From SAR92 clade bacterium H455 (GTDB lineage: Bacteria; Pseudomonadota; Gammaproteobacteria; Pseudomonadales; Porticoccaceae), in NCBI GenBank assembly GCA_024802545.1, contig CP103416.1:1302001-1366000 (forward strand): a stretch of 64,000 nt of DNA, given 5' to 3'. The notes beneath the pieces were generated by a model, which was not told the DNA's origin, did no database searches, and saw nothing but the letters and a program-made list of their open reading frames with translations. Made by a program: the position numbers and the translations under genes. Of the stretch, positions 1-64,000 are shown one piece after another (positions within the stretch are counted from its first letter, which is position 1; each line of letters opens with the position of its first letter).

Positions 1-47
1 AACTGGCAGTCATTTTTTGACAAATCATTTGTCGGTGTGGCGCGAAC

Positions 48-1580
48 ATGAGTCATCAGGAGGTTAAAAATTCAGCCCCGATCATTGATTGGCCTGTATT
101 TATCCTGAGCGGCGGCTTCTTAATGCTGTTTGTGGCCACGGCACTATTTGATATAGAGCTGCTGTCAGCCATGGTCAACAGTGCCTTTGGCAGTGCGACC
201 AAATTGTTTGGCGCTTACTGGCAAGTGTTAATGCTGCTGACTTTTTTAATTGCTCTGTACCTGGCGATCTCCGATTCTGGTAAGGCGCGGCTGGGCAATC
301 TCAATGCTCCGGATATCAGCACCTACAAATGGGTGGCGATTATTATGTGCACGCTACTGGCTGGTGGCGGCGTATTTTGGGCCGCCGCGGAACCTATGGC
401 GCACTTTATTTCCTCACCGCCGCTGTTTGGCGTTGACTCTGCGAGTCCAGAAGCGGTCTATCCGGCGCTGGCTCAGAGCTATATGCACTGGGGCTTTTTG
501 TCCTGGTCGATTCTCGGCAGCCTCACTGCAATTATTTTTATGTATCTGCACTACGAAAAAGGTCTGCCGCTAAAGCCGCGAATTCTGCTCTATCCGGTTT
601 TTGGTGAGCGAGTATTACATGGCTGGTTTGGCGCATTTATAGATGCTGCCTCGGTGGTAGCCGTTGTTTCAGGCACAGTGGGGCCCATCGGCTTCCTGGG
701 TCTGCAAGTCAGTTTCGGCCTCTCTGAGTTGTTTGGTATCACCAATGACTACAGTACTCAGCTGTTGATTATTCTTGGCCTGATCGTGATTTACACTGTC
801 TCTGCAGTCTCTGGTGTCACCCGGGGCATTCAAATCCTGAGCTCATTCAATATTGGTTTATCCATTGTGCTGATCAGCTTTATTTTACTCTTTGGGCCAA
901 CCGCGTTTATTTTTGACAGCTTTATTCAGTCTGTAGGTCTGTTGATCACTGAGTTTATTCCCATGGCCAGCTACCGCGCTGATACAGGTTGGGTGAATGG
1001 CTGGACGGTGTTTTTCTGGGGCTGGTTTATTGGTTATGGTCCACTGATGGCAATGTTTATTGCGCGTATCTCACGGGGTCGCACGATTCGTCAGTTGATT
1101 ATTACCCTGTCATTGATTGCCCCACTGGTAACCTATTTTTGGTTCACCATTGTTGGCGGTACAGGCATTGCCTTTGAACTGGCCGATCCAGGTGTTATCT
1201 CTGCTCCCTACGCCGCCTCTGGTATGCCAGCGGCGCTATTGGCCATCACCCAGCAATTGCCCTGGGGCTTTTTGATCTCAGTATTGTTTCTGGTGCTGAC
1301 AACGATCTTTGTTGCGACCACCGGCGACTCCATGACCTATACGGTTTCCATGGTGATGACGGGCACCGATGATCCTCCCACAGCGCTGCGTGTGTTTTGG
1401 GGAATTATGATGGGTGTGCTGGCGGCAATACTGATTTCCGTGGGTTCCGGCGGCGTATCGGCATTACAGTCCTTTATTGTCGTAACTGCGGTGCCAGTGT
1501 CGCTTATATTAATGCCGTCACTTTGGAATGGGCCTAGAATCGCTAAGTTAATGGCCCTCGAGCAGGGTCATATAAAATAG
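48..1580 (+). CDS. dddT: BCCT-family osmolyte transporter (DddT-like)
   Basis: A 510-residue, highly hydrophobic protein with about 12 membrane helices, the usual size for the betaine/carnitine/choline transporter family. The signature stretch WGWFIGYGPLMAMFIARISR lies about residues 326-345, and a FWAAAEPMAHF segment about residue 108 matches the Trp/Gly-rich substrate region. The family imports quaternary ammonium or tertiary sulfonium compounds with Na+ or H+. Its position at the head of a locus that also carries dddC, dddB and dddD suggests DMSP as substrate, with glycine betaine also possible because the sarcosine oxidase genes lie nearby. The symbol is from context. Only 47 bases of upstream DNA are visible, so its promoter cannot be judged, and the Shine-Dalgarno sequence is weak. 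Confidence 0.85.
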   Translation: MSHQEVKNSAPIIDWPVFILSGGFLMLFVATALFDIELLSAMVNSAFGSATKLFGAYWQVLMLLTFLIALYLAISDSGKARLGNLNAPDISTYKWVAIIMCTLLAGGGVFWAAAEPMAHFISSPPLFGVDSASPEAVYPALAQSYMHWGFLSWSILGSLTAIIFMYLHYEKGLPLKPRILLYPVFGERVLHGWFGAFIDAASVVAVVSGTVGPIGFLGLQVSFGLSELFGITNDYSTQLLIILGLIVIYTVSAVSGVTRGIQILSSFNIGLSIVLISFILLFGPTAFIFDSFIQSVGLLITEFIPMASYRADTGWVNGWTVFFWGWFIGYGPLMAMFIARISRGRTIRQLIITLSLIAPLVTYFWFTIVGGTGIAFELADPGVISAPYAASGMPAALLAITQQLPWGFLISVLFLVLTTIFVATTGDSMTYTVSMVMTGTDDPPTALRVFWGIMMGVLAAILISVGSGGVSALQSFIVVTAVPVSLILMPSLWNGPRIAKLMALEQGHIK

Positions 1581-1650
1581 TCCGAATAGATAGCCTGCTT
1601 AACGCACTAAGTTGGCAGACAAACTGATACATACATAGGTAGAGCACGCC

Positions 1651-3414
1651 GTGCATAAAGATCCGCACTCAACAGACCACTCTTCAGTCGATTCAGCCGA
1701 CAGCAACGTCAAGCTATTGCCGCTGCGACCGGCCAGCCAGGTGATGCAGCTTGAGCGCCTGGGCAGCTTTCATCAGTCACGCCTGAGTTTTATGCGGACT
1801 TTGGTGCGCCGGATGGTGGCTGAGAACTGGCAGATCACTAGCCGACTATTTGATCTCGACGAGCAGGGTTATGGCACGGTTGTCTATGAGGTAGAGGCTA
1901 AATTCGGCACCTTTAGTTATGTGCTGTTTTCCCATTATTTGGATCCCGAAAATCGCAATGATCGGGTGATCGCCAATCAGTGGGACCTGACGATGGCTCT
2001 CTGTGAAGGCACTGTCGACGCCGAGCAACTTGAGTTTTTACGCAGCAATGTTCCCAAGCAGGAAGCCGGTCGGATGGACTCTAGGGTGTTGGTTTTATCT
2101 CGCGCCAATCGCAGCGTCCGGACCTTTGAATATGTGGTTAACGAATTGGCCTTGGGGCGTCAGCCCAATGTTGATGTCATTGCTGAAGTGGGTTATCTCT
2201 ATCGCACCACCGCAGCCTACGGCAGTGGCAAACTGGGCATGGCGGATTGGGAAAAGGTGCGCACCAAGCACCGTGATTTCGCCCGACCCTTTGCTGCGGA
2301 GATGTTCACTTGCTACATGCTGCGTCACTTTAGTATGCAGCAGGCGGATTATTTGGCCGCTCAGCGCGGACCAACCACCGCAGTGGCACTGCATCCGGAT
2401 CTTAAACGCTATCTCGGTATAGGCAACTCCACCGGTCTGGGTATGGCGCCGTTTTTAATTAATCATCCGCTGCTGATTAATCAGTGGATTGAGATGCGTG
2501 AAACCGCACTGGCCACCGCCGTAGTCGCCAGCGAGGTTGGTGTGGATAAAGAAACTATGGCGCGCCTGGATATGGCCACTGAACGAGTGATCCAGCATCT
2601 AGGTGAAATTATCACCGCTGATGAACGACAGAAGAATTCCAATGTGGTGGTTCGTGAGGAGCTGCAGGCTCTGCATCTATGGCTGCAAAAGCAGGCTGCC
2701 GACTTGGCGATTACCCATTATGTGTGGGCTGATCTAATTCAATATGCCGAGCAGCACTGGCATATTGAAACCCAGGAAGTGATCAATACCATGCTCATAG
2801 AACTCTATCCGGATCTGGTTGATGGCCTTGAAGAGCAGATGGGTGCAGAGGAGTCCCAGCAGGTAACCCCTGAAATGTCGGTCTCTGAACTGTTGGAAAT
2901 CATTGAAGACAAATACGATTGGGCTCTGGCCATCGACTTTAGTAAACACGAGTCTGTGGGTGCATTTTGGTATCGCTCTGAAGAGAAAATGGAGCCGCGC
3001 CTGGGTCAAACTAATATAGATATGGGTATGGAGAAAGAAATGCCTCTGGGTATTGGCCGTCTGGTACGTGAGTGTTACGACTGTCTGCGAGATTACAATA
3101 ACACCAGCCCGAGCCAGAATGTGGCTCATTTTATTCTTAAAAATCCCACCTTTAGTGGCATAGTCGCGCGCATGCAAACCATGGCCCAGAGCCGTTATGG
3201 GGATATTCGTGAAAATTTGGTACACAGCGATGTGCTGCCAATTTATCTACTGCGCTGCAAGCTGTCGTTTTTTGGCGTCAGTAAATTTGACCCGCGCTCG
3301 CGCCTCTGGGTGCGCAACACCATGTTCCAGGGCGCTCCCCTGATAAGTGATTTTGGTTGTGCCATTGCCGACGATTGGCAGTTTCCCATCAAACCTGTAT
3401 TGACGACGCAATAA
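1651..3414 (+). CDS. uncharacterised conserved-looking 587-aa protein in DMSP locus
   Basis: I do not recognise the family. The protein is soluble-looking, with no signal peptide or membrane helix, a low-complexity Ser/Asp-rich first 25 residues, then an alpha/beta mix with many Arg, Trp and Tyr residues. A YGTVVYEVEAKFGTFSYVLF beta-rich segment lies near residues 74-93, and an acidic segment lies around residues 390-415. It starts with GTG preceded by AGGTAGAG about eight bases upstream. It lies 70 bases after the BCCT transporter and five bases before the DUF3726-like gene on the same strand, so the three are probably one operon. Function is unknown. By context it could be a accessory, sensor or enzyme for an imported methylated osmolyte. 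Confidence 0.75.
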   Translation: MHKDPHSTDHSSVDSADSNVKLLPLRPASQVMQLERLGSFHQSRLSFMRTLVRRMVAENWQITSRLFDLDEQGYGTVVYEVEAKFGTFSYVLFSHYLDPENRNDRVIANQWDLTMALCEGTVDAEQLEFLRSNVPKQEAGRMDSRVLVLSRANRSVRTFEYVVNELALGRQPNVDVIAEVGYLYRTTAAYGSGKLGMADWEKVRTKHRDFARPFAAEMFTCYMLRHFSMQQADYLAAQRGPTTAVALHPDLKRYLGIGNSTGLGMAPFLINHPLLINQWIEMRETALATAVVASEVGVDKETMARLDMATERVIQHLGEIITADERQKNSNVVVREELQALHLWLQKQAADLAITHYVWADLIQYAEQHWHIETQEVINTMLIELYPDLVDGLEEQMGAEESQQVTPEMSVSELLEIIEDKYDWALAIDFSKHESVGAFWYRSEEKMEPRLGQTNIDMGMEKEMPLGIGRLVRECYDCLRDYNNTSPSQNVAHFILKNPTFSGIVARMQTMAQSRYGDIRENLVHSDVLPIYLLRCKLSFFGVSKFDPRSRLWVRNTMFQGAPLISDFGCAIADDWQFPIKPVLTTQ

Positions 3415-3419
3415 GCCCT

Positions 3420-4154
3420 ATGAAAGTCTCTAAAAATGAGTTGATGGCTTCCCTAAAGAAGGCCTTTGAAGGCCTGGGGTTCCGCTCCGGTGATTATCAG
3501 GACGCCGCGGATATGGTGGTCTGGCTAGAGACCCATGGTTTCGATGGTTTTGAACGTCTACAGGCGGCGCTGACCTATCTCAATGCTACCAAGCCGATCC
3601 ATGCCGAGCTTGTTCAGGAAGATGCCCATAACGCTGTACTCGATGGTCGAGGTACCTCCATTCTGCTCTGTGGCAGCGAGGCCGTTGATCTGGTCAGATC
3701 TCAGGTGATGCTGGGTTCCTGTGCAGCACTAGAGCTTTTCGACTGTTATAACCGAACCTTTATTTTGCAGCGACTGGTAAAAGCCGCGCAGCGCAATTAC
3801 GCCTTTATCGCCTATTGGCGGCAGCTTGATTACTGCGTCAAAGTGTCGATCGAGGCAGGCGCTACACTGCCCGAGTACCAGACTTTTACCATTACTGAAG
3901 TGCTGGAACCCCAGTCTCTACGAGTGTTTTGTGGCACCAGCTTAGAGTCCATTGAAAAGCAATATGCGCTGCAGTTGCAGTTCGGTACATTGCTCGAAAC
4001 CTATACTGGGGAAGAGATGATGGTCTGTTACCGGGATTCACTGGAGGGGGGCATAGAGATAGACGAGGCGCTGTGGCGAACCCTAGATGATCTGGTTGCC
4101 AGAGTATTGGTGCAGTCCACCGACAGCTCCCGTGCCGGGGCTGGCGGCTCATAG
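3420..4154 (+). CDS. DUF3726-like protein
   Basis: A 244-residue soluble protein whose N-terminus (MKVSKNELMASLKKAFEGLG, then a Trp/Leu-rich helix ending in ETHGFDGF) resembles the start of DUF3726 proteins, which I know only as uncharacterised. The start is taken at the ATG five bases after the upstream stop, because an earlier in-frame start would overlap the end of the 587-aa gene. Translational coupling to that gene is likely. It converges on the LysR gene at 4192. No catalytic motif is obvious. The family assignment is from memory of the N-terminal pattern and is moderate; a role in DMSP or betaine use is inferred only from position. Confidence 0.65.
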   Translation: MKVSKNELMASLKKAFEGLGFRSGDYQDAADMVVWLETHGFDGFERLQAALTYLNATKPIHAELVQEDAHNAVLDGRGTSILLCGSEAVDLVRSQVMLGSCAALELFDCYNRTFILQRLVKAAQRNYAFIAYWRQLDYCVKVSIEAGATLPEYQTFTITEVLEPQSLRVFCGTSLESIEKQYALQLQFGTLLETYTGEEMMVCYRDSLEGGIEIDEALWRTLDDLVARVLVQSTDSSRAGAGGS

Positions 4155-4191
4155 CTTCTCTAAAAGCGTCTTATCGAATGCCGGCAAAAAA

Positions 4192-5112
4192 TTAATAGCG
4201 GGCATTCTGCCCCTGATGAATCACCCAGCTGCGAAAGGCCTGCACATGACGCTGAATGGGCTTGTTTGACGGGATCGCAATAAAGAATGCCTCCTCGGTT
4301 GCGACGCCAGCCTCAAAGGGTTTTATTAGTTTTCCAGAGGCCAGCAGGGCAGAGGCTATAGACGTGCGGCTGAGGGCTATACCGTGGCCTTGCACGGCCA
4401 TTTCCATCGCCGTAATCAGTGAATCAAAGTGGATGCCCTGAGAGGCATCAATACTGTGATGGCCGAGCTTTTTCAGCCAATGTCCCCAGCCTTCCTCATA
4501 GCCGATCACATGGAGTAGTGTATGTTCTGCCAACTCTTCCGCAGTGGCCGGAGGGGAGGTGTTTCTGCTGATATGGTCAGGGTCTAAAACTCGTGGGCTG
4601 CAGACTGGAATCAACTGATCCCAGGTCAACCGATCACTGATTAGATCCGGCCACATACCTTTGCCATAACGAATCTCTATATCCGCCTCTTTGTTCACCG
4701 AATCCAACCAGATATTGCTGGTAAAACGCAGATCAATGTCCGGATAATTATGCCGAAAATCCGCTAGCCGCGGGGCCAGCCAGGTATTGAAAAATACCAG
4801 ATTACTTCGCACTGTTAGAGTGTGACTGCGCTCTTTACCGAACACTTCATCGGTCACCACAGAGAGTTTCTCAATGGATTCACGGACCCCAGGAATATAG
4901 GCTCGCGCTGCATCGGTCAGCTCTAAACCTCGGGGCAAGCGAATAAATAATGCGCAGCCAAGCTGTGATTCAAGACCCTTAATCTGCTGACTAATCGTCG
5001 CCTGAGTCATATTCAACTCGGCAGCTGCCAGAGTGAAATTACGGTGACGGGCGGCGGCTTCGAAGGAGCGTAACCAGTTCAGAGGCGGTAGTCTTTTTTT
5101 AATCATTTTCAT
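4192..5112 (-). CDS. LysR-family regulator, GcvA-like
   Basis: A 306-residue transcription factor. The N-terminal winged helix-turn-helix (about residues 8-67: LPPLNWLRSFEAAARHRNFT followed by AAAELNMTQATISQQIKGLE) is typical of the GcvA/AmpR branch of LysR proteins, followed by a periplasmic-binding-like effector domain. It lies nine bases after the IclR gene on the same strand and so is probably cotranscribed with it and with dddC/dddB upstream. Two closely spaced starts (Met1, Met3) are possible. GcvA-branch regulators often respond to amino acids or small acids. It may be one of the regulators of this DMSP locus, but its target is unproven. Confidence 0.88.
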   Translation of the reverse strand: MKMIKKRLPPLNWLRSFEAAARHRNFTLAAAELNMTQATISQQIKGLESQLGCALFIRLPRGLELTDAARAYIPGVRESIEKLSVVTDEVFGKERSHTLTVRSNLVFFNTWLAPRLADFRHNYPDIDLRFTSNIWLDSVNKEADIEIRYGKGMWPDLISDRLTWDQLIPVCSPRVLDPDHISRNTSPPATAEELAEHTLLHVIGYEEGWGHWLKKLGHHSIDASQGIHFDSLITAMEMAVQGHGIALSRTSIASALLASGKLIKPFEAGVATEEAFFIAIPSNKPIQRHVQAFRSWVIHQGQNARY

Positions 5113-5121
5113 TTCTCGAGG

Positions 5122-5910
5122 TTACCCGGTCGCACTGTCTGGGCCGTCGATCAGTGAACCCAGTTCGGCGGCTGCTGTATGCAGAATATCACTGTAGCTG
5201 AGCAATTGATCAAGGCTCTTGCGCAATAGTGGCGCATGTATAAACAGACAGGCACAAAGCCTCCCCTCGGCGTCCAAAATAGGTACAGCACAGCCCGCCA
5301 TACCGTCGACAAACTCTTCATTGTCAGTACCGATCTTACGACTTCTGGTGGTTGCCAGGTCTGCTTCCAATTGCGCCACATCGACAATGGTATTGCGTGC
5401 ATATTGGCGCAGGGGCAGGTGACTAATGATCTTTTGCCGGCGCTGCTTGGGCAGCGAGCTGAGATAGAGCTTGCCGCTGGCAGTGCACCAGGCCGGTGTA
5501 TGGCTGCCCACTGGCAAGTTCAGCTGCAGAGGCCAGTCCGACTGCACACGGTCGTAATAAATCATTTCGCTGCCATTGGCGATAGCAATACCGCAGGTCT
5601 CACCGGTCTGCTCAGTGAGCTTCTCGAGAATAGCGCGGCGCGCGGCACTAAAGCGCTGGCTGTGCAACACACCCCAGGCGACGCCATGCAAACGCAGCCC
5701 CGGAACAATCAGTCCGCGCATAGTGGTCTGTACCACGCCATCCTTTTCCAGCTGATTGAGCAGGCGGTGAATACTCGGCTTGGGAATATCCAATAAAATG
5801 CCCAGATCAGCTGGCGACAGTGGTCGCTCAGCCTTGGATACTGCCTCAATAATGTCCATTACCCGACTAATGCTCGAGCCTTTCTCTCTGCCGCTGGTTT
5901 CCATTTCCAT
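5122..5910 (-). CDS. IclR-family transcriptional regulator
   Basis: A 262-residue protein with an N-terminal IclR winged helix (about residues 14-75, with SPADLGILLDIPKPSIHRLL as the recognition region) and a C-terminal GAF-like effector domain containing the family-typical segments VGSHTPAWCTASGKLYLSSL and DNEEFVDGMAGCAVPILD. IclR proteins usually control catabolic operons for organic acids or aromatics and bind a pathway metabolite. It follows dddC by 38 bases on the same strand and precedes the LysR gene, which makes control of the 3-hydroxypropionate/malonate semialdehyde branch plausible. Confidence 0.88.
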   Translation of the reverse strand: MEMETSGREKGSSISRVMDIIEAVSKAERPLSPADLGILLDIPKPSIHRLLNQLEKDGVVQTTMRGLIVPGLRLHGVAWGVLHSQRFSAARRAILEKLTEQTGETCGIAIANGSEMIYYDRVQSDWPLQLNLPVGSHTPAWCTASGKLYLSSLPKQRRQKIISHLPLRQYARNTIVDVAQLEADLATTRSRKIGTDNEEFVDGMAGCAVPILDAEGRLCACLFIHAPLLRKSLDQLLSYSDILHTAAAELGSLIDGPDSATG

Positions 5911-5948
5911 TCAGTCCTTAAACTCTTAAAGTCTTAAATAATAAGTCT

Positions 5949-7445
5949 TTAACTCATTGTCGGCATAGAGAACAGGGCACCTTCACGGACACCGGCCGAA
6001 GGCCAGCGCTGAGTGATGGTTTTACGCTTGGTATAAAAGCGCACAGCATCCGGGCCATAGGCGTGCAGATCACCAAACAGTGAACGTTTCCAGCCGCCAA
6101 AGCTATGGTAGGCAACCGGCACTGGCAGGGGAATATTAATGCCCACCATACCCACTTGTATATTGTCTGAGAAGTAGCGCGCCGCTTCACCGTCGCGGGT
6201 GAATATGCAGGTGCCGTTACCGTATTCATGGGCATCGATCAGATCCATCGCCGCCTGCATGCTAGCGACACGCATAACCTGTAGTACAGGACCAAAAATT
6301 TCCGCTTTATAGCTTTCCATGTCCGCAGTAACGCTGTCGATCAATGTGCCGCCGACAAAGAAACCGTTTTCATGACCGGCGATTTCAGGCTTGCGACCGT
6401 CCACTACAATGGTGGCTCCTTGCTGCTCAGCGCTGTCTATGTAGCCAACCACTTTGTCCTTGTGCTGCTGGGTAATCACCGGGCCAAAGTCATTGTTACT
6501 GTCACTGTAAGGACCGACATTTAAGGCCTCCATAGCGGCGCTCATTTTACTCACCAGGGCATCACCGGCAGCATCGCCAACCGCTACTGCCACAGAGAGC
6601 GCCATGCAGCGTTCGCCAGAGCTACCAAAGGCGGCACCCAGCAGCTGATTCACGGCATTGTCCATATCCGCATCGGGCATCACGATGGCGTGGTTCTTGG
6701 CGCCGCCTAGAGCCTGGCAGCGTTTGCCATTGGCACTAGCCGTACTGTAAATATATTCCGCAATGGGCGTAGAACCGACAAAGCTAACCGCCTTGATACG
6801 CTCGTCATGCAGTAGGGTATCCACTGCTTCCTTGTCGCCATTGACCACATTCATTACACCGTCGGGAAGGCCAGCTTCTTTAAGCAGCGACGCTATATAC
6901 AGGGTGGAACTGGGATCCCGCTCTGAGGGCTTGAGGATAAAACAGTTGCCGCAGACGATGGCCATGGGATACATCCACAGGGGCACCATAGCGGGGAAGT
7001 TAAACGGTGTAATACCAGCCACTACACCCAGAGGTTGAAACTCACTCCAGGAATCGACAGCGGCTGCAACATTTTTGCTGTGCTCGCCTTTTAACAGTTC
7101 CGGTGCGCCACAGGCGTATTCAACATTTTCGATACCGCGCTGCAGTTCACCGGCGGCGTCATGGGAAATCTTGCCGTGCTCTTCGCCAATCATTTGGCAA
7201 ATTTTGTCGGCGTTTTGTTCCAGCAGATCTTTAAACTTAAACATCACTCGGGCGCGCTTTATAGCGGGGGTATTGCGCCATTCAGGAAAGGCTGCCTGAG
7301 CGGCTGCGATAGCCTCTTCAACGGTGGCTTTTGACGCCAGTGAAACCTGCTTGCTGACTGCGCCAGTGGAGGGATTGTAAACATCCTGAGTGCGTTCGCT
7401 GTCAGTGATAAGTTGACCGTTGATAAAATGTCCGACTGTGGTCAT
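5949..7445 (-). CDS. dddC: CoA-acylating (methyl)malonate-semialdehyde dehydrogenase (DddC/MmsA)
   Basis: A 498-residue aldehyde dehydrogenase of the MmsA/IolA type, full length. The cofactor-binding PFNFPAMVPLWMYP segment lies about residues 147-160, the FVGSTPIAEYIY nucleotide loop about residue 222, and the catalytic Cys is at residue 280 in FGSSGERCMALS. Family members convert malonate semialdehyde or methylmalonate semialdehyde to acetyl-CoA or propionyl-CoA with NAD+ and CoA. In DddD-type DMSP pathways this enzyme is DddC and finishes the C3 branch. It lies 64 bases downstream of dddB on the same strand. Propionate or valine metabolism is an alternative role, but the neighbouring genes favour DddC. 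Confidence 0.9.
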   Translation of the reverse strand: MTTVGHFINGQLITDSERTQDVYNPSTGAVSKQVSLASKATVEEAIAAAQAAFPEWRNTPAIKRARVMFKFKDLLEQNADKICQMIGEEHGKISHDAAGELQRGIENVEYACGAPELLKGEHSKNVAAAVDSWSEFQPLGVVAGITPFNFPAMVPLWMYPMAIVCGNCFILKPSERDPSSTLYIASLLKEAGLPDGVMNVVNGDKEAVDTLLHDERIKAVSFVGSTPIAEYIYSTASANGKRCQALGGAKNHAIVMPDADMDNAVNQLLGAAFGSSGERCMALSVAVAVGDAAGDALVSKMSAAMEALNVGPYSDSNNDFGPVITQQHKDKVVGYIDSAEQQGATIVVDGRKPEIAGHENGFFVGGTLIDSVTADMESYKAEIFGPVLQVMRVASMQAAMDLIDAHEYGNGTCIFTRDGEAARYFSDNIQVGMVGINIPLPVPVAYHSFGGWKRSLFGDLHAYGPDAVRFYTKRKTITQRWPSAGVREGALFSMPTMS

Positions 7446-7509
7446 GGTTTGTATCCTTTTAATAAAGTGTCAAAAATGAATTCTTAATAAGTGGCTCTTG
7501 TAAAACGCA

Positions 7510-8667
7510 CTACCAAAGTTTTTTATAGATCTGAATAATTTCCTCAGCGCTGGGCACTCGGGGATTATTGCCGGGAGAACCTGAGCCAATAGCCTGCTCG
7601 GCCATGATCTCGAGATTGCCAAAAAAGTGCTCCCGCGAAATACCAAACTGCTCCGGAGTCGGCACCTGTAATTCTTCATTGATGGCATAGAGTTCAGTCA
7701 TCAACTTGGCATTGGCCTGCGCATCGCTATCACTCACCTCAGCCACACCCATAGCCCGTGCACAATCGGCATAACGCTCTGGAGCTGCTGGGATAGAGTA
7801 TTCAGTAACCGCGGGCAGCAACATGGCATTAGAAAGGCCGTGGGGTACATGATAGAAAGCGCCAATGGGACGGCTCATACCGTGGACCAGAGCCACCGAG
7901 GCGTTAGAAAAAGCCACGCCAGCCAGTGTAGAACCCAGCATCATGGCCTCGCGGGCTTCGCGATCACTACCATCGTGAAAGGCTCGGCGCAGATTCGGTG
8001 CCAGCAGTTTCATTGCGGCAATCGCCTGAGTATCGCTGTAGAGGCTGGCCTTCTTGCTCAAATAGGCTTCCATGGCATGGGTGAGGGCATCTATACCCGT
8101 ATCTGCCGTAGTGCGTGCAGGCAAGCTTAGAGTTAATTCGTAGTCCACCAGAGCTGCTGTAGGCATAAAACCAATGCCCACACAGAGCATTTTTTCGTCG
8201 TTGGTTTCATCGGTGATAATGGTCACGCGAGTGGCTTCGGAGCCAGTGCCCGCGGTGGTAGGTATAGCAATAATTGGCAGACCTGGCTCGCTCACTACGC
8301 GGGGAAATTTATAGTCGCGCATCACGCCGCCATATTTTCCGAGAATACTGATCGCCTTGGCACTGTCTATGGGACTGCCGCCGCCAACCGCAATAATCGA
8401 ATCATAGCTGCCATCGCGGACCATCTCGACCCCGGCTTGGATTGAACTGACCGTTGGTTCGGGAACCGTGTCATCAAACACATCGGAGTGAATACCCAGG
8501 GCGGTGAGGCTCTCCTGAATACGTGCCACATAGCCCAGCTGCACCATCATCTTATCGGTGACAATTAACGGACGCTGACATTCCAGCGCTTTGACGATGG
8601 TGCCAGCCTGCTGACTGGCGCCAGCACCCACTTGCAGGATACGTGGCAGGATAATTTGAATGGACAT
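7510..8667 (-). CDS. dddB: iron-containing alcohol dehydrogenase (DddB-like)
   Basis: A 385-residue group III (Fe-dependent) alcohol dehydrogenase. The Rossmann-like NAD motif VGGGSPIDSAKAIS is about residues 98-111, the TTAGTGSEATRVTI signature about residue 137, and the metal ligands are visible in DALTHAMEAY and in the two His of FYHVPHGLSNAMLLP. In DddD pathways such an enzyme (DddB) oxidises 3-hydroxypropionate or its CoA ester to malonate semialdehyde. The start is supported by GGGGAG seven bases before the ATG. It is the first gene of the minus-strand run dddB-dddC-iclR-lysR and is divergent from dddD. Confidence 0.88.
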   Translation of the reverse strand: MSIQIILPRILQVGAGASQQAGTIVKALECQRPLIVTDKMMVQLGYVARIQESLTALGIHSDVFDDTVPEPTVSSIQAGVEMVRDGSYDSIIAVGGGSPIDSAKAISILGKYGGVMRDYKFPRVVSEPGLPIIAIPTTAGTGSEATRVTIITDETNDEKMLCVGIGFMPTAALVDYELTLSLPARTTADTGIDALTHAMEAYLSKKASLYSDTQAIAAMKLLAPNLRRAFHDGSDREAREAMMLGSTLAGVAFSNASVALVHGMSRPIGAFYHVPHGLSNAMLLPAVTEYSIPAAPERYADCARAMGVAEVSDSDAQANAKLMTELYAINEELQVPTPEQFGISREHFFGNLEIMAEQAIGSGSPGNNPRVPSAEEIIQIYKKLW

Positions 8668-8783
8668 TTTGTTACTCCCCTACATTTTTATATTTATGCC
8701 AGCGATATTACACCTACTTTCGATCATTAAACACCATAACGATACGATTTGTATTGATTTTGGTGAAAAGTGATTTCAGATAT

Positions 8784-8820
8784 TAAAAAAATACCCCCAA
8801 GTCCCTCAAAATCATTGGGG
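8784..8820 (-). terminator. possible terminator/attenuator in dddB leader
   Basis: On the minus strand CCCCAA (8815-8820) can pair with TTGGGG (8795-8800) across a 14-base loop, followed two bases later by a run of seven U. The stem is only six pairs. It lies about 117 bases upstream of the dddB start and in the same direction, so it would either stop upstream transcripts or act within a dddB leader. Confidence 0.3.
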
Positions 8821-8952
8821 CTAAGGGTCTAGCGCAGTCCTAAATTTAACCCTGTAGGCTCTCTTGATCCGATTGACTAATAGGGCTCTGGGTCAGTGTT
8901 TTCGGGGCTTTTCCGATTCAGTTTTGGCTGCTCTGGAGGCATAAGAAAAACC

Positions 8953-9021
8953 ATGCCTGAGGCCAATTTTAAATTGATGGTGCGTCAAATAATTCGCTCC
9001 TATTATGCCGCCCATAAGTGA
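8953..9021 (+). CDS. possible 22-codon leader ORF
   Basis: ATG followed by 21 further codons (MPEANFKLMVRQIIRSYYAA, then His-Lys) and a TGA, about 440 bases before dddD. GGAGG is present but 13 bases upstream of the ATG, longer than usual. No homology is recognised. It is listed only because it sits in a large regulatory spacer, and it may be chance. Confidence 0.15.
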   Translation: MPEANFKLMVRQIIRSYYAAHK

Positions 9022-9270
9022 CCAGATTAGCTCTGCTCAGGCCCGAGTGCGGCACCAACTAGCCACCCTCATTGCCCTCAGCACACACAGGATCTTGCAG
9101 CGAAGCCGTGGAGATCCTCTGCGATCAATCAGGGCCCGCTTATGGGTTTGTTATTTTCAGATTGAGAGAGCGCCCTGTTTGAGCGTCAGCGAGTTGCGCG
9201 AACGCTGGAAATGACAAACTCATGGGACCGATCGCAGAGGGTCTGCATGGATTTGCCCGCAGTCAGCAAA

Positions 9271-9364
9271 GAGATCCCTCGTCGCTGCGCTCTGTCGGGA
9301 TGACAGATTAGGGTAGAGCGGGATGACAGGGTGGAGCGGGATGACAGGGTGGAGCGGGATGACA
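9271..9364 (+). repeat. GATCC...GGATGACA intergenic repeat with 18-bp tandem triplication
   Basis: A repeat unit that begins GAGATCCCTCG and ends CGGGATGACAG (9271-9306) is followed by three near-identical 18-bp copies GGGTGGAGCGGGATGACA at 9311-9328, 9329-9346 and 9347-9364 (the first copy has A for G at its fifth base). The same sequence family recurs in at least four other places in this window. It ends about 95 bases before the dddD start. Confidence 0.8.
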
Positions 9365-9458
9365 GGACAGGCCATGCCGAACAGGCATGTCGGGTCGAGA
9401 TAGCAGAATGCCAGTAGTTCAACAAAACAATAAAAACGATTTTTAAAGGTAGCAAGCC

Positions 9459-12089
9459 ATGCAAAAACAACCTCAGCTTCCACTGGTCGGCGTTCGCGTT
9501 ATCGACTTCGGTCAGCAAATCGCTGGACCTGCTGTTGCCATGGTATTGGCCGATCTGGGTGCCACAGTCATCCACATAGACCCACCTCAGGGTCCCCAGT
9601 GGAAGCATGCGGCCAATGCCATTTTAAATCGCAACAAAAGCTGCCTGCGCCTAGATTTGAAAACTGACCAGGGCCTCTCTCAGGCTCTGAGCCTCATAGA
9701 TCAAGCGGATATAGTGATTGAGTCCTTTCGCCCCGGCGTGATGGAAAAGCTCGGCGTCGACTTCCAGCAGCTGCGCGATCAGCGCCCAGAATTGATTACG
9801 CTCTCCATGCCCGGCTTTGCCAGCAACGACCAATTGCGCCGCGACTGGAAAGCCACGGAAGCAGTAGTAGCCGCCACAGCCGGAGCCTTCACCGATATGG
9901 GTTTTAACCGCGTATTGATGGGTCTTAACCCCTGCTTCTCACCGTTGCCACTGGGGTCTTCTTACGCTACCTGTCTAGGTGCCAGTGCCTTGGCCTTAGC
10001 ACTGTTTGGCCGCGAAAAAACCGGCAGCGGCGACAGCATTGAAGTACCTGTTGTGGCAGCCATGATGGAAGGACTGTCCTACAACTCCTATGTTGTGGAC
10101 GCACTCCCCGAGCGCTACAAAACCATGCGCGAACTGGAAATCGAACGCCGTACCGAGGCCAATATTCCCTTTGATCTCAGCTATGAAGATCTTCAGGAAT
10201 ACCTCGACCCCTTTTATCGCAGCTACGACTGCGCCGATGGCCGCAAATTCTACTGTGTCTGCCCATCTCACCGCACCCACGCGCGCCGCTGTCTCGAAGT
10301 GTTGGGTCTCTATGAAGAGCTAGTGGCCGAAGGGTTGCCGGATACTTCAGATCTTCACGCACCTGTGAGTGAGTGGGACGGAGAGACGTCGATTGGTGTC
10401 TATCCACTGCCGAAAAAGTGGGCGGATATTATTGCCGAGAAAATGAAGCTGGTTTTTCTCACCAAGACCTCAGATGAGTGGGGCGTTATTTTTGGTGAAG
10501 GCAAAATTCCCGGCGCCCCTCATCGCACGACTAATGAATGGGTCAACAGCGATCACTGTCGCGATGCTGGGCTGATTGTCGAGGTCAATGACCCAGAGTA
10601 TGGCCTGATGAAGCAGCCTGGCCCTATCGCCTGGTTGGAAGATTCCGCCCACCTTATGCTGTCACCAGTAGCGCGTAAAATGGTCAGCTTTGATGAGGCT
10701 CTGGAACAATTAAAACTGGTGGCGGCAGCAGAGACCATTACCCGACCTAAGATTGCCAAGGGCCATGCCCAAACCAGCTTGATGGACAAGACCGGTTGGC
10801 TGGATGGCGTGCGGATTTTGGATCTCACCAATGTGATTGCCGGACCGCATTCTTCAGCCTTTTTGGCACGCTTTGGCGCCGAGGTGATCAAGCTGCAGTC
10901 AGTGGTACCCACTTACGATCCACTGATTGGAACTCTGTTTGGCTTTCAGTCTGATATGGGCAAGAAGAGTGGCCTGATTGATATCAACCAGCCCCAGGGT
11001 CGAGAAGCCTTTGAGCGTTTGGTGCGCAGTGTTGATATGGTTGTGATCAATGCCCCTGAGCGACAGATGGTCAGCCTGGGTCTGGATCATGACAGCCTGC
11101 AAAAAATCAATCCCGGCGTGCTGTTCTGTCGCCTCGACTGTTTCGGCGGTCCTGTGGCCAGCTCCAAAACCAACTACATCGGCTATGACGATATTATTCA
11201 GGCCAACAGCGGCATTATGTCGCGCTTTGGTGGCGTCGAGACACCAGAGGAACACGCCCATTTGGGTACTCTAGATGTCAACTGCGGATTCGCTGGCGGT
11301 GTGGGTATGGCTATGGCGCTCTATCACAACCTGAAAACCGGTGTCGCCTGTCGGGCGCGGACTTCTCTGTCAGCTGTGACCAATCTGGCCCAGCTGCCAT
11401 TCTGTTTTGATTACGCCGGTCTCGAGCCCTTTAATGAACCCTCGGGTCGCGCCGCCATGGGCAACCATGCTCTGTCGCACTTTTATAAAACCTGGGATGA
11501 CTGGATATTTATCGATTCCAGCGAAGCGGATCTTGAGCGTCTGGAAACCACTGTGCCCGGCCTTCAGGGCATTACCCTAACCGGCGATATCCAAACCTTT
11601 CTGAGCGTGGCCTTTCAACAGGCATCCTCCGAGGAATGGGTTAAACGTTTTGTCGCAGCGGATATTGCCGCGGCCCAGCCCCAGTCTATTGAGACTTTGC
11701 GCGCCCAGTACAGCCGTGAGGCGGATGGTTTTGTCGGCACAGACCTGGGCAGCTTTGCCTTTTCAGTACACGGCAATCACCCCAGCGGACATCGTCTGAC
11801 CCAGATCGATCACTATGCTATTCGCCCGACTAACAGTCTGATTCGGTCTATTTCCCCAGCCGAGCGCCATGGTCAGTCGACCCGTGAAATTCTGGCGGCT
11901 GTAGATTATTCCGCAATTGAAATTGATCTGATGATTGCCAATAAAGTAGCTGCCCTGGGTTGGACTGATGAACATCTGCCCTCAGACCATGGCAACCAGT
12001 CCTTTGCCATTGCCAGCGCGCAAATATCACAGGACCAAACCACGGATCTGCTCAGCGATATGGACGAGGATCCGGGATTGATTGTTTAG
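9459..12089 (+). CDS. dddD: DMSP CoA-transferase/lyase DddD
   Basis: An 876-residue class III CoA-transferase made of two tandem CaiB/BaiF-like domains (about residues 8-400 and 450-860), the architecture and length of DddD. Domain 1 opens with VRVIDFGQQIAGPAVAMVLA and domain 2 with VRILDLTNVIAGPHSSAFLA. Asp606, in TLDVNCGFAGG, lies where the catalytic Asp of characterised DddD (Asp602 in Marinomonas) is expected. DddD transfers CoA to DMSP and releases dimethyl sulfide, leaving a 3-hydroxypropionyl-CoA/3-hydroxypropionate unit. AAAGGTAG precedes the ATG. The flanking dddB, dddC, BCCT and LysR genes make the assignment strong. Its stop overlaps the end of the convergent LysR gene by four bases. 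Confidence 0.95.
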   Translation: MQKQPQLPLVGVRVIDFGQQIAGPAVAMVLADLGATVIHIDPPQGPQWKHAANAILNRNKSCLRLDLKTDQGLSQALSLIDQADIVIESFRPGVMEKLGVDFQQLRDQRPELITLSMPGFASNDQLRRDWKATEAVVAATAGAFTDMGFNRVLMGLNPCFSPLPLGSSYATCLGASALALALFGREKTGSGDSIEVPVVAAMMEGLSYNSYVVDALPERYKTMRELEIERRTEANIPFDLSYEDLQEYLDPFYRSYDCADGRKFYCVCPSHRTHARRCLEVLGLYEELVAEGLPDTSDLHAPVSEWDGETSIGVYPLPKKWADIIAEKMKLVFLTKTSDEWGVIFGEGKIPGAPHRTTNEWVNSDHCRDAGLIVEVNDPEYGLMKQPGPIAWLEDSAHLMLSPVARKMVSFDEALEQLKLVAAAETITRPKIAKGHAQTSLMDKTGWLDGVRILDLTNVIAGPHSSAFLARFGAEVIKLQSVVPTYDPLIGTLFGFQSDMGKKSGLIDINQPQGREAFERLVRSVDMVVINAPERQMVSLGLDHDSLQKINPGVLFCRLDCFGGPVASSKTNYIGYDDIIQANSGIMSRFGGVETPEEHAHLGTLDVNCGFAGGVGMAMALYHNLKTGVACRARTSLSAVTNLAQLPFCFDYAGLEPFNEPSGRAAMGNHALSHFYKTWDDWIFIDSSEADLERLETTVPGLQGITLTGDIQTFLSVAFQQASSEEWVKRFVAADIAAAQPQSIETLRAQYSREADGFVGTDLGSFAFSVHGNHPSGHRLTQIDHYAIRPTNSLIRSISPAERHGQSTREILAAVDYSAIEIDLMIANKVAALGWTDEHLPSDHGNQSFAIASAQISQDQTTDLLSDMDEDPGLIV

Positions 12090-13063
12090 ATCGCGGGCAT
12101 TTTCTCCAGGGCATAGGCCTGCAGTTTGAGCCAGGGAGCAATGCTTTCCAGTTGCGGGACAATTTCATTGCTGTAGAGACTGCGGCAGATTTCAGCGGTG
12201 AGCTGCGGTAACTTGCCCAGTTCATCGGGACGCGATAGCAGGGTCAAATAGCGGGCATGATTGCCATTGGCCAGTGGTATCACGTCAACCTCATTGAGCA
12301 GCTCCGGATAGCGCACCATGCAGAGTCCGGTGACAATCGCCCAGCCGTGACCGGACTGCACAAAACGCAGTAAGGTCTGAGTGCTGTCCAGTTCATAGTT
12401 AGCCATCAGGTTGATATTTATGCGCCGGGCAATCAGGTCGGTGAGCGCCCCTAGGCGCGACTGGCGGTTGTACTGAATAAACGGCAGATTCTCTGCCAAC
12501 CACTGAATATCCCGGCCACTGGGCTGTGCATATTTTTTCGGTACCAATACCACAAAGGGATCTCGCAGTAGTGGAAAGCGCTGCAGTTGCGGATGTGCGT
12601 CCAGTGAATCGCCGGTAATCAATAAATCCAGATCGCGATTGAGCAGGGCCTGGGTGAGCGGTGACACCAGTCCGGTGCGCAGCGCCAGTTTTGAGGTGAA
12701 GGGCTTGAGCTGCTCCATCAGTTGCACGCCGGCTACATCGCAAAAGGAGTCAACCATGCCTATATTGAGGGGGATCAAACCGCCTTTGGAGGCCATGCGC
12801 ACATCCGAGAGCATGCGCTGAGTGTCTTCGATAACCTGGCGGGCATAGTCTTTTAGCACTTGGCCACTGGGTGTCAGTTTGATCGGTCGCGATCTGGTGA
12901 TCACCAGCTGCGTGTCGGTTTGAATTTCCAACTGCTTAATCGTTTGTGAAACGGCGGACTGGGTGATACCCAGCTGTTCACCTGCTTGGGTCAGAGTGTC
13001 TGAGGTGGAGACTGCGGCGAAGATTTTTAATGCGCCGATTTCAATGTTTTTATTATTTTTCAT
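12086..13063 (-). CDS. LysR-family regulator (DddR candidate)
   Basis: A 325-residue LysR-type activator/repressor. The HTH is about residues 8-67 (ALKIFAAVSTSDTLTQAGEQ, then GITQSAVSQTIKQLE) and the effector-binding domain follows. Its branch differs from the GcvA-like LysR at 4192. It converges on dddD with a four-base overlap. Known DddD clusters often carry an adjacent LysR regulator, DddR, which activates dddD in response to DMSP; that role is an inference here. The 215 bases between its start and the end of the downstream MDR gene hold nothing else recognisable. Confidence 0.88.
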   Translation of the reverse strand: MKNNKNIEIGALKIFAAVSTSDTLTQAGEQLGITQSAVSQTIKQLEIQTDTQLVITRSRPIKLTPSGQVLKDYARQVIEDTQRMLSDVRMASKGGLIPLNIGMVDSFCDVAGVQLMEQLKPFTSKLALRTGLVSPLTQALLNRDLDLLITGDSLDAHPQLQRFPLLRDPFVVLVPKKYAQPSGRDIQWLAENLPFIQYNRQSRLGALTDLIARRININLMANYELDSTQTLLRFVQSGHGWAIVTGLCMVRYPELLNEVDVIPLANGNHARYLTLLSRPDELGKLPQLTAEICRSLYSNEIVPQLESIAPWLKLQAYALEKMPAI

Positions 13064-13278
13064 GGCGCCAGTATCTTATGCAGCCAAAGGGTTTGCAATC
13101 GATGGTAGTGGAAATGTCGCTGTTAGGACTGACAACGGCTGCAGACAAAAGCATTGCCGGAAAAAGATTACCAACAAAAACGTTGCTCATAAAAAAGAGC
13201 CACACCACTAACTAAAGCGGCGCAGCTCTCTATTTTACGTTTTGCTACTAACTCCTTGTTCTAGGGCTTTTTACTAAT

Positions 13279-14415
13279 CTATTTGTGTGGGCAGACCAAG
13301 AACTTCTCACCTGTGGCTTGCTTAACGTATTCTCGGATAATTTCTGGCTGCAGCATCTCCTCGAAAGAGATTTCCTGGCTGTATTGGCTAGCGAAAGTAG
13401 TGGTGATTTCTTTCGCCACTCGTGCACGCATCTGGCCAAATCGTTCCATGCCGATGCGGCCAATCATAGGTGTTAACAACCAGCCTCCAAGACCCCACTG
13501 CATACCAAATGATCGGTTCAAAATGGTTGGCGATTGATCCAGGCCACCATAGATATAAACCTGCTTGTGAATATCTGAACCATAGCGGCTGTATTCTTTC
13601 GCCGTCTTGTTGGCTGCAATTTCCATAGCCGCGAGTATCTGCCCAGGCAGCTTGCCGCCATTACCACCGCCGGTTGCATCAAATGCCAAGGTGGCGCCAG
13701 TGGCGATTAAGGCAGCGACCAAGTCCTCCATAAAGCTCTCATCGCTGGTGTTGCAGACATGCTCTGCACCCAGACCCTTTAGCACGTCGACCTGCTCTGC
13801 TTTGCGCACTATATTGACCAGGGGAATGCCGTCGTCCTTACAGATCTTAACCAGCATTTGGCCGAGATTTGAGGCTGCAGCAGTGTTGACCAGTGCGGTG
13901 TGATTTTCCATTTTCATGGTTTCAACAAAGGCCAGGGCAGTTAAAGGGTTAACAAATGACGAGGCCGCTTCAGCAGGAGTGGTGCTGTCATCCATTACCA
14001 GGCAGCTCTGCGCTGGCACACAGCGGTACTGGGCATACATGGCGCCACCGGCCACGCCAACGGTCTTGCCGATAAGCTGTTTGGCATTGGCACCCGCATC
14101 GACGATCACACCAGAGCCTTCATTGCCGGCCTGCATGGCTTGGTCCAATCTTGGTGTCATGGCTTTCATCAGTGCCGGGCGCACTTTCATTGAGGCTACA
14201 GTGTCATCGCCAGAACCGGATACAGTGAGGCTGTCCAAATCCGCGGCAAAGGTGGTCAGCAGGGCAAGATCTGATGGGTTAATGGGCGCTGCTTCTACCT
14301 TGATCAACACTTCATTTTCTTTGGGTATGGGCATGGCTACGTTAACAATAGAGATTGTTATATCGCCATCACTGGTGACTGTTGATCGTATTTCTTTTGA
14401 AGTCTGTTCTGACAT
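13279..14415 (-). CDS. MDR-superfamily zinc-binding dehydrogenase-like oxidoreductase
   Basis: A 378-residue medium-chain dehydrogenase/reductase. The GroES-like N-terminal domain includes VLIKVEAAPINPSDLALL (about residues 36-53), and the NAD(P)-binding domain includes VNTAAASNLGQMLVKICKDD and FDATGGGNGGKLPG. The catalytic-zinc Cys/His set of true alcohol dehydrogenases is not evident, so a quinone- or enoyl-reductase-like activity is more likely. The protein is longer than AcuI acryloyl-CoA reductases (about 330 residues) and lacks a clear match to them. It sits alone between the LysR gene and the sarcosine oxidase operon, with an operator-like palindrome 76 bases upstream. Substrate unknown. 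Confidence 0.82.
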   Translation of the reverse strand: MSEQTSKEIRSTVTSDGDITISIVNVAMPIPKENEVLIKVEAAPINPSDLALLTTFAADLDSLTVSGSGDDTVASMKVRPALMKAMTPRLDQAMQAGNEGSGVIVDAGANAKQLIGKTVGVAGGAMYAQYRCVPAQSCLVMDDSTTPAEAASSFVNPLTALAFVETMKMENHTALVNTAAASNLGQMLVKICKDDGIPLVNIVRKAEQVDVLKGLGAEHVCNTSDESFMEDLVAALIATGATLAFDATGGGNGGKLPGQILAAMEIAANKTAKEYSRYGSDIHKQVYIYGGLDQSPTILNRSFGMQWGLGGWLLTPMIGRIGMERFGQMRARVAKEITTTFASQYSQEISFEEMLQPEIIREYVKQATGEKFLVCPHK

Positions 14416-14429
14416 GCGTGGTTTCCCCT

Positions 14430-14454
14430 GGCTCTAATTGAAGGCTCTAATTGA
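14430..14454 (+). repeat. 13-bp-period direct repeat GGCTCTAATTGA x2
   Basis: GGCTCTAATTGA occurs at 14430-14441 and 14443-14454 just upstream of the MDR start. The reverse complement of its GGCTCTAAT core recurs as another pair at 14656-14680. Confidence 0.8.
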
Positions 14455-14490
14455 CGGTTTTTATTTTCGACAACCGATTTAATTATTATT

Positions 14491-14509
14491 ATGACAGTTA
14501 GACTGTCAT
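14491..14509. promoter_or_regulatory. operator-like palindrome upstream of MDR gene
   Basis: ATGACAGT-TAG-ACTGTCAT is a perfect 8-bp inverted repeat with a three-base spacer. Size and symmetry fit a TetR- or MarR-type dimer site. It lies 76 bases upstream of the MDR start. No TetR or MarR gene is present in the window, so the binding protein would be encoded elsewhere. Confidence 0.5.
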
Positions 14510-14655
14510 GACATTCACCACGCCATATAAACACACTGTTATGGAAAAACATACAGCGGCGAAGTGCATAGCCTTTATTAATTAAGCTTTAAATAGCGTC
14601 TTTGGCAACTGAAATGTCTCTAGGAGGCTGTGGTGAAAATAGAGTAGGGGTTTTT

Positions 14656-14680
14656 ATTAGAGCCCTTAATTAGAGCCCTT
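14656..14680 (-). repeat. 13-bp-period direct repeat ATTAGAGCCCTT x2
   Basis: Two copies at 14656-14667 and 14669-14680, in inverse orientation to the pair at 14430-14454. They lie directly downstream of soxG. Confidence 0.75.
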
Positions 14681-14707
14681 TGTTGGAGATATGTTTTGTC
14701 TGTTCCA

Positions 14708-15397
14708 CTAATCCTTTAGGGCCTGAATACCAATGGCGGTGCCGTTAAATTCGGCCATCGCATCAAGCAGACTATCCCATAGAAACTCAACCGAGCTGCT
14801 GTCGCTAAAAATAGAATAGCTAAGTTTCTTGCCCTGATCATGGCGCACAATCACGCCATTGATTTTTGCGATCGAGGTTTGAGCGACCTCACCATTGGCA
14901 AATTTGTGCGCACGCAGATCGACGCCACAGACTTTGGCCAGAGTTGCTGAGGCCTGACTGCCGCAGAGGACTAGCCAGCTGTGGCTATCGCTGCGCGGCA
15001 GGCTGTAGACAGACTTAGCCGGGGCAGCCTCAGTTGCATCGACAATGCACTGAGACAAGTTGTCCAGGCCACTGGTCAGCAGCAGTTCACTCTGTGACAG
15101 GCGTGCCACCAGAGTCCCGTCAGCTTGCACCAGTGCGCGATTAGGCTCTGTAGGTAGATCTATGCCGAGGCTCAGGGCCCAATCTGGCGTACTCGCACCC
15201 TTAAAACCGATACGCGGCAGAGTGGATAGATCGACGAGGCCAAGTTGCTGCGCCTGAATTTTTTCGTCGCCCATACTCTGATAGTGGGAGACCACAACAC
15301 TGTCCCCCAAGGTGACAAAATCAGCGCCCAGTTTTGTGTGACGGCGATACAGTTGGCTGCGTCGCAGGGCGCTGGTGGGTAGAGTGAAGGAATTCAT
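14708..15397 (-). CDS. soxG: sarcosine oxidase gamma subunit
   Basis: A 229-residue protein at the end of the purU-soxBDAG run, two bases after soxA. It has the glycine-cleavage-T-like (folate-binding) fold pattern typical of SoxG, with LGVDLSTLPRIGFKGA-type sequence (LVDLSTLPRIGFKGASTPDW about residue 54) and a C-terminal FSDSSSVEFLWDSLLDAM region. Gamma is one of four subunits of the cytosolic heterotetrameric enzyme that oxidises sarcosine to glycine with tetrahydrofolate and O2, giving methylene-THF and H2O2. Length and position match the family. Confidence 0.9.
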   Translation of the reverse strand: MNSFTLPTSALRRSQLYRRHTKLGADFVTLGDSVVVSHYQSMGDEKIQAQQLGLVDLSTLPRIGFKGASTPDWALSLGIDLPTEPNRALVQADGTLVARLSQSELLLTSGLDNLSQCIVDATEAAPAKSVYSLPRSDSHSWLVLCGSQASATLAKVCGVDLRAHKFANGEVAQTSIAKINGVIVRHDQGKKLSYSIFSDSSSVEFLWDSLLDAMAEFNGTAIGIQALKD

Positions 15398-15399
15398 TA

Positions 15400-18327
15400 T
15401 TAATACTCCTGACGCAGAGTGTCGGGATCGTAGAACGGCAGCTTGACTACCATTGCATCGACCATCAGGCCACCGCTGGACTTTATGGTGAAGTGGCTGC
15501 CAGCCTCGGCTTTGTCTGGCTCAACGTAAGCAAGACCAACGGGTTTATTGAGGGTCGGCGAGTAGTTGCAGGAGGTGACCCTGCCGGTCATACGATCGCC
15601 ATCCAACACCAGGTGGCTCTCGAGAGGAATAGGCGCCTCCAAGTCATTGATCACAAAACCAACCAGGCTGCGTTTAAGCGGTGTTTTGTTTAGCTCTTGA
15701 ATACTGCGACCGCCGACAAAGAAGGGTTTCTTTTTGGCGATAGCCCAGCCCATATTGACTTCATTGGGGTTAGACATGGCGTCGGTGTCTTGGCCGATAA
15801 TAATATGGCCTTTTTCCAGGCGCAGAATACGCTGTGCTTCTATGCCAAAAGGCTTAATGGAAAATTCTGTGCCAGCAACGATCAAAGCATCCCAGAGCGC
15901 TTCGCCACAGTGCTGAGGTACATGCACCTCATAACCCAACTCGCCGACAAAACCAACTCGGATCACCCGGGCAGCAATTCCGGCGACTGTGCCTTGACGA
16001 ACCCCCATATAGGGAAAGGCTTCGCTGTCTAGCTCTATATCGGAGCAGACTTTAGCCAGTACCTTGCGCGCATTGGGCCCGGCGATATTCACCGCGGAAT
16101 AGGCCGAAGTCACATTGGCTATATCCACATCTAAACGCCACTGAGCATTCCACTTGAGCATACTTTGATAGACATTGCCGACCCCGCCGGTGGTAGCGGT
16201 GACATAGTAATGTTCTTCACTAAAGCGACAGGCAACACCGTCGTCTATCACCACGCCGGCTTCATTGGTAAGCAGAGCATAGCGGGCTTTGCCCACGGGC
16301 TGCTTCAAAAAGCCAAAGGTGTAAAAGCGGTTTAAAAATTCCGGCGCATCGGGGCCACGCACTTCGATGCCACCCAGTGTTGAGACATCCACTAAGCCGA
16401 CGTTATTGCGCACATTGTTCACTTCATCATTGATGCACTCTTGGCGCTTATCGGTGCTTCCATAATAGGCCGGTCTATACCAGGCACCGGCCTGTAACAT
16501 CTGGGCGCCAGCTTCAAGATGGCGATAGTGCATATTGCTGCGCTGGGCGGGATAAAAACTGCGTCCGGCACTGTGAGCTAAATGTTCGGCAGAAAACGGT
16601 GGCCGCGCGGTGGTGACACCGGTTTGGGCCACGGTTTTATGGGTCGCGGCGGCGACTAAACGAGCAGTGGCCAACGCGGAATGACGACCCTGTGATGGGC
16701 CCATGCCGCAGGTGGAGTAGCGCTTGACCAGTTGGATATGTTCATAGCCATCTTTGGTGGCGTTGATAATATCGGCAATCTGCAGATCTTCATCGAAGTC
16801 GACAAATTCCTTGCCTTTGGGATGGGCAAAAATCGGCCAGCCAAAGTTCGGGCTCTGTTGCTGTGACAGGGCAATGACTTCAGGCACAGTTTCTGTGGTC
16901 AGCTCTAGTGCGTTGGTGGCCATTATCGCAGCTCGCTTGGCGTCGGCCATCACATCATCCAGCAGCCAGTGGCTATTTACCGATCCGGCAATCTGACAAT
17001 CCTCTGGACAGTTGGTCAGCGTAAACATCGAACTGTCGTCGTCGTAACTGAGCTGTCCACCGCCCTGGCAGACTAGCTGGTAGGTGGGGGTGTAGCCCAC
17101 GGACATGCACAGCGTATCGCAGTCAATGATTTCGCCCCTGCCACTTATAGGCGTTCCACAGATACCCTGACTAATAATTTCACGGACTTCCACGGAACCC
17201 AGGTGCAGACCGCTGGGGTCTTTGTTGGCGGCGTAAACAGCATGTCCCGTTTTGACGTTTAAGCCCTTGCTCAAAGCATATTGAGCAACCGCGTCATATT
17301 CGGGCTGCTGGCGCAGATCGATAATGGCTTTGACCTCGACACCTGCATCCAGCAGATCCAGTGCGGCGCCATAACCTTCGTTATTGCCGGTGACCACTAC
17401 TGCAGCTTTGCCGGGACGCACAGCATAGAGGTGCATCAGTCGCTGGGCGGCACTGCTCATGATCACCCCGGGCAGATCGTTGTTGTGGAACACCGCCTGC
17501 TGTTCCATGGAGCCGACACAGAGAATGGTTTGCCTGGCGCGGACTTTGTAGAGTCGCTTGCCACAGATAATCGGCAGCCAATTATCGGCGAACCAACCAT
17601 TGCAGGTAGCACTGGTCATAGTGGTGATATTGGCACTGGCTTCGACTTCCGCCACTAGGCGCTGGCGCAGTTCGCGGGCCACTGTGCCCTCGGCATCCAG
17701 TCGACTGTAATTGAGCGAGCCACCAAGGCTGGCGTTTTCATCCACCAGTAATATTTCGCCACCGTTTTTCGCCGCTTCCAGGGCCGCTGATAGACCAGCT
17801 GGTCCGGCACCGATAACGGCGACATCATAAAATTGATACTGCTTGTCGTAGTATTCAGGCTGGTAGTCTTGATTGATGGTGCCGAGTCCGGCTTTTTTGC
17901 GAATCAATAATGCCCACTTTTCCCACATACCGGCGGGTTTAAAAAAGGCTTTGTAATAAAAACCCACGGGTAAAAATCGAGAAAATAATCCGAGTAGGGC
18001 GCCGCGGTCGCGACTGAGGCTGCCGCTGTAGTTTTGTCCCATGACTTCAAGCCCCTCGCTGAGCGGGACGCGATCTGCCAGAGCATTGGGGTCCGAGGGT
18101 AGCTGAATCATGGTGTTGGCATCTTGCCCTGCCATGGTCAGTGCGCCCCGGGGACGGTGATACTTAAATGATCGGCTCAGCAACCACTGCTGGTTGGCGG
18201 CTAGGGCACTGGCGATATTGTCACCGGCAAAGCCCTGATAGTTTTGCTTTTCAAAGCGAAAGCTTATGGGTTGCTCGCGGTTGATCAAGGAGCCAAAGGG
18301 TGGCGCCAGACGATTGTTATTGTGCAT
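15400..18327 (-). CDS. soxA: sarcosine oxidase alpha subunit
   Basis: A 975-residue subunit, full length. An N-terminal ferredoxin-like region (about residues 20-110) precedes the dinucleotide-binding motif VAVIGAGPAGLSAALEA (about residues 169-185), a second pyridine-nucleotide domain, and a C-terminal aminomethyltransferase (GcvT-like) folate domain (about residues 600-970) with GIEAQRILRLEKGHIIIGQD near its end. The alpha subunit binds NAD and folate and transfers the methyl-derived carbon to THF. Its start shares one base with the soxD stop, so the subunits are translationally coupled. Confidence 0.95.
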   Translation of the reverse strand: MHNNNRLAPPFGSLINREQPISFRFEKQNYQGFAGDNIASALAANQQWLLSRSFKYHRPRGALTMAGQDANTMIQLPSDPNALADRVPLSEGLEVMGQNYSGSLSRDRGALLGLFSRFLPVGFYYKAFFKPAGMWEKWALLIRKKAGLGTINQDYQPEYYDKQYQFYDVAVIGAGPAGLSAALEAAKNGGEILLVDENASLGGSLNYSRLDAEGTVARELRQRLVAEVEASANITTMTSATCNGWFADNWLPIICGKRLYKVRARQTILCVGSMEQQAVFHNNDLPGVIMSSAAQRLMHLYAVRPGKAAVVVTGNNEGYGAALDLLDAGVEVKAIIDLRQQPEYDAVAQYALSKGLNVKTGHAVYAANKDPSGLHLGSVEVREIISQGICGTPISGRGEIIDCDTLCMSVGYTPTYQLVCQGGGQLSYDDDSSMFTLTNCPEDCQIAGSVNSHWLLDDVMADAKRAAIMATNALELTTETVPEVIALSQQQSPNFGWPIFAHPKGKEFVDFDEDLQIADIINATKDGYEHIQLVKRYSTCGMGPSQGRHSALATARLVAAATHKTVAQTGVTTARPPFSAEHLAHSAGRSFYPAQRSNMHYRHLEAGAQMLQAGAWYRPAYYGSTDKRQECINDEVNNVRNNVGLVDVSTLGGIEVRGPDAPEFLNRFYTFGFLKQPVGKARYALLTNEAGVVIDDGVACRFSEEHYYVTATTGGVGNVYQSMLKWNAQWRLDVDIANVTSAYSAVNIAGPNARKVLAKVCSDIELDSEAFPYMGVRQGTVAGIAARVIRVGFVGELGYEVHVPQHCGEALWDALIVAGTEFSIKPFGIEAQRILRLEKGHIIIGQDTDAMSNPNEVNMGWAIAKKKPFFVGGRSIQELNKTPLKRSLVGFVINDLEAPIPLESHLVLDGDRMTGRVTSCNYSPTLNKPVGLAYVEPDKAEAGSHFTIKSSGGLMVDAMVVKLPFYDPDTLRQEY

Positions 18328-18659
18328 TAGCAGCTCTCTCCCTTGGTCGTGGGAGCGGCTTCAGAACTGACTTCAGGAGCCGGGGCAAAATCAACCCGCT
18401 GATTAAAGATTTCGTCGGCGGGGAAGGTCCGCAGTATCTTGTCGCTAATGGTATTGCGCTGCGCTAAAAACCAATAAGAGCTGGCACTGTGACACCACCA
18501 TTCAATGACTATGCCGGCGTTATTGTCATGAAAGAAAACGTGCTCGGCCCATTCCCGAGAAGAGGCCTGCTGATGGTCGGGCATCGGGTGATACTCGCCG
18601 CCATAGGTAAATTCGGTGATATTGCGTTGGCCATTTAAAGGGCAGGTTAATAGTTTCAT
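18327..18659 (-). CDS. soxD: sarcosine oxidase delta subunit
   Basis: A 110-residue zinc-binding delta subunit. The N-terminus MKLLTCPLNGQRNITEFTYG is the family signature, followed by EHVFFHDNNAGIVIEWWCHS and the WFLAQRNTISDKIL motif. Delta subunits of characterised enzymes have CPxCG; here the second Cys is replaced by Asn (CPLNG), so zinc ligation must differ or be weaker. The last about 18 residues are a Glu/Ala/Pro-rich tail. It lies 18 bases after soxB. Confidence 0.93.
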   Translation of the reverse strand: MKLLTCPLNGQRNITEFTYGGEYHPMPDHQQASSREWAEHVFFHDNNAGIVIEWWCHSASSYWFLAQRNTISDKILRTFPADEIFNQRVDFAPAPEVSSEAAPTTKGESC

Positions 18660-18677
18660 CTTGGTCTCCCCTTAATG

Positions 18678-19919
18678 TTAATGGCTAGCGGCAGTGGCGC
18701 CGGCTTCGTTGATTTGCTGGTACTTGTAAAAACGCTCCAGCTCAAAGGGTTTGATAATGTCCGGGACCTTTTTTGTCGCCACCAGCTCGGCCATGGTTTT
18801 GCCGCAGATCGGTGTCGCTTTAAAGCCCCAGGTGCCCCAGCCCGCATCCAGATAATAATTCTCCACCGGACTGAGTCCCATAATTGGACTGTAGTCTGGT
18901 GTCATATCGGTGGTGCCAGCCCACTGGCGCAACATTCGTGCCTGAGCTAAGAAGGGGAACAGTTCTAGCGCCGCTGCCGTGAGTGTCTCGCGTTGATCGA
19001 GAGTGGCTCTAGTATTGTAGAGTGGATAGGGATCTGAACCGCCGCCAATAACAAACTCCCCGCGGGATGTCTGATGGGTGTAGACATGCAGATGGGGCGA
19101 ACTGACATGGGGCGTCAATAGGGGTTTATAGGGTTGAGTGACCATGGCCTGGAGAGGGTAGGAGTGAATAGGCAGTGGAATACCCGCCATCTTCGCCACC
19201 ACCGAACTGGCACCGGCAACGGCCTGAACCACACAGCCGCATTGAATACGTCCGCGATTGGTTTTTAGCGCTGTGACGCGACCGCTGGTCACTTCTATAT
19301 CCTGCACTTCGGTGAGCTGGTGTAGTTCCACTCCGCGCTCACAGGCACCTTTGGCATAGCCCCAGGCCACCGCGTCGTGACGGGCGGTTGCCCCGTCTGC
19401 ATGCCAGAGTCCGCCGATAATTGGGAAGCGCGAGTCCTCAGACATATTTAAGTTGGGGATCATCTCGGCAATCTGCTGGCGGTCGATCAGTTCTGAGCGC
19501 ACACCCATATGCTGATTGACCTCGGCGCGCCAGCGAAAGCTGCGAATCGCCGCATCGCTGTGGGCCAGTGTGAGCTGGCCGCGACTCTCCATCATCACGT
19601 TGTAGTTAAATTCGTTGCTCAGATCTTGCCAGAGTTTTACTGACTCGCGATAGAAGGTGACACCTTCCTCGGTAAGATAATTGGAGCGAATCACCGCGGT
19701 GTTGCGAGCGGTATTACCACTGCCGAGATAGTTCTTTTCCAGTACTGCGACATTGGTGATGCCGTGGTATTTTGCCAGATGGTAGGCGATGCCGGTGCCG
19801 TGACCGCCGGCGCCAATAATCACTACGTCATAGTGCTTTTTAAGCTCTGTGGCAGGATTAAAGTGGTGCGTGCCCGGGTACTCACTGTTGAGTCCATATT
19901 TTAAAAGTCCAAATGGCAT
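18678..19919 (-). CDS. soxB: sarcosine oxidase beta subunit
   Basis: A 413-residue FAD-dependent amine oxidase subunit. The FAD motif VVIIGAGGHGTGIAYHLAKY is about residues 32-51. The segment GLWHADGATARHDAVAWGYA (about residues 170-189) contains His173, in the region where heterotetrameric sarcosine oxidases attach FMN covalently. SoxB holds the sarcosine oxidation site. It follows purU by 30 bases and leads the sox genes. Confidence 0.95.
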   Translation of the reverse strand: MPFGLLKYGLNSEYPGTHHFNPATELKKHYDVVIIGAGGHGTGIAYHLAKYHGITNVAVLEKNYLGSGNTARNTAVIRSNYLTEEGVTFYRESVKLWQDLSNEFNYNVMMESRGQLTLAHSDAAIRSFRWRAEVNQHMGVRSELIDRQQIAEMIPNLNMSEDSRFPIIGGLWHADGATARHDAVAWGYAKGACERGVELHQLTEVQDIEVTSGRVTALKTNRGRIQCGCVVQAVAGASSVVAKMAGIPLPIHSYPLQAMVTQPYKPLLTPHVSSPHLHVYTHQTSRGEFVIGGGSDPYPLYNTRATLDQRETLTAAALELFPFLAQARMLRQWAGTTDMTPDYSPIMGLSPVENYYLDAGWGTWGFKATPICGKTMAELVATKKVPDIIKPFELERFYKYQQINEAGATAASH

Positions 19920-19949
19920 GGTGCCTCCAGAGTGCCGGCGGCGACTTGT

Positions 19950-20828
19950 TTAGCCGCCGAGAAACACTACTGTTTTATTGCCGTCGAGAAATACTCGCCG
20001 CTCAATGTGATAAGTGATTGCCTTACTCAGAGCTGTACTTTCGTTGTCACGGCCAACTCTGACTAAATGTTCCGGCTTGTAGTTGTGGTTAACGCGGGTC
20101 AGGATCTGTTCGATAATCGGCCCTTCATCGAGATCTGAAGTGACGTAGTGAGCGGTTGCACCGATCACTTTTACACCTCGGTCATAGGCTTGATGATAGG
20201 GTTTAGCGCCTTTAAATCCAGGCAGAAAAGAGTGGTGAATATTGATGCAGCGACCGGACAGTTGCGCCGACAGCGTATTGGAAAGAATCTGCATATAGCG
20301 AGCCAACACCACTAGCTCGGTACCGGTTTCGTCGACGATTTCCATCAGCCGTTGCTCCTGCTGGGCCTTGGTGTCTTTGGTCACTGGCAGGTGGATAAAG
20401 GCAATGCCTTCACGTTCAACCATAGCGCGCAGGTCAACATGATTGGAGACCACGGCGGTGACCTCCATATTGAATTCCCCTTTGCGGCGGCGGTATAAAA
20501 TATCATCGAGGCAGTGATCGTATTTGGACACCATAATCAGCGTCTTAACCGGCACCTTGGGGTCGTGGATATGCCAATCCATTTGAAAGCGCTGTGAGAC
20601 TTCAGTGAAAGAGCCTTTGATATGGTCAATAGAGGGCGAGCCGTCTTGCGGACGAAACACAGCGCGCATAAAAAATTTGTCAGTGGAGTCGTCGTCAAAC
20701 TGTTCCAGAGCGCAGATATAACAGTCGCGCTCGGCCAAGTAACTGGTGACGGCGGCAACTACGCCAGTGCCTGCACGGCAGGTGCCGGTGAAAATATAGT
20801 TGTTAGACTCTTGTGGCATGGTGGTCAT
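19950..20828 (-). CDS. purU: formyltetrahydrofolate deformylase
   Basis: A 292-residue PurU: an N-terminal ACT domain (about residues 10-90) and a C-terminal formyltransferase-fold domain with the catalytic region INIHHSFLPGFKGAKPYHQA (about residues 195-214) and the Asp in HYVTSDLDEGPI. It hydrolyses 10-formyl-THF to formate and THF. Placed first in the sarcosine oxidase operon, it would regenerate THF from the one-carbon units released. glyA and folD are not in the window. A second Met (MPQESN) three codons in is an alternative start. Confidence 0.93.
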   Translation of the reverse strand: MTTMPQESNNYIFTGTCRAGTGVVAAVTSYLAERDCYICALEQFDDDSTDKFFMRAVFRPQDGSPSIDHIKGSFTEVSQRFQMDWHIHDPKVPVKTLIMVSKYDHCLDDILYRRRKGEFNMEVTAVVSNHVDLRAMVEREGIAFIHLPVTKDTKAQQEQRLMEIVDETGTELVVLARYMQILSNTLSAQLSGRCINIHHSFLPGFKGAKPYHQAYDRGVKVIGATAHYVTSDLDEGPIIEQILTRVNHNYKPEHLVRVGRDNESTALSKAITYHIERRVFLDGNKTVVFLGG

Positions 20829-20918
20829 GGTATGGGTCCGCTTAAATTTTTGCTGTCAGATAAAGGTTATACATCGAGCAATTAAACCTGCTTTGTCGGT
20901 CTCTCACAAAGCGCATGA

Positions 20919-20948
20919 ATAATGCCGCGAAGTCTGTAGAATGGTCAA
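20919..20948 (-). promoter_or_regulatory. candidate promoter for purU-soxBDAG
   Basis: On the minus strand TTGACC (20943-20948) and CATTAT (20919-20924) are separated by 18 bases, a fair sigma-70 match about 90 bases before the purU start. It was assigned by eye. Confidence 0.35.
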
Positions 20949-21045
20949 TTAATTCGGGAGGAGATTAGCAAGTCTACTGTTGACAGATAGATGCGCTAAT
21001 TATCTTTGTTGCCTGACTATTTCCAGACAATACAATACCTAAAAA

Positions 21046-21687
21046 ATGCTGAAAAAACATACTTTTAAAATGTCTACATCTTCGGTTATTAAGGCGCTGT
21101 TACTCTGCGCAGTGATTGCCCTGTCTGGCTGCAGCACCTACAAGCCGACCAAGACCACTGATATCTGTAATATTTTCCGCGGCGAGACCGATTGGTACAA
21201 AGCTGCGCGCAAGGCCAACAAACGCTGGGGGACACCGATTCCCCTGATGATGGCGATTATCAATCAGGAATCTAGCTTCCGGCACAATGTTCGCCCCGAC
21301 CGACCTACGTTTTTGTTTATCCCACTGCCGCGCAGATCTTCCGCCTACGGTTACGCTCAGGCTCAGGACCCGGCTTGGAACGACTATCGTCGCGACACCG
21401 GACACTGGAGTCACGATCGGGATAAGTTTGGCGATGCGATCAACTTTGTTGGCTGGTACACGGATAAAAGCCACAAAAATCTCGGCCTATCCAAGTGGGA
21501 TGCCCCCAATCAATACCTAGCCTATCACGAGGGCTGGGGTGGATTTAAACGCGGCACCTACAAAAAGAAAAAGTTTTTGAGTGGCGTTGCGGCCAAGGTA
21601 AAGAAACAAACTGCGACCTATGGTGCTCAATTAAAGAAATGTCAGCCAGGGCTGGATAAAGCCGTAAAAGGCTGGTGGTCTTTTTAA
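21046..21687 (+). CDS. lipoprotein with SLT-type lytic transglycosylase-like domain
   Basis: A 213-residue protein with a lipoprotein signal (lipobox LSGC, Cys about residue 29) and a lysozyme-like core: the catalytic Glu in MAIINQESSFRHN (about residues 68-80) and the following YGYAQAQDPAW motif, both typical of family-1-type soluble lytic transglycosylases. It probably acts on peptidoglycan from the outer membrane. A start eight codons later (MSTSSV) would also leave a complete signal peptide. It is divergent from purU. The C-terminus is Lys-rich. Confidence 0.82.
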   Translation: MLKKHTFKMSTSSVIKALLLCAVIALSGCSTYKPTKTTDICNIFRGETDWYKAARKANKRWGTPIPLMMAIINQESSFRHNVRPDRPTFLFIPLPRRSSAYGYAQAQDPAWNDYRRDTGHWSHDRDKFGDAINFVGWYTDKSHKNLGLSKWDAPNQYLAYHEGWGGFKRGTYKKKKFLSGVAAKVKKQTATYGAQLKKCQPGLDKAVKGWWSF

Positions 21688-21689
21688 TT

Positions 21690-21748
21690 TAGACTGATTT
21701 AGTCTAGAGATGATGGGACTCAATTGCCTTTGAGTCGCATAGTTTTTG
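21690..21748 (+). terminator. two small hairpins, possible terminator
   Basis: TAGACT-gattt-AGTCTA (21690-21706) and GACTCAA-ttgcct-TTGAGTC (21717-21736) follow the stop codon; the second is followed by six mixed bases and then five T. It is a weak intrinsic terminator at best. Confidence 0.35.
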
Positions 21749-21806
21749 TAGCACCCTTAAGTTGCAATAGCGACGTCCTATTTATAACAACTAAAAAAGA
21801 TCGCTT

Positions 21807-23273
21807 ATGAATCACTTCGACATGATTATTATTGGTGCTGGCCTCTCTGGCATTGGCGCAGCCTGCCACTTGCAGTCCAAACACCCGAATAAAAGTTACA
21901 AAATTATCGAGAGCCGCGAGCGTATGGGTGGCACCTGGGATCTATTCCGCTATCCGGGGGTGCGTTCAGATTCTGATATGCACACTCTTGGCTACAGTTT
22001 TAAGCCGTGGCTGAGCGCCAAATCCATTGCCGACGGCCCAGCCATTCGCGACTATATCAAAGAGAGTGCTGCGGAATATGGTGTCGACCAACATATTCAA
22101 TACCAACGCAAAGTCGTTGCCGCCTCCTGGGATAGCGCAACGGCAAAATGGACCCTTACCCTGGAGAATACCGGTGACCTTGCCGGGTCAACTGTTGAGC
22201 CAGAAACCCTGTCCTGCAACTTTATTTACAGCTGTACCGGTTACTATCGCTATGATCAGGGCTTCACTCCAGACTTTCCCGATGCGGATCAGTTCAAAGG
22301 TCAGATTGTGCACCCTCAGCTGTGGCCGCAAGATCTCGATTACAGTGGCAAACGTGTAATTGTTATTGGCAGTGGTGCCACCGCCATTACCCTAGTGCCT
22401 TCGTTGGCCAAGACAGCCGGCCATGTCACCATGCTGCAGCGCTCGCCAACCTATGTGCTGTCGAGCCCCGATGAAGATGCCATGAGTCAGAGACTGCGCC
22501 GCTGGTTCCCCGAGCAGTTGGCCTATGACCTGACGCGGTGGAAAAATGTCACCGCTCAGGCGCTGTTATTTCAGCTCAGTCGACGCTACCCCAACTATGT
22601 GAAAAAGCTCATTCGCAAAGTGGTACAGGGCTGGATGGGCGATGACTTTGATATAGACACCCATTTTAATCCCAGCTACAAGCCCTGGGATCAGCGCCTC
22701 TGTCTAGTGCCTAACGGCGACCTGTTTCGCTCATTGCGCAAAGGCACGTCGAGCATAGTCACTGATCATATTGAGCGCTTCACCGAAAACGGCATCCAGC
22801 TTAAATCTGGCGAGACTCTAGAGGCTGATATTATTGTCACCGCCACCGGCCTTGAGCTGTTGCTGCTCGGCGGTCTTAAACTTGAAGTGGACGGTGTTGA
22901 GAAGAAAGTCTCAGATAGTCTGACCTACAAGGGCATGATGTTTAGTGGTATTCCCAATTTTGCCTTGGCGGCGGGTTACACCAATGCCTCCTGGACACTC
23001 AAATGCGATCTCACTAGCAACTATGTCTGTCGTCTGATTAGTTATATGGATAAGCACCAGTATCAATACTGTGTTGCCAACAACGATCCCAGTGTTAAGC
23101 GGCTGCAGTTTTTAGATCTCGCATCCGGCTATGTGGATCGCGCCATGGATCAGTTCCCCAAGCAGGGTGATAAGAGTCCGTGGAAATTACATCAAAATTA
23201 TCTACTGGATATTTTTAATCTAAGACTGGGCTCTGTGCGGGATAAAGCCATGGGGTTTTATAAGGCTAAATAA
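21807..23273 (+). CDS. FAD-dependent Baeyer-Villiger-type monooxygenase (EthA-like)
   Basis: A 488-residue flavoprotein. The FAD motif IIGAGLSGIGAACHLQ lies about residues 8-23, and the FRYPGVRSDSDMHTLGYSF stretch (about 48-66) is typical of the EthA branch. The Baeyer-Villiger fingerprint FxGxxxHxxxWP is present as FKGQIVHPQLWP at 163-174, and the NADPH motif VIVIGSGATAITLVPSLA follows. Such enzymes insert oxygen into ketones or oxidise sulfur or nitrogen. It is followed by an iron alcohol dehydrogenase and a thioesterase on the same strand, suggesting ketone or secondary-alcohol breakdown. DMS or sulfide oxidation cannot be excluded, given the DMSP locus upstream. Confidence 0.88.
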   Translation: MNHFDMIIIGAGLSGIGAACHLQSKHPNKSYKIIESRERMGGTWDLFRYPGVRSDSDMHTLGYSFKPWLSAKSIADGPAIRDYIKESAAEYGVDQHIQYQRKVVAASWDSATAKWTLTLENTGDLAGSTVEPETLSCNFIYSCTGYYRYDQGFTPDFPDADQFKGQIVHPQLWPQDLDYSGKRVIVIGSGATAITLVPSLAKTAGHVTMLQRSPTYVLSSPDEDAMSQRLRRWFPEQLAYDLTRWKNVTAQALLFQLSRRYPNYVKKLIRKVVQGWMGDDFDIDTHFNPSYKPWDQRLCLVPNGDLFRSLRKGTSSIVTDHIERFTENGIQLKSGETLEADIIVTATGLELLLLGGLKLEVDGVEKKVSDSLTYKGMMFSGIPNFALAAGYTNASWTLKCDLTSNYVCRLISYMDKHQYQYCVANNDPSVKRLQFLDLASGYVDRAMDQFPKQGDKSPWKLHQNYLLDIFNLRLGSVRDKAMGFYKAK

Positions 23274-23351
23274 TATTTTCGGTGCCAATAAACAGTGCGT
23301 AAATAAATAATAAAAGAATAAAAAAGCAGAATAAAAAACGGCAACAATATT

Positions 23352-24509
23352 ATGAATGGTTTTTTCTACAGTGCAGTATCCGATGTTCTGATGGGCCCAG
23401 ATACAGCTACTCAGTTGGGCGACTTAGCCGCGACCATGGGTATTCAGCGGGCGCTAATCGTCACTGATCCAGGAATTATTCAATTCGCTCTTTTAGATGG
23501 GGCGGTTGCCAACCTTAAAGCCAATAATATTGAACTGAGCATCTATTCCGATGTTATTGCCGACCCCCCAGAGTCAGTGGTTATGGACGCGGTGTCCTCA
23601 GCTCAGGCCTTTGGCTGCGACGGCGTTATCGGTTTTGGCGGCGGCAGTTCTATGGATGTGGCCAAGCTGCTGGCGGTACTGATTAAAGGCGAGCAGCAGC
23701 TGGCTGATATCTATGGTGTGGATCAAATTAGTGGCGGGCGACTGCCATTGATTCAGGTGCCCACCACTGCAGGTACTGGTTCTGAAGCGACCATGGTGTC
23801 GATTATTACCACCGGTGAGACCACCAAGGCCGGTGTGGTCAGTCGAATCCTTCTAGCGGACAAGGTTATTCTCGATGCTAAGCTGACGCTGGGCCTGCCC
23901 CCTGCGGTGACAGCGGCCACCGGCATTGATGCCATGGTCCATGCCATTGAGGCTTACACCAGTGTGCGCTTAAAAAACCCGCTATCCGATATGCTCGCTC
24001 GCGAGGCTCTGCGTCTGATGGCAGACAATATCTCCACAGCAGTCAAGCAGGGGGATAATCTGCAAGCGCGGGAGGCTATGCTTTTGGGCGCCATGCTAGC
24101 GGGCCAAGCCTTTGCCAATGCCCCAGTGGCAGCGGTGCATGCCTTGGCCTATCCACTGGGTGGCAATTATCATATCCCCCACGGTTTAAGTAACTCCTTA
24201 GTACTGCCCCATGTGCTGCGCTTTAATGCGCCAGCGGCAGCTGAGTTATACGCTGAGCTGGCACCGATTATTTTGCCCGGCAGAACTTTGCCCAGCGCTG
24301 CTCTTGAAGTGAGCGAGCTACTGGCGCAACACTTTTTACAGCTGGCTGCAGATCTGGGTTTGCAGACGCGGTTAAGAGATATGAATATTGCCGAGTCGGA
24401 TCTACCCAAGCTAGCGGAAGAGGCGATGTTGCAGCAGCGGCTATTAATGAATAATCCCAGAGAGCTGAGTCTTAACGATGTGCTTTCAATCTACCAGCAG
24501 GCGTTTTAA
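23352..24509 (+). CDS. iron-containing alcohol dehydrogenase
   Basis: A 385-residue group III alcohol dehydrogenase, a distant paralogue of the dddB product in this window. NAD motif FGGGSSMDVAKLLA about residues 97-110, PTTAGTGSEATMVS about 136, and metal-ligand segments DAMVHAIEAYTS and NYHIPHGLSNSLVLPH. It lies 78 bases after the monooxygenase gene and abuts the thioesterase gene, so the three are likely cotranscribed. It probably interconverts an alcohol and aldehyde or ketone handled by its neighbours; substrate unknown. Confidence 0.88.
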   Translation: MNGFFYSAVSDVLMGPDTATQLGDLAATMGIQRALIVTDPGIIQFALLDGAVANLKANNIELSIYSDVIADPPESVVMDAVSSAQAFGCDGVIGFGGGSSMDVAKLLAVLIKGEQQLADIYGVDQISGGRLPLIQVPTTAGTGSEATMVSIITTGETTKAGVVSRILLADKVILDAKLTLGLPPAVTAATGIDAMVHAIEAYTSVRLKNPLSDMLAREALRLMADNISTAVKQGDNLQAREAMLLGAMLAGQAFANAPVAAVHALAYPLGGNYHIPHGLSNSLVLPHVLRFNAPAAAELYAELAPIILPGRTLPSAALEVSELLAQHFLQLAADLGLQTRLRDMNIAESDLPKLAEEAMLQQRLLMNNPRELSLNDVLSIYQQAF

Positions 24510-24512
24510 GTG

Positions 24513-24944
24513 ATGAGTGATAACAGCGACCAACGTAACAACTACAAATACTTTACCCCTATCACCACCCGCTGGATGGATAACGATATCTATGGTCACG
24601 TAAACAACGTGGTCTATTACAGCTACTTTGATTCGGTGGCGAATCAGTTTTTAATCGAAGAGGGCGGCTTGGATATTCACAGCGCTGAGGTTATTGGCTT
24701 TGTGGTGGCATCTAACTGCCAATATAAATCGCCAATCGCCTATCCGGACAAAATCGATGCTGGATTGCGGGTCAATAAACTGGGTAATAGCTCAGTGGAA
24801 TACGGTATCGCGATTTTTAAGCAGGGCGCCGAAACCGCTTCCGCAGTCGGCACCTTCACCCATGTTTTTGTCAATCGCGCCACGGATAAGTCTGTGGCGA
24901 TTCCAGCTCAAATTAGGACTAGCTTAGTCATTCTTTTAACCTGA
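24513..24944 (+). CDS. 4-hydroxybenzoyl-CoA thioesterase-like hot-dog thioesterase
   Basis: A 143-residue single hot-dog domain. The motif TTRWMDNDIYGHVNNVVYYSYFD (about residues 16-38) carries the Asp and the HVNN seen in FadM/YbgC acyl-CoA thioesterases. It starts three bases after the dehydrogenase stop; a GTG directly at 24510 is an alternative start. It likely releases a free acid from an acyl-CoA formed by the preceding oxidative genes. Confidence 0.88.
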   Translation: MSDNSDQRNNYKYFTPITTRWMDNDIYGHVNNVVYYSYFDSVANQFLIEEGGLDIHSAEVIGFVVASNCQYKSPIAYPDKIDAGLRVNKLGNSSVEYGIAIFKQGAETASAVGTFTHVFVNRATDKSVAIPAQIRTSLVILLT

Positions 24945-25291
24945 TTCTATTTGAATTTTGGTTTCCTCCGGCTGTTATCATCTGATTGAACACAGACTTT
25001 CGGTCTTTGGTCAGGCTGATGTTATGCCTCTCGGCAGATTAGTAGGAAAGGTTTTTACTGAAAACTGCCCTCGCTAATGTACCGACCCTGCAACCCCCAT
25101 GCGTGATATTAATGCAGAATACTCTGGATTTTACCCTCTTTTTGTCTGGATTTTATGTGTTTATTGAAAGAATTATCCTGCATTCATGGCAAGTCGTTTA
25201 GATATGAGGAGAGTTATTTATAGCGGCAGTGCGTGACCAAGTTATTCTTCAGAAAGAAGTTTAAAAATACTAATAACAAGGAAATGTTAAA
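24945..25291. other. 347-base spacer before AT-rich island
   Basis: No gene was recognised. The base composition falls towards AT from about 25,100 onwards. A direct repeat TCTGGATTTTA occurs at 25123-25133 and 25145-25155, spaced 22 bases, two helical turns apart. AAGGAAA at 25278-25284 is the ribosome site of the next gene. Confidence 0.5.
25123..25155 (+). repeat. TCTGGATTTTA direct repeat, 22-base period
   Basis: Two exact 11-base copies 22 bases apart and about 137 bases upstream of the first island gene. The spacing would place two bound proteins on the same DNA face. It may be a regulatory site or chance in AT-rich DNA. Confidence 0.35.
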
Positions 25292-25594
25292 ATGAAAAAA
25301 TTCAATACACCAATATTTTTTGTTACTTCAGTATGTTTTTCGTTGGCATTTGCGACTGAAAAACCTACAACGAGTCAAGTAGTACAGGCTGATACGTACG
25401 AGAAGTGTGCTCTCAAGGTTTTTGAGAAATCCTCGAAAGTCAGTGACGTATTTAAGTTGTGCGAAGCTGAAATGAATGCTTATCTCGCGATATACGATGC
25501 AAAAACAAAAGAAAAGGTTAAGCAGAAGGTTAAGGTGGAGACCCGCAGAGCGCTTACGAAAAAGACCCTCCCGCCATCTAGCAATGAGGGCTGA
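25292..25594 (+). CDS. small secreted protein, unknown
   Basis: A 100-residue protein with a clear Sec signal (MKKFNTPIFFVTSVCFSLAFA, likely cleaved after AFA). The mature part is Lys/Glu-rich and helical, with two Cys (in YEKCAL and FKLCEA) that could form one disulfide, and a very basic C-terminal third. AAGGAAA precedes the ATG by seven bases. No family was recognised. Its end overlaps the next gene by 11 bases, so the two are coupled. Confidence 0.65.
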   Translation: MKKFNTPIFFVTSVCFSLAFATEKPTTSQVVQADTYEKCALKVFEKSSKVSDVFKLCEAEMNAYLAIYDAKTKEKVKQKVKVETRRALTKKTLPPSSNEG

Positions 25595-27299
25595 ACATGA
25601 AAAACTATTACTGTTAGCCATTATATGGCCGGTGTTGCTAAGTGCTGAAATTACAGGGCCAGCTACAAGTACGGGTAATTTCATTCTTGAGTGGAGCGAG
25701 TCAGATGCCAAATTACGAGAAGTTGACGGTGCGGGTAATTATATAGGCTCATGGCTAGGTTCCTCTGCTTCAATATTCAAACCCGATGGAACTTATACTT
25801 TCTGGGAGTGGCGTTGTTTTAACTTACCTTTTAGTAATTCCTATTGCTTTTCTAACGATACTCACCAAGTCACGGTTGCGGCAGTCGTCGGTGGGCCAAG
25901 TTATCCTGAAGAATCACGAATCCAGGCGGCTTATCAGTACGAGCTTCGATCCGGTGATTTTAATAATGACGGAAAAGTGGATGTGCTAGTTGATCGTATT
26001 AGCACTGGGCCTATAGATGGAACCTTACAGTCCTATATCCTCTATCAATATTCAAATGGTCTTCTAGAGGCTAAAAAACCAATAACTTCAGAACTCATTA
26101 ATGCTCGAACCTTTCCTTTAAGCACCCTGCTTAACTTAATGCCGAGTGACATTAATGCTGATGGTTATGCTGACCACATAGTTGAAAATCTTAACGCGGT
26201 TATGGGTTCCTCTGTGGTTAATGAATATATAGTTTATGCAGCCGGATCTGCAGTCGACAAAAGCAAACCTTTAGGAGGGGCTGAAATTGACGATGAGTTC
26301 CGCGATTTTACTACTGATCTAAGTCAATGGCTAAACGATCAAAATCACTTTGCCAATAACATTGCTAATACAGCGGTCCCTCAGTTTTCAATTAGCATCT
26401 CGTGTGGGAGCGGAATACATTGGTTCAGTGGGATTGGCGGGTTAATATCTGATCGTTTCTGTTTTCCTATGTTTAGACTTGAGAGCTATAAACAGGCTCA
26501 GACCGGAGTTAATTTGAATGCTCTATCTGCATCGACGAGAATCGACTCTATGTATGCTGATATCGAAAATATAGGCGATGATGATTTATGGCAGTTATCT
26601 CAGTTTGCTAAAACGGTGCTTAATGTCCATTCATTTGGTTTTGATGACGCTGGGACTCGACAAGCAACAAATCATGGTGAGGATAATGATTTGGATGAGA
26701 AAACGGCAGCATTGATTCAATTTTCTTATATGCTAATAGCGGCCGGGCAAGATGTTGTCGTCCAAAAGCCTAATGTCACCCATGATTATCAGCTTGAAAC
26801 AGAGGTATGTAGTATCAGTGAGGCCTTTTGTACTCTAGTTAATATCGCCTGTTGGGGGCGACACTACCATGCTCCGCTGGAAAGAAAAGAGGACCATGAG
26901 ATCCCTGTGGAAAATGGAGAAACTTCTGATCTAGAAGATCTCTTTGGGTTTGAAAATGAGATAAAAACTGGCGTTGGAACTTCAGCTGGGTTGCCATCCA
27001 ATGCAATCGCAAACGTCACTGAGCCAAGTCATATACTTCATGATACAGATGGGCCTAGTTTTGGGACTTGCCCCCAGCCTGTCTCAGGGCAAGGCTCTGG
27101 GGCCGTTAATGAGTGTTCTCAGGTATATCGAGAACCCTTTGAGAGTGGTGGTAAGATTAAGATGAGAACTCGTGGCTTTGGCGATAATCGCTTTGCTTTA
27201 CCAAATCAAGTAGGGGGACCATGGATATTCAGGAAGCTCGATGAAGATATGATTGAAGCCATTGATAGTGCAGCCGATGGGTTGTGTCCATCACTGTAG
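25584..27299 (+). CDS. large secreted protein with FG-GAP/VCBS-like N-terminus, orphan Rhs-like head
   Basis: About 571 residues from an ATG overlapping the preceding gene; longer N-terminal extensions are possible but would read through the overlap as a very basic stretch. A signal-like hydrophobic segment (LLLLAIIWPVLLSAE) is followed by ITGPATSTGNFILEWSES, a type of opening I associate with secreted Rhs/YD-repeat proteins, and by two Asp-rich calcium-type repeats, DFNNDGKVDVLVD and DINADGYADHIV. No YD repeats follow. Instead the C-terminal about 250 residues, Cys-containing and ending in RTRGFGDNRFALPNQVGGPW (about 535-554) plus a short acidic tail, match nothing I know. A secreted toxin or enzyme is possible. 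A small membrane protein gene follows. Confidence 0.65.
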   Translation: MRAEHEKLLLLAIIWPVLLSAEITGPATSTGNFILEWSESDAKLREVDGAGNYIGSWLGSSASIFKPDGTYTFWEWRCFNLPFSNSYCFSNDTHQVTVAAVVGGPSYPEESRIQAAYQYELRSGDFNNDGKVDVLVDRISTGPIDGTLQSYILYQYSNGLLEAKKPITSELINARTFPLSTLLNLMPSDINADGYADHIVENLNAVMGSSVVNEYIVYAAGSAVDKSKPLGGAEIDDEFRDFTTDLSQWLNDQNHFANNIANTAVPQFSISISCGSGIHWFSGIGGLISDRFCFPMFRLESYKQAQTGVNLNALSASTRIDSMYADIENIGDDDLWQLSQFAKTVLNVHSFGFDDAGTRQATNHGEDNDLDEKTAALIQFSYMLIAAGQDVVVQKPNVTHDYQLETEVCSISEAFCTLVNIACWGRHYHAPLERKEDHEIPVENGETSDLEDLFGFENEIKTGVGTSAGLPSNAIANVTEPSHILHDTDGPSFGTCPQPVSGQGSGAVNECSQVYREPFESGGKIKMRTRGFGDNRFALPNQVGGPWIFRKLDEDMIEAIDSAADGLCPSL

Positions 27300-27310
27300 G
27301 GTCGCAAAAT

Positions 27311-27334
27311 GAGGGCGAAAATTATTTCGCCCTC
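27311..27334 (+). promoter_or_regulatory. perfect 10-bp hairpin between island genes
   Basis: GAGGGCGAAA-atta-TTTCGCCCTC forms a perfect ten-pair stem with a four-base loop, 12 bases after the upstream stop. There is no U-run, so it is more likely an mRNA-processing or stability element than a terminator. The next gene's ribosome site AGGAG follows at 27341. Confidence 0.6.
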
Positions 27335-27351
27335 TGCCTTAGGAGTAAATT

Positions 27352-27651
27352 ATGGAAAGTTGGGATCAAACAATTGCTTGGAGTCTGTCCATCCTTATAT
27401 TTTTTTTCTTTAAGTCAGTTTGGGTTAAAAAGCGTATCTATTTTATCTCAGCGGGTATTCTATTTTTTACCCCCTCTGTTATTTATTATCCTGGAATTAC
27501 AGGTTACTTCAGTGCGTGGCCACTGATAGGCTCTCTGCCGGGCTACCTGTTTATTTGGTATGAAGCCGATTTGTGGCTGTTTTATGTTTTACCCCCAGCG
27601 ACAGTTACCGGGCTAATATTTTGGGGCATTGCTGTTTGGCGCAAGATATAG
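27352..27651 (+). CDS. small membrane protein, unknown (possible immunity/partner protein)
   Basis: A 99-residue protein with three likely membrane helices (about 7-20, 26-45 and 72-92), aromatic-rich, with very few charges. AGGAG precedes the ATG by six bases. It lies 52 bases downstream of the large secreted protein in the same AT-rich island, so a partner or immunity role is conceivable, but no family was recognised. Confidence 0.6.
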   Translation: MESWDQTIAWSLSILIFFFFKSVWVKKRIYFISAGILFFTPSVIYYPGITGYFSAWPLIGSLPGYLFIWYEADLWLFYVLPPATVTGLIFWGIAVWRKI

Positions 27652-27731
27652 TCGCCAATGGCGGCAGGTTCGCTCTTTATTCCGCTAAGCTCATAAATCT
27701 CGAATCCAAATATTGCTGCCGCAAAAAATCA

Positions 27732-28613
27732 TTAGCTACGCAAACGTATCAAACCCTCTTGCATTGTACTGGCAACCAGCCGGCCATCCCGCGAGAAAAA
27801 CGAACCGCGGCTTAGTCCCCGACTGTGGCTGCTGCGCGGACTGTCCATGCAGTAGAGCATCCATTCATCCACTTTAAATTCGTCGTGAAACCAGATGCAA
27901 TGGTCTAGGGATGCTGCCTGGAGTTTGTTGTTCATAAAGTTGATTGCATGGGGCAGCAGTGAAGTGCCCATTAAACTGAAGTCTGAGGCATAGGCCAAAA
28001 TGGCGCGCTGGAGGCCTGGATCCTGCTCTGTATCCGACAGCGATCCCGCTGCTTTTACCCAGACAAATTGTTCTGCTGGATGCGCAGTTGGATTCATCAG
28101 ATCCACTGGATTCACTGTGCGCATTTCGATAGGGCGCAGCGCCGGGCGATGAGCTATAGCCCCTGTGTCGGCTTTGTCAGCCATCATTTCTCTAAGCTTG
28201 GCCCAGCGAATATTGTCATCTTCGAGACCTTCAGGTCCAACACAATCAGGCATATCCGCCTGATGGGATAGGCCTGGTTCCGCGACCTGAAATGACAGTT
28301 CGGTATTGAAAATAGCTTTGCCGCGCTGGGAGGCTACAACCCTGCGAGTGGTAAACGAGCCGCCATCGCGAATGCCATCCACCTGATACAGGATCGGCAC
28401 GCTTGGGTCGCCGGGACGCAAGAAGTAGGCATGCTGTGAGTGCACCATGCGATCAGTTGGCACTGTGTCTTGAGCGGCACGCATAGCCTGGGCAAAAACC
28501 TGACCACCAAACACACGCTTGTTATTGGTTTCTGGCGTAACGCCGCGATAAATTGTCTCGTCAATTTTTTCCAGCTTAAGAATATTCAGTAGTTGTTGCA
28601 GTGCTTCGCTCAT
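27732..28613 (-). CDS. tesB: acyl-CoA thioesterase II
   Basis: A 293-residue double hot-dog thioesterase of the TesB type. N-terminal VFGGQVFAQAMRAAQDTVP (about residues 34-52), HSQHAYFLRPGDPSVPI (about 58-74) and the C-terminal LDHCIWFHDEFKVDEWMLYC region with SFFSRDGRLVASTMQEGLIR are hallmark segments. It hydrolyses acyl-CoAs to free fatty acid and CoA in the cytosol. It is divergent from three acyl-CoA dehydrogenase genes and may relieve CoA trapping during their pathway. Confidence 0.95.
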   Translation of the reverse strand: MSEALQQLLNILKLEKIDETIYRGVTPETNNKRVFGGQVFAQAMRAAQDTVPTDRMVHSQHAYFLRPGDPSVPILYQVDGIRDGGSFTTRRVVASQRGKAIFNTELSFQVAEPGLSHQADMPDCVGPEGLEDDNIRWAKLREMMADKADTGAIAHRPALRPIEMRTVNPVDLMNPTAHPAEQFVWVKAAGSLSDTEQDPGLQRAILAYASDFSLMGTSLLPHAINFMNNKLQAASLDHCIWFHDEFKVDEWMLYCMDSPRSSHSRGLSRGSFFSRDGRLVASTMQEGLIRLRS

Positions 28614-28807
28614 GGAGGCTTTATTCCTATGATTTGATCTGTTGGCGTTATTTCTCGGCAGTGTCTTACGCGGCTACATAATGGCCGCTAGAGGGCCATT
28701 TTACTAGGGCAAAATAATGCCTGATGATAGTTAAAATAAGCACAGCGACCTGCAAATACTTGAAAGTCACAATAACATACTGTAAGTTCAATTCATCAAA
28801 AATACCC

Positions 28808-28838
28808 AGTGATTGCTGTCTTGGCAGTCGCTTTTTTT
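28808..28838 (+). terminator. terminator-like hairpin in leader of acyl-CoA dehydrogenase operon
   Basis: AGTGATTGC (28808-28816) pairs with GCAGTCGCT (28824-28832), nine pairs including two G-U, loop of seven, followed directly by at least six T. It lies only 26 bases upstream of the ribosome site of the first dehydrogenase gene and points the same way, so a transcript starting upstream must pass it. That arrangement fits an attenuator. Confidence 0.5.
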
Positions 28839-28875
28839 AACCCTTTTTATTTGCGTGACACAGCAGGAGACTAAT

Positions 28876-30054
28876 GTGAGTAATTTACAACTGTTTAGGC
28901 AAGAAACTCGGGACTGGCTAGAGCAGAACTGCCCGCTATCAATGCGCCAGCCTACCAGCGGTGGCGACGATGCCTGTTGGGGTGGCCGCAACTACACATT
29001 TGCCAGCGAAGATCAAAAGCTGTGGATGGAGCGCATGGCAGCCAAAGGTTGGACTGCGCCGGATTGGCCCACCGAATACGGTGGCGGCGGTTTGGATAAA
29101 GGGCAGCGCAAGGTGCTTAAAGAAGAGATGGCCCGTATCAATGCTCGCTCACCACTGGACAGCTTTGGTATCTGGATGATTGGCCCAGCGCTGCTTAAGT
29201 TTGGTTCAGAGGCCCTCAAGCAACAGCATCTGCCGCCGATAGTGCGGGGCGAAATTCGCTGGTGTCAGGGTTATTCAGAACCCGGCGCTGGCTCGGATCT
29301 GGCCGGTCTGCAATCTAAGGGTGAAGATATGGGCGATCACTTTATCGCCAATGGCCAAAAAGTCTGGACCTCCTACGGCGACAAAGCCGACTGGATGTTC
29401 TGTCTGCTGCGCACCGATACAGAAGCCAAAAAGCAAATGGGTATCAGTCTGGTGCTCTTCGATATGGAAACACCGGGCGTAACGCCAAAGCCCATCAAGC
29501 TGATTTCCGGTAGCTCACCTTTCTGTGAAACCTTCCTCGATGATGTGCGGGTGGAAAAAGACCAAGTTGTGGGTGATGTCAATCATGGCTGGACTATCGC
29601 TAAATATCTGCTGACTCATGAGCGTGAAATGATTGGTGGTATGGGGTCGGCGGTTGTCGGTGGTGAAAGCCTCAGTCAACATGCCAGTCAGGTGCTGGGT
29701 CTTGAACAGGGGCGTATGAATAATCCAATGCTGCGCGCTGAAGTGGCGAGTTGGGAAATTGACGCCGCCTGTTTTGGTTTTACAGCAGAGCGTGTAACAG
29801 ACGAGGTCAAATCTGGTCAGGGTGTAGGTGCTACCTCGGCCATGCTCAAGTACTACGGTACTGAACTCAACAAGCGCCGCTTTGAAACACTGCTCAAGAT
29901 CAATGGCAGCGATGGCATGGTTTGGAATGGCGAGGCCTCTAACGGTGGCTGGTTGCCGCGCACTTGGTTGCGCACCAAAGGTAACTCAATTGAAGGGGGA
30001 ACCTCAGAGGTTCAGCTCAACATTATCGCGAAAAACATCCTCGGTCTTGGCTAA
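28876..30054 (+). CDS. acyl-CoA dehydrogenase
   Basis: A 392-residue FAD enzyme. The GTG start at 28876 is chosen because AGGAGA lies six bases upstream; an earlier ATG would add 21 hydrophobic residues unlike the family. Segments include RWCQGYSEPGAGSDLAGLQS (about 120-139, FAD/substrate loop), VWTSYGDKADW and the C-terminal GNSIEGGTSEVQLNIIAKNI, the usual end of these enzymes. It introduces the alpha-beta double bond in an acyl-CoA. It is first of three different dehydrogenases in a row, which suggests branched, cyclic or dicarboxylic substrates rather than only straight chains. Confidence 0.92.
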   Translation: MSNLQLFRQETRDWLEQNCPLSMRQPTSGGDDACWGGRNYTFASEDQKLWMERMAAKGWTAPDWPTEYGGGGLDKGQRKVLKEEMARINARSPLDSFGIWMIGPALLKFGSEALKQQHLPPIVRGEIRWCQGYSEPGAGSDLAGLQSKGEDMGDHFIANGQKVWTSYGDKADWMFCLLRTDTEAKKQMGISLVLFDMETPGVTPKPIKLISGSSPFCETFLDDVRVEKDQVVGDVNHGWTIAKYLLTHEREMIGGMGSAVVGGESLSQHASQVLGLEQGRMNNPMLRAEVASWEIDAACFGFTAERVTDEVKSGQGVGATSAMLKYYGTELNKRRFETLLKINGSDGMVWNGEASNGGWLPRTWLRTKGNSIEGGTSEVQLNIIAKNILGLG

Positions 30055-30096
30055 CAGGCTCTTACGCGCACCAACAGAATTTTAAGGTACAGAATC

Positions 30097-31236
30097 ATGG
30101 CACTAGTTTTAAACGAAGAGCAGCAGATGCTCAAAGAGTCAGCGCAGGGTTTTCTCGCAGAATTTGCTCCAGTGGCCGAGTTGCGCAAGCAGCGCGATGC
30201 GGGCAGCGAAACTGGATATGGCGACAAACTCTGGGCTCAGATGGCAAATATGGGCTGGGCGGCAATCTTGGTTCCCGAAGCCTATGGCGGTCTGGATTTT
30301 GGCCATATGGGTATGGGTCAAATTGTTGAGCAAAGTGGACGCACCCTAACCGCGTCACCGCTGTTTGCTACGGCAGTGCTCGGCGTAACAGCGATTAATC
30401 TGGCTGGCAGCGAAGATCAGAAAGCCGAATTACTCGGTGCTATTGCCGCTGGCGAGATAACCACTGCACTGGCGGTTGATGAAAAAATTCATCATGCCCC
30501 GACGCAGATTAGTATGACTGCGGTAAAGCAAAACGGTGGCTATGTATTAAATGGTGCCAAGCGTTTTGTTGCCGATGGCAGCACTGCAGATAAGCTGATT
30601 GTTGCGGCACGTACTGCCGGTGAAGCGGGGGATGCAGCGGGCATAAGCCTTTTTGTTGTGGATCGAAATGCTGCGGGCGTTGAGGTTGAACGCACTGAAA
30701 TGACCGATACACGCAACTATGCCAATATCAATTTCCACAATGTTGAAGTGGCTGAGACTGCACTCTTAGGTGAAGAGGGCAAGGGGTTTAAAGCGCTCTC
30801 GGGAACACTGGATGCGGGTAATGTGTATCTGGCGGCTGAGATGTTGGGTATCTGTCAGGAGAGCTTTGAGCGCACTCTGCAGTATCTAAAAGAGCGCAAA
30901 CAGTTCGGCGTGCTGATTGGCTCATTCCAGGCTCTGCAGCATCGAGCGGCCGACTGGTGGAGTCAGGTTGAACTGTGTAAATCAGCGGTATTAAAAGCGC
31001 TGCAGGCAATGGATGAAGGGGATGTTAAGGCCCCGGTACTAGCCAGTGTAGCCAAAGCCAAGCTTTGCCAAGTGACTGAACTCTCGACTAACGAGGCGAT
31101 TCAGATGCATGGCGGTATTGGTATGACCGATGAATATGAAATTGGCTTTTTTATAAAGCGAGCACGGCCCGCGCAGATAATGTTTGGTGACAACAGCTAT
31201 CACACCGATCGCTTTGCCCTGTTGTGCGGTTATTAA
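30097..31236 (+). CDS. acyl-CoA dehydrogenase
   Basis: A 379-residue acyl-CoA dehydrogenase of a subtype with divergent loops: N-terminal helical domain, a middle domain containing FVADGSTADKLIVAARTAG, and the C-terminal MHGGIGMTDEYEIGFFIKRA typical of the family. It lies 42 bases after the previous dehydrogenase. Such adjacent pairs can form heteromeric dehydrogenases in sterol and branched-chain pathways (for example FadE pairs in actinobacteria); here this is only a possibility. Confidence 0.9.
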   Translation: MALVLNEEQQMLKESAQGFLAEFAPVAELRKQRDAGSETGYGDKLWAQMANMGWAAILVPEAYGGLDFGHMGMGQIVEQSGRTLTASPLFATAVLGVTAINLAGSEDQKAELLGAIAAGEITTALAVDEKIHHAPTQISMTAVKQNGGYVLNGAKRFVADGSTADKLIVAARTAGEAGDAAGISLFVVDRNAAGVEVERTEMTDTRNYANINFHNVEVAETALLGEEGKGFKALSGTLDAGNVYLAAEMLGICQESFERTLQYLKERKQFGVLIGSFQALQHRAADWWSQVELCKSAVLKALQAMDEGDVKAPVLASVAKAKLCQVTELSTNEAIQMHGGIGMTDEYEIGFFIKRARPAQIMFGDNSYHTDRFALLCGY

Positions 31237-31353
31237 GTTGAGCAAATAACAATTATTAGAGGGTTATCAGCGATGATGCCCCGCTTTGCGTTCTGGCTGT
31301 ATTAGAATGTTGGCAGAATAAAAATCACAAATAGAATAAGAAGGATAAAGACA

Positions 31354-32568
31354 ATGGATTTAGGTATTAGTGACAAGCTCAAACCAATTCTGGAAGAAGT
31401 AACAAACTTTATTGATTTCGAGATTCTGCCCTTAGAGCAGGAATATCACGCTGAAGTAGAGAAGGGCGATCGCTGGACGTTTACCGAGCGCCAAACTGAA
31501 ATTCTCGAAAGTCTAAAATCAAAAGCCAAAGCGAAAAATCTGTGGAATTTCTTCCTCACCCATTTCGAAGGTGGCCATGGTCTCAATACCGTTGAATATG
31601 CTTATATTGCAGAGCAAACCGGTCGTTCACACCTGGCACCTGAGGTGTTTAACTGCGCCGCGCCTGATACCGGCAATATGGAAGTACTGGCCCGTTATTG
31701 CAGCGAAGAGCAGAAAGAAACCTGGTTGAAGCCGCTGTTAGCCGGCGAGATTCGCTCTGCCTATGCTATGACTGAGCCTGATGTTGCCTCTTCCGATGCC
31801 ACCAATATTGCCCTCTCCTGTGTTGCCGATGGCGACGAGTGGGTACTGAATGGCGAGAAAATTTGGATTTCAGGCGCCGGTGATCCGCGCTGTAAAATTC
31901 TGATTGTGATGGTTAACACCAACCCAGATGCACCCCGTCACTCACGCCACTCACAAGTCCTTGTGCCATTTGATACCCCGGGCGTTAAAAACCTTCGCGC
32001 TATGCAAATCTTTAACATAGATGATGCACCTCACGGCCATATGCACATGCGCTTTACCGATGTGCGCGTCCCTAAAGAAAATATGATTCTCGGCGAAGGC
32101 CGCGGTTTTGAAGTGGCTCAGGGGCGTTTAGGGCCCGGTCGCATTCACCACTGCATGCGTTCTATTGGCATGGCTGAAGCCGCACTGAAGTTGATGGTTG
32201 AGCGTTCGTTAGAGCGTGAAGCCTTCGGTCGTCCTCTGGCTAAATTGGGTGGCAATGTGGATATTATTGCCCAGGCGCGGATCGATATCGAAATGACCCG
32301 ACTGCTGTGTCTCAAGGCCGCTTGGCTGATGGACAATGTGGGCACTGATGCAGCTCAGCCGTTTATCTCCATGATTAAAGTAGCAGCGCCGAATATGGCC
32401 CTGAAAATTCTCGATGAAGCCATGCAGATGCACGGTGGATTAGGTCTCTCTCAAGACACGCCTCTGGCGATTTGGTACGGCGGCCAGCGCACTCTGCGTT
32501 TCGCCGACGGTCCAGATGCGGTGCACCGTATGGTGATTGGTCGCCGTGAAATCAAACAGTATATGTAA
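31354..32568 (+). CDS. acyl-CoA dehydrogenase (ACAD10/11-like)
   Basis: A 404-residue dehydrogenase with an extended N-terminal helical region and the segments YAMTEPDVASSDATNIALSC (about 131-150), GEKIWISGAGDPRCKI and MHGGLGLSQDTPLAIWYGGQ, the last two resembling ACAD10/ACAD11-type enzymes. It follows the second dehydrogenase by 117 bases and precedes the SDR gene by nine bases. It probably acts on a long or branched acyl-CoA. Confidence 0.92.
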   Translation: MDLGISDKLKPILEEVTNFIDFEILPLEQEYHAEVEKGDRWTFTERQTEILESLKSKAKAKNLWNFFLTHFEGGHGLNTVEYAYIAEQTGRSHLAPEVFNCAAPDTGNMEVLARYCSEEQKETWLKPLLAGEIRSAYAMTEPDVASSDATNIALSCVADGDEWVLNGEKIWISGAGDPRCKILIVMVNTNPDAPRHSRHSQVLVPFDTPGVKNLRAMQIFNIDDAPHGHMHMRFTDVRVPKENMILGEGRGFEVAQGRLGPGRIHHCMRSIGMAEAALKLMVERSLEREAFGRPLAKLGGNVDIIAQARIDIEMTRLLCLKAAWLMDNVGTDAAQPFISMIKVAAPNMALKILDEAMQMHGGLGLSQDTPLAIWYGGQRTLRFADGPDAVHRMVIGRREIKQYM

Positions 32569-32577
32569 GGGAACAGC

Positions 32578-33492
32578 ATGACCATTAGATATGACGATCA
32601 AGTTGCCATAGTCACAGGTTCGGGGAATGGCTTAGGCCGTTCCCATGCACTGGCATTGGCTGCCCGTGGCGCCAAGGTAGTCGTTAATGACCTCGGTGGT
32701 TCGGTCAATGGTGATGGCGGATCCAGTGCTGCGGCACTGGAAACCGTTGCCATGATTGAAGCAGCCGGCGGCGAAGCCATTGCCAATGGTGCCAATGTGG
32801 CAAAAATGGATGAAGTTGAAGCCATGGTTGCCCAGGCAGTAGCGAAATGGGGCCGAGTCGATATTTTGATCAACAATGCTGGAATCCTGCGGGACAAAAG
32901 TTTTGTCAAAATGGGCATGGACGACTTCCGACTGGTTGTCGACGTTCACCTGATGGGCTCGGCCAACTGTTCAAAAGCAGTTTGGGCACTGATGCGCGAG
33001 CAGGGTTATGGTCGTATTGTGATGACCACTTCCTCTAGCGGTATGTACGGTAACTTCGGTCAGGCAAACTATGGTGCAGCAAAAATGGCCGTAGTGGGTT
33101 TGATGAATACACTCTGTATAGAGGGTGATAAGTACAACGTGAAGGTCAATTGCCTGTCCCCTACCGCCGGAACTCGAATGTTAGAGGGGCTGATTAGCGA
33201 AGAGCATTCTGAGCTTATGACTGTAGAGTCGGTAACCGCTGGCCTGTTGACCCTCTGTGATGCAGATTCACCTAACCGGACAATTTTATGTGCCGGTGCC
33301 GGCGGTTATGCGCGCACTCAGATCTATGAGACTCAGGGGATTTATCTGCCACCAGAACTGCAAACCCCAGAGAATGTCCGTGGGCAAATCGACGCTATCG
33401 ACAATGCTAATGATCAGCAAATTCTAGTGGGCGGTTTCCAGCAGACCAATAAGTTCATTGCAAAAGCCGTCGATTATCTGGCTGAAAAATAA
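32578..33492 (+). CDS. short-chain dehydrogenase (peroxisomal MFE-2-like 3-hydroxyacyl-CoA dehydrogenase domain)
   Basis: A 304-residue SDR. Cofactor motif TGSGNGLGRSHALALAARGA (about residues 14-33), VVNDLGGSVNGDG, NNAGILRD, and active-site Ser/Tyr/Lys in TTSSSGMYGNFGQANYGAAK. The NDLGG pattern and the length match the (3R)-hydroxyacyl-CoA dehydrogenase unit of multifunctional enzyme 2. It would oxidise a 3-hydroxyacyl-CoA after hydration; no hydratase is in the operon. Nine bases separate it from the preceding dehydrogenase. Confidence 0.9.
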   Translation: MTIRYDDQVAIVTGSGNGLGRSHALALAARGAKVVVNDLGGSVNGDGGSSAAALETVAMIEAAGGEAIANGANVAKMDEVEAMVAQAVAKWGRVDILINNAGILRDKSFVKMGMDDFRLVVDVHLMGSANCSKAVWALMREQGYGRIVMTTSSSGMYGNFGQANYGAAKMAVVGLMNTLCIEGDKYNVKVNCLSPTAGTRMLEGLISEEHSELMTVESVTAGLLTLCDADSPNRTILCAGAGGYARTQIYETQGIYLPPELQTPENVRGQIDAIDNANDQQILVGGFQQTNKFIAKAVDYLAEK

Positions 33493-33516
33493 TAATAAAT
33501 TAAGCGGGGCAATATT

Positions 33517-34494
33517 ATGAAAGCATTAGTCTGTAATCAATTTGGGCCAACTGAAAACTTAGCTCTTGAAGAGCGCCCGGTACCCACCCCAGGTAAAGGC
33601 GAGATTTTGGTTGATATCAAAGCTGCCGGGGTTAACTTTCCCGACGTCCTAACGGTTCAGGGCAAGTATCAATTTAAACCGGAGCTACCCTTTGTTCCCG
33701 GTGGTGAAGTGGCGGGTATTGTCACTGCTGTAGGCGAAGGGGTAACCAGCCGTAAAGTGGGCGAAAAAGTCGTTTCTACGGTTCAAATTGGTGGTTTTGC
33801 TGAGCAGTGTGTGGGTTCTGAGCACGGCGCTTTTGCCATGGGTGAAACCATGTCCTTTGAACAGGCCGCCGGTTTTGCAATTACTTATGGCACGTCTTAT
33901 TACGCCCTTAAGCAGCAGGCCAACATTCAGCCTGGCGAAACACTGCTGGTATTGGGTGCAGCTGGTGGCGTGGGCATTGCGACTATTCAAATTGCCAAAG
34001 CCATGGGTGCAACAGTTATTGCTGCAGCCAGCACTGAAGAGAAATTGGATTTTGCCTGTGAAGCTGGTGCGGACTTACGCATTAACTACTCTACCGAAAA
34101 CCTCAAAGATAAAGTTAAAGAGCTCACTGGTGGCAAAGGTGCGGATGTGATTTATGATCCTGTCGGCGGCGACTTCTCCGAGCAGGCTTTTAGAGCTATT
34201 GCCTGGAATGGTCGTTTCTTGGTGATTGGTTTTGCCTCTGGTCCGATTCCTAAAATCCCGCTTAATCTTTGTTTGTTAAAGGGTGCTTCTTTAGTCGGCG
34301 TTTTTTGGGGTGCCTGGGCGGCAAGATTCCCCCTTGAGTCACGGAATAACTTTGATCAGCTGATTGCCATGATCGACGGCGGCCAGTTTTCACCATTGGT
34401 CACCGAGGTCTATCCGCTGGCTGATTACCAAGAGGCCTTTGCTTCAATCTCTGAGCGACGTGCCAAGGGTAAAGTAATCCTGTCTATGGCTTGA
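33517..34494 (+). CDS. NADPH:quinone oxidoreductase-family MDR protein
   Basis: A 325-residue zinc-independent MDR. GroES-like part with VDIKAAGVNFPDVLTVQGKY (about 30-49), GGEVAGIVTAVGEGV, and nucleotide motif VLGAAGGVGIATIQIAKAMG (about 147-166), ending SERRAKGKVILSMA. Members reduce quinones or 2-enoyl-thioesters with NADPH. As the last gene of the acyl-CoA operon it may act as an enoyl reductase or an electron valve. A terminator follows. Confidence 0.9.
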   Translation: MKALVCNQFGPTENLALEERPVPTPGKGEILVDIKAAGVNFPDVLTVQGKYQFKPELPFVPGGEVAGIVTAVGEGVTSRKVGEKVVSTVQIGGFAEQCVGSEHGAFAMGETMSFEQAAGFAITYGTSYYALKQQANIQPGETLLVLGAAGGVGIATIQIAKAMGATVIAAASTEEKLDFACEAGADLRINYSTENLKDKVKELTGGKGADVIYDPVGGDFSEQAFRAIAWNGRFLVIGFASGPIPKIPLNLCLLKGASLVGVFWGAWAARFPLESRNNFDQLIAMIDGGQFSPLVTEVYPLADYQEAFASISERRAKGKVILSMA

Positions 34495-34512
34495 TAGTTT
34501 GCTGTTTACACG

Positions 34513-34544
34513 AAAAGGGTCTGCAACTGCGGGCCCTTTTTTTT
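34513..34544 (+). terminator. intrinsic terminator after acyl-CoA operon
   Basis: AAAGGGTC (34514-34521) pairs with GGCCCTTT (34532-34539) with a ten-base loop, and the T-run continues to 34544. A good rho-independent terminator. Confidence 0.85.
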
Positions 34545-34704
34545 GCCAGTGCTTTTACCTATAACTTTTGGCGATTGTTCAACAGGCTCAACCCGTAATG
34601 GTTGGCCACAGTGTGGCTGGCCCTATACAATCATGCCCGATCTCAGATCAGCCGAGTGGCCACTGTAGTTATTCTCCGGTTCAACACTAACGACTAAGAG
34701 CAAC

Positions 34705-36528
34705 ATGACCCAAAAAGCACTAGAGATTCTTAACAGCCTGTATGGCTATGACAGCTTTCGCGGTCATCAAGCGGACATTATCGAGCATGTTGCTGAAGGC
34801 AATAACGCCCTGGTCTTAATGCCCACCGGCGGTGGTAAATCCCTCTGCTATCAAATTCCCTCCCTGCTGCGCGATGGCGTGGGGATTATTATTTCCCCCC
34901 TAATCGCCCTGATGCAAGATCAGGTGGGTGCTATGCAGCAGCTCGGGGTCAAAGCGGCGTTCTTAAACTCCAGCCTGTCCCACAGTGAACAGAATGATAT
35001 AGAACAGCAGCTTATGGCAGGGCAGTTGGATCTGCTCTATATAGCGCCAGAAAGGCTGATACAGCCCTATGTGCTGGATATGCTGGGACGTTGCAGACTG
35101 GCGCTGTTTGCCATCGACGAAGCTCACTGCGTGTCTCAGTGGGGCCATGACTTTAGATCCGATTACCTAGCTCTAAGTTTGCTTGCCGAGCGCTTCTCGG
35201 CCATACCCCGTATAGCACTGACTGCCACGGCGGACATTCGCACCCGTAAAGAAATTATTGAGCGCCTCTCCCTAGACGGCGCCAGGGCCTATATCAGCGG
35301 CTTTGACCGGCCCAATATTCGCTATGCCATCGCCAATAAAACCACCCCGAAAAAGCAGCTGCTGGCGTTTTTACAGCATCGCAAAAGCGAAGCGGGCATT
35401 GTCTACTGCCTGTCCCGCAAGAAGGTCGAAGATACCGCAGAGTGGCTCAGCCAGCAGGGCTACAACGCCTTACCCTATCATGCCGGGTTGCCCGCCCAGC
35501 TGCGCCAGACCCACCAGAATCGCTTTCTTCGAGAAGACGGTGTGATTATTGTTGCCACCATTGCCTTTGGTATGGGCATCGACAAACCGGATGTGCGCTT
35601 TGTTGCTCACCTGGATCTACCCAAAAGCATCGAAGCCTATTATCAGGAAACCGGTCGAGCCGGACGCGACGGTCAGCCCGCCGATGCCTGGATGGTCTAT
35701 GGCCTGCAAGATGTTGTGCGCCTGCAGCAGATGGCTCAGGGCTCCGATGGCTCAGAACAATTTAAGCGTGCCGAGCGCCACAAACTCGACGCCATGTTGG
35801 GACTCTGCGAAGTCACCAGCTGTCGCCGTCAAGTATTGTTGAGATACTTCGCCGACGAAGCCCCCAATCAATGCGGTAATTGCGATAACTGCCAGATGCC
35901 TCCCGAAACCTGGGACGCCACCGAAGCGGCACAAAAGGTCCTGTCCTGCGTCTATCGCACCGGCCAGCGTTTTGGTCTGGTGCATGTGATGGATGTATTA
36001 CAGGGCAAAGAAAATGAGAAAGTGCTGCAGCATGGGCACGAAAAGTTAAGTACCTTTGGTATTGGCAGCGATACCCATGAAGCTCAGTGGCGCTCAGTGA
36101 TTCGTCAGCTGGTGGTGCGTGGTTTCTTGCGCGTGGATCTGGAGGGTTACAGCGCATTGCAGCTCACTGATCTCTGTCGGCCGGTGTTGAAAGGTGAGCA
36201 AGAACTGCATCTGCGCAAAGAGGAAGTGAAGGCGCCATCCCTGAAAGGGACTAAAGCTGCGGGTAAAAAGTCCGCAACGAAGGTGCAGATTGCGCCCGAA
36301 GATCAAGAGTTGTGGGAAGAGTTGCGCGAGTGTCGCAAGTATCTTGCTGAAGAACACAATGTGCCGCCCTATGTGATTTTTCACGACGCGACATTGAAAG
36401 AGATGTTGGATGTCATGCCCATGTCCGGGTCGGAGTTATTGACCCTTACCGGAGTGGGTGACAGTAAGTTGGAAAAATATGGCGCGGACTTTATTGAGAT
36501 AATTTGTCGCTATGCGAAAGCGCAGTAG
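34705..36528 (+). CDS. recQ: ATP-dependent DNA helicase RecQ
   Basis: A 607-residue RecQ with full architecture: helicase core with Walker [13 protein letters not shown] (about 40-51) and DEAH box [16 protein letters not shown] (about 136-151), zinc-binding cysteines in [20 protein letters not shown] followed by NQCGNCDNC, the RQC winged helix, and a C-terminal HRDC domain (about 525-600). It unwinds DNA in recombination and fork repair. Length matches the E. coli enzyme. A Lys/Ala-rich linker precedes the HRDC domain. Confidence 0.96.
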
Positions 36529-36686
36529 GCAGATTAGAGGCCTCTTGTTGCCGCAGCGCCTAGCCGTCGCTTTGACCACCCCAACCCTGTCAGCCCGACC
36601 GCCCAGCCTGGCCCCGACCACCGGGAGGAACCTCAACCAATCGGCAGGAGATGTTCTTAAAAGTATAAAACAACATTTGTAACGAA

Positions 36687-36741
36687 TTGACAAGTTGTTG
36701 TTCTCAACCTAATCTTTAGCTATGACTAACAAACGTTGAGA
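36687..36741 (+). promoter_or_regulatory. promoter and inverted repeat of toxin-antitoxin module
   Basis: TTGACA (36687-36692), 17 bases, then TAATCT (36710-36715) is a good sigma-70 promoter. TCTCAAC (36702-36708) and GTTGAGA (36735-36741) form an inverted repeat that overlaps the -10 region and the expected start site. Autoregulation by the antitoxin at such a site is usual for this type of module. Confidence 0.6.
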
Positions 36742-36747
36742 TTGAGA

Positions 36748-36984
36748 ATGCGTCTTTCTATTGAAATTTCACCCGAGCAACATCAGCGCCTCAAAGCATC
36801 TGCCGCACTGCAAGGTAAATCGATCAAAGACTATGTGCTGGAAAAATCTCTGCCTGGTCTAGCGGAAGAAGCCGCATTGTATGAGCTAGAGGGCTTCCTC
36901 AAGCCGCGAGTAGAGGCGGCGAGCAAAGGGGAGTTTTCGGACAAAACAGTGGATGATATTTTTGCTGAGGTAGAGAAGGAGTAA
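36748..36984 (+). CDS. ParD/RHH-type antitoxin
   Basis: A 78-residue protein starting MRLSIEISPEQHQRLKASAA, a ribbon-helix-helix DNA-binding motif, then SIKDYVLEKSLPG and an acidic C-terminal segment (DKTVDDIFAEVEKE) that would wrap the toxin. The ATG at 36748 is preferred over an upstream TTG because the beta strand starts there. It precedes a ParE/RelE-like toxin gene by ten bases. Confidence 0.8.
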   Translation: MRLSIEISPEQHQRLKASAALQGKSIKDYVLEKSLPGLAEEAALYELEGFLKPRVEAASKGEFSDKTVDDIFAEVEKE

Positions 36985-36994
36985 TAATCCCAGG

Positions 36995-37305
36995 ATGGGT
37001 AAGCTGTATAAGTTAACTAGAGATGCGGAAAACGACTTGCGAGAAGTGGCCCGCTATACACTTAGCAGTTGGGGCGCCAGCACTTTAAAGACCTACCGGA
37101 AAGGGCTGGTCAAAACGTTTAATGACCTAGCTGGAAATCAGTCCGTTGATCGATATTTTTCTAGCCGTTTTCCCCAGTTATTAGTCACCAGGTATAGGTA
37201 TCACTATATATTCTATGTTGTTGATACCGCTGAAAGCCCGTAGTTATCGGAGTGATCCACGAGAAAAGAGATATAGTGAATCATTTGGCTGAGCGGCTAG
37301 GCTAA
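36995..37305 (+). pseudogene. ParE/RelE-type toxin, frameshifted near C-terminus
   Basis: The intact frame (36995-37243, 82 residues) starts MGKLYKLTRDAENDLREVAR and includes YRYHYIFYVVDTAE, typical of ParE toxins, but stops at TAG after SP. In the frame one base back, the sequence directly continues as KPVVIGVIHEKRDIVNHLAE-RLG and stops at 37303-37305. That is exactly the missing ParE C-terminal strand and helix. The junction lies within GCTGAAAGCCCG (about 37228-37239). A one-base loss or a sequencing error is the simplest reading; the short product would lack the last beta strand and helix. Confidence 0.8.
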
Positions 37306-37467
37306 AATATTTACCTGAGAATCAAAAAAACGTTCTCGCAGGATTTTTCAATTGTTTTTGTATTTCGAGTTATTCATTCATCACTGCCCCTCTAATACCA
37401 TTCTTGCTGGCGCAACCAACGTCGAGCCCACCCCTGAGTTCGACAAAGCCTCCTATTATTACCACTA

Positions 37468-40236
37468 CTAATTACTCACAGAAAGCCGTATCCAATTCAT
37501 ATTCCACGAGGGACCCAGTGCATTAACGCGCAGTACTTGCTCTCCAGCCTGTAAATCAACTGTTGAGCTCAATGTTATCCAATTTTGCCAGCCGCCGGTA
37601 GCGGATACGGATTGGCGATCTATCTCTGTGCCATTAACCAGTGTTGCAAAGCCGCTGCTGCCCATATCGCTGGCTACTCGGTATTCGATCAGGTAGCTGC
37701 CGGGGGTCTGCACATCGATGTTGTACTGCAGCCAGTCGCCGACATCCACATAGCCAATATTTCTGCCGCCACCGGTGCCGCCGCCGCTATCGGTGGAGAC
37801 CTCGGTTTGTATGCCGTTCATGGAGGCATAGAGTTCAGCTTCGATGGTGCCGGGCACTGAGAAGAGGGTATCAGCCTGGCCGCTGCTGCTGTTAGAGATA
37901 TCCAGGTTGTCACCCAATGTGTCTGTGTCCTGGTAAGTTAACCCAAAGCCGTAGGCGAACAGGGGGGCGTAGTCGGTGTCGTTGCGATTGAGCACTAGCT
38001 GGTCTGCGCTGTTAGGCCAGGAGAAAGACAGTTTGCCTACAAAGTCGTGGTGGGTTGCGCCGGCGGGGGTTTGGAAAATGACATCGGCGATACCAGCTCC
38101 TTCTGTGCCTGGCAGCCAGGCGGCAACAAAGGCGTTAGAGGCGTTAAGTTCAGCGTTGACCCACAGCGGGCGTCCGGTTAAGAAGATGGAAACGACGGGA
38201 ATATCACGATCGCGTAGTGCTTGTAACAGTGCGAGGTCTGTCTTGTTGCCCGGTTGATATTCGAGGCTGTTTAAATCGCCTACGCCTTCGGCATAGGGTG
38301 ACTCGCCAAACACTACTATGGCTGCATCTGGGTTGGCGCCGCTAAAGCTGCCGTTTGTGCTTAGGCTGGTGCTGCCGCCAGCGGCGTTAACTGCTGACTG
38401 TATACCGGCATAGATGGATGTGGCGCCGGGAAAGTCGCTGTTGTTATTGCCGGTACCCTGCCAGGTGATGGTCCAGCCGCCGCTCTGCTGACCAATATGG
38501 TTGGCGCCGCTGCCGGCTACCAGCACATTTGAGTCTGGGGCTAAGGGTAAGATATTGTCGCTATTTTTAAGTAGCACCAGGGATTCGCGAACTGCCTGGC
38601 GGGCTATGCTGCGATGGGCCGCTGCGCCTAATAGCGCGCTGTTGTTGGCGTAAGGGCGAGCAGAGGGTTTTGCTTTGTCGGCAAAGCCGGCACGCAGTTT
38701 GACGCGCAGAATGCGGGTTACTGCATCATCAATACGCGATAGGGGGATGGTGCCGTTTTGTACCTGGACAATGGTGTTTTCAATAAACTGCTGCCAGGCG
38801 TTGGGCACCATAATCATATCCACACCGGCCATAATGGCTGCGGCGCACTCTGTGTCACCACAGCCTGGTACCTGGCCATGGCCGTTCCAGTCGCCTATGA
38901 CAAAGCCATCAAAGCCCATTTGTTGTTTTAAGACATCGGTGAGCAGGTATTCGTTGCCATGCAGTTTGGAGCCATTCCAACTGTTGTAGGAGGCCATGAC
39001 CGTCTGTGCGCCCGCACCCAGGGCGGTAAAGTAGCCCTGACCATGGATATCCTGCAGCTCAGCTTCACTGACCACCGTATTGCCTTGATCTACACCGTTC
39101 TGGGTGCCGCCATCGCCAATAAAGTGTTTGGCTGTGGCGATCACATGGCCGGGGCCAAAGCGATCGCTGTTGTCACCCTGCAAGCCAGTGACAATTTCTC
39201 CGGCATAGGCTCTGATGATATCCGGGTCTTCTGAATAGCCCTCGTAGGTGCGCCCCCAGCTGTCATTGCGCACTACCGCCAGCGTGGGTGCAAATACCCA
39301 ATCAATGCCTGTAGCCGCCACTTCGAGCGCTGTGGCCTCGCCAATTTGGCGCATAAGTGTGGGGTTGTTGGCCGCACCCAGACCAATATTGTGGGGAAAA
39401 ATAGTCGCGCCAATCACATTGTTATGGCCATGTACTGCATCTGTACCCCAGATTACTGGAATACCCACACCGCCGTCGCTAGTGTCAGTGCTAGCTTCAA
39501 AGAGGCTATCTGCCAGAGCAACCCAGTCAGCCAGACTGGAGTTTTTGCCATTGGGCCAGGAGCCGCCGCCATTGAGTACAGAGCCAAGATTATATTGACC
39601 TACCTGAGCGGCACTCACCTGGCCAATTTCCGCTTGCACCATCTGGCCCACTTTCTCGGCCAGGGTCATATCCGCCAAAATAATGGCCACAGCCGCATCT
39701 ACATCTTCAGTGACCACGCTGTTTACCGCGGGCCAGGTGGAAGGGGCATTGTCGGCTGTTACAGTGATTGACACCCTGGCTGTGGACCGATCGCCGTCGG
39801 CATCCATCACTGCATAGGTGAAGCTGTCGCTGCCACTAAAGCCGTTATTGGCTGTATAGGTGGCAGTGCCATTTGCATTAATGATTGCAGTGCCATTATT
39901 GGCTGCGCTTTCAAGGCTATAAGTAACCGGCGTATCTTCAAGGCCAGTATCGTTGTCGCTAAGACTTGCAGTGAGCGTCCTGTCCTGGCTGGTACTAAAA
40001 CTATCGGCCGCGGCGGCAGGGGTATTATCAACAGGCGTTGGCGTTGGCGTTGGCGTTGGAGTTGGAGTTGGAGTTGGAGTTGGAGTTGGGCTGAGTACTA
40101 CAGGTACTGGCGCGCTTGAACCGCTACCACCACCGCAGGCACTTAGCATAGCCGCTATAAAAGCTACACCGAGAGTCCGGCGGATACTGGCCGGGTTAAG
40201 TAGTGATTTATTGTTGTTATTTTTTGGTATATACAC
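37468..40236 (-). CDS. lipoprotein glycoside hydrolase family 3 beta-glucosidase with Ig/cadherin-like and CBM6-like domains
   Basis: A 922-residue surface lipoprotein. Lipobox LSACGGG (Cys about residue 34) is followed by a Pro-Thr repeat linker, a cadherin/VCBS-like domain (about 70-160, FSGSDSFTYAVMDADGD), the GH3 N-domain (about 180-530) with the KHFIGDGG motif and nucleophile Asp449 in GFVIGDWNGHG, the GH3 C-domain (about 550-760), and a C-terminal CBM6-like module (about 795-920, IGYVDVGDWLQYNIDV). It resembles exo-beta-glucan glucohydrolases and would act on laminarin-like or cello-oligosaccharides at the cell surface. It stands alone, with no TonB receptor nearby. Confidence 0.92.
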   Translation of the reverse strand: MYIPKNNNNKSLLNPASIRRTLGVAFIAAMLSACGGGSGSSAPVPVVLSPTPTPTPTPTPTPTPTPTPVDNTPAAAADSFSTSQDRTLTASLSDNDTGLEDTPVTYSLESAANNGTAIINANGTATYTANNGFSGSDSFTYAVMDADGDRSTARVSITVTADNAPSTWPAVNSVVTEDVDAAVAIILADMTLAEKVGQMVQAEIGQVSAAQVGQYNLGSVLNGGGSWPNGKNSSLADWVALADSLFEASTDTSDGGVGIPVIWGTDAVHGHNNVIGATIFPHNIGLGAANNPTLMRQIGEATALEVAATGIDWVFAPTLAVVRNDSWGRTYEGYSEDPDIIRAYAGEIVTGLQGDNSDRFGPGHVIATAKHFIGDGGTQNGVDQGNTVVSEAELQDIHGQGYFTALGAGAQTVMASYNSWNGSKLHGNEYLLTDVLKQQMGFDGFVIGDWNGHGQVPGCGDTECAAAIMAGVDMIMVPNAWQQFIENTIVQVQNGTIPLSRIDDAVTRILRVKLRAGFADKAKPSARPYANNSALLGAAAHRSIARQAVRESLVLLKNSDNILPLAPDSNVLVAGSGANHIGQQSGGWTITWQGTGNNNSDFPGATSIYAGIQSAVNAAGGSTSLSTNGSFSGANPDAAIVVFGESPYAEGVGDLNSLEYQPGNKTDLALLQALRDRDIPVVSIFLTGRPLWVNAELNASNAFVAAWLPGTEGAGIADVIFQTPAGATHHDFVGKLSFSWPNSADQLVLNRNDTDYAPLFAYGFGLTYQDTDTLGDNLDISNSSSGQADTLFSVPGTIEAELYASMNGIQTEVSTDSGGGTGGGRNIGYVDVGDWLQYNIDVQTPGSYLIEYRVASDMGSSGFATLVNGTEIDRQSVSATGGWQNWITLSSTVDLQAGEQVLRVNALGPSWNMNWIRLSVSN
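40034..40087 (-). repeat. nine hexamer repeats encoding the Pro-Thr linker
   Basis: Four GGCGTT units followed by five GGAGTT units on the plus strand encode alternating Pro-Thr in the GH3 lipoprotein. Gain or loss of units stays in frame and changes only linker length. Confidence 0.9.
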
Positions 40237-40455
40237 GGCTTATGGGACCCCTTAAGAGATCGGGTTATTCTTGACTAACAGTGGATTTAAGTACACCAAT
40301 TTGAGTCTGCAGGAGCTGAAAAAGCGCCGAAATGATTGTTTTGGCTTAGCCTGAGGATTGTGTCTGGAGTGGGCTTGAATAAGATCCTGCACTGCGTTTG
40401 GCGTGCCCCGCGAAGCGCTTTAGGCACTGCATGGCAGTGTTGGGTGTCTCGGAAT

Positions 40456-40490
40456 GAGATCCTTCGACCCTTTGGGTCTCAGGATGACAG
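40456..40490 (+). repeat. GATCC...GGATGACA intergenic repeat
   Basis: Begins GAGATCCTTCG and ends CAGGATGACAG. It shares both ends with the copies at 9271, 44826, 44886 and 46839. Confidence 0.7.
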
Positions 40491-40546
40491 CAACAGAGTG
40501 CTCAGAGTGACCGTAGCTCTTTGATAAAAACTACGGTCGTCTGGAC

Positions 40547-40575
40547 GGGATACTTCGGCTGCGCTCAGGATGACA
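40547..40575 (+). repeat. GATCC...GGATGACA intergenic repeat, variant
   Basis: Begins GGGATACTTCGG and ends CTCAGGATGACA. It lies directly against the 3' end of acnB. Confidence 0.65.
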
Positions 40576-40578
40576 ACT

Positions 40579-43200
40579 CTACTGAGTTGTCACCTCAACA
40601 ATCTGCTGCGCGGCAATCAGTTTGCCTTCCTCAGCGGACTTCTGGAACGATTCAATCTGATCGAAGTTCATGTAGCTATAAACCTCTGCAGACATTGAAT
40701 CGATCTTGTTGGCGTATTCCATATACTCGGCGACTGTTGGCAGTCGACCCAAAATACCACCGACTGTTGCCAGTTCCGCAGATGTTAGATAAACATTGGC
40801 ACCATCACCCAAACGGTTGGGGAAGTTACGGGTAGACGTAGACAGTACAGTAGCACCGGCTAATACTCGTGCCTGGTTACCCATGCACAGTGAGCAGCCT
40901 GGCATCTCTGTGCGAGCACCGACTTTACCGTAGATGTTGTAGTAGCCTTCTTCCATCAGTGTGTGAGCATCCATGCGAGTAGGAGGACAGATCCAGAATC
41001 TGGAATCCACTGAACCAGCTTCGTCGAGAAGCTTACCTGCGGCGCGGAAGTGACCGATGTTGGTCATGCATGAGCCAATAAAGATTTCGTCGACTTTATC
41101 GCCGGCAACGTCTGACAACAGCTTCGCGTCATCCGGATCATTTGGGCAGCAGACGATTGGCTCTTTAATGTCAGCCAGATCAATCTCAATGATGGCGGCG
41201 TACTCTGCGTCAGCATCGGCTTCCATCAGAGTTGGCTCGGCCAACCACTCTTCCATCTTGCGTACACGACGCTCTAGGGTGCGAACATCGCCATAGCCTT
41301 CGGCGATCATCCAGCGCAACAGAGTGGCGTTGGAACGCAGGTACTCGGCAACGGAATCTTCGCTGAGCTTAATGGTACAACCTGCAGCTGAACGCTCTGC
41401 TGAGGCATCGGATAATTCAAAGGCTTGCTCAACGGTGAGGCTTTCAATGCCTTCGCCTTCGATTTCCAGAATACGGCCGCTGAAGAAGTTCTTTTTACCT
41501 TTCTTCTCAACGGTCAGTAAACCTTCTTTAATACCGTAGTAAGGGATCGCATGCACTAGGTCACGCAGTGTAATGCCGGGCTGCATTTTGCCTTTAAAGC
41601 GCACTAGCACAGACTCGGGCATATCCAGTGGCATAACGCCGGTGGCTGCGGCAAAAGCTACTAGACCAGAACCACCAGGGAATGAAATACCCATGGGGAA
41701 TCTTGTGTGTGAATCACCGCCAGTACCAACAGTATCCGGCAGCAACATGCGGTTGAGCCAGCTGTGAATAATGCCGTCACCTGGGCGCAGAGAGACGCCG
41801 CCGCGGTTCATAATGAAGTCGGGCAGGCTGTGCTGGGTGTCAATATCAACTGGCTTGGGGTAAGCCGCTGTGTGACAAAAAGACTGCATGACTAGGTCGG
41901 TTGAGAAACCCAGGCAAGCCAGATCTTTCAGTTCGTCTCTGGTCATGGGGCCAGTGGTGTCCTGAGAACCGACAGTAGTCATCTTAGGCTCACAGTAAGT
42001 GCCGGGACGGATGCCGTCAGTGCCACAGGCTTTACCGACCATTTTCTGAGCCAGAGTAAAGCCGGCATCAGACACTAAAGGAGCAGTGGGGTGACGGAAG
42101 ACGTCTGAAGGTGGCAGACCCATGTGCTCGCGAGCACGCTGAGTGAGACCACGGCCAATAATCAGGTTGATTCGGCCGTCGGCTTGAACTTCATCGAGAA
42201 TCACGTCTGATTTGTGCTCGAACTCAGAAACCACTTCGCCAGCTTCGTTAAGGATTTTGCCCTCGTAAGGCAAGATGGTAATTACGTCGCCGTTGTTTAT
42301 GTTGTCCACTGGGGCTTCAAAGACCAGGGCGCCAGCATCTTCCATGGTGTTAAAGAAGATCGGTGCTACTTTGCTGCCGAAGCAGATACCGCCAGAGCGC
42401 TTATTGGGGACGCCGGGCATATCTTCGCCGAAGAACCACAACACTGAGTTTGTAGCTGACTTGCGAGATGAGCCTGTTCCAACCACGTCGCCGATAAAGG
42501 CAACCGGCAGACCGCGAGCTTTAAGCTCGTCGATTTGAGTCATGGGGCCAGTAACGCCATGCTCTTCTGGGTGCATGCCGTCGCGAGTCATTTTGAACAT
42601 AGCGCGGGCGTGTAATGGAATATCTGGACGCGACCAAGCATCCTGTGCCGGGCTGAGATCATCAGTATTGATTTCGCCAGTGGCTTTAAAAACCACTACT
42701 TTGATGCTCTGTGGTACGGCATCGTTGGAGGTAAACCATTCGGCATCGGCCCAAGACTGCATAACTGCTTTGGCGTGCTGATTGCCGCCATCAGCTTTTT
42801 CGGCAACGTCGTGGAAGGCGTCAAAGACGAGAAGGGTGCTTTTTAACTCTTCAGCAGCTTGTTCGGCTAACTCTGCGTCGTCAAGCAGGGCAACCAGTGT
42901 AGCGACGTTGTAGCCGCCGTGCATATTGCCGAGCAAGGTTACCGCGGCGCTGCGATCGATAATCGGTGAGGAGGCTTCGCCATTAACCAGCGCGCTTAAA
43001 AAGCTCGCCTTAACGTAAGCGGCTTCATCAACTCCGGGAGGTACGCGGTTGGCAATCAAATCGAGGAGAAAAGCTTCTTCGCCGGCTGGTGGGTTCTTTA
43101 ATAACTCAACTAACCCTGCAGTCCATTCTGGATCCAGTGGCTTGGGGGGAATATTGTCTAATGCTCGTTCTGCCACATGGGCGCGATAGGCTTCTAGCAC
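40579..43200 (-). CDS. acnB: aconitate hydratase B
   Basis: An 873-residue AcnB with the B-type order: N-terminal HEAT-like helical domain (about 1-160), swivel domain (about 165-380), then the catalytic domains. Iron-sulfur ligand segments are visible as EIFIGSCMTNIGHF and MPGCSLCMGNQARV. It isomerises citrate to isocitrate in the TCA cycle and the bifunctional protein can also cleave 2-methylisocitrate or bind RNA in other species. Single gene, divergent from the trmK-like gene. Confidence 0.96.
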   Translation of the reverse strand: MLEAYRAHVAERALDNIPPKPLDPEWTAGLVELLKNPPAGEEAFLLDLIANRVPPGVDEAAYVKASFLSALVNGEASSPIIDRSAAVTLLGNMHGGYNVATLVALLDDAELAEQAAEELKSTLLVFDAFHDVAEKADGGNQHAKAVMQSWADAEWFTSNDAVPQSIKVVVFKATGEINTDDLSPAQDAWSRPDIPLHARAMFKMTRDGMHPEEHGVTGPMTQIDELKARGLPVAFIGDVVGTGSSRKSATNSVLWFFGEDMPGVPNKRSGGICFGSKVAPIFFNTMEDAGALVFEAPVDNINNGDVITILPYEGKILNEAGEVVSEFEHKSDVILDEVQADGRINLIIGRGLTQRAREHMGLPPSDVFRHPTAPLVSDAGFTLAQKMVGKACGTDGIRPGTYCEPKMTTVGSQDTTGPMTRDELKDLACLGFSTDLVMQSFCHTAAYPKPVDIDTQHSLPDFIMNRGGVSLRPGDGIIHSWLNRMLLPDTVGTGGDSHTRFPMGISFPGGSGLVAFAAATGVMPLDMPESVLVRFKGKMQPGITLRDLVHAIPYYGIKEGLLTVEKKGKKNFFSGRILEIEGEGIESLTVEQAFELSDASAERSAAGCTIKLSEDSVAEYLRSNATLLRWMIAEGYGDVRTLERRVRKMEEWLAEPTLMEADADAEYAAIIEIDLADIKEPIVCCPNDPDDAKLLSDVAGDKVDEIFIGSCMTNIGHFRAAGKLLDEAGSVDSRFWICPPTRMDAHTLMEEGYYNIYGKVGARTEMPGCSLCMGNQARVLAGATVLSTSTRNFPNRLGDGANVYLTSAELATVGGILGRLPTVAEYMEYANKIDSMSAEVYSYMNFDQIESFQKSAEEGKLIAAQQIVEVTTQ

Positions 43201-43410
43201 GGGGTGCTTCTCCTTTGATCTTGGGTGGTTTTTAGGGCCGAGGATATCCCTGAATTAAAGCGCATAATTGTACGCGAATCTGTAGTTTAGTTACAGATGA
43301 ATGGCTTATAACCACTATTCTCTCGGTTGTTATGTGGATTGTGGTTTAAAAACGTTCTTTATAGGCTGTTTATCCGGTAACCTGCTGGCAAATTTACACT
43401 AGTGGGCGAC

Positions 43411-44112
43411 ATGAATAGTCAAACAGCAGTGAAGCTTGGGCGTCGTCTCAGGCAGTTAGATACTATGCTTGAGCAGCATTATTCGGTTATTTGGGATTGC
43501 TGCTGTGATCATGGTTTGCTGGGCATGTCTCTGCTGCAGCGGAAGCTGGCTGACAAGGTTGTCTTTGTGGATATCCTCAGCCCACAGATGGCGTTGCTGG
43601 AACAAGATTTACAGGGGCGCTTCCCGCCGGATGATTTCAACTGGCAGGTAATTTGCCAGGATTTAAAAGATCTTGAAGTCCCTGAAGCTGAGTCTCAGCT
43701 GTTTATAATCGCCGGGGTAGGTGGCAATAAGATCATTCAGTTTATTGAGAGTCTCTGCGCCGCCATGCAAGGTCTGCCTTTTGATCTGCTACTCTGTTCT
43801 GTGCACGGTAATTATGCGGTGCGCAAAGCCCTGATTGAGCATGGTTTTGGCTTAAAACAAGAACAGATTATTTTCGAGAACAATCGTTTCTATGAAGCGA
43901 TTTATGTATCACAGAATTCGATTCAGCCAATTGTTGCCACTGGCAGCAGTATGTGGAATGAATTCGATCCAGATCATCAAAAATATTGGCAAAAGACTTT
44001 GGCGCACTATCGTAAAAAGGCCTCAGCAGACCCGGCTAAGTTTGCAGCGGTTGTTGAGGATTATGAAAAGCTGTTCATCATAGCTTCAGGACAGTCCAAG
44101 ATTTCTATATGA
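43411..44112 (+). CDS. TrmK-like tRNA (adenine-N1)-methyltransferase
   Basis: About 233 residues from the ATG at 43411 (a GTG three codons earlier is possible). The SAM motif appears as IWDCCCDHGLLGMSLLQRK (about 27-45) and FVDILSPQMALLEQDL, with the family segments IIAGVGGNKIIQFIE and LLCSVHGNYAVRKALIEHGF, as in COG2384 proteins such as TrmK that methylate A22 of tRNA. The run of three Cys in motif I is unusual; most members have a Gly/Asp pattern there. No clear Shine-Dalgarno sequence. Confidence 0.8.
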   Translation: MNSQTAVKLGRRLRQLDTMLEQHYSVIWDCCCDHGLLGMSLLQRKLADKVVFVDILSPQMALLEQDLQGRFPPDDFNWQVICQDLKDLEVPEAESQLFIIAGVGGNKIIQFIESLCAAMQGLPFDLLLCSVHGNYAVRKALIEHGFGLKQEQIIFENNRFYEAIYVSQNSIQPIVATGSSMWNEFDPDHQKYWQKTLAHYRKKASADPAKFAAVVEDYEKLFIIASGQSKISI

Positions 44113-44158
44113 CTCCCTCGGAGTCGATAAATTATTTAACTGCACAGGTACTTAGCAA

Positions 44159-44806
44159 ATGATCAAACTTTATGGTCTCGAAATTAGTAATTATTACGCT
44201 GCGGTCAAAGCCTTTATGCTGGAGAAGGGTTTTCAGTTTGAGGAGATCGCAATATCGCCGTCCTACAGCGAGCCGTATATTGAGTTGAGCCCCATGGGCA
44301 AGATGCCTTTTATCGAAGTGGATGAGGGGTATCTCAGTGAGACCAGTGCGATCTTGGGTTTTCTTGAAAACTGTGTTCCGGATCAGCCGATGACTCCTAC
44401 TGATCCTTTTGCCAGTGCCAAAATGTCTGAACTGCTCAAGGTGGTTGAGCTCTATGTGGGCAACGAATCAGCGCGCCTCGTGGGCTATGTGTTCTTTGGT
44501 GCTGAGCTGAATCAGTCAGTTGCTGATCAGATCAAGCCGGTGATGGTGAAGGGATTGGCGGCGGTTGATCGTCTCGCCAGTTTTTCACCTTATATGATGG
44601 GTAGTCAGGTCACTATGGTGGATTTTTACGCTTATTACATTGTCATGAATGCGCGCATTGTCGCCAAGAAAGTTTGGGGCTGGGACATGCTGTCTGAAGT
44701 GCAGGGGCTGAGTGAGTGGATGCGGATGATGTCGCAGCGGCCGATGATTAAGTTGGTGGATGATCAGCGCAATATTGCCATAGGCAAGATGATGGATAAT
44801 TTGTAG
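44159..44806 (+). CDS. glutathione S-transferase-family protein
   Basis: A 215-residue protein with an N-terminal thioredoxin-like domain (MIKLYGLEISNYYAAVKAFM, then SPMGKMPFIEVDEGYLSETS with the cis-Pro and glutathione gamma-Glu site) and an all-helical C-domain. It lies 46 bases after the methyltransferase gene. The Cys/Ser at the usual catalytic position is Ser10 (ISNYYAAVK). Substrate unknown. Confidence 0.88.
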   Translation: MIKLYGLEISNYYAAVKAFMLEKGFQFEEIAISPSYSEPYIELSPMGKMPFIEVDEGYLSETSAILGFLENCVPDQPMTPTDPFASAKMSELLKVVELYVGNESARLVGYVFFGAELNQSVADQIKPVMVKGLAAVDRLASFSPYMMGSQVTMVDFYAYYIVMNARIVAKKVWGWDMLSEVQGLSEWMRMMSQRPMIKLVDDQRNIAIGKMMDNL

Positions 44807-44825
44807 GGCCTGAGGCCGTCGGCAG

Positions 44826-44854
44826 GGGATCCTTCGGCTCCGCCCAGGATAGCA
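44826..44854 (+). repeat. GATCC...GGATGACA intergenic repeat, degenerate
   Basis: GGGATCCTTCGG... ending CCCAGGATAGCA, a diverged copy with G inserted or substituted in the final GACA. Confidence 0.6.
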
Positions 44855-44885
44855 GGCTGGTTTGCCATTCCGGCGGCCCTAAACC

Positions 44886-44921
44886 CTGTCATCCCGATAG
44901 AGCGCAGCGATGAGGGGCCTC
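44886..44921 (-). repeat. GATCC...GGATGACA intergenic repeat, inverted
   Basis: In reverse orientation it ends CGGGATGACAG and contains TCATCGCTGCGCTCTA, very close to the 9271 copy upstream of dddD. Confidence 0.7.
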
Positions 44922-44938
44922 ACTAACCACTTCGCTCA

Positions 44939-46699
44939 CTACTGTATAAACGCAACCCTAGTCTCACCACCCACCAGATAATCATTGCCGTCCGGCACAA
45001 CCAAAAAGTCATAGGTTAGCGCCGCGCTTCCGGTGGGTAAATTCAGGCCTGCAGGATCAATGCTGAACCCGCTCTGCTGCGCGGCAATAGTCAGTTCGCC
45101 ATAGCCTGTAGTCACCCAATTTCCGGCACTGTCCGATCCTCTCACCTCGTATAAAACATCCAGAGAGCCAGTGGTTGAACCGCTGCGAGAGACACGAATA
45201 TTGCCGCCGCTTTCCATCGCCGCTGTCACGTCGACACGCTGGGCGAGCAGGCCTTTTGCAAGCTTAATTTCCACCGGGTTAATGCCGAGCATATAGACAT
45301 TGTCACCGTCATACATGCTAAAGCTGGCGATATAAAAACTGCCTTTGCTGTCCCAGGAGTCATAGCCGGTAATAAACGCTTCTGCCGCAGCGACGTCATC
45401 GAGATCGGTCATTTTAAGCAATTCAAAGGAACTGCCTGTGGCTATGTCATATTCATAAATTGCATTGGGCTGCGGGCCATCACTGAGGCCAATGTAGATT
45501 TTTTTCTCATCGGCAGAGAGCTGAAAAATCCAGGTTTTTAATGAACTGGAAAAATCCGGCCGGCCGAGAAATGTCCAGCTGGCCGCGGCATCGTTAAAGC
45601 GATAAATATTGCCTTGGTCGTCACTGGTATAGAGGTTTTTGTGCTCGCGGTCCCACTGGCCAACTTCCATGGAGTTGGGGCCCTGGAGCTCAAACTCTGG
45701 CAGTTCACCAAAGCCGGTGGCGGGATCGTAGTACCAGACATGGTCAAAGACATCGGCAGACTCACCTTTGTTCCACTGGTCTCTCGATGAACCGCCGGTG
45801 ATATAGACGCGTCCGCGAGAGTCGACCCACATAAAGCGGTTGGTGTAAAAGTAGCCGGCCCAGGCATCGGGTTTACCCAGTACCGTGGTGGTGCCTTCAG
45901 CTATGTCATAGCGCACCAGTTTGTTTTCTGGGATCGACATGCCGTAGAGCAGGTTGTTCGCTGGATCGATTTGAATAGTGGCCAGTTGCAATGTCTCTGC
46001 GCCAACGCCGTTGGATTCCGTGGCGCTCAAATCATAGAATCTATTCTGGCTAATTTTGTAGCTGTACCAGTGGAAACCTCTGGTAGTACGAAAACTATCA
46101 TCTATCCCGGACTTGTCCAGTGTTGCCACATAGACTTGACCATCGTGATGAATCGGGCGAGTGTGAAACTTTTCTGCGGTTTCACCATTGACCCAATTAT
46201 TTGCGGCTTCGGAGGCGGTGCGCGCATCGCCAATCCAGCGCACTGTATTATCCGATTGATACATACGGTAGAGCATAGAGTTGGTCTGGTGGTCATGGCC
46301 AGAGATGTAAATTTCACCGCTGGCATCTGAGCCCACTGCGAGCCAGCATTGATCTGGACGATCACCATCTGGGGAGTTAGGCAGCTGCCAAATATTGACG
46401 CCAGCTATCTTGCCCTGGCGAGCAGAGTCAGATTGGGCTGAAAGGGGATCCGGCTGTTCTGCCTGAGGTTCTTCCACTTCAGGTTCTTCAACAGCTGGTT
46501 CTTCAACGACTGATTCTTCCGTTTCAGGCTCTTCAATTAAGGGCATTTCTACTTCAGCGTCATCAACAATCGGATCTGGCGCTGTCGACGAACCGCCACC
46601 ACCACAGGCCATCAGAATGCTGCACAACAGAATTAGGCTGAACTTTCGGGTGTTGCAAAGGATACTGGCTAGGGAAAATAGTTGGGCGCTGGAGAGCAT
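44939..46699 (-). CDS. large lipoprotein with beta-propeller-like repeats
   Basis: A 586-residue protein. Lipobox LMACGGGG (Cys about residue 32) is followed by a Glu/Val/Pro-rich spacer (about 45-85) and then repeated segments of the type YVATLDKS, LLYGMSIPENKLVRYDIAEG, VYITGGSS, NLYTSDDQGNIYRFND and KIYIGLSDGPQPNAIYEYDI, each with a Tyr-rich strand pair. This pattern resembles a YncE/SMP-30-type propeller. The C-terminal 100 residues look like an Ig-like strand domain. Function unknown; possibly carbohydrate binding or a surface sensor. The CGGG lipobox matches that of the GH3 lipoprotein. Confidence 0.75.
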   Translation of the reverse strand: MLSSAQLFSLASILCNTRKFSLILLCSILMACGGGGSSTAPDPIVDDAEVEMPLIEEPETEESVVEEPAVEEPEVEEPQAEQPDPLSAQSDSARQGKIAGVNIWQLPNSPDGDRPDQCWLAVGSDASGEIYISGHDHQTNSMLYRMYQSDNTVRWIGDARTASEAANNWVNGETAEKFHTRPIHHDGQVYVATLDKSGIDDSFRTTRGFHWYSYKISQNRFYDLSATESNGVGAETLQLATIQIDPANNLLYGMSIPENKLVRYDIAEGTTTVLGKPDAWAGYFYTNRFMWVDSRGRVYITGGSSRDQWNKGESADVFDHVWYYDPATGFGELPEFELQGPNSMEVGQWDREHKNLYTSDDQGNIYRFNDAAASWTFLGRPDFSSSLKTWIFQLSADEKKIYIGLSDGPQPNAIYEYDIATGSSFELLKMTDLDDVAAAEAFITGYDSWDSKGSFYIASFSMYDGDNVYMLGINPVEIKLAKGLLAQRVDVTAAMESGGNIRVSRSGSTTGSLDVLYEVRGSDSAGNWVTTGYGELTIAAQQSGFSIDPAGLNLPTGSAALTYDFLVVPDGNDYLVGGETRVAFIQ

Positions 46700-46838
46700 A
46701 GAGTTTTCTCTGATTTTTATTTGAGACGTCGGAGGTCAACGAATGCAGAGTACGTTAACAAATCAGGTGGCGCAAAGCTAAAACGACAGTCAGGGCAGGG
46801 GTTGCGATGAGCGTGCCTGAAGTTCTTGCCGACTGCTT

Positions 46839-46869
46839 GAGATCCCTCCACTGCGGTCGGGATGAACTG
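46839..46869 (+). repeat. GATCC...GGATGACA intergenic repeat, short variant
   Basis: Begins GAGATCCCTCC and ends TCGGGATGAACTG, with the core shortened. Confidence 0.6.
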
Positions 46870-46999
46870 TCCGGAATTTGTGAGAGCGGGAAAAGGGGGT
46901 CATCATCTTATGTCTCTAACGACTTATGACAAATCCGACCTTTCTTCTTTTCCCTGTCTGTCGAACAATATCCCTGTGTTTGGCAGATAGTTCAAGCAT

Positions 47000-47067
47000 A
47001 GGATGACAGGGTATTGCGGGTCGGGATGAACTGCAGCTTGCCATCCTGAGCGAAGTCGAAGGATCTC
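47000..47067 (-). repeat. composite of GGATGACA repeat fragments
   Basis: Contains GGATGACAGGGTATTGCGGG, then TCGGGATGAACTG on the plus strand and an inverted copy whose reverse complement reads GAGATCCTTCG...CAGGATGG. Confidence 0.6.
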
Positions 47068-47133
47068 TAACTTATCACTATCCAGATCCCGCCAAACAGG
47101 GCAAAATACTCTCCAACCTAGCAAGGAACTTCT

Positions 47134-47700
47134 ATGCGTTTAATTATTGGTATGTCCGGCTCGAGCGGTGTTATTTATGGTATTCGCATGCTGCAGATGC
47201 TCGCCGATAAACCTGAAATCGAAACCCATCTGGTGATGAGCCAAGCGGCGCGCATGAACATTGGTATCGAAACCGATTGGGCTGTGGAAGATGTTGAAGC
47301 CCTTGCGGATGAAGTTCATAACAATAAAAACATTGGTGCCACCATCGCCAGTGGTTCATTTAAAACTGCTGGCATGATTGTGGTTCCCTGTTCCATGAAA
47401 ACTCTCTCTGGGATCGTTAATTCTTACGCCGACAATCTTTTGATTCGCGCTGCCGATGTGATCCTCAAAGAGCGCCGTAGGCTAGTGATTGTGCCCCGTG
47501 AATCGCCCTTGCACACTGGCCACTGCGAACTGATGTTTAAGGCTAGCCAATACGGCGCGATTATCTGCCCACCCTCACCAGCGTTTTATACCAACCCGCA
47601 AAGCGTCGACGATATTATCAATCACTCTGTGGCCCGGGTCTTGGATCTATTTGATATTGAAACTGCCAACCTTAAACGCTGGCAAGGGCAGGGCAGTTAA
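47134..47700 (+). CDS. ubiX: flavin prenyltransferase UbiX
   Basis: A 188-residue UbiX/Pad1-type protein: MRLIIGMSGSSGVIYGIRML phosphate-binding start, SGSFKTAGMIVVPCSMKTLS (about 72-91) and RRRLVIVPRESPLHTGHCEL (about 111-130). It prenylates FMN to make the cofactor for UbiD-type decarboxylases in ubiquinone synthesis or aromatic acid decarboxylation. No ubiD is present in the window. It shares one base with the next gene. Confidence 0.95.
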   Translation: MRLIIGMSGSSGVIYGIRMLQMLADKPEIETHLVMSQAARMNIGIETDWAVEDVEALADEVHNNKNIGATIASGSFKTAGMIVVPCSMKTLSGIVNSYADNLLIRAADVILKERRRLVIVPRESPLHTGHCELMFKASQYGAIICPPSPAFYTNPQSVDDIINHSVARVLDLFDIETANLKRWQGQGS

Positions 47701-48176
47701 TGGCGGCTGATACCGCGCCATTAAAGGCCTTTCTGCAGGCAGAATCGGTTTTGACTCTATCAGTCAATGACGATCAGGGGCCTTGGACTGCACCAGTACT
47801 CTATGTGGCTGACGAGGATTTAAATCTCTATTTTCTCTCCTCTTCTTCGACTCGACATATTGCTAGCCTGCCCGAGGATAACCGTATTGCGGCATCGATT
47901 TACAGTGATTACAAAGGTGATTGGCTGGGGATCTGCGGTGTGCAGATGGAGGCGCATATCAGCCAGGTTGACGAGACTGATCGAGCCGCCGCTGCGGCCC
48001 GTTATTTTCAGCGTTTTCCTGAAGTGAAGGCGCTGATCGATAATCCGGCCAACGAACAGGAGCAGCGTATTGGCGCGGCCTTTGGCAAGAGCCACTTTTT
48101 TCGCGTAACGCCGACCTGTGTACGCTTTATTAACAATGCCGATGGCTTTTCATCGCGCAATGAGTGGCGCTTTTAA
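47700..48176 (+). CDS. pyridoxamine 5'-phosphate oxidase-like flavin-binding protein
   Basis: A 158-residue split-barrel FMN-binding protein (TLSVNDDQGPWTAPVLYVAD near the start, then LYFLSSSSTRHIASLPEDNR and IAASIYSDYKGDWLGICGVQ), like UPF0306/YhbP proteins. The exact reaction is unknown. It overlaps ubiX by one base, so the pair is translationally coupled, perhaps because both bind FMN. Confidence 0.85.
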   Translation: MAADTAPLKAFLQAESVLTLSVNDDQGPWTAPVLYVADEDLNLYFLSSSSTRHIASLPEDNRIAASIYSDYKGDWLGICGVQMEAHISQVDETDRAAAAARYFQRFPEVKALIDNPANEQEQRIGAAFGKSHFFRVTPTCVRFINNADGFSSRNEWRF

Positions 48177-48203
48177 TTAAGCCACTCGTAATTAAGCCAC
48201 TCG
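48174..48203 (+). repeat. 15-bp tandem duplication TAATTAAGCCACTCG x2
   Basis: Copies at 48174-48188 and 48189-48203. The first copy begins with the stop codon of the upstream gene. The second runs into the palindrome CACTCGAGTG. Confidence 0.8.
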
Positions 48204-48224
48204 AGTGAGAGTCTTGCCCCTGGC

Positions 48225-51200
48225 TTATTCCTCTAGATTAAATAGCGTCGTATTACCGCCTCGAGCGACCAAATTCTCCGTGCGCGTGCGCTCACTTAAA
48301 AACCAAAGCAGCCAGTGATAGCTGTAATCTTGGCCCCGCTGGGGCCATTCAATCAGCGGAATAATACTCCCGGTACGCTTGGCCATTACTTGCCTGAGGC
48401 TTGAGCTGTTGGCATTCAGGCTGTTGGCCAGTACGCCTTCCACCTGATTATCCAGAACGAGACTGCCAAGCATATCCAGAGGGGCAGTGAGCAGAAGATT
48501 TCTGGGCAAACCGGCTTGTGCATACTTATCCTGCAGACTTTGTAATTTCTCTTGGTGACAGCTGTCAGCGGTGACAACTAAGGAGCAGCCACAGAGCAGG
48601 GCACTGGCAATTTGTTTCTCTGCATCGGCGAATCTATCTTGTTGGGTAACAATCAGTGTCAATACACCGCGGCCTTGCACTGATAGTTGATTCTCTTCCC
48701 CGGTGGGTCCCGGCAGCTCGATAGGGTTGGCTAACTTTTCTCTGGCGACTGCATCAATCTGCTGCAGCCATGTCTGATCTGTGGTGACCTGTTGCAAAAT
48801 AATCAGCCGCGAATCTATAGAGCTGGACTGCCAGTTTTTCAGGGCATGGTGAGCACTTGATGCTGTGGTGCCCTGTCGGGTTTTAGATTGATTAATCGTC
48901 ACATCAAATGATCTGCCTGCAGTGACTGGGATATCTGCCTGCGAGAAACGCTGCATATAGTTGGGACCACCGGCCTTTGGACCTGTGCCCGAGAGCCCAC
49001 GACCACCGAATGGATTAACTCCAACCACCGCACCAACCATGTTGCGGTTGATATAGGTATTGCCGGCAATGGTGTTGCTAAATACCTTCTGGGCAAAGGC
49101 CTGAATGCGGCTGTGAACGCCTAGGGTAAGACCAAAGCCGGTGTTGTTAATCTGTTCAATCACCTTGCCCAGCTGATCAGAATCAAAGCGAACCACATGA
49201 AGTATTGGGCCGAAGACTTCGTCTGTCAGCACGTCGAGGGAATCAATTTCAAAGGCATGGGGTGCGATGAAGCTGCCATTGGCACAGCTGCTGTCCAGCT
49301 CGACTTTTGCAATCAGCTTAGCTTCGCGGTTCATGCGATCTATATGAGTCTGGAGTTCTTTCTGTGCCCCGGAATCGATAACTGGCCCCAGGTCACTGCT
49401 GAGTAAGCGTGGGTCGCCGGCCTTCAGTAAGGCCATGGCGCCTTTAAGCATGTGCAGTAGATTGTCGGCTATATCGGATTGGACAAATAATACGCGGAGG
49501 GCTGAGCAGCGCTGTCCGGCACTTTGGAAGGCCGACATGATTACGTCATCCACTACCTGTTCTAGCAGGGCGCTGGAGTCCACGACCATACAGTTTTGGC
49601 CGCCAGTTTCAGCGATAAAGGGAGTCGGTGGGCCGGGACGCAAAGCCAGCTGCTGGTTGATATGTTGCGCGGTGCCAGTGGAACCGGTGAAGGCAATGCC
49701 GGCAATGCGGCTGTCGCCCAGTACTAGGTTGCCAATCTGCGAGCCGCTGCCGAGCAGTAACTGCAATGCTGCGCCCGGCACTCCGGCCTCGTGGAACAAG
49801 CGCACTGCATAGGCCGCGATGGCCGGTGTTTGGGCCGCTGGTTTGGCCAGCACTGTATTGCCTGCTGCTAGAGCGGCGGCAATCTGGCCAACGGTAATGG
49901 CGAGGGGAAAGTTCCATGGGCTGACGCAGAAAAATACGCCGCGTCCGATTAAACCCTGCAATAATTGAGCTTGCACTGCATAGTAGCGGCAGAAGTCGAT
50001 GGCCTCGCGAACTTCGGAGATGCCGTCATTAACGGTGCGTCCACCCTCAAGGCTGATCACGCCAACCAGCTGACCAAAGTCTCGTTCCATTAGATCTGCG
50101 ACTTTCTCGAGAATCGTCGCTCTAGCACCATGACCTACACCATTCCATGTCGGATAGGCTTGATTGGCCGACTCTAGGGCGCGGAGAATATCGTCATCGT
50201 TGACTCGGGCGCTGTGGCCAATCAACTGGGTCTGATCAATTGGGCTGTAGCAGGGTGTCAGTTCTCTGTCCAAATCCACGCCGTCAATAATCGGTTGCGA
50301 CAGCAGCTGCGGCGTCTTGGCAACCTGGCCTAAGAGCTGCTCGGCTTCCAGTATTGAATCCAGATCTATGCCATGGGCATTCTTGCGCTCTTCTCCCACG
50401 GCCCTAAACATCTCTGGTGGCACAGGAATGCCTTTGTGCTGATAGGGGAAGCAGCTATTGACCTGCTTGCGGTTATCTTCGAGGAGCTCTTCTACTGGAG
50501 TCTGTTCATCGAGGAAGCGATTGACGAAGGAGCTGTTGGCGCCATTTTCCAGTAGTCGTCGCACCAGATAGGGAAGCAGATCGCTGTGGTTGCCTATGGG
50601 AGCATAGACGCGCACAGGGATGGCTTTGGCTGTTTTTGAATTAGCGGTTTTTGATATAGACAGCCTTAGGTTGTCATAGAGAATATGACCCATGCCGTGG
50701 AGGCGCTGAAATTCAAATTCACGGTCCCCGGCAATATGTAGAATCATGGTGGCGGTGTAGGCATTGTGGGTGGCGAATTGCGGGTACACCGCATCCTGTG
50801 CGTCGAGCAAAATCCCGGCGCAGTGCTGGTAGCAGAGATCGGTGTTGGCTTTGCGAGTGAATACTGGGTAGCTGGCAAGTCCCAGTTCTTGGGCATGTTT
50901 GATTTCGGCATCCCAGTAGGCGCCTTTAACAAGGCGTACCATCAGGCGACGATTGGTCTCGCGGGCCAGGCCAATCAACCACTTGGCCGTATCTGGTGCG
51001 CGCTTTTGGTAGGCCTGCAGCACAAAGCCGAGACCCTGCCAGCCATCGAGATCACTGTCTTTGGCTAGGGCTTCAAAGATGTCCATGGAGATGTCGAGTC
51101 TGTAGGCTTCCTCAGCATCTATGGAGAGGCCAATGTTGTATTTCGCCGCTTGGACACAGAGCTGCTTAATGCGTGGCAATAATTCCTTCATTACCAGACC

Positions 51201-51968
51201 GTACTGGGCAAAATAGTAGCGCGGGTGCAGAGCTGAGAGCTTGACCGAGATACCATTGGCGCTGTTGACATCAGTGGCGCCTGAACTCTGACCAATACTG
51301 TCAATGGCGCTGGCATAGGCGGTTAAATAATTACGTGCATCGGAATCGGTGCGGGCACCTTCGCCGAGCATATCAAAGGAGAATTTGGTCTCAACGTGGT
51401 TTTGCTTGGCGCCGCGCTTAAGACCTTCTTGAATGTTGCGCCCGAGCACATACTGACCACCCATTATTTTCATCGCCTGCATTATTGCTGCGCGAATAAC
51501 CGGTTCCCCGGCACTGGCGGTGAGTCGTTTGAGCCAGTTGTCGGTATTCTCGGTGATCTCTGTATCCAGACTCACCACCTGGCCGGTAAGCATCAGTCCC
51601 CAGGTTGAGGCATTTACAAATAGCGATTTGGAATTGTTGCGATGACTACGCCAGTTGCCCGCTTGGATCTTTTCCGCAATTAAGCGATCTGCGGTTAACG
51701 TATCCGGCACTCGCAGCAGTGCTTCTGCCAAGCACATCAATGCCACGCCTTCAGCATTAGAAAGGCCAAATTCAAGCAAAAAGGCATCCAATATTCCGCT
51801 GCTGGATTTGTCTGCGCGACACTGAGTGACCAGATTGCGAGCGTCCTGCAAAATGGCCTCGCGACTGGCGCCAGAGAGTGGATTGCTGTGTAGCAACTGA
51901 GTCACAGCCTGGTGCTCTTCCTGGTGAGTGGCCTGACGTATTTTATCGCGCAGCGCAGTCTGGTTCAT
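48225..51968 (-). CDS. putA: bifunctional proline dehydrogenase / P5C dehydrogenase PutA, without RHH domain
   Basis: A 1247-residue PutA. The N-terminal arm begins MNQTALRDKIRQATHQEEHQ with no ribbon-helix-helix repressor domain. The FAD proline dehydrogenase barrel (about 180-480) includes SALHPRYYFAQYG and RLVKGAYWDAEIK. The NAD-dependent aldehyde dehydrogenase (about 560-1010) has CVSPWNFPLAITVGQIA and the catalytic Cys in SAGQRCSALRVL. The C-terminal about 220 residues form the extra ALDH-like domain. It oxidises proline to glutamate. Lacking RHH, it cannot repress itself as E. coli PutA does; the divergent Lrp-family gene is the likely regulator. Confidence 0.95.
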   Translation of the reverse strand: MNQTALRDKIRQATHQEEHQAVTQLLHSNPLSGASREAILQDARNLVTQCRADKSSSGILDAFLLEFGLSNAEGVALMCLAEALLRVPDTLTADRLIAEKIQAGNWRSHRNNSKSLFVNASTWGLMLTGQVVSLDTEITENTDNWLKRLTASAGEPVIRAAIMQAMKIMGGQYVLGRNIQEGLKRGAKQNHVETKFSFDMLGEGARTDSDARNYLTAYASAIDSIGQSSGATDVNSANGISVKLSALHPRYYFAQYGLVMKELLPRIKQLCVQAAKYNIGLSIDAEEAYRLDISMDIFEALAKDSDLDGWQGLGFVLQAYQKRAPDTAKWLIGLARETNRRLMVRLVKGAYWDAEIKHAQELGLASYPVFTRKANTDLCYQHCAGILLDAQDAVYPQFATHNAYTATMILHIAGDREFEFQRLHGMGHILYDNLRLSISKTANSKTAKAIPVRVYAPIGNHSDLLPYLVRRLLENGANSSFVNRFLDEQTPVEELLEDNRKQVNSCFPYQHKGIPVPPEMFRAVGEERKNAHGIDLDSILEAEQLLGQVAKTPQLLSQPIIDGVDLDRELTPCYSPIDQTQLIGHSARVNDDDILRALESANQAYPTWNGVGHGARATILEKVADLMERDFGQLVGVISLEGGRTVNDGISEVREAIDFCRYYAVQAQLLQGLIGRGVFFCVSPWNFPLAITVGQIAAALAAGNTVLAKPAAQTPAIAAYAVRLFHEAGVPGAALQLLLGSGSQIGNLVLGDSRIAGIAFTGSTGTAQHINQQLALRPGPPTPFIAETGGQNCMVVDSSALLEQVVDDVIMSAFQSAGQRCSALRVLFVQSDIADNLLHMLKGAMALLKAGDPRLLSSDLGPVIDSGAQKELQTHIDRMNREAKLIAKVELDSSCANGSFIAPHAFEIDSLDVLTDEVFGPILHVVRFDSDQLGKVIEQINNTGFGLTLGVHSRIQAFAQKVFSNTIAGNTYINRNMVGAVVGVNPFGGRGLSGTGPKAGGPNYMQRFSQADIPVTAGRSFDVTINQSKTRQGTTASSAHHALKNWQSSSIDSRLIILQQVTTDQTWLQQIDAVAREKLANPIELPGPTGEENQLSVQGRGVLTLIVTQQDRFADAEKQIASALLCGCSLVVTADSCHQEKLQSLQDKYAQAGLPRNLLLTAPLDMLGSLVLDNQVEGVLANSLNANSSSLRQVMAKRTGSIIPLIEWPQRGQDYSYHWLLWFLSERTRTENLVARGGNTTLFNLEE

Positions 51969-52141
51969 GGGTGCCTACCTATCTTTTAATCTAATTAAGA
52001 TATGGCATTTTCACTTAATCATTGCAGTATATGTCTCCATAGTTTGTAGTAATCCAGTTAAATAAACTGCCAATTTAGATTTAATAGACTATTGTGCTGC
52101 TAAGGTATATGGATTTTTGGGTGTTTTATGGAGTGCAGAAA

Positions 52142-52618
52142 ATGAAAACAGTAACTGATCTTGATCGTACTGATCGACGGATTCTCAATATATTGCAACG
52201 GCAGGGACGCATCGCCAATGTGGATCTGGCTAAACAGGTCAATTTGACCCCGACGCCCTGTCTTGAGCGGGTTAAGCGATTGGAAAAAGAGGGCTTTATT
52301 ACCCAGTATGTGGCGTTGTTGGATCCGGTGAAAGCCAATGCTGCACTGTCCGCCTATATTGAAGTGCAACTGGAGAGCACAACCACTGAGGCTATTGCCT
52401 TATTTGATCAGCAGATGCTGGCCCTAGATGAGGTGCTGGAATGTCAGCTGGTGGCTGGTGGCTTCGATTATTTGATCAAGATACGGGTAGAGGATATGCA
52501 GCATTATCAGCGGTTTCTCGGGGGCAAGCTATCTGGGATTAAAGGCATTAGCCAAACCCACACCTATGTGGTGATTCATGATGTGAAATCGGAAACGGCG
52601 ATTAAGATTAATCCCTAG
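52142..52618 (+). CDS. Lrp/AsnC-family regulator, divergent from putA
   Basis: A 158-residue Lrp-type protein: N-terminal winged HTH (LDRTDRRILNILQRQGRIAN, VDLAKQVNLTPTPCLERVKR) and a C-terminal RAM/ligand-binding ferredoxin-like domain (VLECQLVAGGFDYLIKIRVE). The ATG at 52142 is chosen because GGAG lies about nine bases upstream and the domain starts there. Divergent placement with putA is the arrangement of PutR/Lrp activators of proline oxidation in many proteobacteria. Confidence 0.9.
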   Translation: MKTVTDLDRTDRRILNILQRQGRIANVDLAKQVNLTPTPCLERVKRLEKEGFITQYVALLDPVKANAALSAYIEVQLESTTTEAIALFDQQMLALDEVLECQLVAGGFDYLIKIRVEDMQHYQRFLGGKLSGIKGISQTHTYVVIHDVKSETAIKINP

Positions 52619-52685
52619 GGGCGGGGTTTAGTCTGGTTCAAGGGCTGATAATAAGGGCTTTTGAAGATGGCGTTTAAAATTAGCC

Positions 52686-53762
52686 TTATAAATAAACCCG
52701 CATGACGCGCCCTGGCATCCGCGTCAGCAGTTCATAGCCGATGGTATCGCAGTAGCTGGCCACTTCATTAACCGGCAAGTCGGGTCCCCAGAGCACTGCC
52801 TTATCGCCAATCGCAACTTCTGTTAACTCTGTAACATCAACCGTAATCATATCCATAGAGACACGTCCCACCAGCGGGCAGCGAATACCATTGATCAGCA
52901 CTGGCGTGCTGTTGGGGGCATTGCGTGGATAGCCGTCGCCATAGCCAACGGTAATGGTTGCGATGGTGGAGTCTCGCTGAGCAGTCCAGTTGGCGGTATA
53001 ACCTACGGACTCGCCAGCAGCGATTGTGCGCAGGGAAATCACTGCAGATTCAAATGACATCACTGGCTTCAGTAAATCGGCATTTTCCTGGGCTACAGCA
53101 AAGGGGGAGTTGCCATAGAGCATATAGCCCGGACGCTGCCATTCCCGCCGGGCTTTGGGCCAGGCCAAAATGGCCGCTGAGTTGGCTAGGCTCTGCAGTG
53201 CAGTCACTGGCGCGCAGGCTTTAAAGGTATCAATCTGCGTAGAGGTGGCCTCACTGTCCAAATCATCGGCACAGGCAAAGTGCGAGGTGAATACTATCGG
53301 CTGCCTAATATTGCGGCTGCTATTGAGGCTGCGGTAGACCTCGGCAACATCTTCGGGCTGAAATCCCAGACGGTGCATGCCGGTGTCGACGCCGAGCCAA
53401 ACAGTTAGGGGTGCAGGCAGGTCTGCATTAATTATCGCTTCTTTTTGCTGATGATTTTCAACCATCACCCAGAAGCCTTTAGTGGCCGCCACCTTGAGCT
53501 CCGAGGCTTCAAAGGCGCCCTCCAACAGCAGTATGGGCTGTTTAATTCCTGCATCGCGCAGTTCCAGTGCTTCTTCAATACAGGCAACACCAAAGGCTGG
53601 GGCAATATCTTCAAGAGACTGGGAGACTTTCACTGCGCCATGGCCGTAGGCATTGGCCTTGACCATGGGGATGGTCTTTGACTCCGGTGCTAATGATTGC
53701 GCCAACTGATAGTTGTGGCGCAGTGCCTGAAGGTCGATAACTGCTCTGGTGGGTCTGGACAT
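52686..53762 (-). CDS. alr: alanine racemase
   Basis: A 358-residue PLP enzyme with MVKANAYGHGAVKVSQ (PLP Lys35), the catalytic Tyr in AGESVGYTANW (about 256) and the C-terminal DMITVDVTE, GYELLTRMPGRVMRVYL. It interconverts L- and D-alanine. It sits immediately downstream of a D-amino acid transaminase gene and beside putA, which suggests a catabolic (DadX-like) rather than, or in addition to, a cell-wall role. Confidence 0.95.
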   Translation of the reverse strand: MSRPTRAVIDLQALRHNYQLAQSLAPESKTIPMVKANAYGHGAVKVSQSLEDIAPAFGVACIEEALELRDAGIKQPILLLEGAFEASELKVAATKGFWVMVENHQQKEAIINADLPAPLTVWLGVDTGMHRLGFQPEDVAEVYRSLNSSRNIRQPIVFTSHFACADDLDSEATSTQIDTFKACAPVTALQSLANSAAILAWPKARREWQRPGYMLYGNSPFAVAQENADLLKPVMSFESAVISLRTIAAGESVGYTANWTAQRDSTIATITVGYGDGYPRNAPNSTPVLINGIRCPLVGRVSMDMITVDVTELTEVAIGDKAVLWGPDLPVNEVASYCDTIGYELLTRMPGRVMRVYL

Positions 53763-53774
53763 GCTGTTACCTAT

Positions 53775-53810
53775 TAGTCAAATCTGGTAGTCAAATCTGG
53801 TAGTCAAAGC
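53775..53810 (+). repeat. 13-bp tandem repeat TAGTCAAATCTGG
   Basis: Two exact copies (53775-53787, 53788-53800) and a third partial one (53801-53810) fill the spacer between alr and the transaminase gene. The last copy touches the transaminase stop. Confidence 0.8.
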
Positions 53811-54667
53811 TAGTAATTAAATTTTGCGGCGGAGTAGAGAGTCTGGGCCGCTAACCAGATATCGCCAATGCTGCCATCGCCAACTGGCTTGCCGTCGATT
53901 TCAGTGATCGGCGCGATTTCCTTTGAGGAGCTGGTAATCCAGACTTCGTCTGCGTTGGCTACCTCATCCATGGTGACTATGCGCTCTTGCACAGCAATCT
54001 GGCCATCGTTGCGCAGTACGTCGAGAATAATCTGGCGGGTGATGCCTGGGAGTTTTTGATTGTCCAAAAGTGGTGTGATCACTGTGCCATTTTTAACAAT
54101 AAAGACATTACAGGCGCTGGCTTCGGTGAGCTGATTGTCGGCATTAAATAGCAGAGTCTCGTCACTGCCTTGTGCGTAGCCATGCTGAAAATGCAGCACA
54201 TTGCCGAGCAGCGCAGTGGATTTGATCTGACAGCGATCCCAGCGGAGGTCGCGGGTAGTGGAGGCTTTTTTCGCTGTAACCCTGCTCTTGTCGGCGATGG
54301 GTGCCGGGGCTATTGCAAAGGTATAGGCAAACACTGTCGGCGCTATATTTTCTGGAAAAGCGTGAAAGCGCTTGGTATCTGTGCCGCGACTCACATGGAG
54401 GTAGATGCCCAGATTGCCGGGATCATTCTCGCTGATCAAGCGATTGCAGACTGTGGCCCAATCGTCTATGGACCAGTCCAGCTGAATACCAATTGCCTCG
54501 AGGCCGTCTTTCATGCGCGCAATATGAAGGGCAAAACCGACCATTTTCCCGGCATAGGATGGCACTACTTCATAGATGCCGTCACCGAACAAAAAACCGC
54601 GATCCATTGGCGATATTTTGGCCTGTTCTATGGGCATATATTCGCCATCTAAAAACGCAATACTCAT
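53810..54667 (-). CDS. dat: D-amino-acid transaminase (class IV)
   Basis: A 285-residue fold-type IV PLP enzyme: MDRGFLFGDGIYEVVPSYAG (about 21-40), PLP Lys149 in RCQIKSTALLGNVL, and LTEASACNVFIVKNG about 195. The YEVVP/Y and GDGIYE pattern with RGTDTKR favours D-alanine:2-oxoglutarate transaminases over the branched-chain (IlvE) group. It would convert D-alanine and 2-oxoglutarate to pyruvate and D-glutamate. Located just upstream of alr. Confidence 0.85.
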   Translation of the reverse strand: MSIAFLDGEYMPIEQAKISPMDRGFLFGDGIYEVVPSYAGKMVGFALHIARMKDGLEAIGIQLDWSIDDWATVCNRLISENDPGNLGIYLHVSRGTDTKRFHAFPENIAPTVFAYTFAIAPAPIADKSRVTAKKASTTRDLRWDRCQIKSTALLGNVLHFQHGYAQGSDETLLFNADNQLTEASACNVFIVKNGTVITPLLDNQKLPGITRQIILDVLRNDGQIAVQERIVTMDEVANADEVWITSSSKEIAPITEIDGKPVGDGSIGDIWLAAQTLYSAAKFNY

Positions 54668-54871
54668 ATTGATACCTTGTTGGACTGGGGCAATTTAGTG
54701 CTTATTTTAAGGCTTTGGTGCAGTACTTTTATTAACCTGCTGGTGTTTTAAAAATGGTATCAGCGAGGCGGATTGCACGCAAAGCAAATTGATTGGTATA
54801 AAGATCTTATTTTCTACTAAAACGGTGTTTTGTCGGGCTGATTCTAAGCTTGGCGAGAAAATAACCTGTCA

Positions 54872-55708
54872 TCAGCAAAATCCACCTAATTTTCTCAGGT
54901 CTTTAATCAGTTTCTCGCTAATATCAGACCCTAAGCTGTCCTCGGTCAGGCTGTTTTTTCTACTCACGCCATCGACACTGCCACGCGCCGAAAGATATTG
55001 CAGTGTAGCCAGATTATCCCAGCCCAGCAGCATATCTTGCTCTCTCAACACTGACAGCATGGCGATCAAACCATGGGCTGCCCAGTTGGATACATCGGCA
55101 ATCAGCAGTTCATCGCAGCAGGTGGCTGAGGGAATAATATTGAGTTGTGCAAGAGTGTCGGCAACATTGCCCATACCGATTTCATTGCCTCCGTCGCCAA
55201 TGCCGATAGTGGGGCAACTGGCGGTGCGTAAAAAGTAGTCGAAGCTGGCGCAGGCAGAACTTATATCTTCGCCGCGCATATTGTAGTACTTACCATCTGC
55301 GGCCATGCCCGGACGTTCAATGGATATCACCAGAGAGGGCTGATAATGGTGCAGGGCATTTTTGGCTTCAACCCTACTGACAGCGGGTTCGCCGACGCTA
55401 ATTTTGTGCACCCGAAAGTCACTGGCGATGGCATCGGCCAATGGTGCGCCACAGACAAGCACTGGTGTGGTGCCTAGGGTTTCTAAAACTCTATAAAGTG
55501 CGATAGCGCCAACTGGACCATCGGTTTCATAGGTGCCCGCAACGGGAAAACCGGTGCCGATTAACACTGTCCCTTTAGCGCTTAACAGCAGTTGGGCGGC
55601 GCGCAAATAGTAACCGGGCACCAGAGCTGCTTGCAGTGTCTGCATACCCCGGGGATTGCGCGCCACTAAAAGGTTTTCGATATGAGTGCTGAGGATCAGA
55701 TTATTCAT
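54872..55708 (-). CDS. DUF4392 protein, homologous to the C-terminal half of D-glutamate cyclase
   Basis: About 278 residues from MNNLILSTHI. The segment KGTVLIGTGFPVAGTYETDG (about 44-63) is a nucleotide- or phosphate-loop-like turn, GAIALYRVLETLG follows, and IGIGDGGNEIGMGNV (about 186-200) is the most conserved-looking part. These match DUF4392, the C-terminal domain of mammalian D-glutamate cyclase (DGLUCY/C14orf159), which turns D-glutamate into 5-oxo-D-proline. The start is set so that it overlaps pxpC by eight bases. The N-terminal half of the mammalian protein corresponds to the gene at 58389. Confidence 0.82.
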   Translation of the reverse strand: MNNLILSTHIENLLVARNPRGMQTLQAALVPGYYLRAAQLLLSAKGTVLIGTGFPVAGTYETDGPVGAIALYRVLETLGTTPVLVCGAPLADAIASDFRVHKISVGEPAVSRVEAKNALHHYQPSLVISIERPGMAADGKYYNMRGEDISSACASFDYFLRTASCPTIGIGDGGNEIGMGNVADTLAQLNIIPSATCCDELLIADVSNWAAHGLIAMLSVLREQDMLLGWDNLATLQYLSARGSVDGVSRKNSLTEDSLGSDISEKLIKDLRKLGGFC

Positions 55709-56672
55709 CGAGCTCAACTTGCTCCAGAACGGTGTCAGCAAAACGCTGTTGATCGAGCACTAGCAAATTGTGCGCCTGCTCTATGCTGATAGCTTCAAAG
55801 CGTAATTTGCCGCCGGGCAATAGTTGCGCCAATTGGCCAATATCCAGAGAGAGCACAGAGCCCAATTTGGGATAGCCGCCAATGGTTTGACGATCATTGA
55901 GCAGCACTATGGGTTGACCATCTGCAGGTACTTGAATAGCACCAAGGCAGATACCTTCAGAGAGAATACCATCCACTGTCGGTTTAATTGCTGGGCCCTT
56001 AAGTCTAAAACCCATGCGATCGCTGCTCTCGGTGACCTGATATTCAGAGCTAAAAAATACTTGTTTATTAATATTGCTAAAGGCCTGCTGCTGGTACCCC
56101 AGCACCACTCGCAAGATTACGCTGTTAGCGCTGTAGTCTGGACGGTGGCTATAGGGCACACGCAGCTGCGGTGTAGAGAGGCTCTCTGAGCAGGGTATAA
56201 AGTCTCCTGTTTGCAGTGGCCTACCATCGCGATGTAATCCACCCAAGGCTTCTCTGGGCACTGTGGCGACACTATTAAATATTGGCTCTATGGTAAAGCC
56301 ACCGGCAACGGCGAGATAGGCGCGACTGCCCGATGTGGCAAATCCCAGTTTGATACGATCCCCCGCTTTCACCTGGTGGCTCTGCCATAACGCTCGAGAT
56401 TGCCTATTAATACTTAGTGGAATATTTGCCCCAGTAACTGCGATGGTTGTATTGACCTTGGATTCTAAAACCAAACCGCCGACGGTGATTTCGATAGCGG
56501 CAGCGCTCTGTTGGTCGCCGCAGAGCCGGTTAGCCCAGCGAAAGGCGTCGCGATCCAAGGGGCCGCCGCTGGTCAGGCCAATACGGTGCTGGCCAAAGCG
56601 CCCGGCGTCTTCAATCAAGCTAAATATGCCTGGCTGGATAATTTTAAAACCAGTGTTTTTATTTGTGCTCAT
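55701..56672 (-). CDS. pxpC: 5-oxoprolinase subunit PxpC (KipA-like)
   Basis: About 323 residues of the biotin-dependent-carboxyltransferase-like fold: GIFSLIEDAGRFGQHRIGLT (about 14-33), SGGPLDRDAFRWANRLCGD and SDRMGFRLKGPAI. The ATG at 56672 overlaps the pxpB stop as ATGA, so it is preferred over one four codons upstream. With PxpA and PxpB it forms the ATP-dependent 5-oxoprolinase that opens 5-oxoproline to glutamate. Confidence 0.93.
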   Translation of the reverse strand: MSTNKNTGFKIIQPGIFSLIEDAGRFGQHRIGLTSGGPLDRDAFRWANRLCGDQQSAAAIEITVGGLVLESKVNTTIAVTGANIPLSINRQSRALWQSHQVKAGDRIKLGFATSGSRAYLAVAGGFTIEPIFNSVATVPREALGGLHRDGRPLQTGDFIPCSESLSTPQLRVPYSHRPDYSANSVILRVVLGYQQQAFSNINKQVFFSSEYQVTESSDRMGFRLKGPAIKPTVDGILSEGICLGAIQVPADGQPIVLLNDRQTIGGYPKLGSVLSLDIGQLAQLLPGGKLRFEAISIEQAHNLLVLDQQRFADTVLEQVELDE

Positions 56673-57373
56673 GCCCATGTCCATAAGAGCCCACCCATAT
56701 CCAGATAGGTCTCTCTGTCGATGGCTTTAAAGCGCACTAGATCGCCGACTTGAACTGGCATGCTAGGTTCTGCGCTGGGGTCGAACATTAACTCTGGGCA
56801 GAGGCCAATCAGATTCCAGCCACCTGGCGACTCTGCCGGATAGACTGCTGTCTGGCGGTCGGCAATGGCCACTGCACCTCTGGGGACTTTTTGTCGCGGG
56901 GTGGCGAGCCGCGGTGCGGCTATGCGTGGGTCCAGTTCGCCGAGGTAGGCAAAGCCTGGGGCAAAGCCGATGGCATAGACGCTGTATTCCGATTGCTGGT
57001 GAATTCTGATGACTTCTTCAATAGAGAGGCCGGCGTTGTCGGCCAGTGCTTGCAGGTCGGGTCCTGACTCTGTGCTGTAGTAAACCGGGAGTGTCACCAG
57101 GGCTCCTGATTGGCTGTTATCTGTCGCAATAGGTGTGGCCAATGCGCGGCGAATTGCACCGCGTACTGCATGGTGATCGGTTTTAAAGGGGTCGTAAATC
57201 ACTAGTATTGAAGCGTAAGAGGGCACTAGGTCGATCAGCTGCGTGGCGAGACTAGTGCGCAGCTGTGCGGCGGTTGCGGCTATGGCTGAGGCAATCGACT
57301 GGCTGGGCGCATCGCCAAAATAGACGATAAGAGAATTCTCTCCAGCGATGGCAATGTTGTGTAGATCATGCAT
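56669..57373 (-). CDS. pxpB: 5-oxoprolinase subunit PxpB (KipI-like)
   Basis: A 234-residue allophanate-hydrolase-subunit-1-like protein with the family segments SEYSVYAIGFAPGFAYLGEL (about 128-147), RLATPRQKVPRGAVAIADRQ and TAVYPAESPGGWNLIG. It overlaps pxpA by one base and pxpC by four. In Bacillus the homologue KipI also inhibits a kinase, a role not suggested here. Confidence 0.93.
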   Translation of the reverse strand: MHDLHNIAIAGENSLIVYFGDAPSQSIASAIAATAAQLRTSLATQLIDLVPSYASILVIYDPFKTDHHAVRGAIRRALATPIATDNSQSGALVTLPVYYSTESGPDLQALADNAGLSIEEVIRIHQQSEYSVYAIGFAPGFAYLGELDPRIAAPRLATPRQKVPRGAVAIADRQTAVYPAESPGGWNLIGLCPELMFDPSAEPSMPVQVGDLVRFKAIDRETYLDMGGLLWTWA

Positions 57374-58107
57374 TACGAATTAATTAACTGACGAATTTCT
57401 TGGATGGCTTTAACGCCTTCTGGATTGTCGCCGTGTACGCAGAGGGAGTCAGCTTGAAGTTCAAGACGGTGACCACTAATGGTGGTGACAGAGCCTTCGG
57501 TTTTCAGTTGCTGGACCTGGGCGAGAATTTTTTCACGATTGTGCACTGCACCTTCTTTGGCTCGGGAGAGCAGGGCACCATTGTCGTCGTAACAGCGGTC
57601 GGCAAAGGCTTCGAAGATAACCTCGATGCCAAACATCTTGGCTTCTTCCCTGTGGGTTTCAGCATCAGGTGTGGCTTGCAACATAAAGGCCAGTGACAGA
57701 TGGGATTCGGCGATAGCTTCCATGATTGCGCTGCGAATATGGCCGTTGGCCATCATGTCATTGTAAAGGGCACCGTGGGGTTTGACGTAGGTTACGGGTA
57801 CGCCGAGATTCTGCGCCATGCCTGTGAGAGCGGCGATTTGATATTGAACTATGGCGATGATTTCAATGGCAGGCAGTTTCATTGAGCGACGGCCAAAACC
57901 GGCGAGATCTGGATAGCTGGGGTGCGCACCGACAATGACATTGTTACGTTTCGCAGAGAGCAGAGTTTTTTTGATGACCACTGGATCGCCGGCGTGAAAA
58001 CCGCAGGCGATATTGGCTTGATCTATATGGGGCATGACTTGGTCGTCGAGGCCCATGGTCCAGGCGCCGAAGCTTTCGCCGAGATCGCAATTTAATAGTA
58101 GTGCCAT
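57373..58107 (-). CDS. pxpA: 5-oxoprolinase subunit PxpA (LamB/YcsF family)
   Basis: A 244-residue LamB/YcsF protein: MALLLNCDLGESFGAWTMGL start, ANIACGFHAGDPVVIKKTLL (about 33-52), VGAHPSYPDLAGFGRRSM and VKPHGALYNDMM. First gene of pxpABC. The operon order pxpA-pxpB-pxpC-DUF4392 on the minus strand is tightly packed and its promoter must lie in 58108-58388. Confidence 0.94.
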   Translation of the reverse strand: MALLLNCDLGESFGAWTMGLDDQVMPHIDQANIACGFHAGDPVVIKKTLLSAKRNNVIVGAHPSYPDLAGFGRRSMKLPAIEIIAIVQYQIAALTGMAQNLGVPVTYVKPHGALYNDMMANGHIRSAIMEAIAESHLSLAFMLQATPDAETHREEAKMFGIEVIFEAFADRCYDDNGALLSRAKEGAVHNREKILAQVQQLKTEGSVTTISGHRLELQADSLCVHGDNPEGVKAIQEIRQLINS

Positions 58108-58192
58108 ATTGGGTTCCTAAATGCTGCTGGTTTGTTGGGCCGCTCTGTATTAGATAGCGCTTTTTAAAACAGTCCGGTGCGGCGAAGTATTA

Positions 58193-58327
58193 AATTGCCT
58201 TCAGCATCGACTGCATGATTTGCCTTGTTACCTACGCTGCGGAACTCGCTATAACTCAAACAGGTCCTCGCGCTCTACGGTAACAAATCAAATCATAAGC
58301 GCAGCCTAATTGATGCTGAAGGCAATT
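58193..58327. repeat. 135-bp imperfect palindrome (MITE- or ERIC-like element)
   Basis: The ends AATTGCCTTCAGCATC (58193-58208) and its exact reverse complement (58312-58327) form 16 perfect pairs. Further inward, ATGATTTG (58215-58222) pairs with 58289-58296 and TTGTTACC (58225-58232) with 58279-58286, leaving a centre with GGAACTCGCTATAACTC. The whole element can fold into one long interrupted hairpin. It lies in the spacer upstream of pxpA and downstream of the YcsI-like gene. Confidence 0.8.
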
Positions 58328-58388
58328 CAATAGTTCTTTTAAGTGGCTGTTGCCATCCTGCCTCAGGCTACTCACTTCTTAGAATCGC

Positions 58389-59201
58389 TCAATCACTCAC
58401 CACCGCAAGATCGCTATTCTTCAAATCCGTCACCAGCATACAGCCAGGACTATGGGTTATACAAAAGGGCAACTTCGCTGCCTCCAAGGCAACCTGCGGT
58501 GTCACACCACAGGCCCAAAATAGCGGCATCTCGCCGTCTTTAATGGTTACCGCATCGCCAAAATCTGGATGATCAATGTCAGTAATACCTATATGTTCTG
58601 GGTTGGCATAATGGATTGGCTCGCCATGTACCGAGGGATAGCGCTTACAAATTTCCGCGGCGCGCAGTGCGTCTTCCGGCACAAAGGGCCTCATGCTAAC
58701 AACCATCTCACCGGCAAAGGGGCCGGCGGGGGTGCAGTCTATATTGGTTCTGTACATGGGGACATTGACTGCTTCGCTGACATTGCGCACTTCGAGGCCG
58801 TCGGCAATCAATGCCTCTTCAAAGGAGAATGAACAGCCGAGTAAAAAGGCAACTAGATCATCCCGCCAGAGTGCCGAGATATCGTTGACTTCACTGACCA
58901 CCTGGCCATGCTCGAAGACTTTATAGCTTGGTATATCTGTGCGGATATCAATATCTTCACCCAGTGTCGGCAGTGTAAAAACACCGGGTTCTGATGTGGC
59001 AATCAGTGGGCAGGGTTTGGGGTTGCTTTGACAAAACTGCAGAAAATCCGCTGCTGAATCAGCAGGCAGAATAACTAAATTACACTGCACGTAGCCATTG
59101 CAATGCCCTGAGGTGTTACCGCTGTGCTCGCCGCCGCGGATTTTTTTACGCAGCTGCTGCGGTGATAGCGTCTGTTCAATGCTGTTATTGGGCTCTTTCA
59201 T
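58389..59201 (-). CDS. YcsI/DUF1445 protein, homologous to the N-terminal half of D-glutamate cyclase
   Basis: About 270 residues from the ATG at 59201; a TTG four codons earlier is possible. Segments [20 protein letters not shown] (about 31-50), [40 protein letters not shown] (about 149-168) and [16 protein letters not shown] are typical of the UPF0317 (YcsI, DUF1445) family. This is the N-terminal domain of mammalian D-glutamate cyclase. In Bacillus ycsI also sits with ycsF and kipIA. Separated from pxpA by 281 bases that hold the palindromic element. Confidence 0.87.
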
Positions 59202-59298
59202 GGGCAATTCCAACTAATGTTTAGCGAGTCTAACAAAGCTTCTGGGTGAACTCATTAGCTGTACCCCAGAGGTACTATTATTAAAGTGGGATCATAGC

Positions 59299-59904
59299 CT
59301 AGCGCCAGTGCTTCGCCCAGCTGTCAAGTACGCGCTCTGAATACCAGTACTGACCATAGCTGCCATTGTAGCGGGCTAGGGCATCTGCAAGGCGCCCCTT
59401 CTCTCTATCGAGATAGTATTTGAGGATGGTGCAGCCATAGCGCAGGTTGGTTTGTATATTGATTAGGTTGTCTTCTGGACGTCCGATTTCATGTTTCCAG
59501 AAAGGCATGATTTGCATTATTCCCTGGGCGCCGGCAGAGGAAACCGCATAACCATCAAAGTGACTTTCCACTTCAATTAATGCGAGAACAATCTCAGGGG
59601 AGAGTCCTGCACGAGAGGCTTCGCTATGAATGAGTTTTAGTAGGGAGATACGCTGGGTAGGGTCTTTAACTAATCGGGCCAGTGCCGGTTCTTTTTCCAC
59701 GAGCCACACTTGGGCATCGTATTGATTGTCAAAACTATCCGCTTCGCTGGCGGCCTGCCTAAGCAGGGATAAGAGTGCCGGGTCCAGAGTAGGTTTCTCG
59801 AGAGAAACTGCGCTGGTTGATATAGACAGGAGAACAAAGGCCACAGCAATCCACTGCGGCCATAATAAATGTCTACTTAGTAATCTTCTCGGCAATAAAA
59901 TCAT
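59299..59904 (-). CDS. lytic transglycosylase, SLT domain
   Basis: A 201-residue exported protein. A signal-like N-terminus ([18 protein letters not shown]) precedes an SLT lysozyme-like domain (about 90-195) with catalytic Glu in [20 protein letters not shown] and the [14 protein letters not shown] motif. It cleaves peptidoglycan glycan strands in the periplasm. Its start overlaps the end of proS by 32 bases, unusually long, so a TTG or GTG start a few codons downstream is also possible. Confidence 0.88.
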
Positions 59905-61597
59905 CCAGCTTGTCCATAGCTATATGTTGATTTTCTGGTTCCCGGCGATTGCGGTATTCGACGTTTCCCTCAGCCAAACCCCGGTCGCCAATAACGATGC
60001 GATGGGGAATACCAATCAGTTCGATATCTGCCAACATGCCACCGAGACGGGCTTTGGGCTCGTCCATAAACAGCACTTCACAACCGGCACCAACTAGTTT
60101 GTTATAGAGCGCCAGACAGGTTTCAGCAACCAGCTCAGACTTGTGCATGTTGATCGGCACTATAGCGACCTGGAACGGTGCGATCGACTCTGGCCAGATA
60201 ATGCCGTTGTCATCGTGGTTCTGTTCTATAGCGGCGGCAACAATACGACTCACTCCTATACCATAGCAGCCCATGGACATGGCGCAGTCTTTACCGTTCT
60301 CGTCGAGCACTGTGGCTTTCATAGCTTCGCTGTATTTGGTGCCGAGCTGGAAGATATGGCCCACTTCAATGCCGCGCTTAATTTCCAATACGCCTTTGCC
60401 ATCTGGGCTTGGGTCGCCGGCGATGACATTGCGGATATCAGCGACTGTGAACTCGCCACAGTCGCGCTGCCAGTTGACGCCGGTGAGATGATAGCCGTCG
60501 CGATTGGCGCCACAGACAAAGTCGCTGAGCTGCGCGGCCCAGTGATCCACAACTATGGGCAGGTTGAGATTCACCGGCCCAATAGATCCCGGCGAGCAGT
60601 TCAATGTGCTTTTAATCTGTTCCTCAGTGGCGAAAGTCACCTCAGTTTCCAAGCCTAAGGCGCGCTGAGCTTTAACTTCATTGAGTTCATGATCACCACG
60701 GATCATCAGACCATAGAGTTGAGTTTTTCCCTCTTTATCTTCGGCGCTAACAATTAGGGCCTTCAGCGTTTTCTCAGCGCTAGTGTCGATAAACTCGCAG
60801 AGCTGCTTAATCGTGTGCACGCCGGGGGTCGCCAATTCGGCCATTTCGTCTGTGCCGGGCAGGGCAGTTTCGCTGGGTGCCAGTGCGTCAGCTTTCTCTA
60901 TATTGGCGGCGTAATCACTCTCGCTGGAAAAGACGATTGCGTCTTCCCCGGAATCTGCCAATACATGAAATTCATGGGAGACACTGCCACCGATGCTGCC
61001 GGTGTCGGCCAACACTGCGCGATAGACCAGACCGGTGCGATCGAAAATCGTTGAATAGGTCTTGTACATCAGGTCGTAAGTCTCTTGCAAAGACGCACTG
61101 TCTATATGGAAGGAATAGGCATCCTTCATGCAAAACTCTCTGGTGCGCATAACACCAAAGCGTGGACGGCGCTCATCGCGAAACTTGGTTTGGATTTGAT
61201 AGAAGTTAGCCGGCAACTGTTTGTAGCTGCGAATTTCATTGCGCACAATGTCGGTGATCACTTCTTCGTGAGTCGGCCCGAGGCAGAACTCGCGACCATG
61301 ACGGTCCTTAATACGCAGTAATTCGGGGCCAAACTGTCCCCAGCGTCCAGATTCTTCCCAAAGATCCGCAGGCTGTACTACCGGCATCATCATTTCTAAT
61401 GCACCGGATCTGTCCATCTCTTGACGGACAATGGCTTCGACTTTACGAAATACCCGCAGGCCAAGAGGCAGCCAAGAGTAGAGGCCTGAGGCCACTTTAC
61501 GGATCATGCCGGCACGCAGCATCAACTGGTGGCTGATCACTTCGGCATCGGCGGGAGATTCTTTTTTTGTTGAAATCAGGTATTGGCTGGCGCGCAT
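59873..61597 (-). CDS. proS: prolyl-tRNA synthetase
   Basis: A 574-residue bacterial-type ProS: class II motif 1 region ([20 protein letters not shown]), motif 2 ([20 protein letters not shown], about 140-159) and motif 3 ([20 protein letters not shown], about 444-463), with the editing YbaK-like insertion between motifs 2 and 3 (about 225-385, including [16 protein letters not shown]). It charges tRNA-Pro and hydrolyses Ala-tRNA-Pro. Length is as expected. Confidence 0.97.
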
Positions 61598-61699
61598 GGT
61601 TTCTCTTACACTGCTGGTAGTTGATTTAGGCGGTCATTTTACGGCTCAGAGCTGTCGCCGTATAGAGAGTAAGCAGAGATAAGCATAGATGAGGACAAA

Positions 61700-62128
61700 A
61701 TGTTTCAATTAGATCCCCGATTAGAAGCTGATACGCTGTTGCTGGGTGCTTTTCCGTTGAGTTTATTACTGCTCAGTAAAGACGCCAATTACCCCTGGTG
61801 TATTTTGGTGCCCAAGCGCGAGGGCATGCGCGAGATCTATCAGCTTAACCAAGCCGATCGACAGCAGCTATTGCAGGAGTCCTGTCTACTGGCCGAGACA
61901 TTATCTGACGAATTTGGGGCGGACAAAATAAATGTTGCGACTATAGGTAATATGGTCCCGCAACTGCATATGCACCATGTGGTGCGATTTGAAAATGATG
62001 CTGCCTGGCCCGGACCGGTCTGGGGCGCGGTGGCTGCAGCGACCTATGCACCGCAGCTGTTAACTGAGACAGCTGCACGTGTTGTCGCTGCGCTTGCACC
62101 ATTGGGACTGCAAACTGAGCTGGCCTGA
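61700..62128 (+). CDS. HIT-domain nucleotide-binding protein
   Basis: A 142-residue histidine-triad protein. The triad appears as LHMHHVVRF (about 94-102), a variant of HxHxHxx with Met/His spacing, and KDANYPWCILVPKREGMREI (about 29-48) is the nucleotide-binding sheet. Family members hydrolyse dinucleoside polyphosphates or AMP conjugates. It is divergent from proS and convergent with the HU-like gene. Confidence 0.88.
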   Translation: MFQLDPRLEADTLLLGAFPLSLLLLSKDANYPWCILVPKREGMREIYQLNQADRQQLLQESCLLAETLSDEFGADKINVATIGNMVPQLHMHHVVRFENDAAWPGPVWGAVAAATYAPQLLTETAARVVAALAPLGLQTELA

Positions 62129-62150
62129 TTGGCGCCCGACGTAGCGGCTG

Positions 62151-62678
62151 TTACTGGGCCATATCTTTTAGGCCTTTTAAAGCATGGACTTTCACCGCGA
62201 CTGACGCAGGGCGTGCTTTAAAGGTAGTCTCTTTGCCAGTGAAAGGGTTTATACCTTTATAGGCTTTCTTGGCCGGACGTTTAACTGTGTGAATTTTAAT
62301 TAGGCCGGCAAGCACAAATTCACCCACTGAGCGCTTTTTAACATGGCGTTCCACCAGGGTTGCCAGTTCAGTGAGCAGAGTATTGACTTGTTTGCGAGTC
62401 AAACCCGAGTTGGTGGCCAGTTCACTGATGATTTGAGTCTTGCTATAGCGTTCGCGCACAGCAGTGATTTTTTTGCTCGGTGCGATCTTGGCGGCAGTAG
62501 CTTTTTTTGCCGGAGCTTTTTTTACTGCAACTTTTTTAGGGGCTTTTGTCACAGTCGATTTTTTAACGCTGGCGGTTTTTTTAGCAGCGGATAGAGTCTT
62601 TTGCTTAGCCGGTTTTTTAGCCTTTTTAGCCTTTTTAGCAGTTGAGGTTGCTTTCGCAGATCCTTTCTTAACAGCCAT
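62151..62678 (-). CDS. HU/IHF-like DNA-binding protein with histone-H1-like N-terminal tail
   Basis: About 175 residues. The start MAVKKGSAKATS is supported by AAGGAAA upstream. Residues about 5-75 are Lys/Ala/Pro-rich with KKAKKAKKPAK and KKAPAKKAT repeats, resembling eukaryotic H1 tails. Residues about 76-175 form an HU/IHF-like fold (YSKTQIISELATNSGLTRKQ, then FVLAGLIKIHTVKRPAKKAY and the GINPFTGKETTFKARPASVA arm). It probably compacts or organises the nucleoid. The tail is the odd feature. Confidence 0.88.
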   Translation of the reverse strand: MAVKKGSAKATSTAKKAKKAKKPAKQKTLSAAKKTASVKKSTVTKAPKKVAVKKAPAKKATAAKIAPSKKITAVRERYSKTQIISELATNSGLTRKQVNTLLTELATLVERHVKKRSVGEFVLAGLIKIHTVKRPAKKAYKGINPFTGKETTFKARPASVAVKVHALKGLKDMAQ

Positions 62679-62992
62679 CACATTTTCCTTTATAAATGTA
62701 AACCTTATTTCATCCCTGCTGTATTGCGATGAACCGCCAACAGAGCCTCGCAATCATTTATAGCCGCTGTTTTCCTGATATGCCAAAAATGGCAATGTTT
62801 TTCGTCTTTTTTTTAATCTCCTGCGGGCTCAGCTCATCTGCGGCCATTCTACAAGTGTTAACGCTGGGGTATAATGCGGCGCTTTTTCGGTCCGGCAGCG
62901 CGTCATTAAGTTTGTGATTAAAAATATCTCGACCGTTTGCGGCTACTGAATAAGCTTACTTTTACCGTCTTATAGTGTTAGGAAACAAATCT
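62679..62992. other. 314-base spacer between HU-like and FmdB genes
   Basis: I see no credible gene. It should hold the divergent promoters of the HU-like gene and of the zinc-ribbon/aspS pair. A short plus-strand reading frame within it (about 62729-62917) has no ribosome site or recognisable product. Confidence 0.5.
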
Positions 62993-63241
62993 ATGCCCAT
63001 ATATGACTATCGTTGCGCGGCCTGTGAGCATGAGCTCGAAGCCATACAAAAAATGAGTGATAACAGACTGGTTGATTGTCCAGCCTGTGGAAAACCCGAG
63101 CTTAAAAAACAGCTGTCCGCCGCAGGCTTTCGCCTCAGTGGAAGCGGTTGGTATGAGACCGACTTTAAAACCGGTAACAAAAAAAATCTTAGCGACAGTG
63201 GTAGCTCAAAAACAGCCGCCACTGACGCCAGCAGCTCTTAA
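62993..63241 (+). CDS. FmdB-family zinc-ribbon protein
   Basis: An 82-residue protein with two CxxC knuckles, YRCAACEHE (about 6-14) and VDCPACGKPEL (about 29-39), and a Ser/Lys-rich tail. The start is the ATG following AGGAAA. The family is called putative regulatory protein FmdB; function is not established. It usually precedes aspS in gammaproteobacteria, as here. Confidence 0.9.
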   Translation: MPIYDYRCAACEHELEAIQKMSDNRLVDCPACGKPELKKQLSAAGFRLSGSGWYETDFKTGNKKNLSDSGSSKTAATDASSS

Positions 63242-63307
63242 ATAAGAATCTATTAGAGAGCTGGTTTAAATCTAACCAAAGCAAATTAGAGTAGGGAAAG
63301 ACAACAG

Positions 63308-64000
63308 ATGTATCGATCTAACTATTGTGGATTATTCACCAGTGAACATATTGATCAAGAAGTTACCCTCTGTGGCTGGGTAGATCGTCGCCGTGATCAC
63401 GGTGGCGTTATCTTTGTCGATCTGCGCGATCGCGAAGGTATTGTTCAGGTGGTATTCGATCCCGATGCCGGTGAGTTCTTTGAACAGGCGGACAGTGTTC
63501 GCTCGGAATATGTACTCAAGGTCACAGGCGTAGTCCGTGCCCGCAGCGCTGCCACAGTCAATAGCAATATGGCCACCGGTGAAATTGAAGTCTATGGCAC
63601 TGCCATGGAAATTCTCAATAGCGCCGTTACACCGCCATTCCAGTTAGACGACCATGTCACTGTCGGTGAAGATGTCAGGCTTAAATATCGCTACATGGAT
63701 TTGCGCCGCAAGGAAATGCAGAACAGTCTGCGCTTCCGCTCCAAGATAAGCTCATCAATTCGCAATTACCTTGTTGATGATGGCTTTCTAGATATTGAAA
63801 CGCCGATTATGACCAGAGCCACGCCAGAGGGTGCGCGGGATTATTTGATTCCCTCGCGAACTCATCCCGGGCAGTTTTTCGCCATGCCGCAATCGCCCCA
63901 ATTGTTTAAGCAGTTGCTGATGGTTGCCGGATTTGATCGCTACTATCAGATTGCCAAGTGTTTTCGCGATGAAGATCTGCGCGCCGACCGCCAGCCAGAA
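63308..64000 (+). CDS. aspS: aspartyl-tRNA synthetase, N-terminal part (truncated by window end)
   Basis: 231 codons are visible from [20 protein letters not shown]. The OB-fold anticodon-binding domain (about 1-105, [20 protein letters not shown]) is followed by class II motif 1 and [20 protein letters not shown], then [20 protein letters not shown] and motif 2 starting at [15 protein letters not shown]-like sequence (visible as [15 protein letters not shown]). It charges tRNA-Asp. AGGGAAAG lies upstream of the ATG. The gene continues beyond the window. Confidence 0.96.

Follow-up and report, generated by a model that had tools for sequence, protein, structure and literature searches.

Separately encoded homologues of the two D-glutamate cyclase domains flank the 5-oxoprolinase genes of a SAR92 clade bacterium, in an operon that may serve D-glutamate turnover

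The mammalian D-glutamate cyclase DGLUCY (9030617O03Rik / C14orf159) is a single protein built from a DUF1445 and a DUF4392 domain; it was reported to yield 5-oxo-D-proline, and its loss to raise D-glutamate (PMC5339696). In the 64,000-nucleotide stretch of DNA from SAR92 clade bacterium H455 that was analysed here (the window), by contrast, the same two domain families are found in two genes with pxpABC between them, and relatives fuse DUF4392 to PxpC. The split itself cannot be claimed as new, since it is already in print: Sohn 2016 described the DUF1445 and DUF4392 families as separate genes that are fused in higher animals (PMC5132392), and a table of Rendina 2024 apparently gives no full-length and six split gut-microbial homologues for GLUCM_HUMAN (PMC11580864). 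A literature search gave no description of the operon.

A sequence-only reading of this DNA had placed the two halves of DGLUCY around pxpABC, with a D-amino-acid transaminase and an alanine racemase beyond them, and the profile matches confirmed this layout (Table 1), in which the genes run on the minus strand in the order DUF1445, pxpA, pxpB, pxpC, DUF4392, dat and alr. The family assignments held as well. The frame at 54872-55741 (minus strand) matched PF14336 (GLUCM-like_C) with 237.9 bits (cut-off 27.9, profile positions 4-291 of 291), and that at 58389-59213 (minus strand) matched PF07286 (D-Glu_cyclase) with 216.1 bits (cut-off 25, positions 1-143 of 143) and the “putative hydro-lyase” model NF003969 with 404.7 bits, over its 324; the better starts are the ATG codons at 55708 and 59201, respectively. 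Each of the two Pfam profiles has a single match in the whole genome, and the matches lie in separate genes 2.7 kb apart, not in one polypeptide as in DGLUCY. All three PxpABC subunits are present and together (PF03746, PF02682 and PF02626), PxpC being under the NCBIfam equivalog cut-off (NF045499, 215.6 against 500 bits) though over that of TIGR00724, and the DUF4392 start and the PxpC stop overlap by 8 nt.

Table 1. Features of the operon, in positions of the window
Feature	Position	Strand	Evidence
DUF1445/UPF0317 (DGLUCY N-terminal homologue)	58389..59201	-	PF07286, E 2.2e-64; NF003969
Inverted-repeat element, 25-nt arms and 103-nt centre	58184..58336		between DUF1445 and pxpA; repeat search
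pxpA, 5-oxoprolinase subunit A (LamB/YcsF)	57373..58107	-	PF03746, E 2.1e-88; NF003816 over cut-off
pxpB, 5-oxoprolinase subunit B	56669..57373	-	PF02682, E 3.7e-69; TIGR00370 over cut-off
pxpC, 5-oxoprolinase subunit C	55701..56684	-	PF02626, E 3.7e-85; TIGR00724 over cut-off
DUF4392 (DGLUCY C-terminal homologue)	54872..55708	-	PF14336, E 2.2e-70
dat, class IV aminotransferase (D-amino-acid transaminase)	53810..54667	-	PF01063; solved relatives
alr, alanine racemase	52686..53762	-	PF01168 and PF00842; TIGR00492 over cut-off

The inverted-repeat element interrupts no gene, and both of its arms are exact over 16 nt; an 18-nt piece of its centre was found in none of 197 loci, and an Rfam search of 48000-62500 gave no match. 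A scan for promoters (4 against 7.0 expected) and terminators (13 against 7.2 expected) was uninformative.

The arrangement is beyond chance, because among 71 genomes of the family 32 carry both domains, two a single one and 37 neither (33 carry DUF4392 and 33 DUF1445), and because the order recurs in the named loci; DUF1445-pxpABC-DUF4392-dat is found across Gammaproteobacteria. In both single cases (G008, G020) the contig breaks off at the operon or within it. A survey of co-occurrence, as the sequence-only reading had proposed, showed pxpA in 52 of the 71 genomes, among them 32 of the 33 DUF4392 carriers, and in 80 named loci, which are the best 80 of 542 relatives and hence close kin, DUF1445 was found in 69, PxpA in 73, PxpB in 74, PxpC in 78 and DAT in 71 (2 on the other strand). 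In four of these loci (L115, L118, L120, L131) DUF1445 is absent from at least 7 kb upstream. In Oceanospirillaceae a further gene separates DUF4392 from dat; the idea that it encodes an additional enzyme was rejected, since in the loci read its product is LysR-like by its start, as judged by eye.

The two end genes also disappear together. Seven family genomes lack both and keep pxpABC-dat-alr, and in G050 both are broken; on a tree of 38 of the 52 pxpA-bearing family genomes, the joint loss, with the genes between retained, amounted to three changes. The PxpC-DUF4392 fusion was found in nine family genomes (one cut by a contig end) and accounts for two changes on two trees, one of which omits L036, L037, L041 and L055 by choice, these rows being short or nearly identical to others; judged by length, L077, L092 and L094 duplicate the contigs of G018, G029 and G010. 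Fisher values for DUF4392 with DUF1445 (6.7e-18; phylum sample 9.3e-6) and with pxpA (2.3e-5; phylum sample 0.03) are not decisive because the genomes are related, and the tree counts were used instead. When the PxpC and DUF1445 trees were marked by the presence of DUF4392, it clustered (2 and 5 changes), a pattern confounded by kinship. Co-occurrence, joint losses and the PxpC fusion support a functional coupling of DUF1445 and DUF4392 with each other and with pxpABC.

What the coupled proteins might do was approached through their solved relatives. The DUF4392 protein matches TON_0340 of Thermococcus onnurineus, also of DUF4392 (4dwz and others), over residues 50-280 (E about 4e-34), and all six acidic metal-ligand positions of TON_0340 are present in it (E61, D63, E131, D172, E176 and D246); among 111 distinct DUF4392 sequences, five of these positions are kept in 111 and D246 in 110. 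TON_0340 was reported only as a weak Mn-dependent phosphatase, the sole reported activity of a lone DUF4392 protein (kcat/KM for AMP 1.9 x 10^2 M^-1 s^-1; PMC5132392), whereas the window protein is read here as a cyclase candidate. The literature searched yielded no D-glutamate assay of either separated protein. Were the phosphatase activity and the fusion to PxpC taken at face value, DUF4392 would be no cyclase here but a Mn phosphatase that assists the ATP-dependent 5-oxoprolinase by acting on a phosphorylated intermediate; this we regard as highly improbable, given the low catalytic efficiency for AMP, the rise of D-glutamate in the DGLUCY knockout (PMC5339696), and the fact that genomes with pxpA mostly lack DUF4392 (of 396 in the phylum sample, 193 have pxpA, 11 DUF4392 and nine both).

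The DUF1445 protein is matched over nearly its full length by PSPTO_5379 (2pif) and Atu3911 (3db9) of UPF0317 (E 3.4e-81 and 6.7e-80), solved relatives from which the window protein differs in its link to DUF4392. It contains C123, C231 and H250, and across 164 DUF1445 rows (including genomes fetched twice) all three residues were kept in 161 and all replaced in three, never one alone; the loss is confined to one family, and two of the three replaced rows were fetched deliberately after the first was seen. Such a unit could be a metal or a structural site. We know of no racemase activity of DUF1445, and no named enzyme for 5-oxoproline racemisation was found in the literature searched.

The company that DUF1445 keeps elsewhere points towards 5-oxoproline. 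Forty loci without an adjoining DUF4392 were taken from 40 of the 76 DUF1445-carrying genomes of the phylum sample (one of them, G197, has DUF4392 elsewhere) and fetched with about 5 kb on each side, so that pxp genes farther out were missed; 17 contain pxp genes and seven others, within about 5 kb, an unrelated hydantoinase/oxoprolinase-type protein; together, 24 of the 40 have an oxoprolinase of one or the other unrelated type nearby. The best NCBIfam model of the latter neighbours is caprolactamase, under its cut-off, their substrate is putative, and the Pfam check covered two of the seven. A TRAP binding protein occurs in 18 of the 40 loci; the one in L169 most resembles 2pfy/2pfz, which we take to be a pyroglutamate-binding DctP pair, and the one in L182 shows only a remote similarity to 2pfz (60 bits). 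Such a pair has been described (PMC5812351). An apparent DUF1445 fusion in L110/L126 (a 691-aa frame) was discarded, as it overlaps a separate 543-aa frame that is acyl-CoA-ligase-like by eye. B. subtilis, used as the control genome, has a PF07286 match, presumably ycsI, and, unlike the window operon, no match to PF14336. In that organism, pxpABC, a Mn importer gene (ycsG) and ycsI share one operon (PMC10448178).

From the genes, their order and joint inheritance, the PxpC-DUF4392 fusion and the intact metal-ligand positions, all of them observed, we infer the chemistry of a conserved operon for D-glutamate turnover via the lactam, a reading that is put forward tentatively, as a good possibility short of a probable one. 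DUF4392 itself would be the D-glutamate cyclase, an enzyme with two metal ions (probably Mn) that converts D-glutamate to 5-oxo-D-proline; DUF1445 would be a separate enzyme acting on 5-oxoproline, not half of the cyclase active site, and would most likely turn the D lactam into the L lactam at a site of two cysteines (and the histidine); PxpABC would then open 5-oxo-L-proline to L-glutamate, spending ATP. The net result would be a one-way, ATP-driven conversion of D- to L-glutamate. The earlier proposal of a serial route, with the cyclase product opened directly to glutamate, found no support as it stood: reopened 5-oxo-D-proline only regenerates D-glutamate, the C-alpha being unchanged, and therefore no L-glutamate arises unless the ring is epimerised; without that step there would be a futile ATP cycle.

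That the two proteins are subunits, or obligate partners, of one cyclase, as the sequence-only reading had suggested, with PxpABC taking the D lactam or merely adjoining, now appears rather unlikely. The mammalian protein with both domains does have cyclase activity (PMC5339696), 69 of the 71 family genomes have either both domains or neither (the remaining two are truncated at contig ends), and the three joint losses with pxpABC retained fit a two-subunit enzyme too; in G349 and G321 of the phylum sample, moreover, the two genes are adjacent with no pxpABC between them. In that sample of 396 genomes, however, DUF1445 is present in 76 and DUF4392 in 11 (both in nine), so DUF1445 mostly works without DUF4392 and has work of its own. 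DUF4392 for its part occurs without DUF1445 in G127 and G173, as in archaea (PMC5132392), its fusion partner in relatives is PxpC, and opening the D lactam would lead back to D-glutamate. It counts against the turnover reading, on the other side, that of the nine genomes with both, two carry them at a distance from each other or on different contigs (G197, G113) and two have DUF4392 inside giant proteins (G329, G442). Parallel roles offer another arrangement, in which DUF4392 (with DUF1445) would interconvert D-glutamate and 5-oxo-D-proline while PxpABC separately repaired 5-oxo-L-proline, both spontaneous lactams being cleared and D-glutamate returned to the wall or to dat. The genus probably makes D-glutamate by dat, so both lactams should form spontaneously, and the seven genomes that keep pxpABC without the pair suggest that the functions are separable; the equilibrium, however, favours the ring, so that ATP-free opening would need a pull, and DUF1445 near oxoprolinases without DUF4392 is left unexplained. 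We judge this arrangement unlikely.

The cyclise-and-reopen reading has a more specific form, in which DUF1445 would be a 5-oxoproline racemase that, together with DUF4392 and PxpABC, makes up a one-way, ATP-paid cyclise-epimerise-reopen pathway from D- to L-glutamate. This pathway would parallel DgcN-DgcA and make up in part for the racemase that these bacteria lack, and the mammalian cyclase would unite its first two enzymes in one chain. This more specific form is somewhat doubtful as a whole. In the DgcN-DgcA pathway, D-glutamate is modified, the derivative racemised and then hydrolysed to L-glutamate, with acetylation where the window route would form a lactam, and with different genes. 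That pathway belongs to marine bacteria, like the window's (PMC12363236, PMC10845958). Full-length mouse DGLUCY, with both domains, formed 5-oxo-D-proline and no L-glutamate; some L lactam would be expected if DUF1445 racemised 5-oxoproline there, and the available text of the paper mentions none, which counts against the proposal (PMC5339696).

The source of the D-glutamate had been sought in dat as a feeder of a catabolic route. The dat protein falls short of the cut-offs of both NCBIfam models for D-amino-acid transaminases (222.1 bits for a cut-off of 277.45, and 226.7 for one of 320), although no other models score better, and the nine solved structures that match it best all go by the name of D-amino acid or D-alanine aminotransferase. 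In the window's genus dat was matched in 30 of 30 genomes (interrupted in two) and glutamate racemase over cut-off in none of the 30, and for this reason dat probably makes the D-glutamate of the cell wall, a likelier role than feeding catabolism; in this genus dat seems to have taken the place of glutamate racemase for this purpose. The Fisher value for DAT against MurI (6.0e-12) is not decisive either, the genomes being related. In a test set of 33 of the 80 named-locus genomes and four others, racemase was over cut-off in 11 of 37, and dat-linked operons therefore also exist alongside it.

D-glutamate is a major component of the bacterial cell wall, and so also of marine organic matter. The idea of peptidoglycan as the source survived in part: in three class-level relatives the module lies inside a MurNAc/peptidoglycan-catabolic cluster, but NamZ was found in none of the 30 genomes of the window's genus. 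In this genus the operon would drain surplus or recycled D-glutamate, and for some relatives it would supply the last step in living on foreign peptidoglycan.

To the known split the comparison adds the recurring order, the PxpC fusion, the joint losses, the dat/racemase pattern, the contexts of lone DUF1445 and the MurNAc cluster. The literature searched assigns no separate roles to the DUF1445 and DUF4392 domains in the human enzyme, and the operon offers small, separately encoded versions of them beside an enzyme that uses the product, with which their division of labour could be settled. If the proposed reading is true, a function would be assigned to UPF0317, a family that 76 of the 396 phylum genomes sampled carry, and the result bears on whether there are marine bacteria with a second means of inverting D-glutamate at the expense of ATP.

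A minus-strand block in the window carries, in the order of transcription, a DUF1445 gene (PF07286), the 5-oxoprolinase subunit genes pxpA, pxpB and pxpC, a DUF4392 gene (PF14336), dat (D-amino-acid transaminase) and alr (alanine racemase). These assignments upheld the observation of the sequence-only reading that the homologues of the two domains of mammalian D-glutamate cyclase (DGLUCY) are encoded separately around pxpABC, with dat and alr adjoining. Overlapping ends join pxpA, pxpB, pxpC and DUF4392, and a 281-base spacer with an inverted repeat separates DUF1445 from pxpA. This repeat, about 150 bp long with 25-nt inverted arms that are 92% complementary, resembles a small mobile or repetitive element; one weaker arm-like match, with 2 mismatches, lies elsewhere in the window. 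The upstream neighbours of the block are a lytic-transglycosylase-like gene and proS (named by eye), and the downstream ones a divergent lrp and putA. Each DUF occurs once in the whole 2.96-Mb genome, and the nearest named genome found, that of marine gamma proteobacterium HTCC2207, has a DUF4392 of 87% identity, the records closest to the window being possibly excluded. Among 14 well-known control genomes, PF14336 was found in none, PF07286 in one (B. subtilis) and PF03746 in five.

Coordinates of the operon and of individual features in the window and in related loci
Feature	Sequence	Position	Strand
Operon block, DUF1445 to alr	window	52686-59201	-
DUF1445	window	58389-59201	-
Inverted-arm element	window	58184-58336	
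Arm-like match	window	34789-34804	
DUF4392	window	54872-55708	-
DUF1445 directly ahead of pxpB-pxpC	L043	9430-12017	-
DUF1445 directly ahead of pxpB-pxpC	L130	7513-9943	+
3573-aa frame, two PF14336 matches and DUF4781	L036	5680-16401	-
1412-aa frame, C-terminal DUF4392, no further Pfam match	L037	7077-11315	+
DUF4392 with stops	L067	7958-8512	

Within the family, the sampled genomes (n = 71) contain DUF4392 in 33, DUF1445 in 33 and pxpA in 52 cases, and 32 have both DUFs; the two with one DUF only are contig-end cases, since in G008 the contig starts at the beginning of DUF4392 and in G020 one contig ends in pxpB while another starts 82 bases ahead of dat. The 80 named loci are the nearest 80 of 542 relatives, and among these best 80 DUF1445 is present in 69, PxpA in 73, PxpB in 74, PxpC in 78, DAT in 71 (2 on the opposite strand) and Alr in 36. 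The spacings in the same best 80 are operon-like, with -60 to 100 nt between PxpC and DUF4392 in 67/78 (a further 5 are fusions) and between DUF1445 and PxpA in 61/68, and at most 300 nt between DUF4392 and DAT in 47/69. No DUF1445 was seen in the long upstream flanks of L115, L118, L120 and L131, and PxpA is absent between DUF1445 and PxpB in L130. Here and in L043, DUF1445 takes the place of pxpA, which in the genome of L043 (G189) is present elsewhere; in L160, L161, L164 and L167, PxpB and PxpC are fused into a single 535-560-aa frame, which DUF1445 separates from pxpA.

Evidence that the two DUFs belong together comes from their losses. Seven family genomes (G033, G024, G032, G016, G021, G034, G025) retain pxpA-pxpB-pxpC-dat-alr behind proS (dat being in two pieces in G032), and neither DUF was found anywhere in them; in G050 both DUFs are broken and pxpABC-dat-alr are open. 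On a 38-genome tree, the joint loss requires 3 changes over all rows, or 2 when ungrouped rows are omitted. Since the two vanish together and the three intervening pxp genes stay, this is strong evidence that DUF1445 and DUF4392 serve one function, separable from pxpABC and from dat. In G031 (L067) both DUF4392 and the adjoining dat contain stops, which may reflect sequencing error or decay. PxpC and DUF4392 are a single open frame in nine family genomes, of 587-607 residues in eight and ended by the contig in the ninth (G001), and a tenth (G011) has a broken form. The fusion needs 2 changes on a tree of 109 DUF4392 sequences, where starred branches force 2, and 2 on the PxpA+B+C+Alr tree, where they force 1.

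In the phylum sample (n = 396), DUF1445 is much more common than DUF4392: DUF1445 was found in 76 genomes and pxpA in 193, versus DUF4392 in 11, of which 9 have DUF1445 and 9 have pxpA. Five of the 9 with both DUFs have them in one short stretch (the window, G189, G251, G321 and G349); in G113 and G197 DUF4392 lies elsewhere, and in G329 and G442 it is part of giant proteins some kb from DUF1445. The frame of G329, a class-level relative (L036), adjoins genes for DUF1445 and for a Fic-domain protein; upstream of that of G442 (L037), at a distance of about 5 kb, DUF1445 neighbours a TRAP binding protein. DUF1445 neighbourhoods were read in 40 of the 76 genomes, with a reach of about 5 kb, and DUF4392 was beside DUF1445 in none of these 40. 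The pxp genes are within this reach in 17, and 7 others have instead a hydantoinase/oxoprolinase-type protein (2/7 Pfam-checked), with caprolactamase as the best NCBIfam model, below cut-off, so that the substrate is putative. Further neighbours in the 40 are a TRAP binding protein similar to the one in L169 (18), a LivJ-like protein (6) and LysR (26). The L169 protein is nearest to 2pfy and 2pfz (334 and 313 bits), to which that of L182 is distantly similar (60 bits); 2pfy and 2pfz are presumably the two pyroglutamate-bound DctP proteins of B. pertussis. The oxoprolinase and TRAP neighbours suggest that DUF1445 is part of 5-oxoproline use with either kind of oxoprolinase. A passage of PMC5812351 describes the crystallisation of two DctP proteins from B. 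pertussis with pyroglutamic acid.

The proposal that dat feeds a catabolic route was not supported by the comparison with glutamate racemase (TIGR00067), which is over cut-off in 0/30 genomes of the window's genus (two sub-cut-off matches, 35.1 and 24.4 bits) and in 29/71 of the family, versus a relative of the window's DAT (E up to 1e-30) in 30/30 and 43/71, with internal stops in G031 and G032. Four family genomes have both and three neither (G001, G037, G039), among which the contig of G001 ends inside DUF4392 and G039 has two sub-cut-off racemase pieces. Dat therefore most likely supplies D-Glu for the wall in the window's genus, and is probably biosynthetic here. It is retained where the DUF pair is lost, and in G040 and G041 proS-dat-alr is present although these genomes lack both the pxp genes and the DUFs. 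The pattern loosens further out, where racemase is over cut-off in 11/37 tested operon- or DUF4392-bearing genomes. Peptidoglycan as food, also suggested, is supported for some relatives only. In three genera (L040, L043, L045; 3/10 DUF4392 loci read outside the family) the DUF pair lies within a peptidoglycan-sugar cluster with a kinase-MurQ fusion (over the TIGR00274 cut-off in L040 and L045, Pfam only in L043) and a sodium:solute symporter, joined by GH3 in L043 and L045 and by a NamZ exo-muramidase and RpiR regulator in L040 and L045. Dat adjoins DUF4392 in L040 and L043, and in L045 is about 8 kb away, beside NamZ; in L045 an FAD-linked oxidase, which may act on D-lactate released by MurQ, overlaps DUF4392. 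NamZ, however, was found in 1/71 family genomes and is absent from the window's own.

Which DUF would be the cyclase is suggested by the six acidic metal-binding positions of TON_0340, the solved DUF4392 protein of Thermococcus onnurineus, of which five are kept in 111/111 DUF4392 sequences and the sixth in 110/111. A two-metal site would be suited to reversible amide-ring closure, as in dihydroorotase. G127 and G173 have DUF4392 without DUF1445, as do archaea according to a passage of PMC5132392; excerpts of PMC5339696 describe D-glutamate cyclase activity for the two-domain vertebrate DGLUCY, with DUF4392 conserved in vertebrates and invertebrates and DUF1445 in vertebrates only. The metal positions, the wider animal range and the occurrence without DUF1445 favour DUF4392 as the cyclase. 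The pair is a functional unit, given the joint losses, and the suggested two-subunit cyclase is a candidate only.

The proposed route from D-Glu via 5-oxoproline to glutamate is supported in its tie to 5-oxoproline, but hydrolysis of 5-oxo-D-proline gives D-Glu back, so that the serial chain with PxpABC would be a futile cycle unless inversion at C-alpha takes place in the lactam. Inversion of the lactam would fall to DUF1445, the sole operon member still without an assigned step, which fits its 5-oxoproline role. C123 (GCSF), C231 (ACGVTPQ) and H250 occur together in 161/164 DUF1445 rows and are all replaced, never singly, in 3/164, these three being one family (f61) of which two were fetched deliberately; this side branch (L195, L198 and L199, in G225, G227 and G278) probably has another function. 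The pattern is suggestive of a two-thiol racemase, but is just as compatible with a metal-binding or structural role. A chemical parallel to the proposed inversion of D-Glu through its lactam is DgcN-DgcA of marine bacteria, whose route proceeds via acetylation. A passage of PMC12363236 calls it an irreversible racemization pathway.

The literature searched contained no mention of a 5-oxoproline/pyroglutamate racemase, oxoproline racemization or a 5-oxo-D-prolinase, nor any account of an operon joining the DUF pair to pxpABC and dat, of the fusion with PxpC or of the joint losses; Niehaus 2017 (PxpABC), outside this search, may treat the neighbours. Passages of PMC5132392 already note that TON_0340-like genes and those like Atu3911 (a solved DUF1445 protein) are fused in higher animals, with perhaps sequentially linked functions, and GLUCM_HUMAN is given in a passage of PMC11580864 as one of the proteins whose gut-microbial homologues are mainly split. 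The earlier interpretation was half right: DUF1445 and DUF4392 are a functional unit tied to 5-oxoproline, and the C-alpha inversion on the way to L-Glu, a step to which no literature found assigns an enzyme, is the interesting and testable part.
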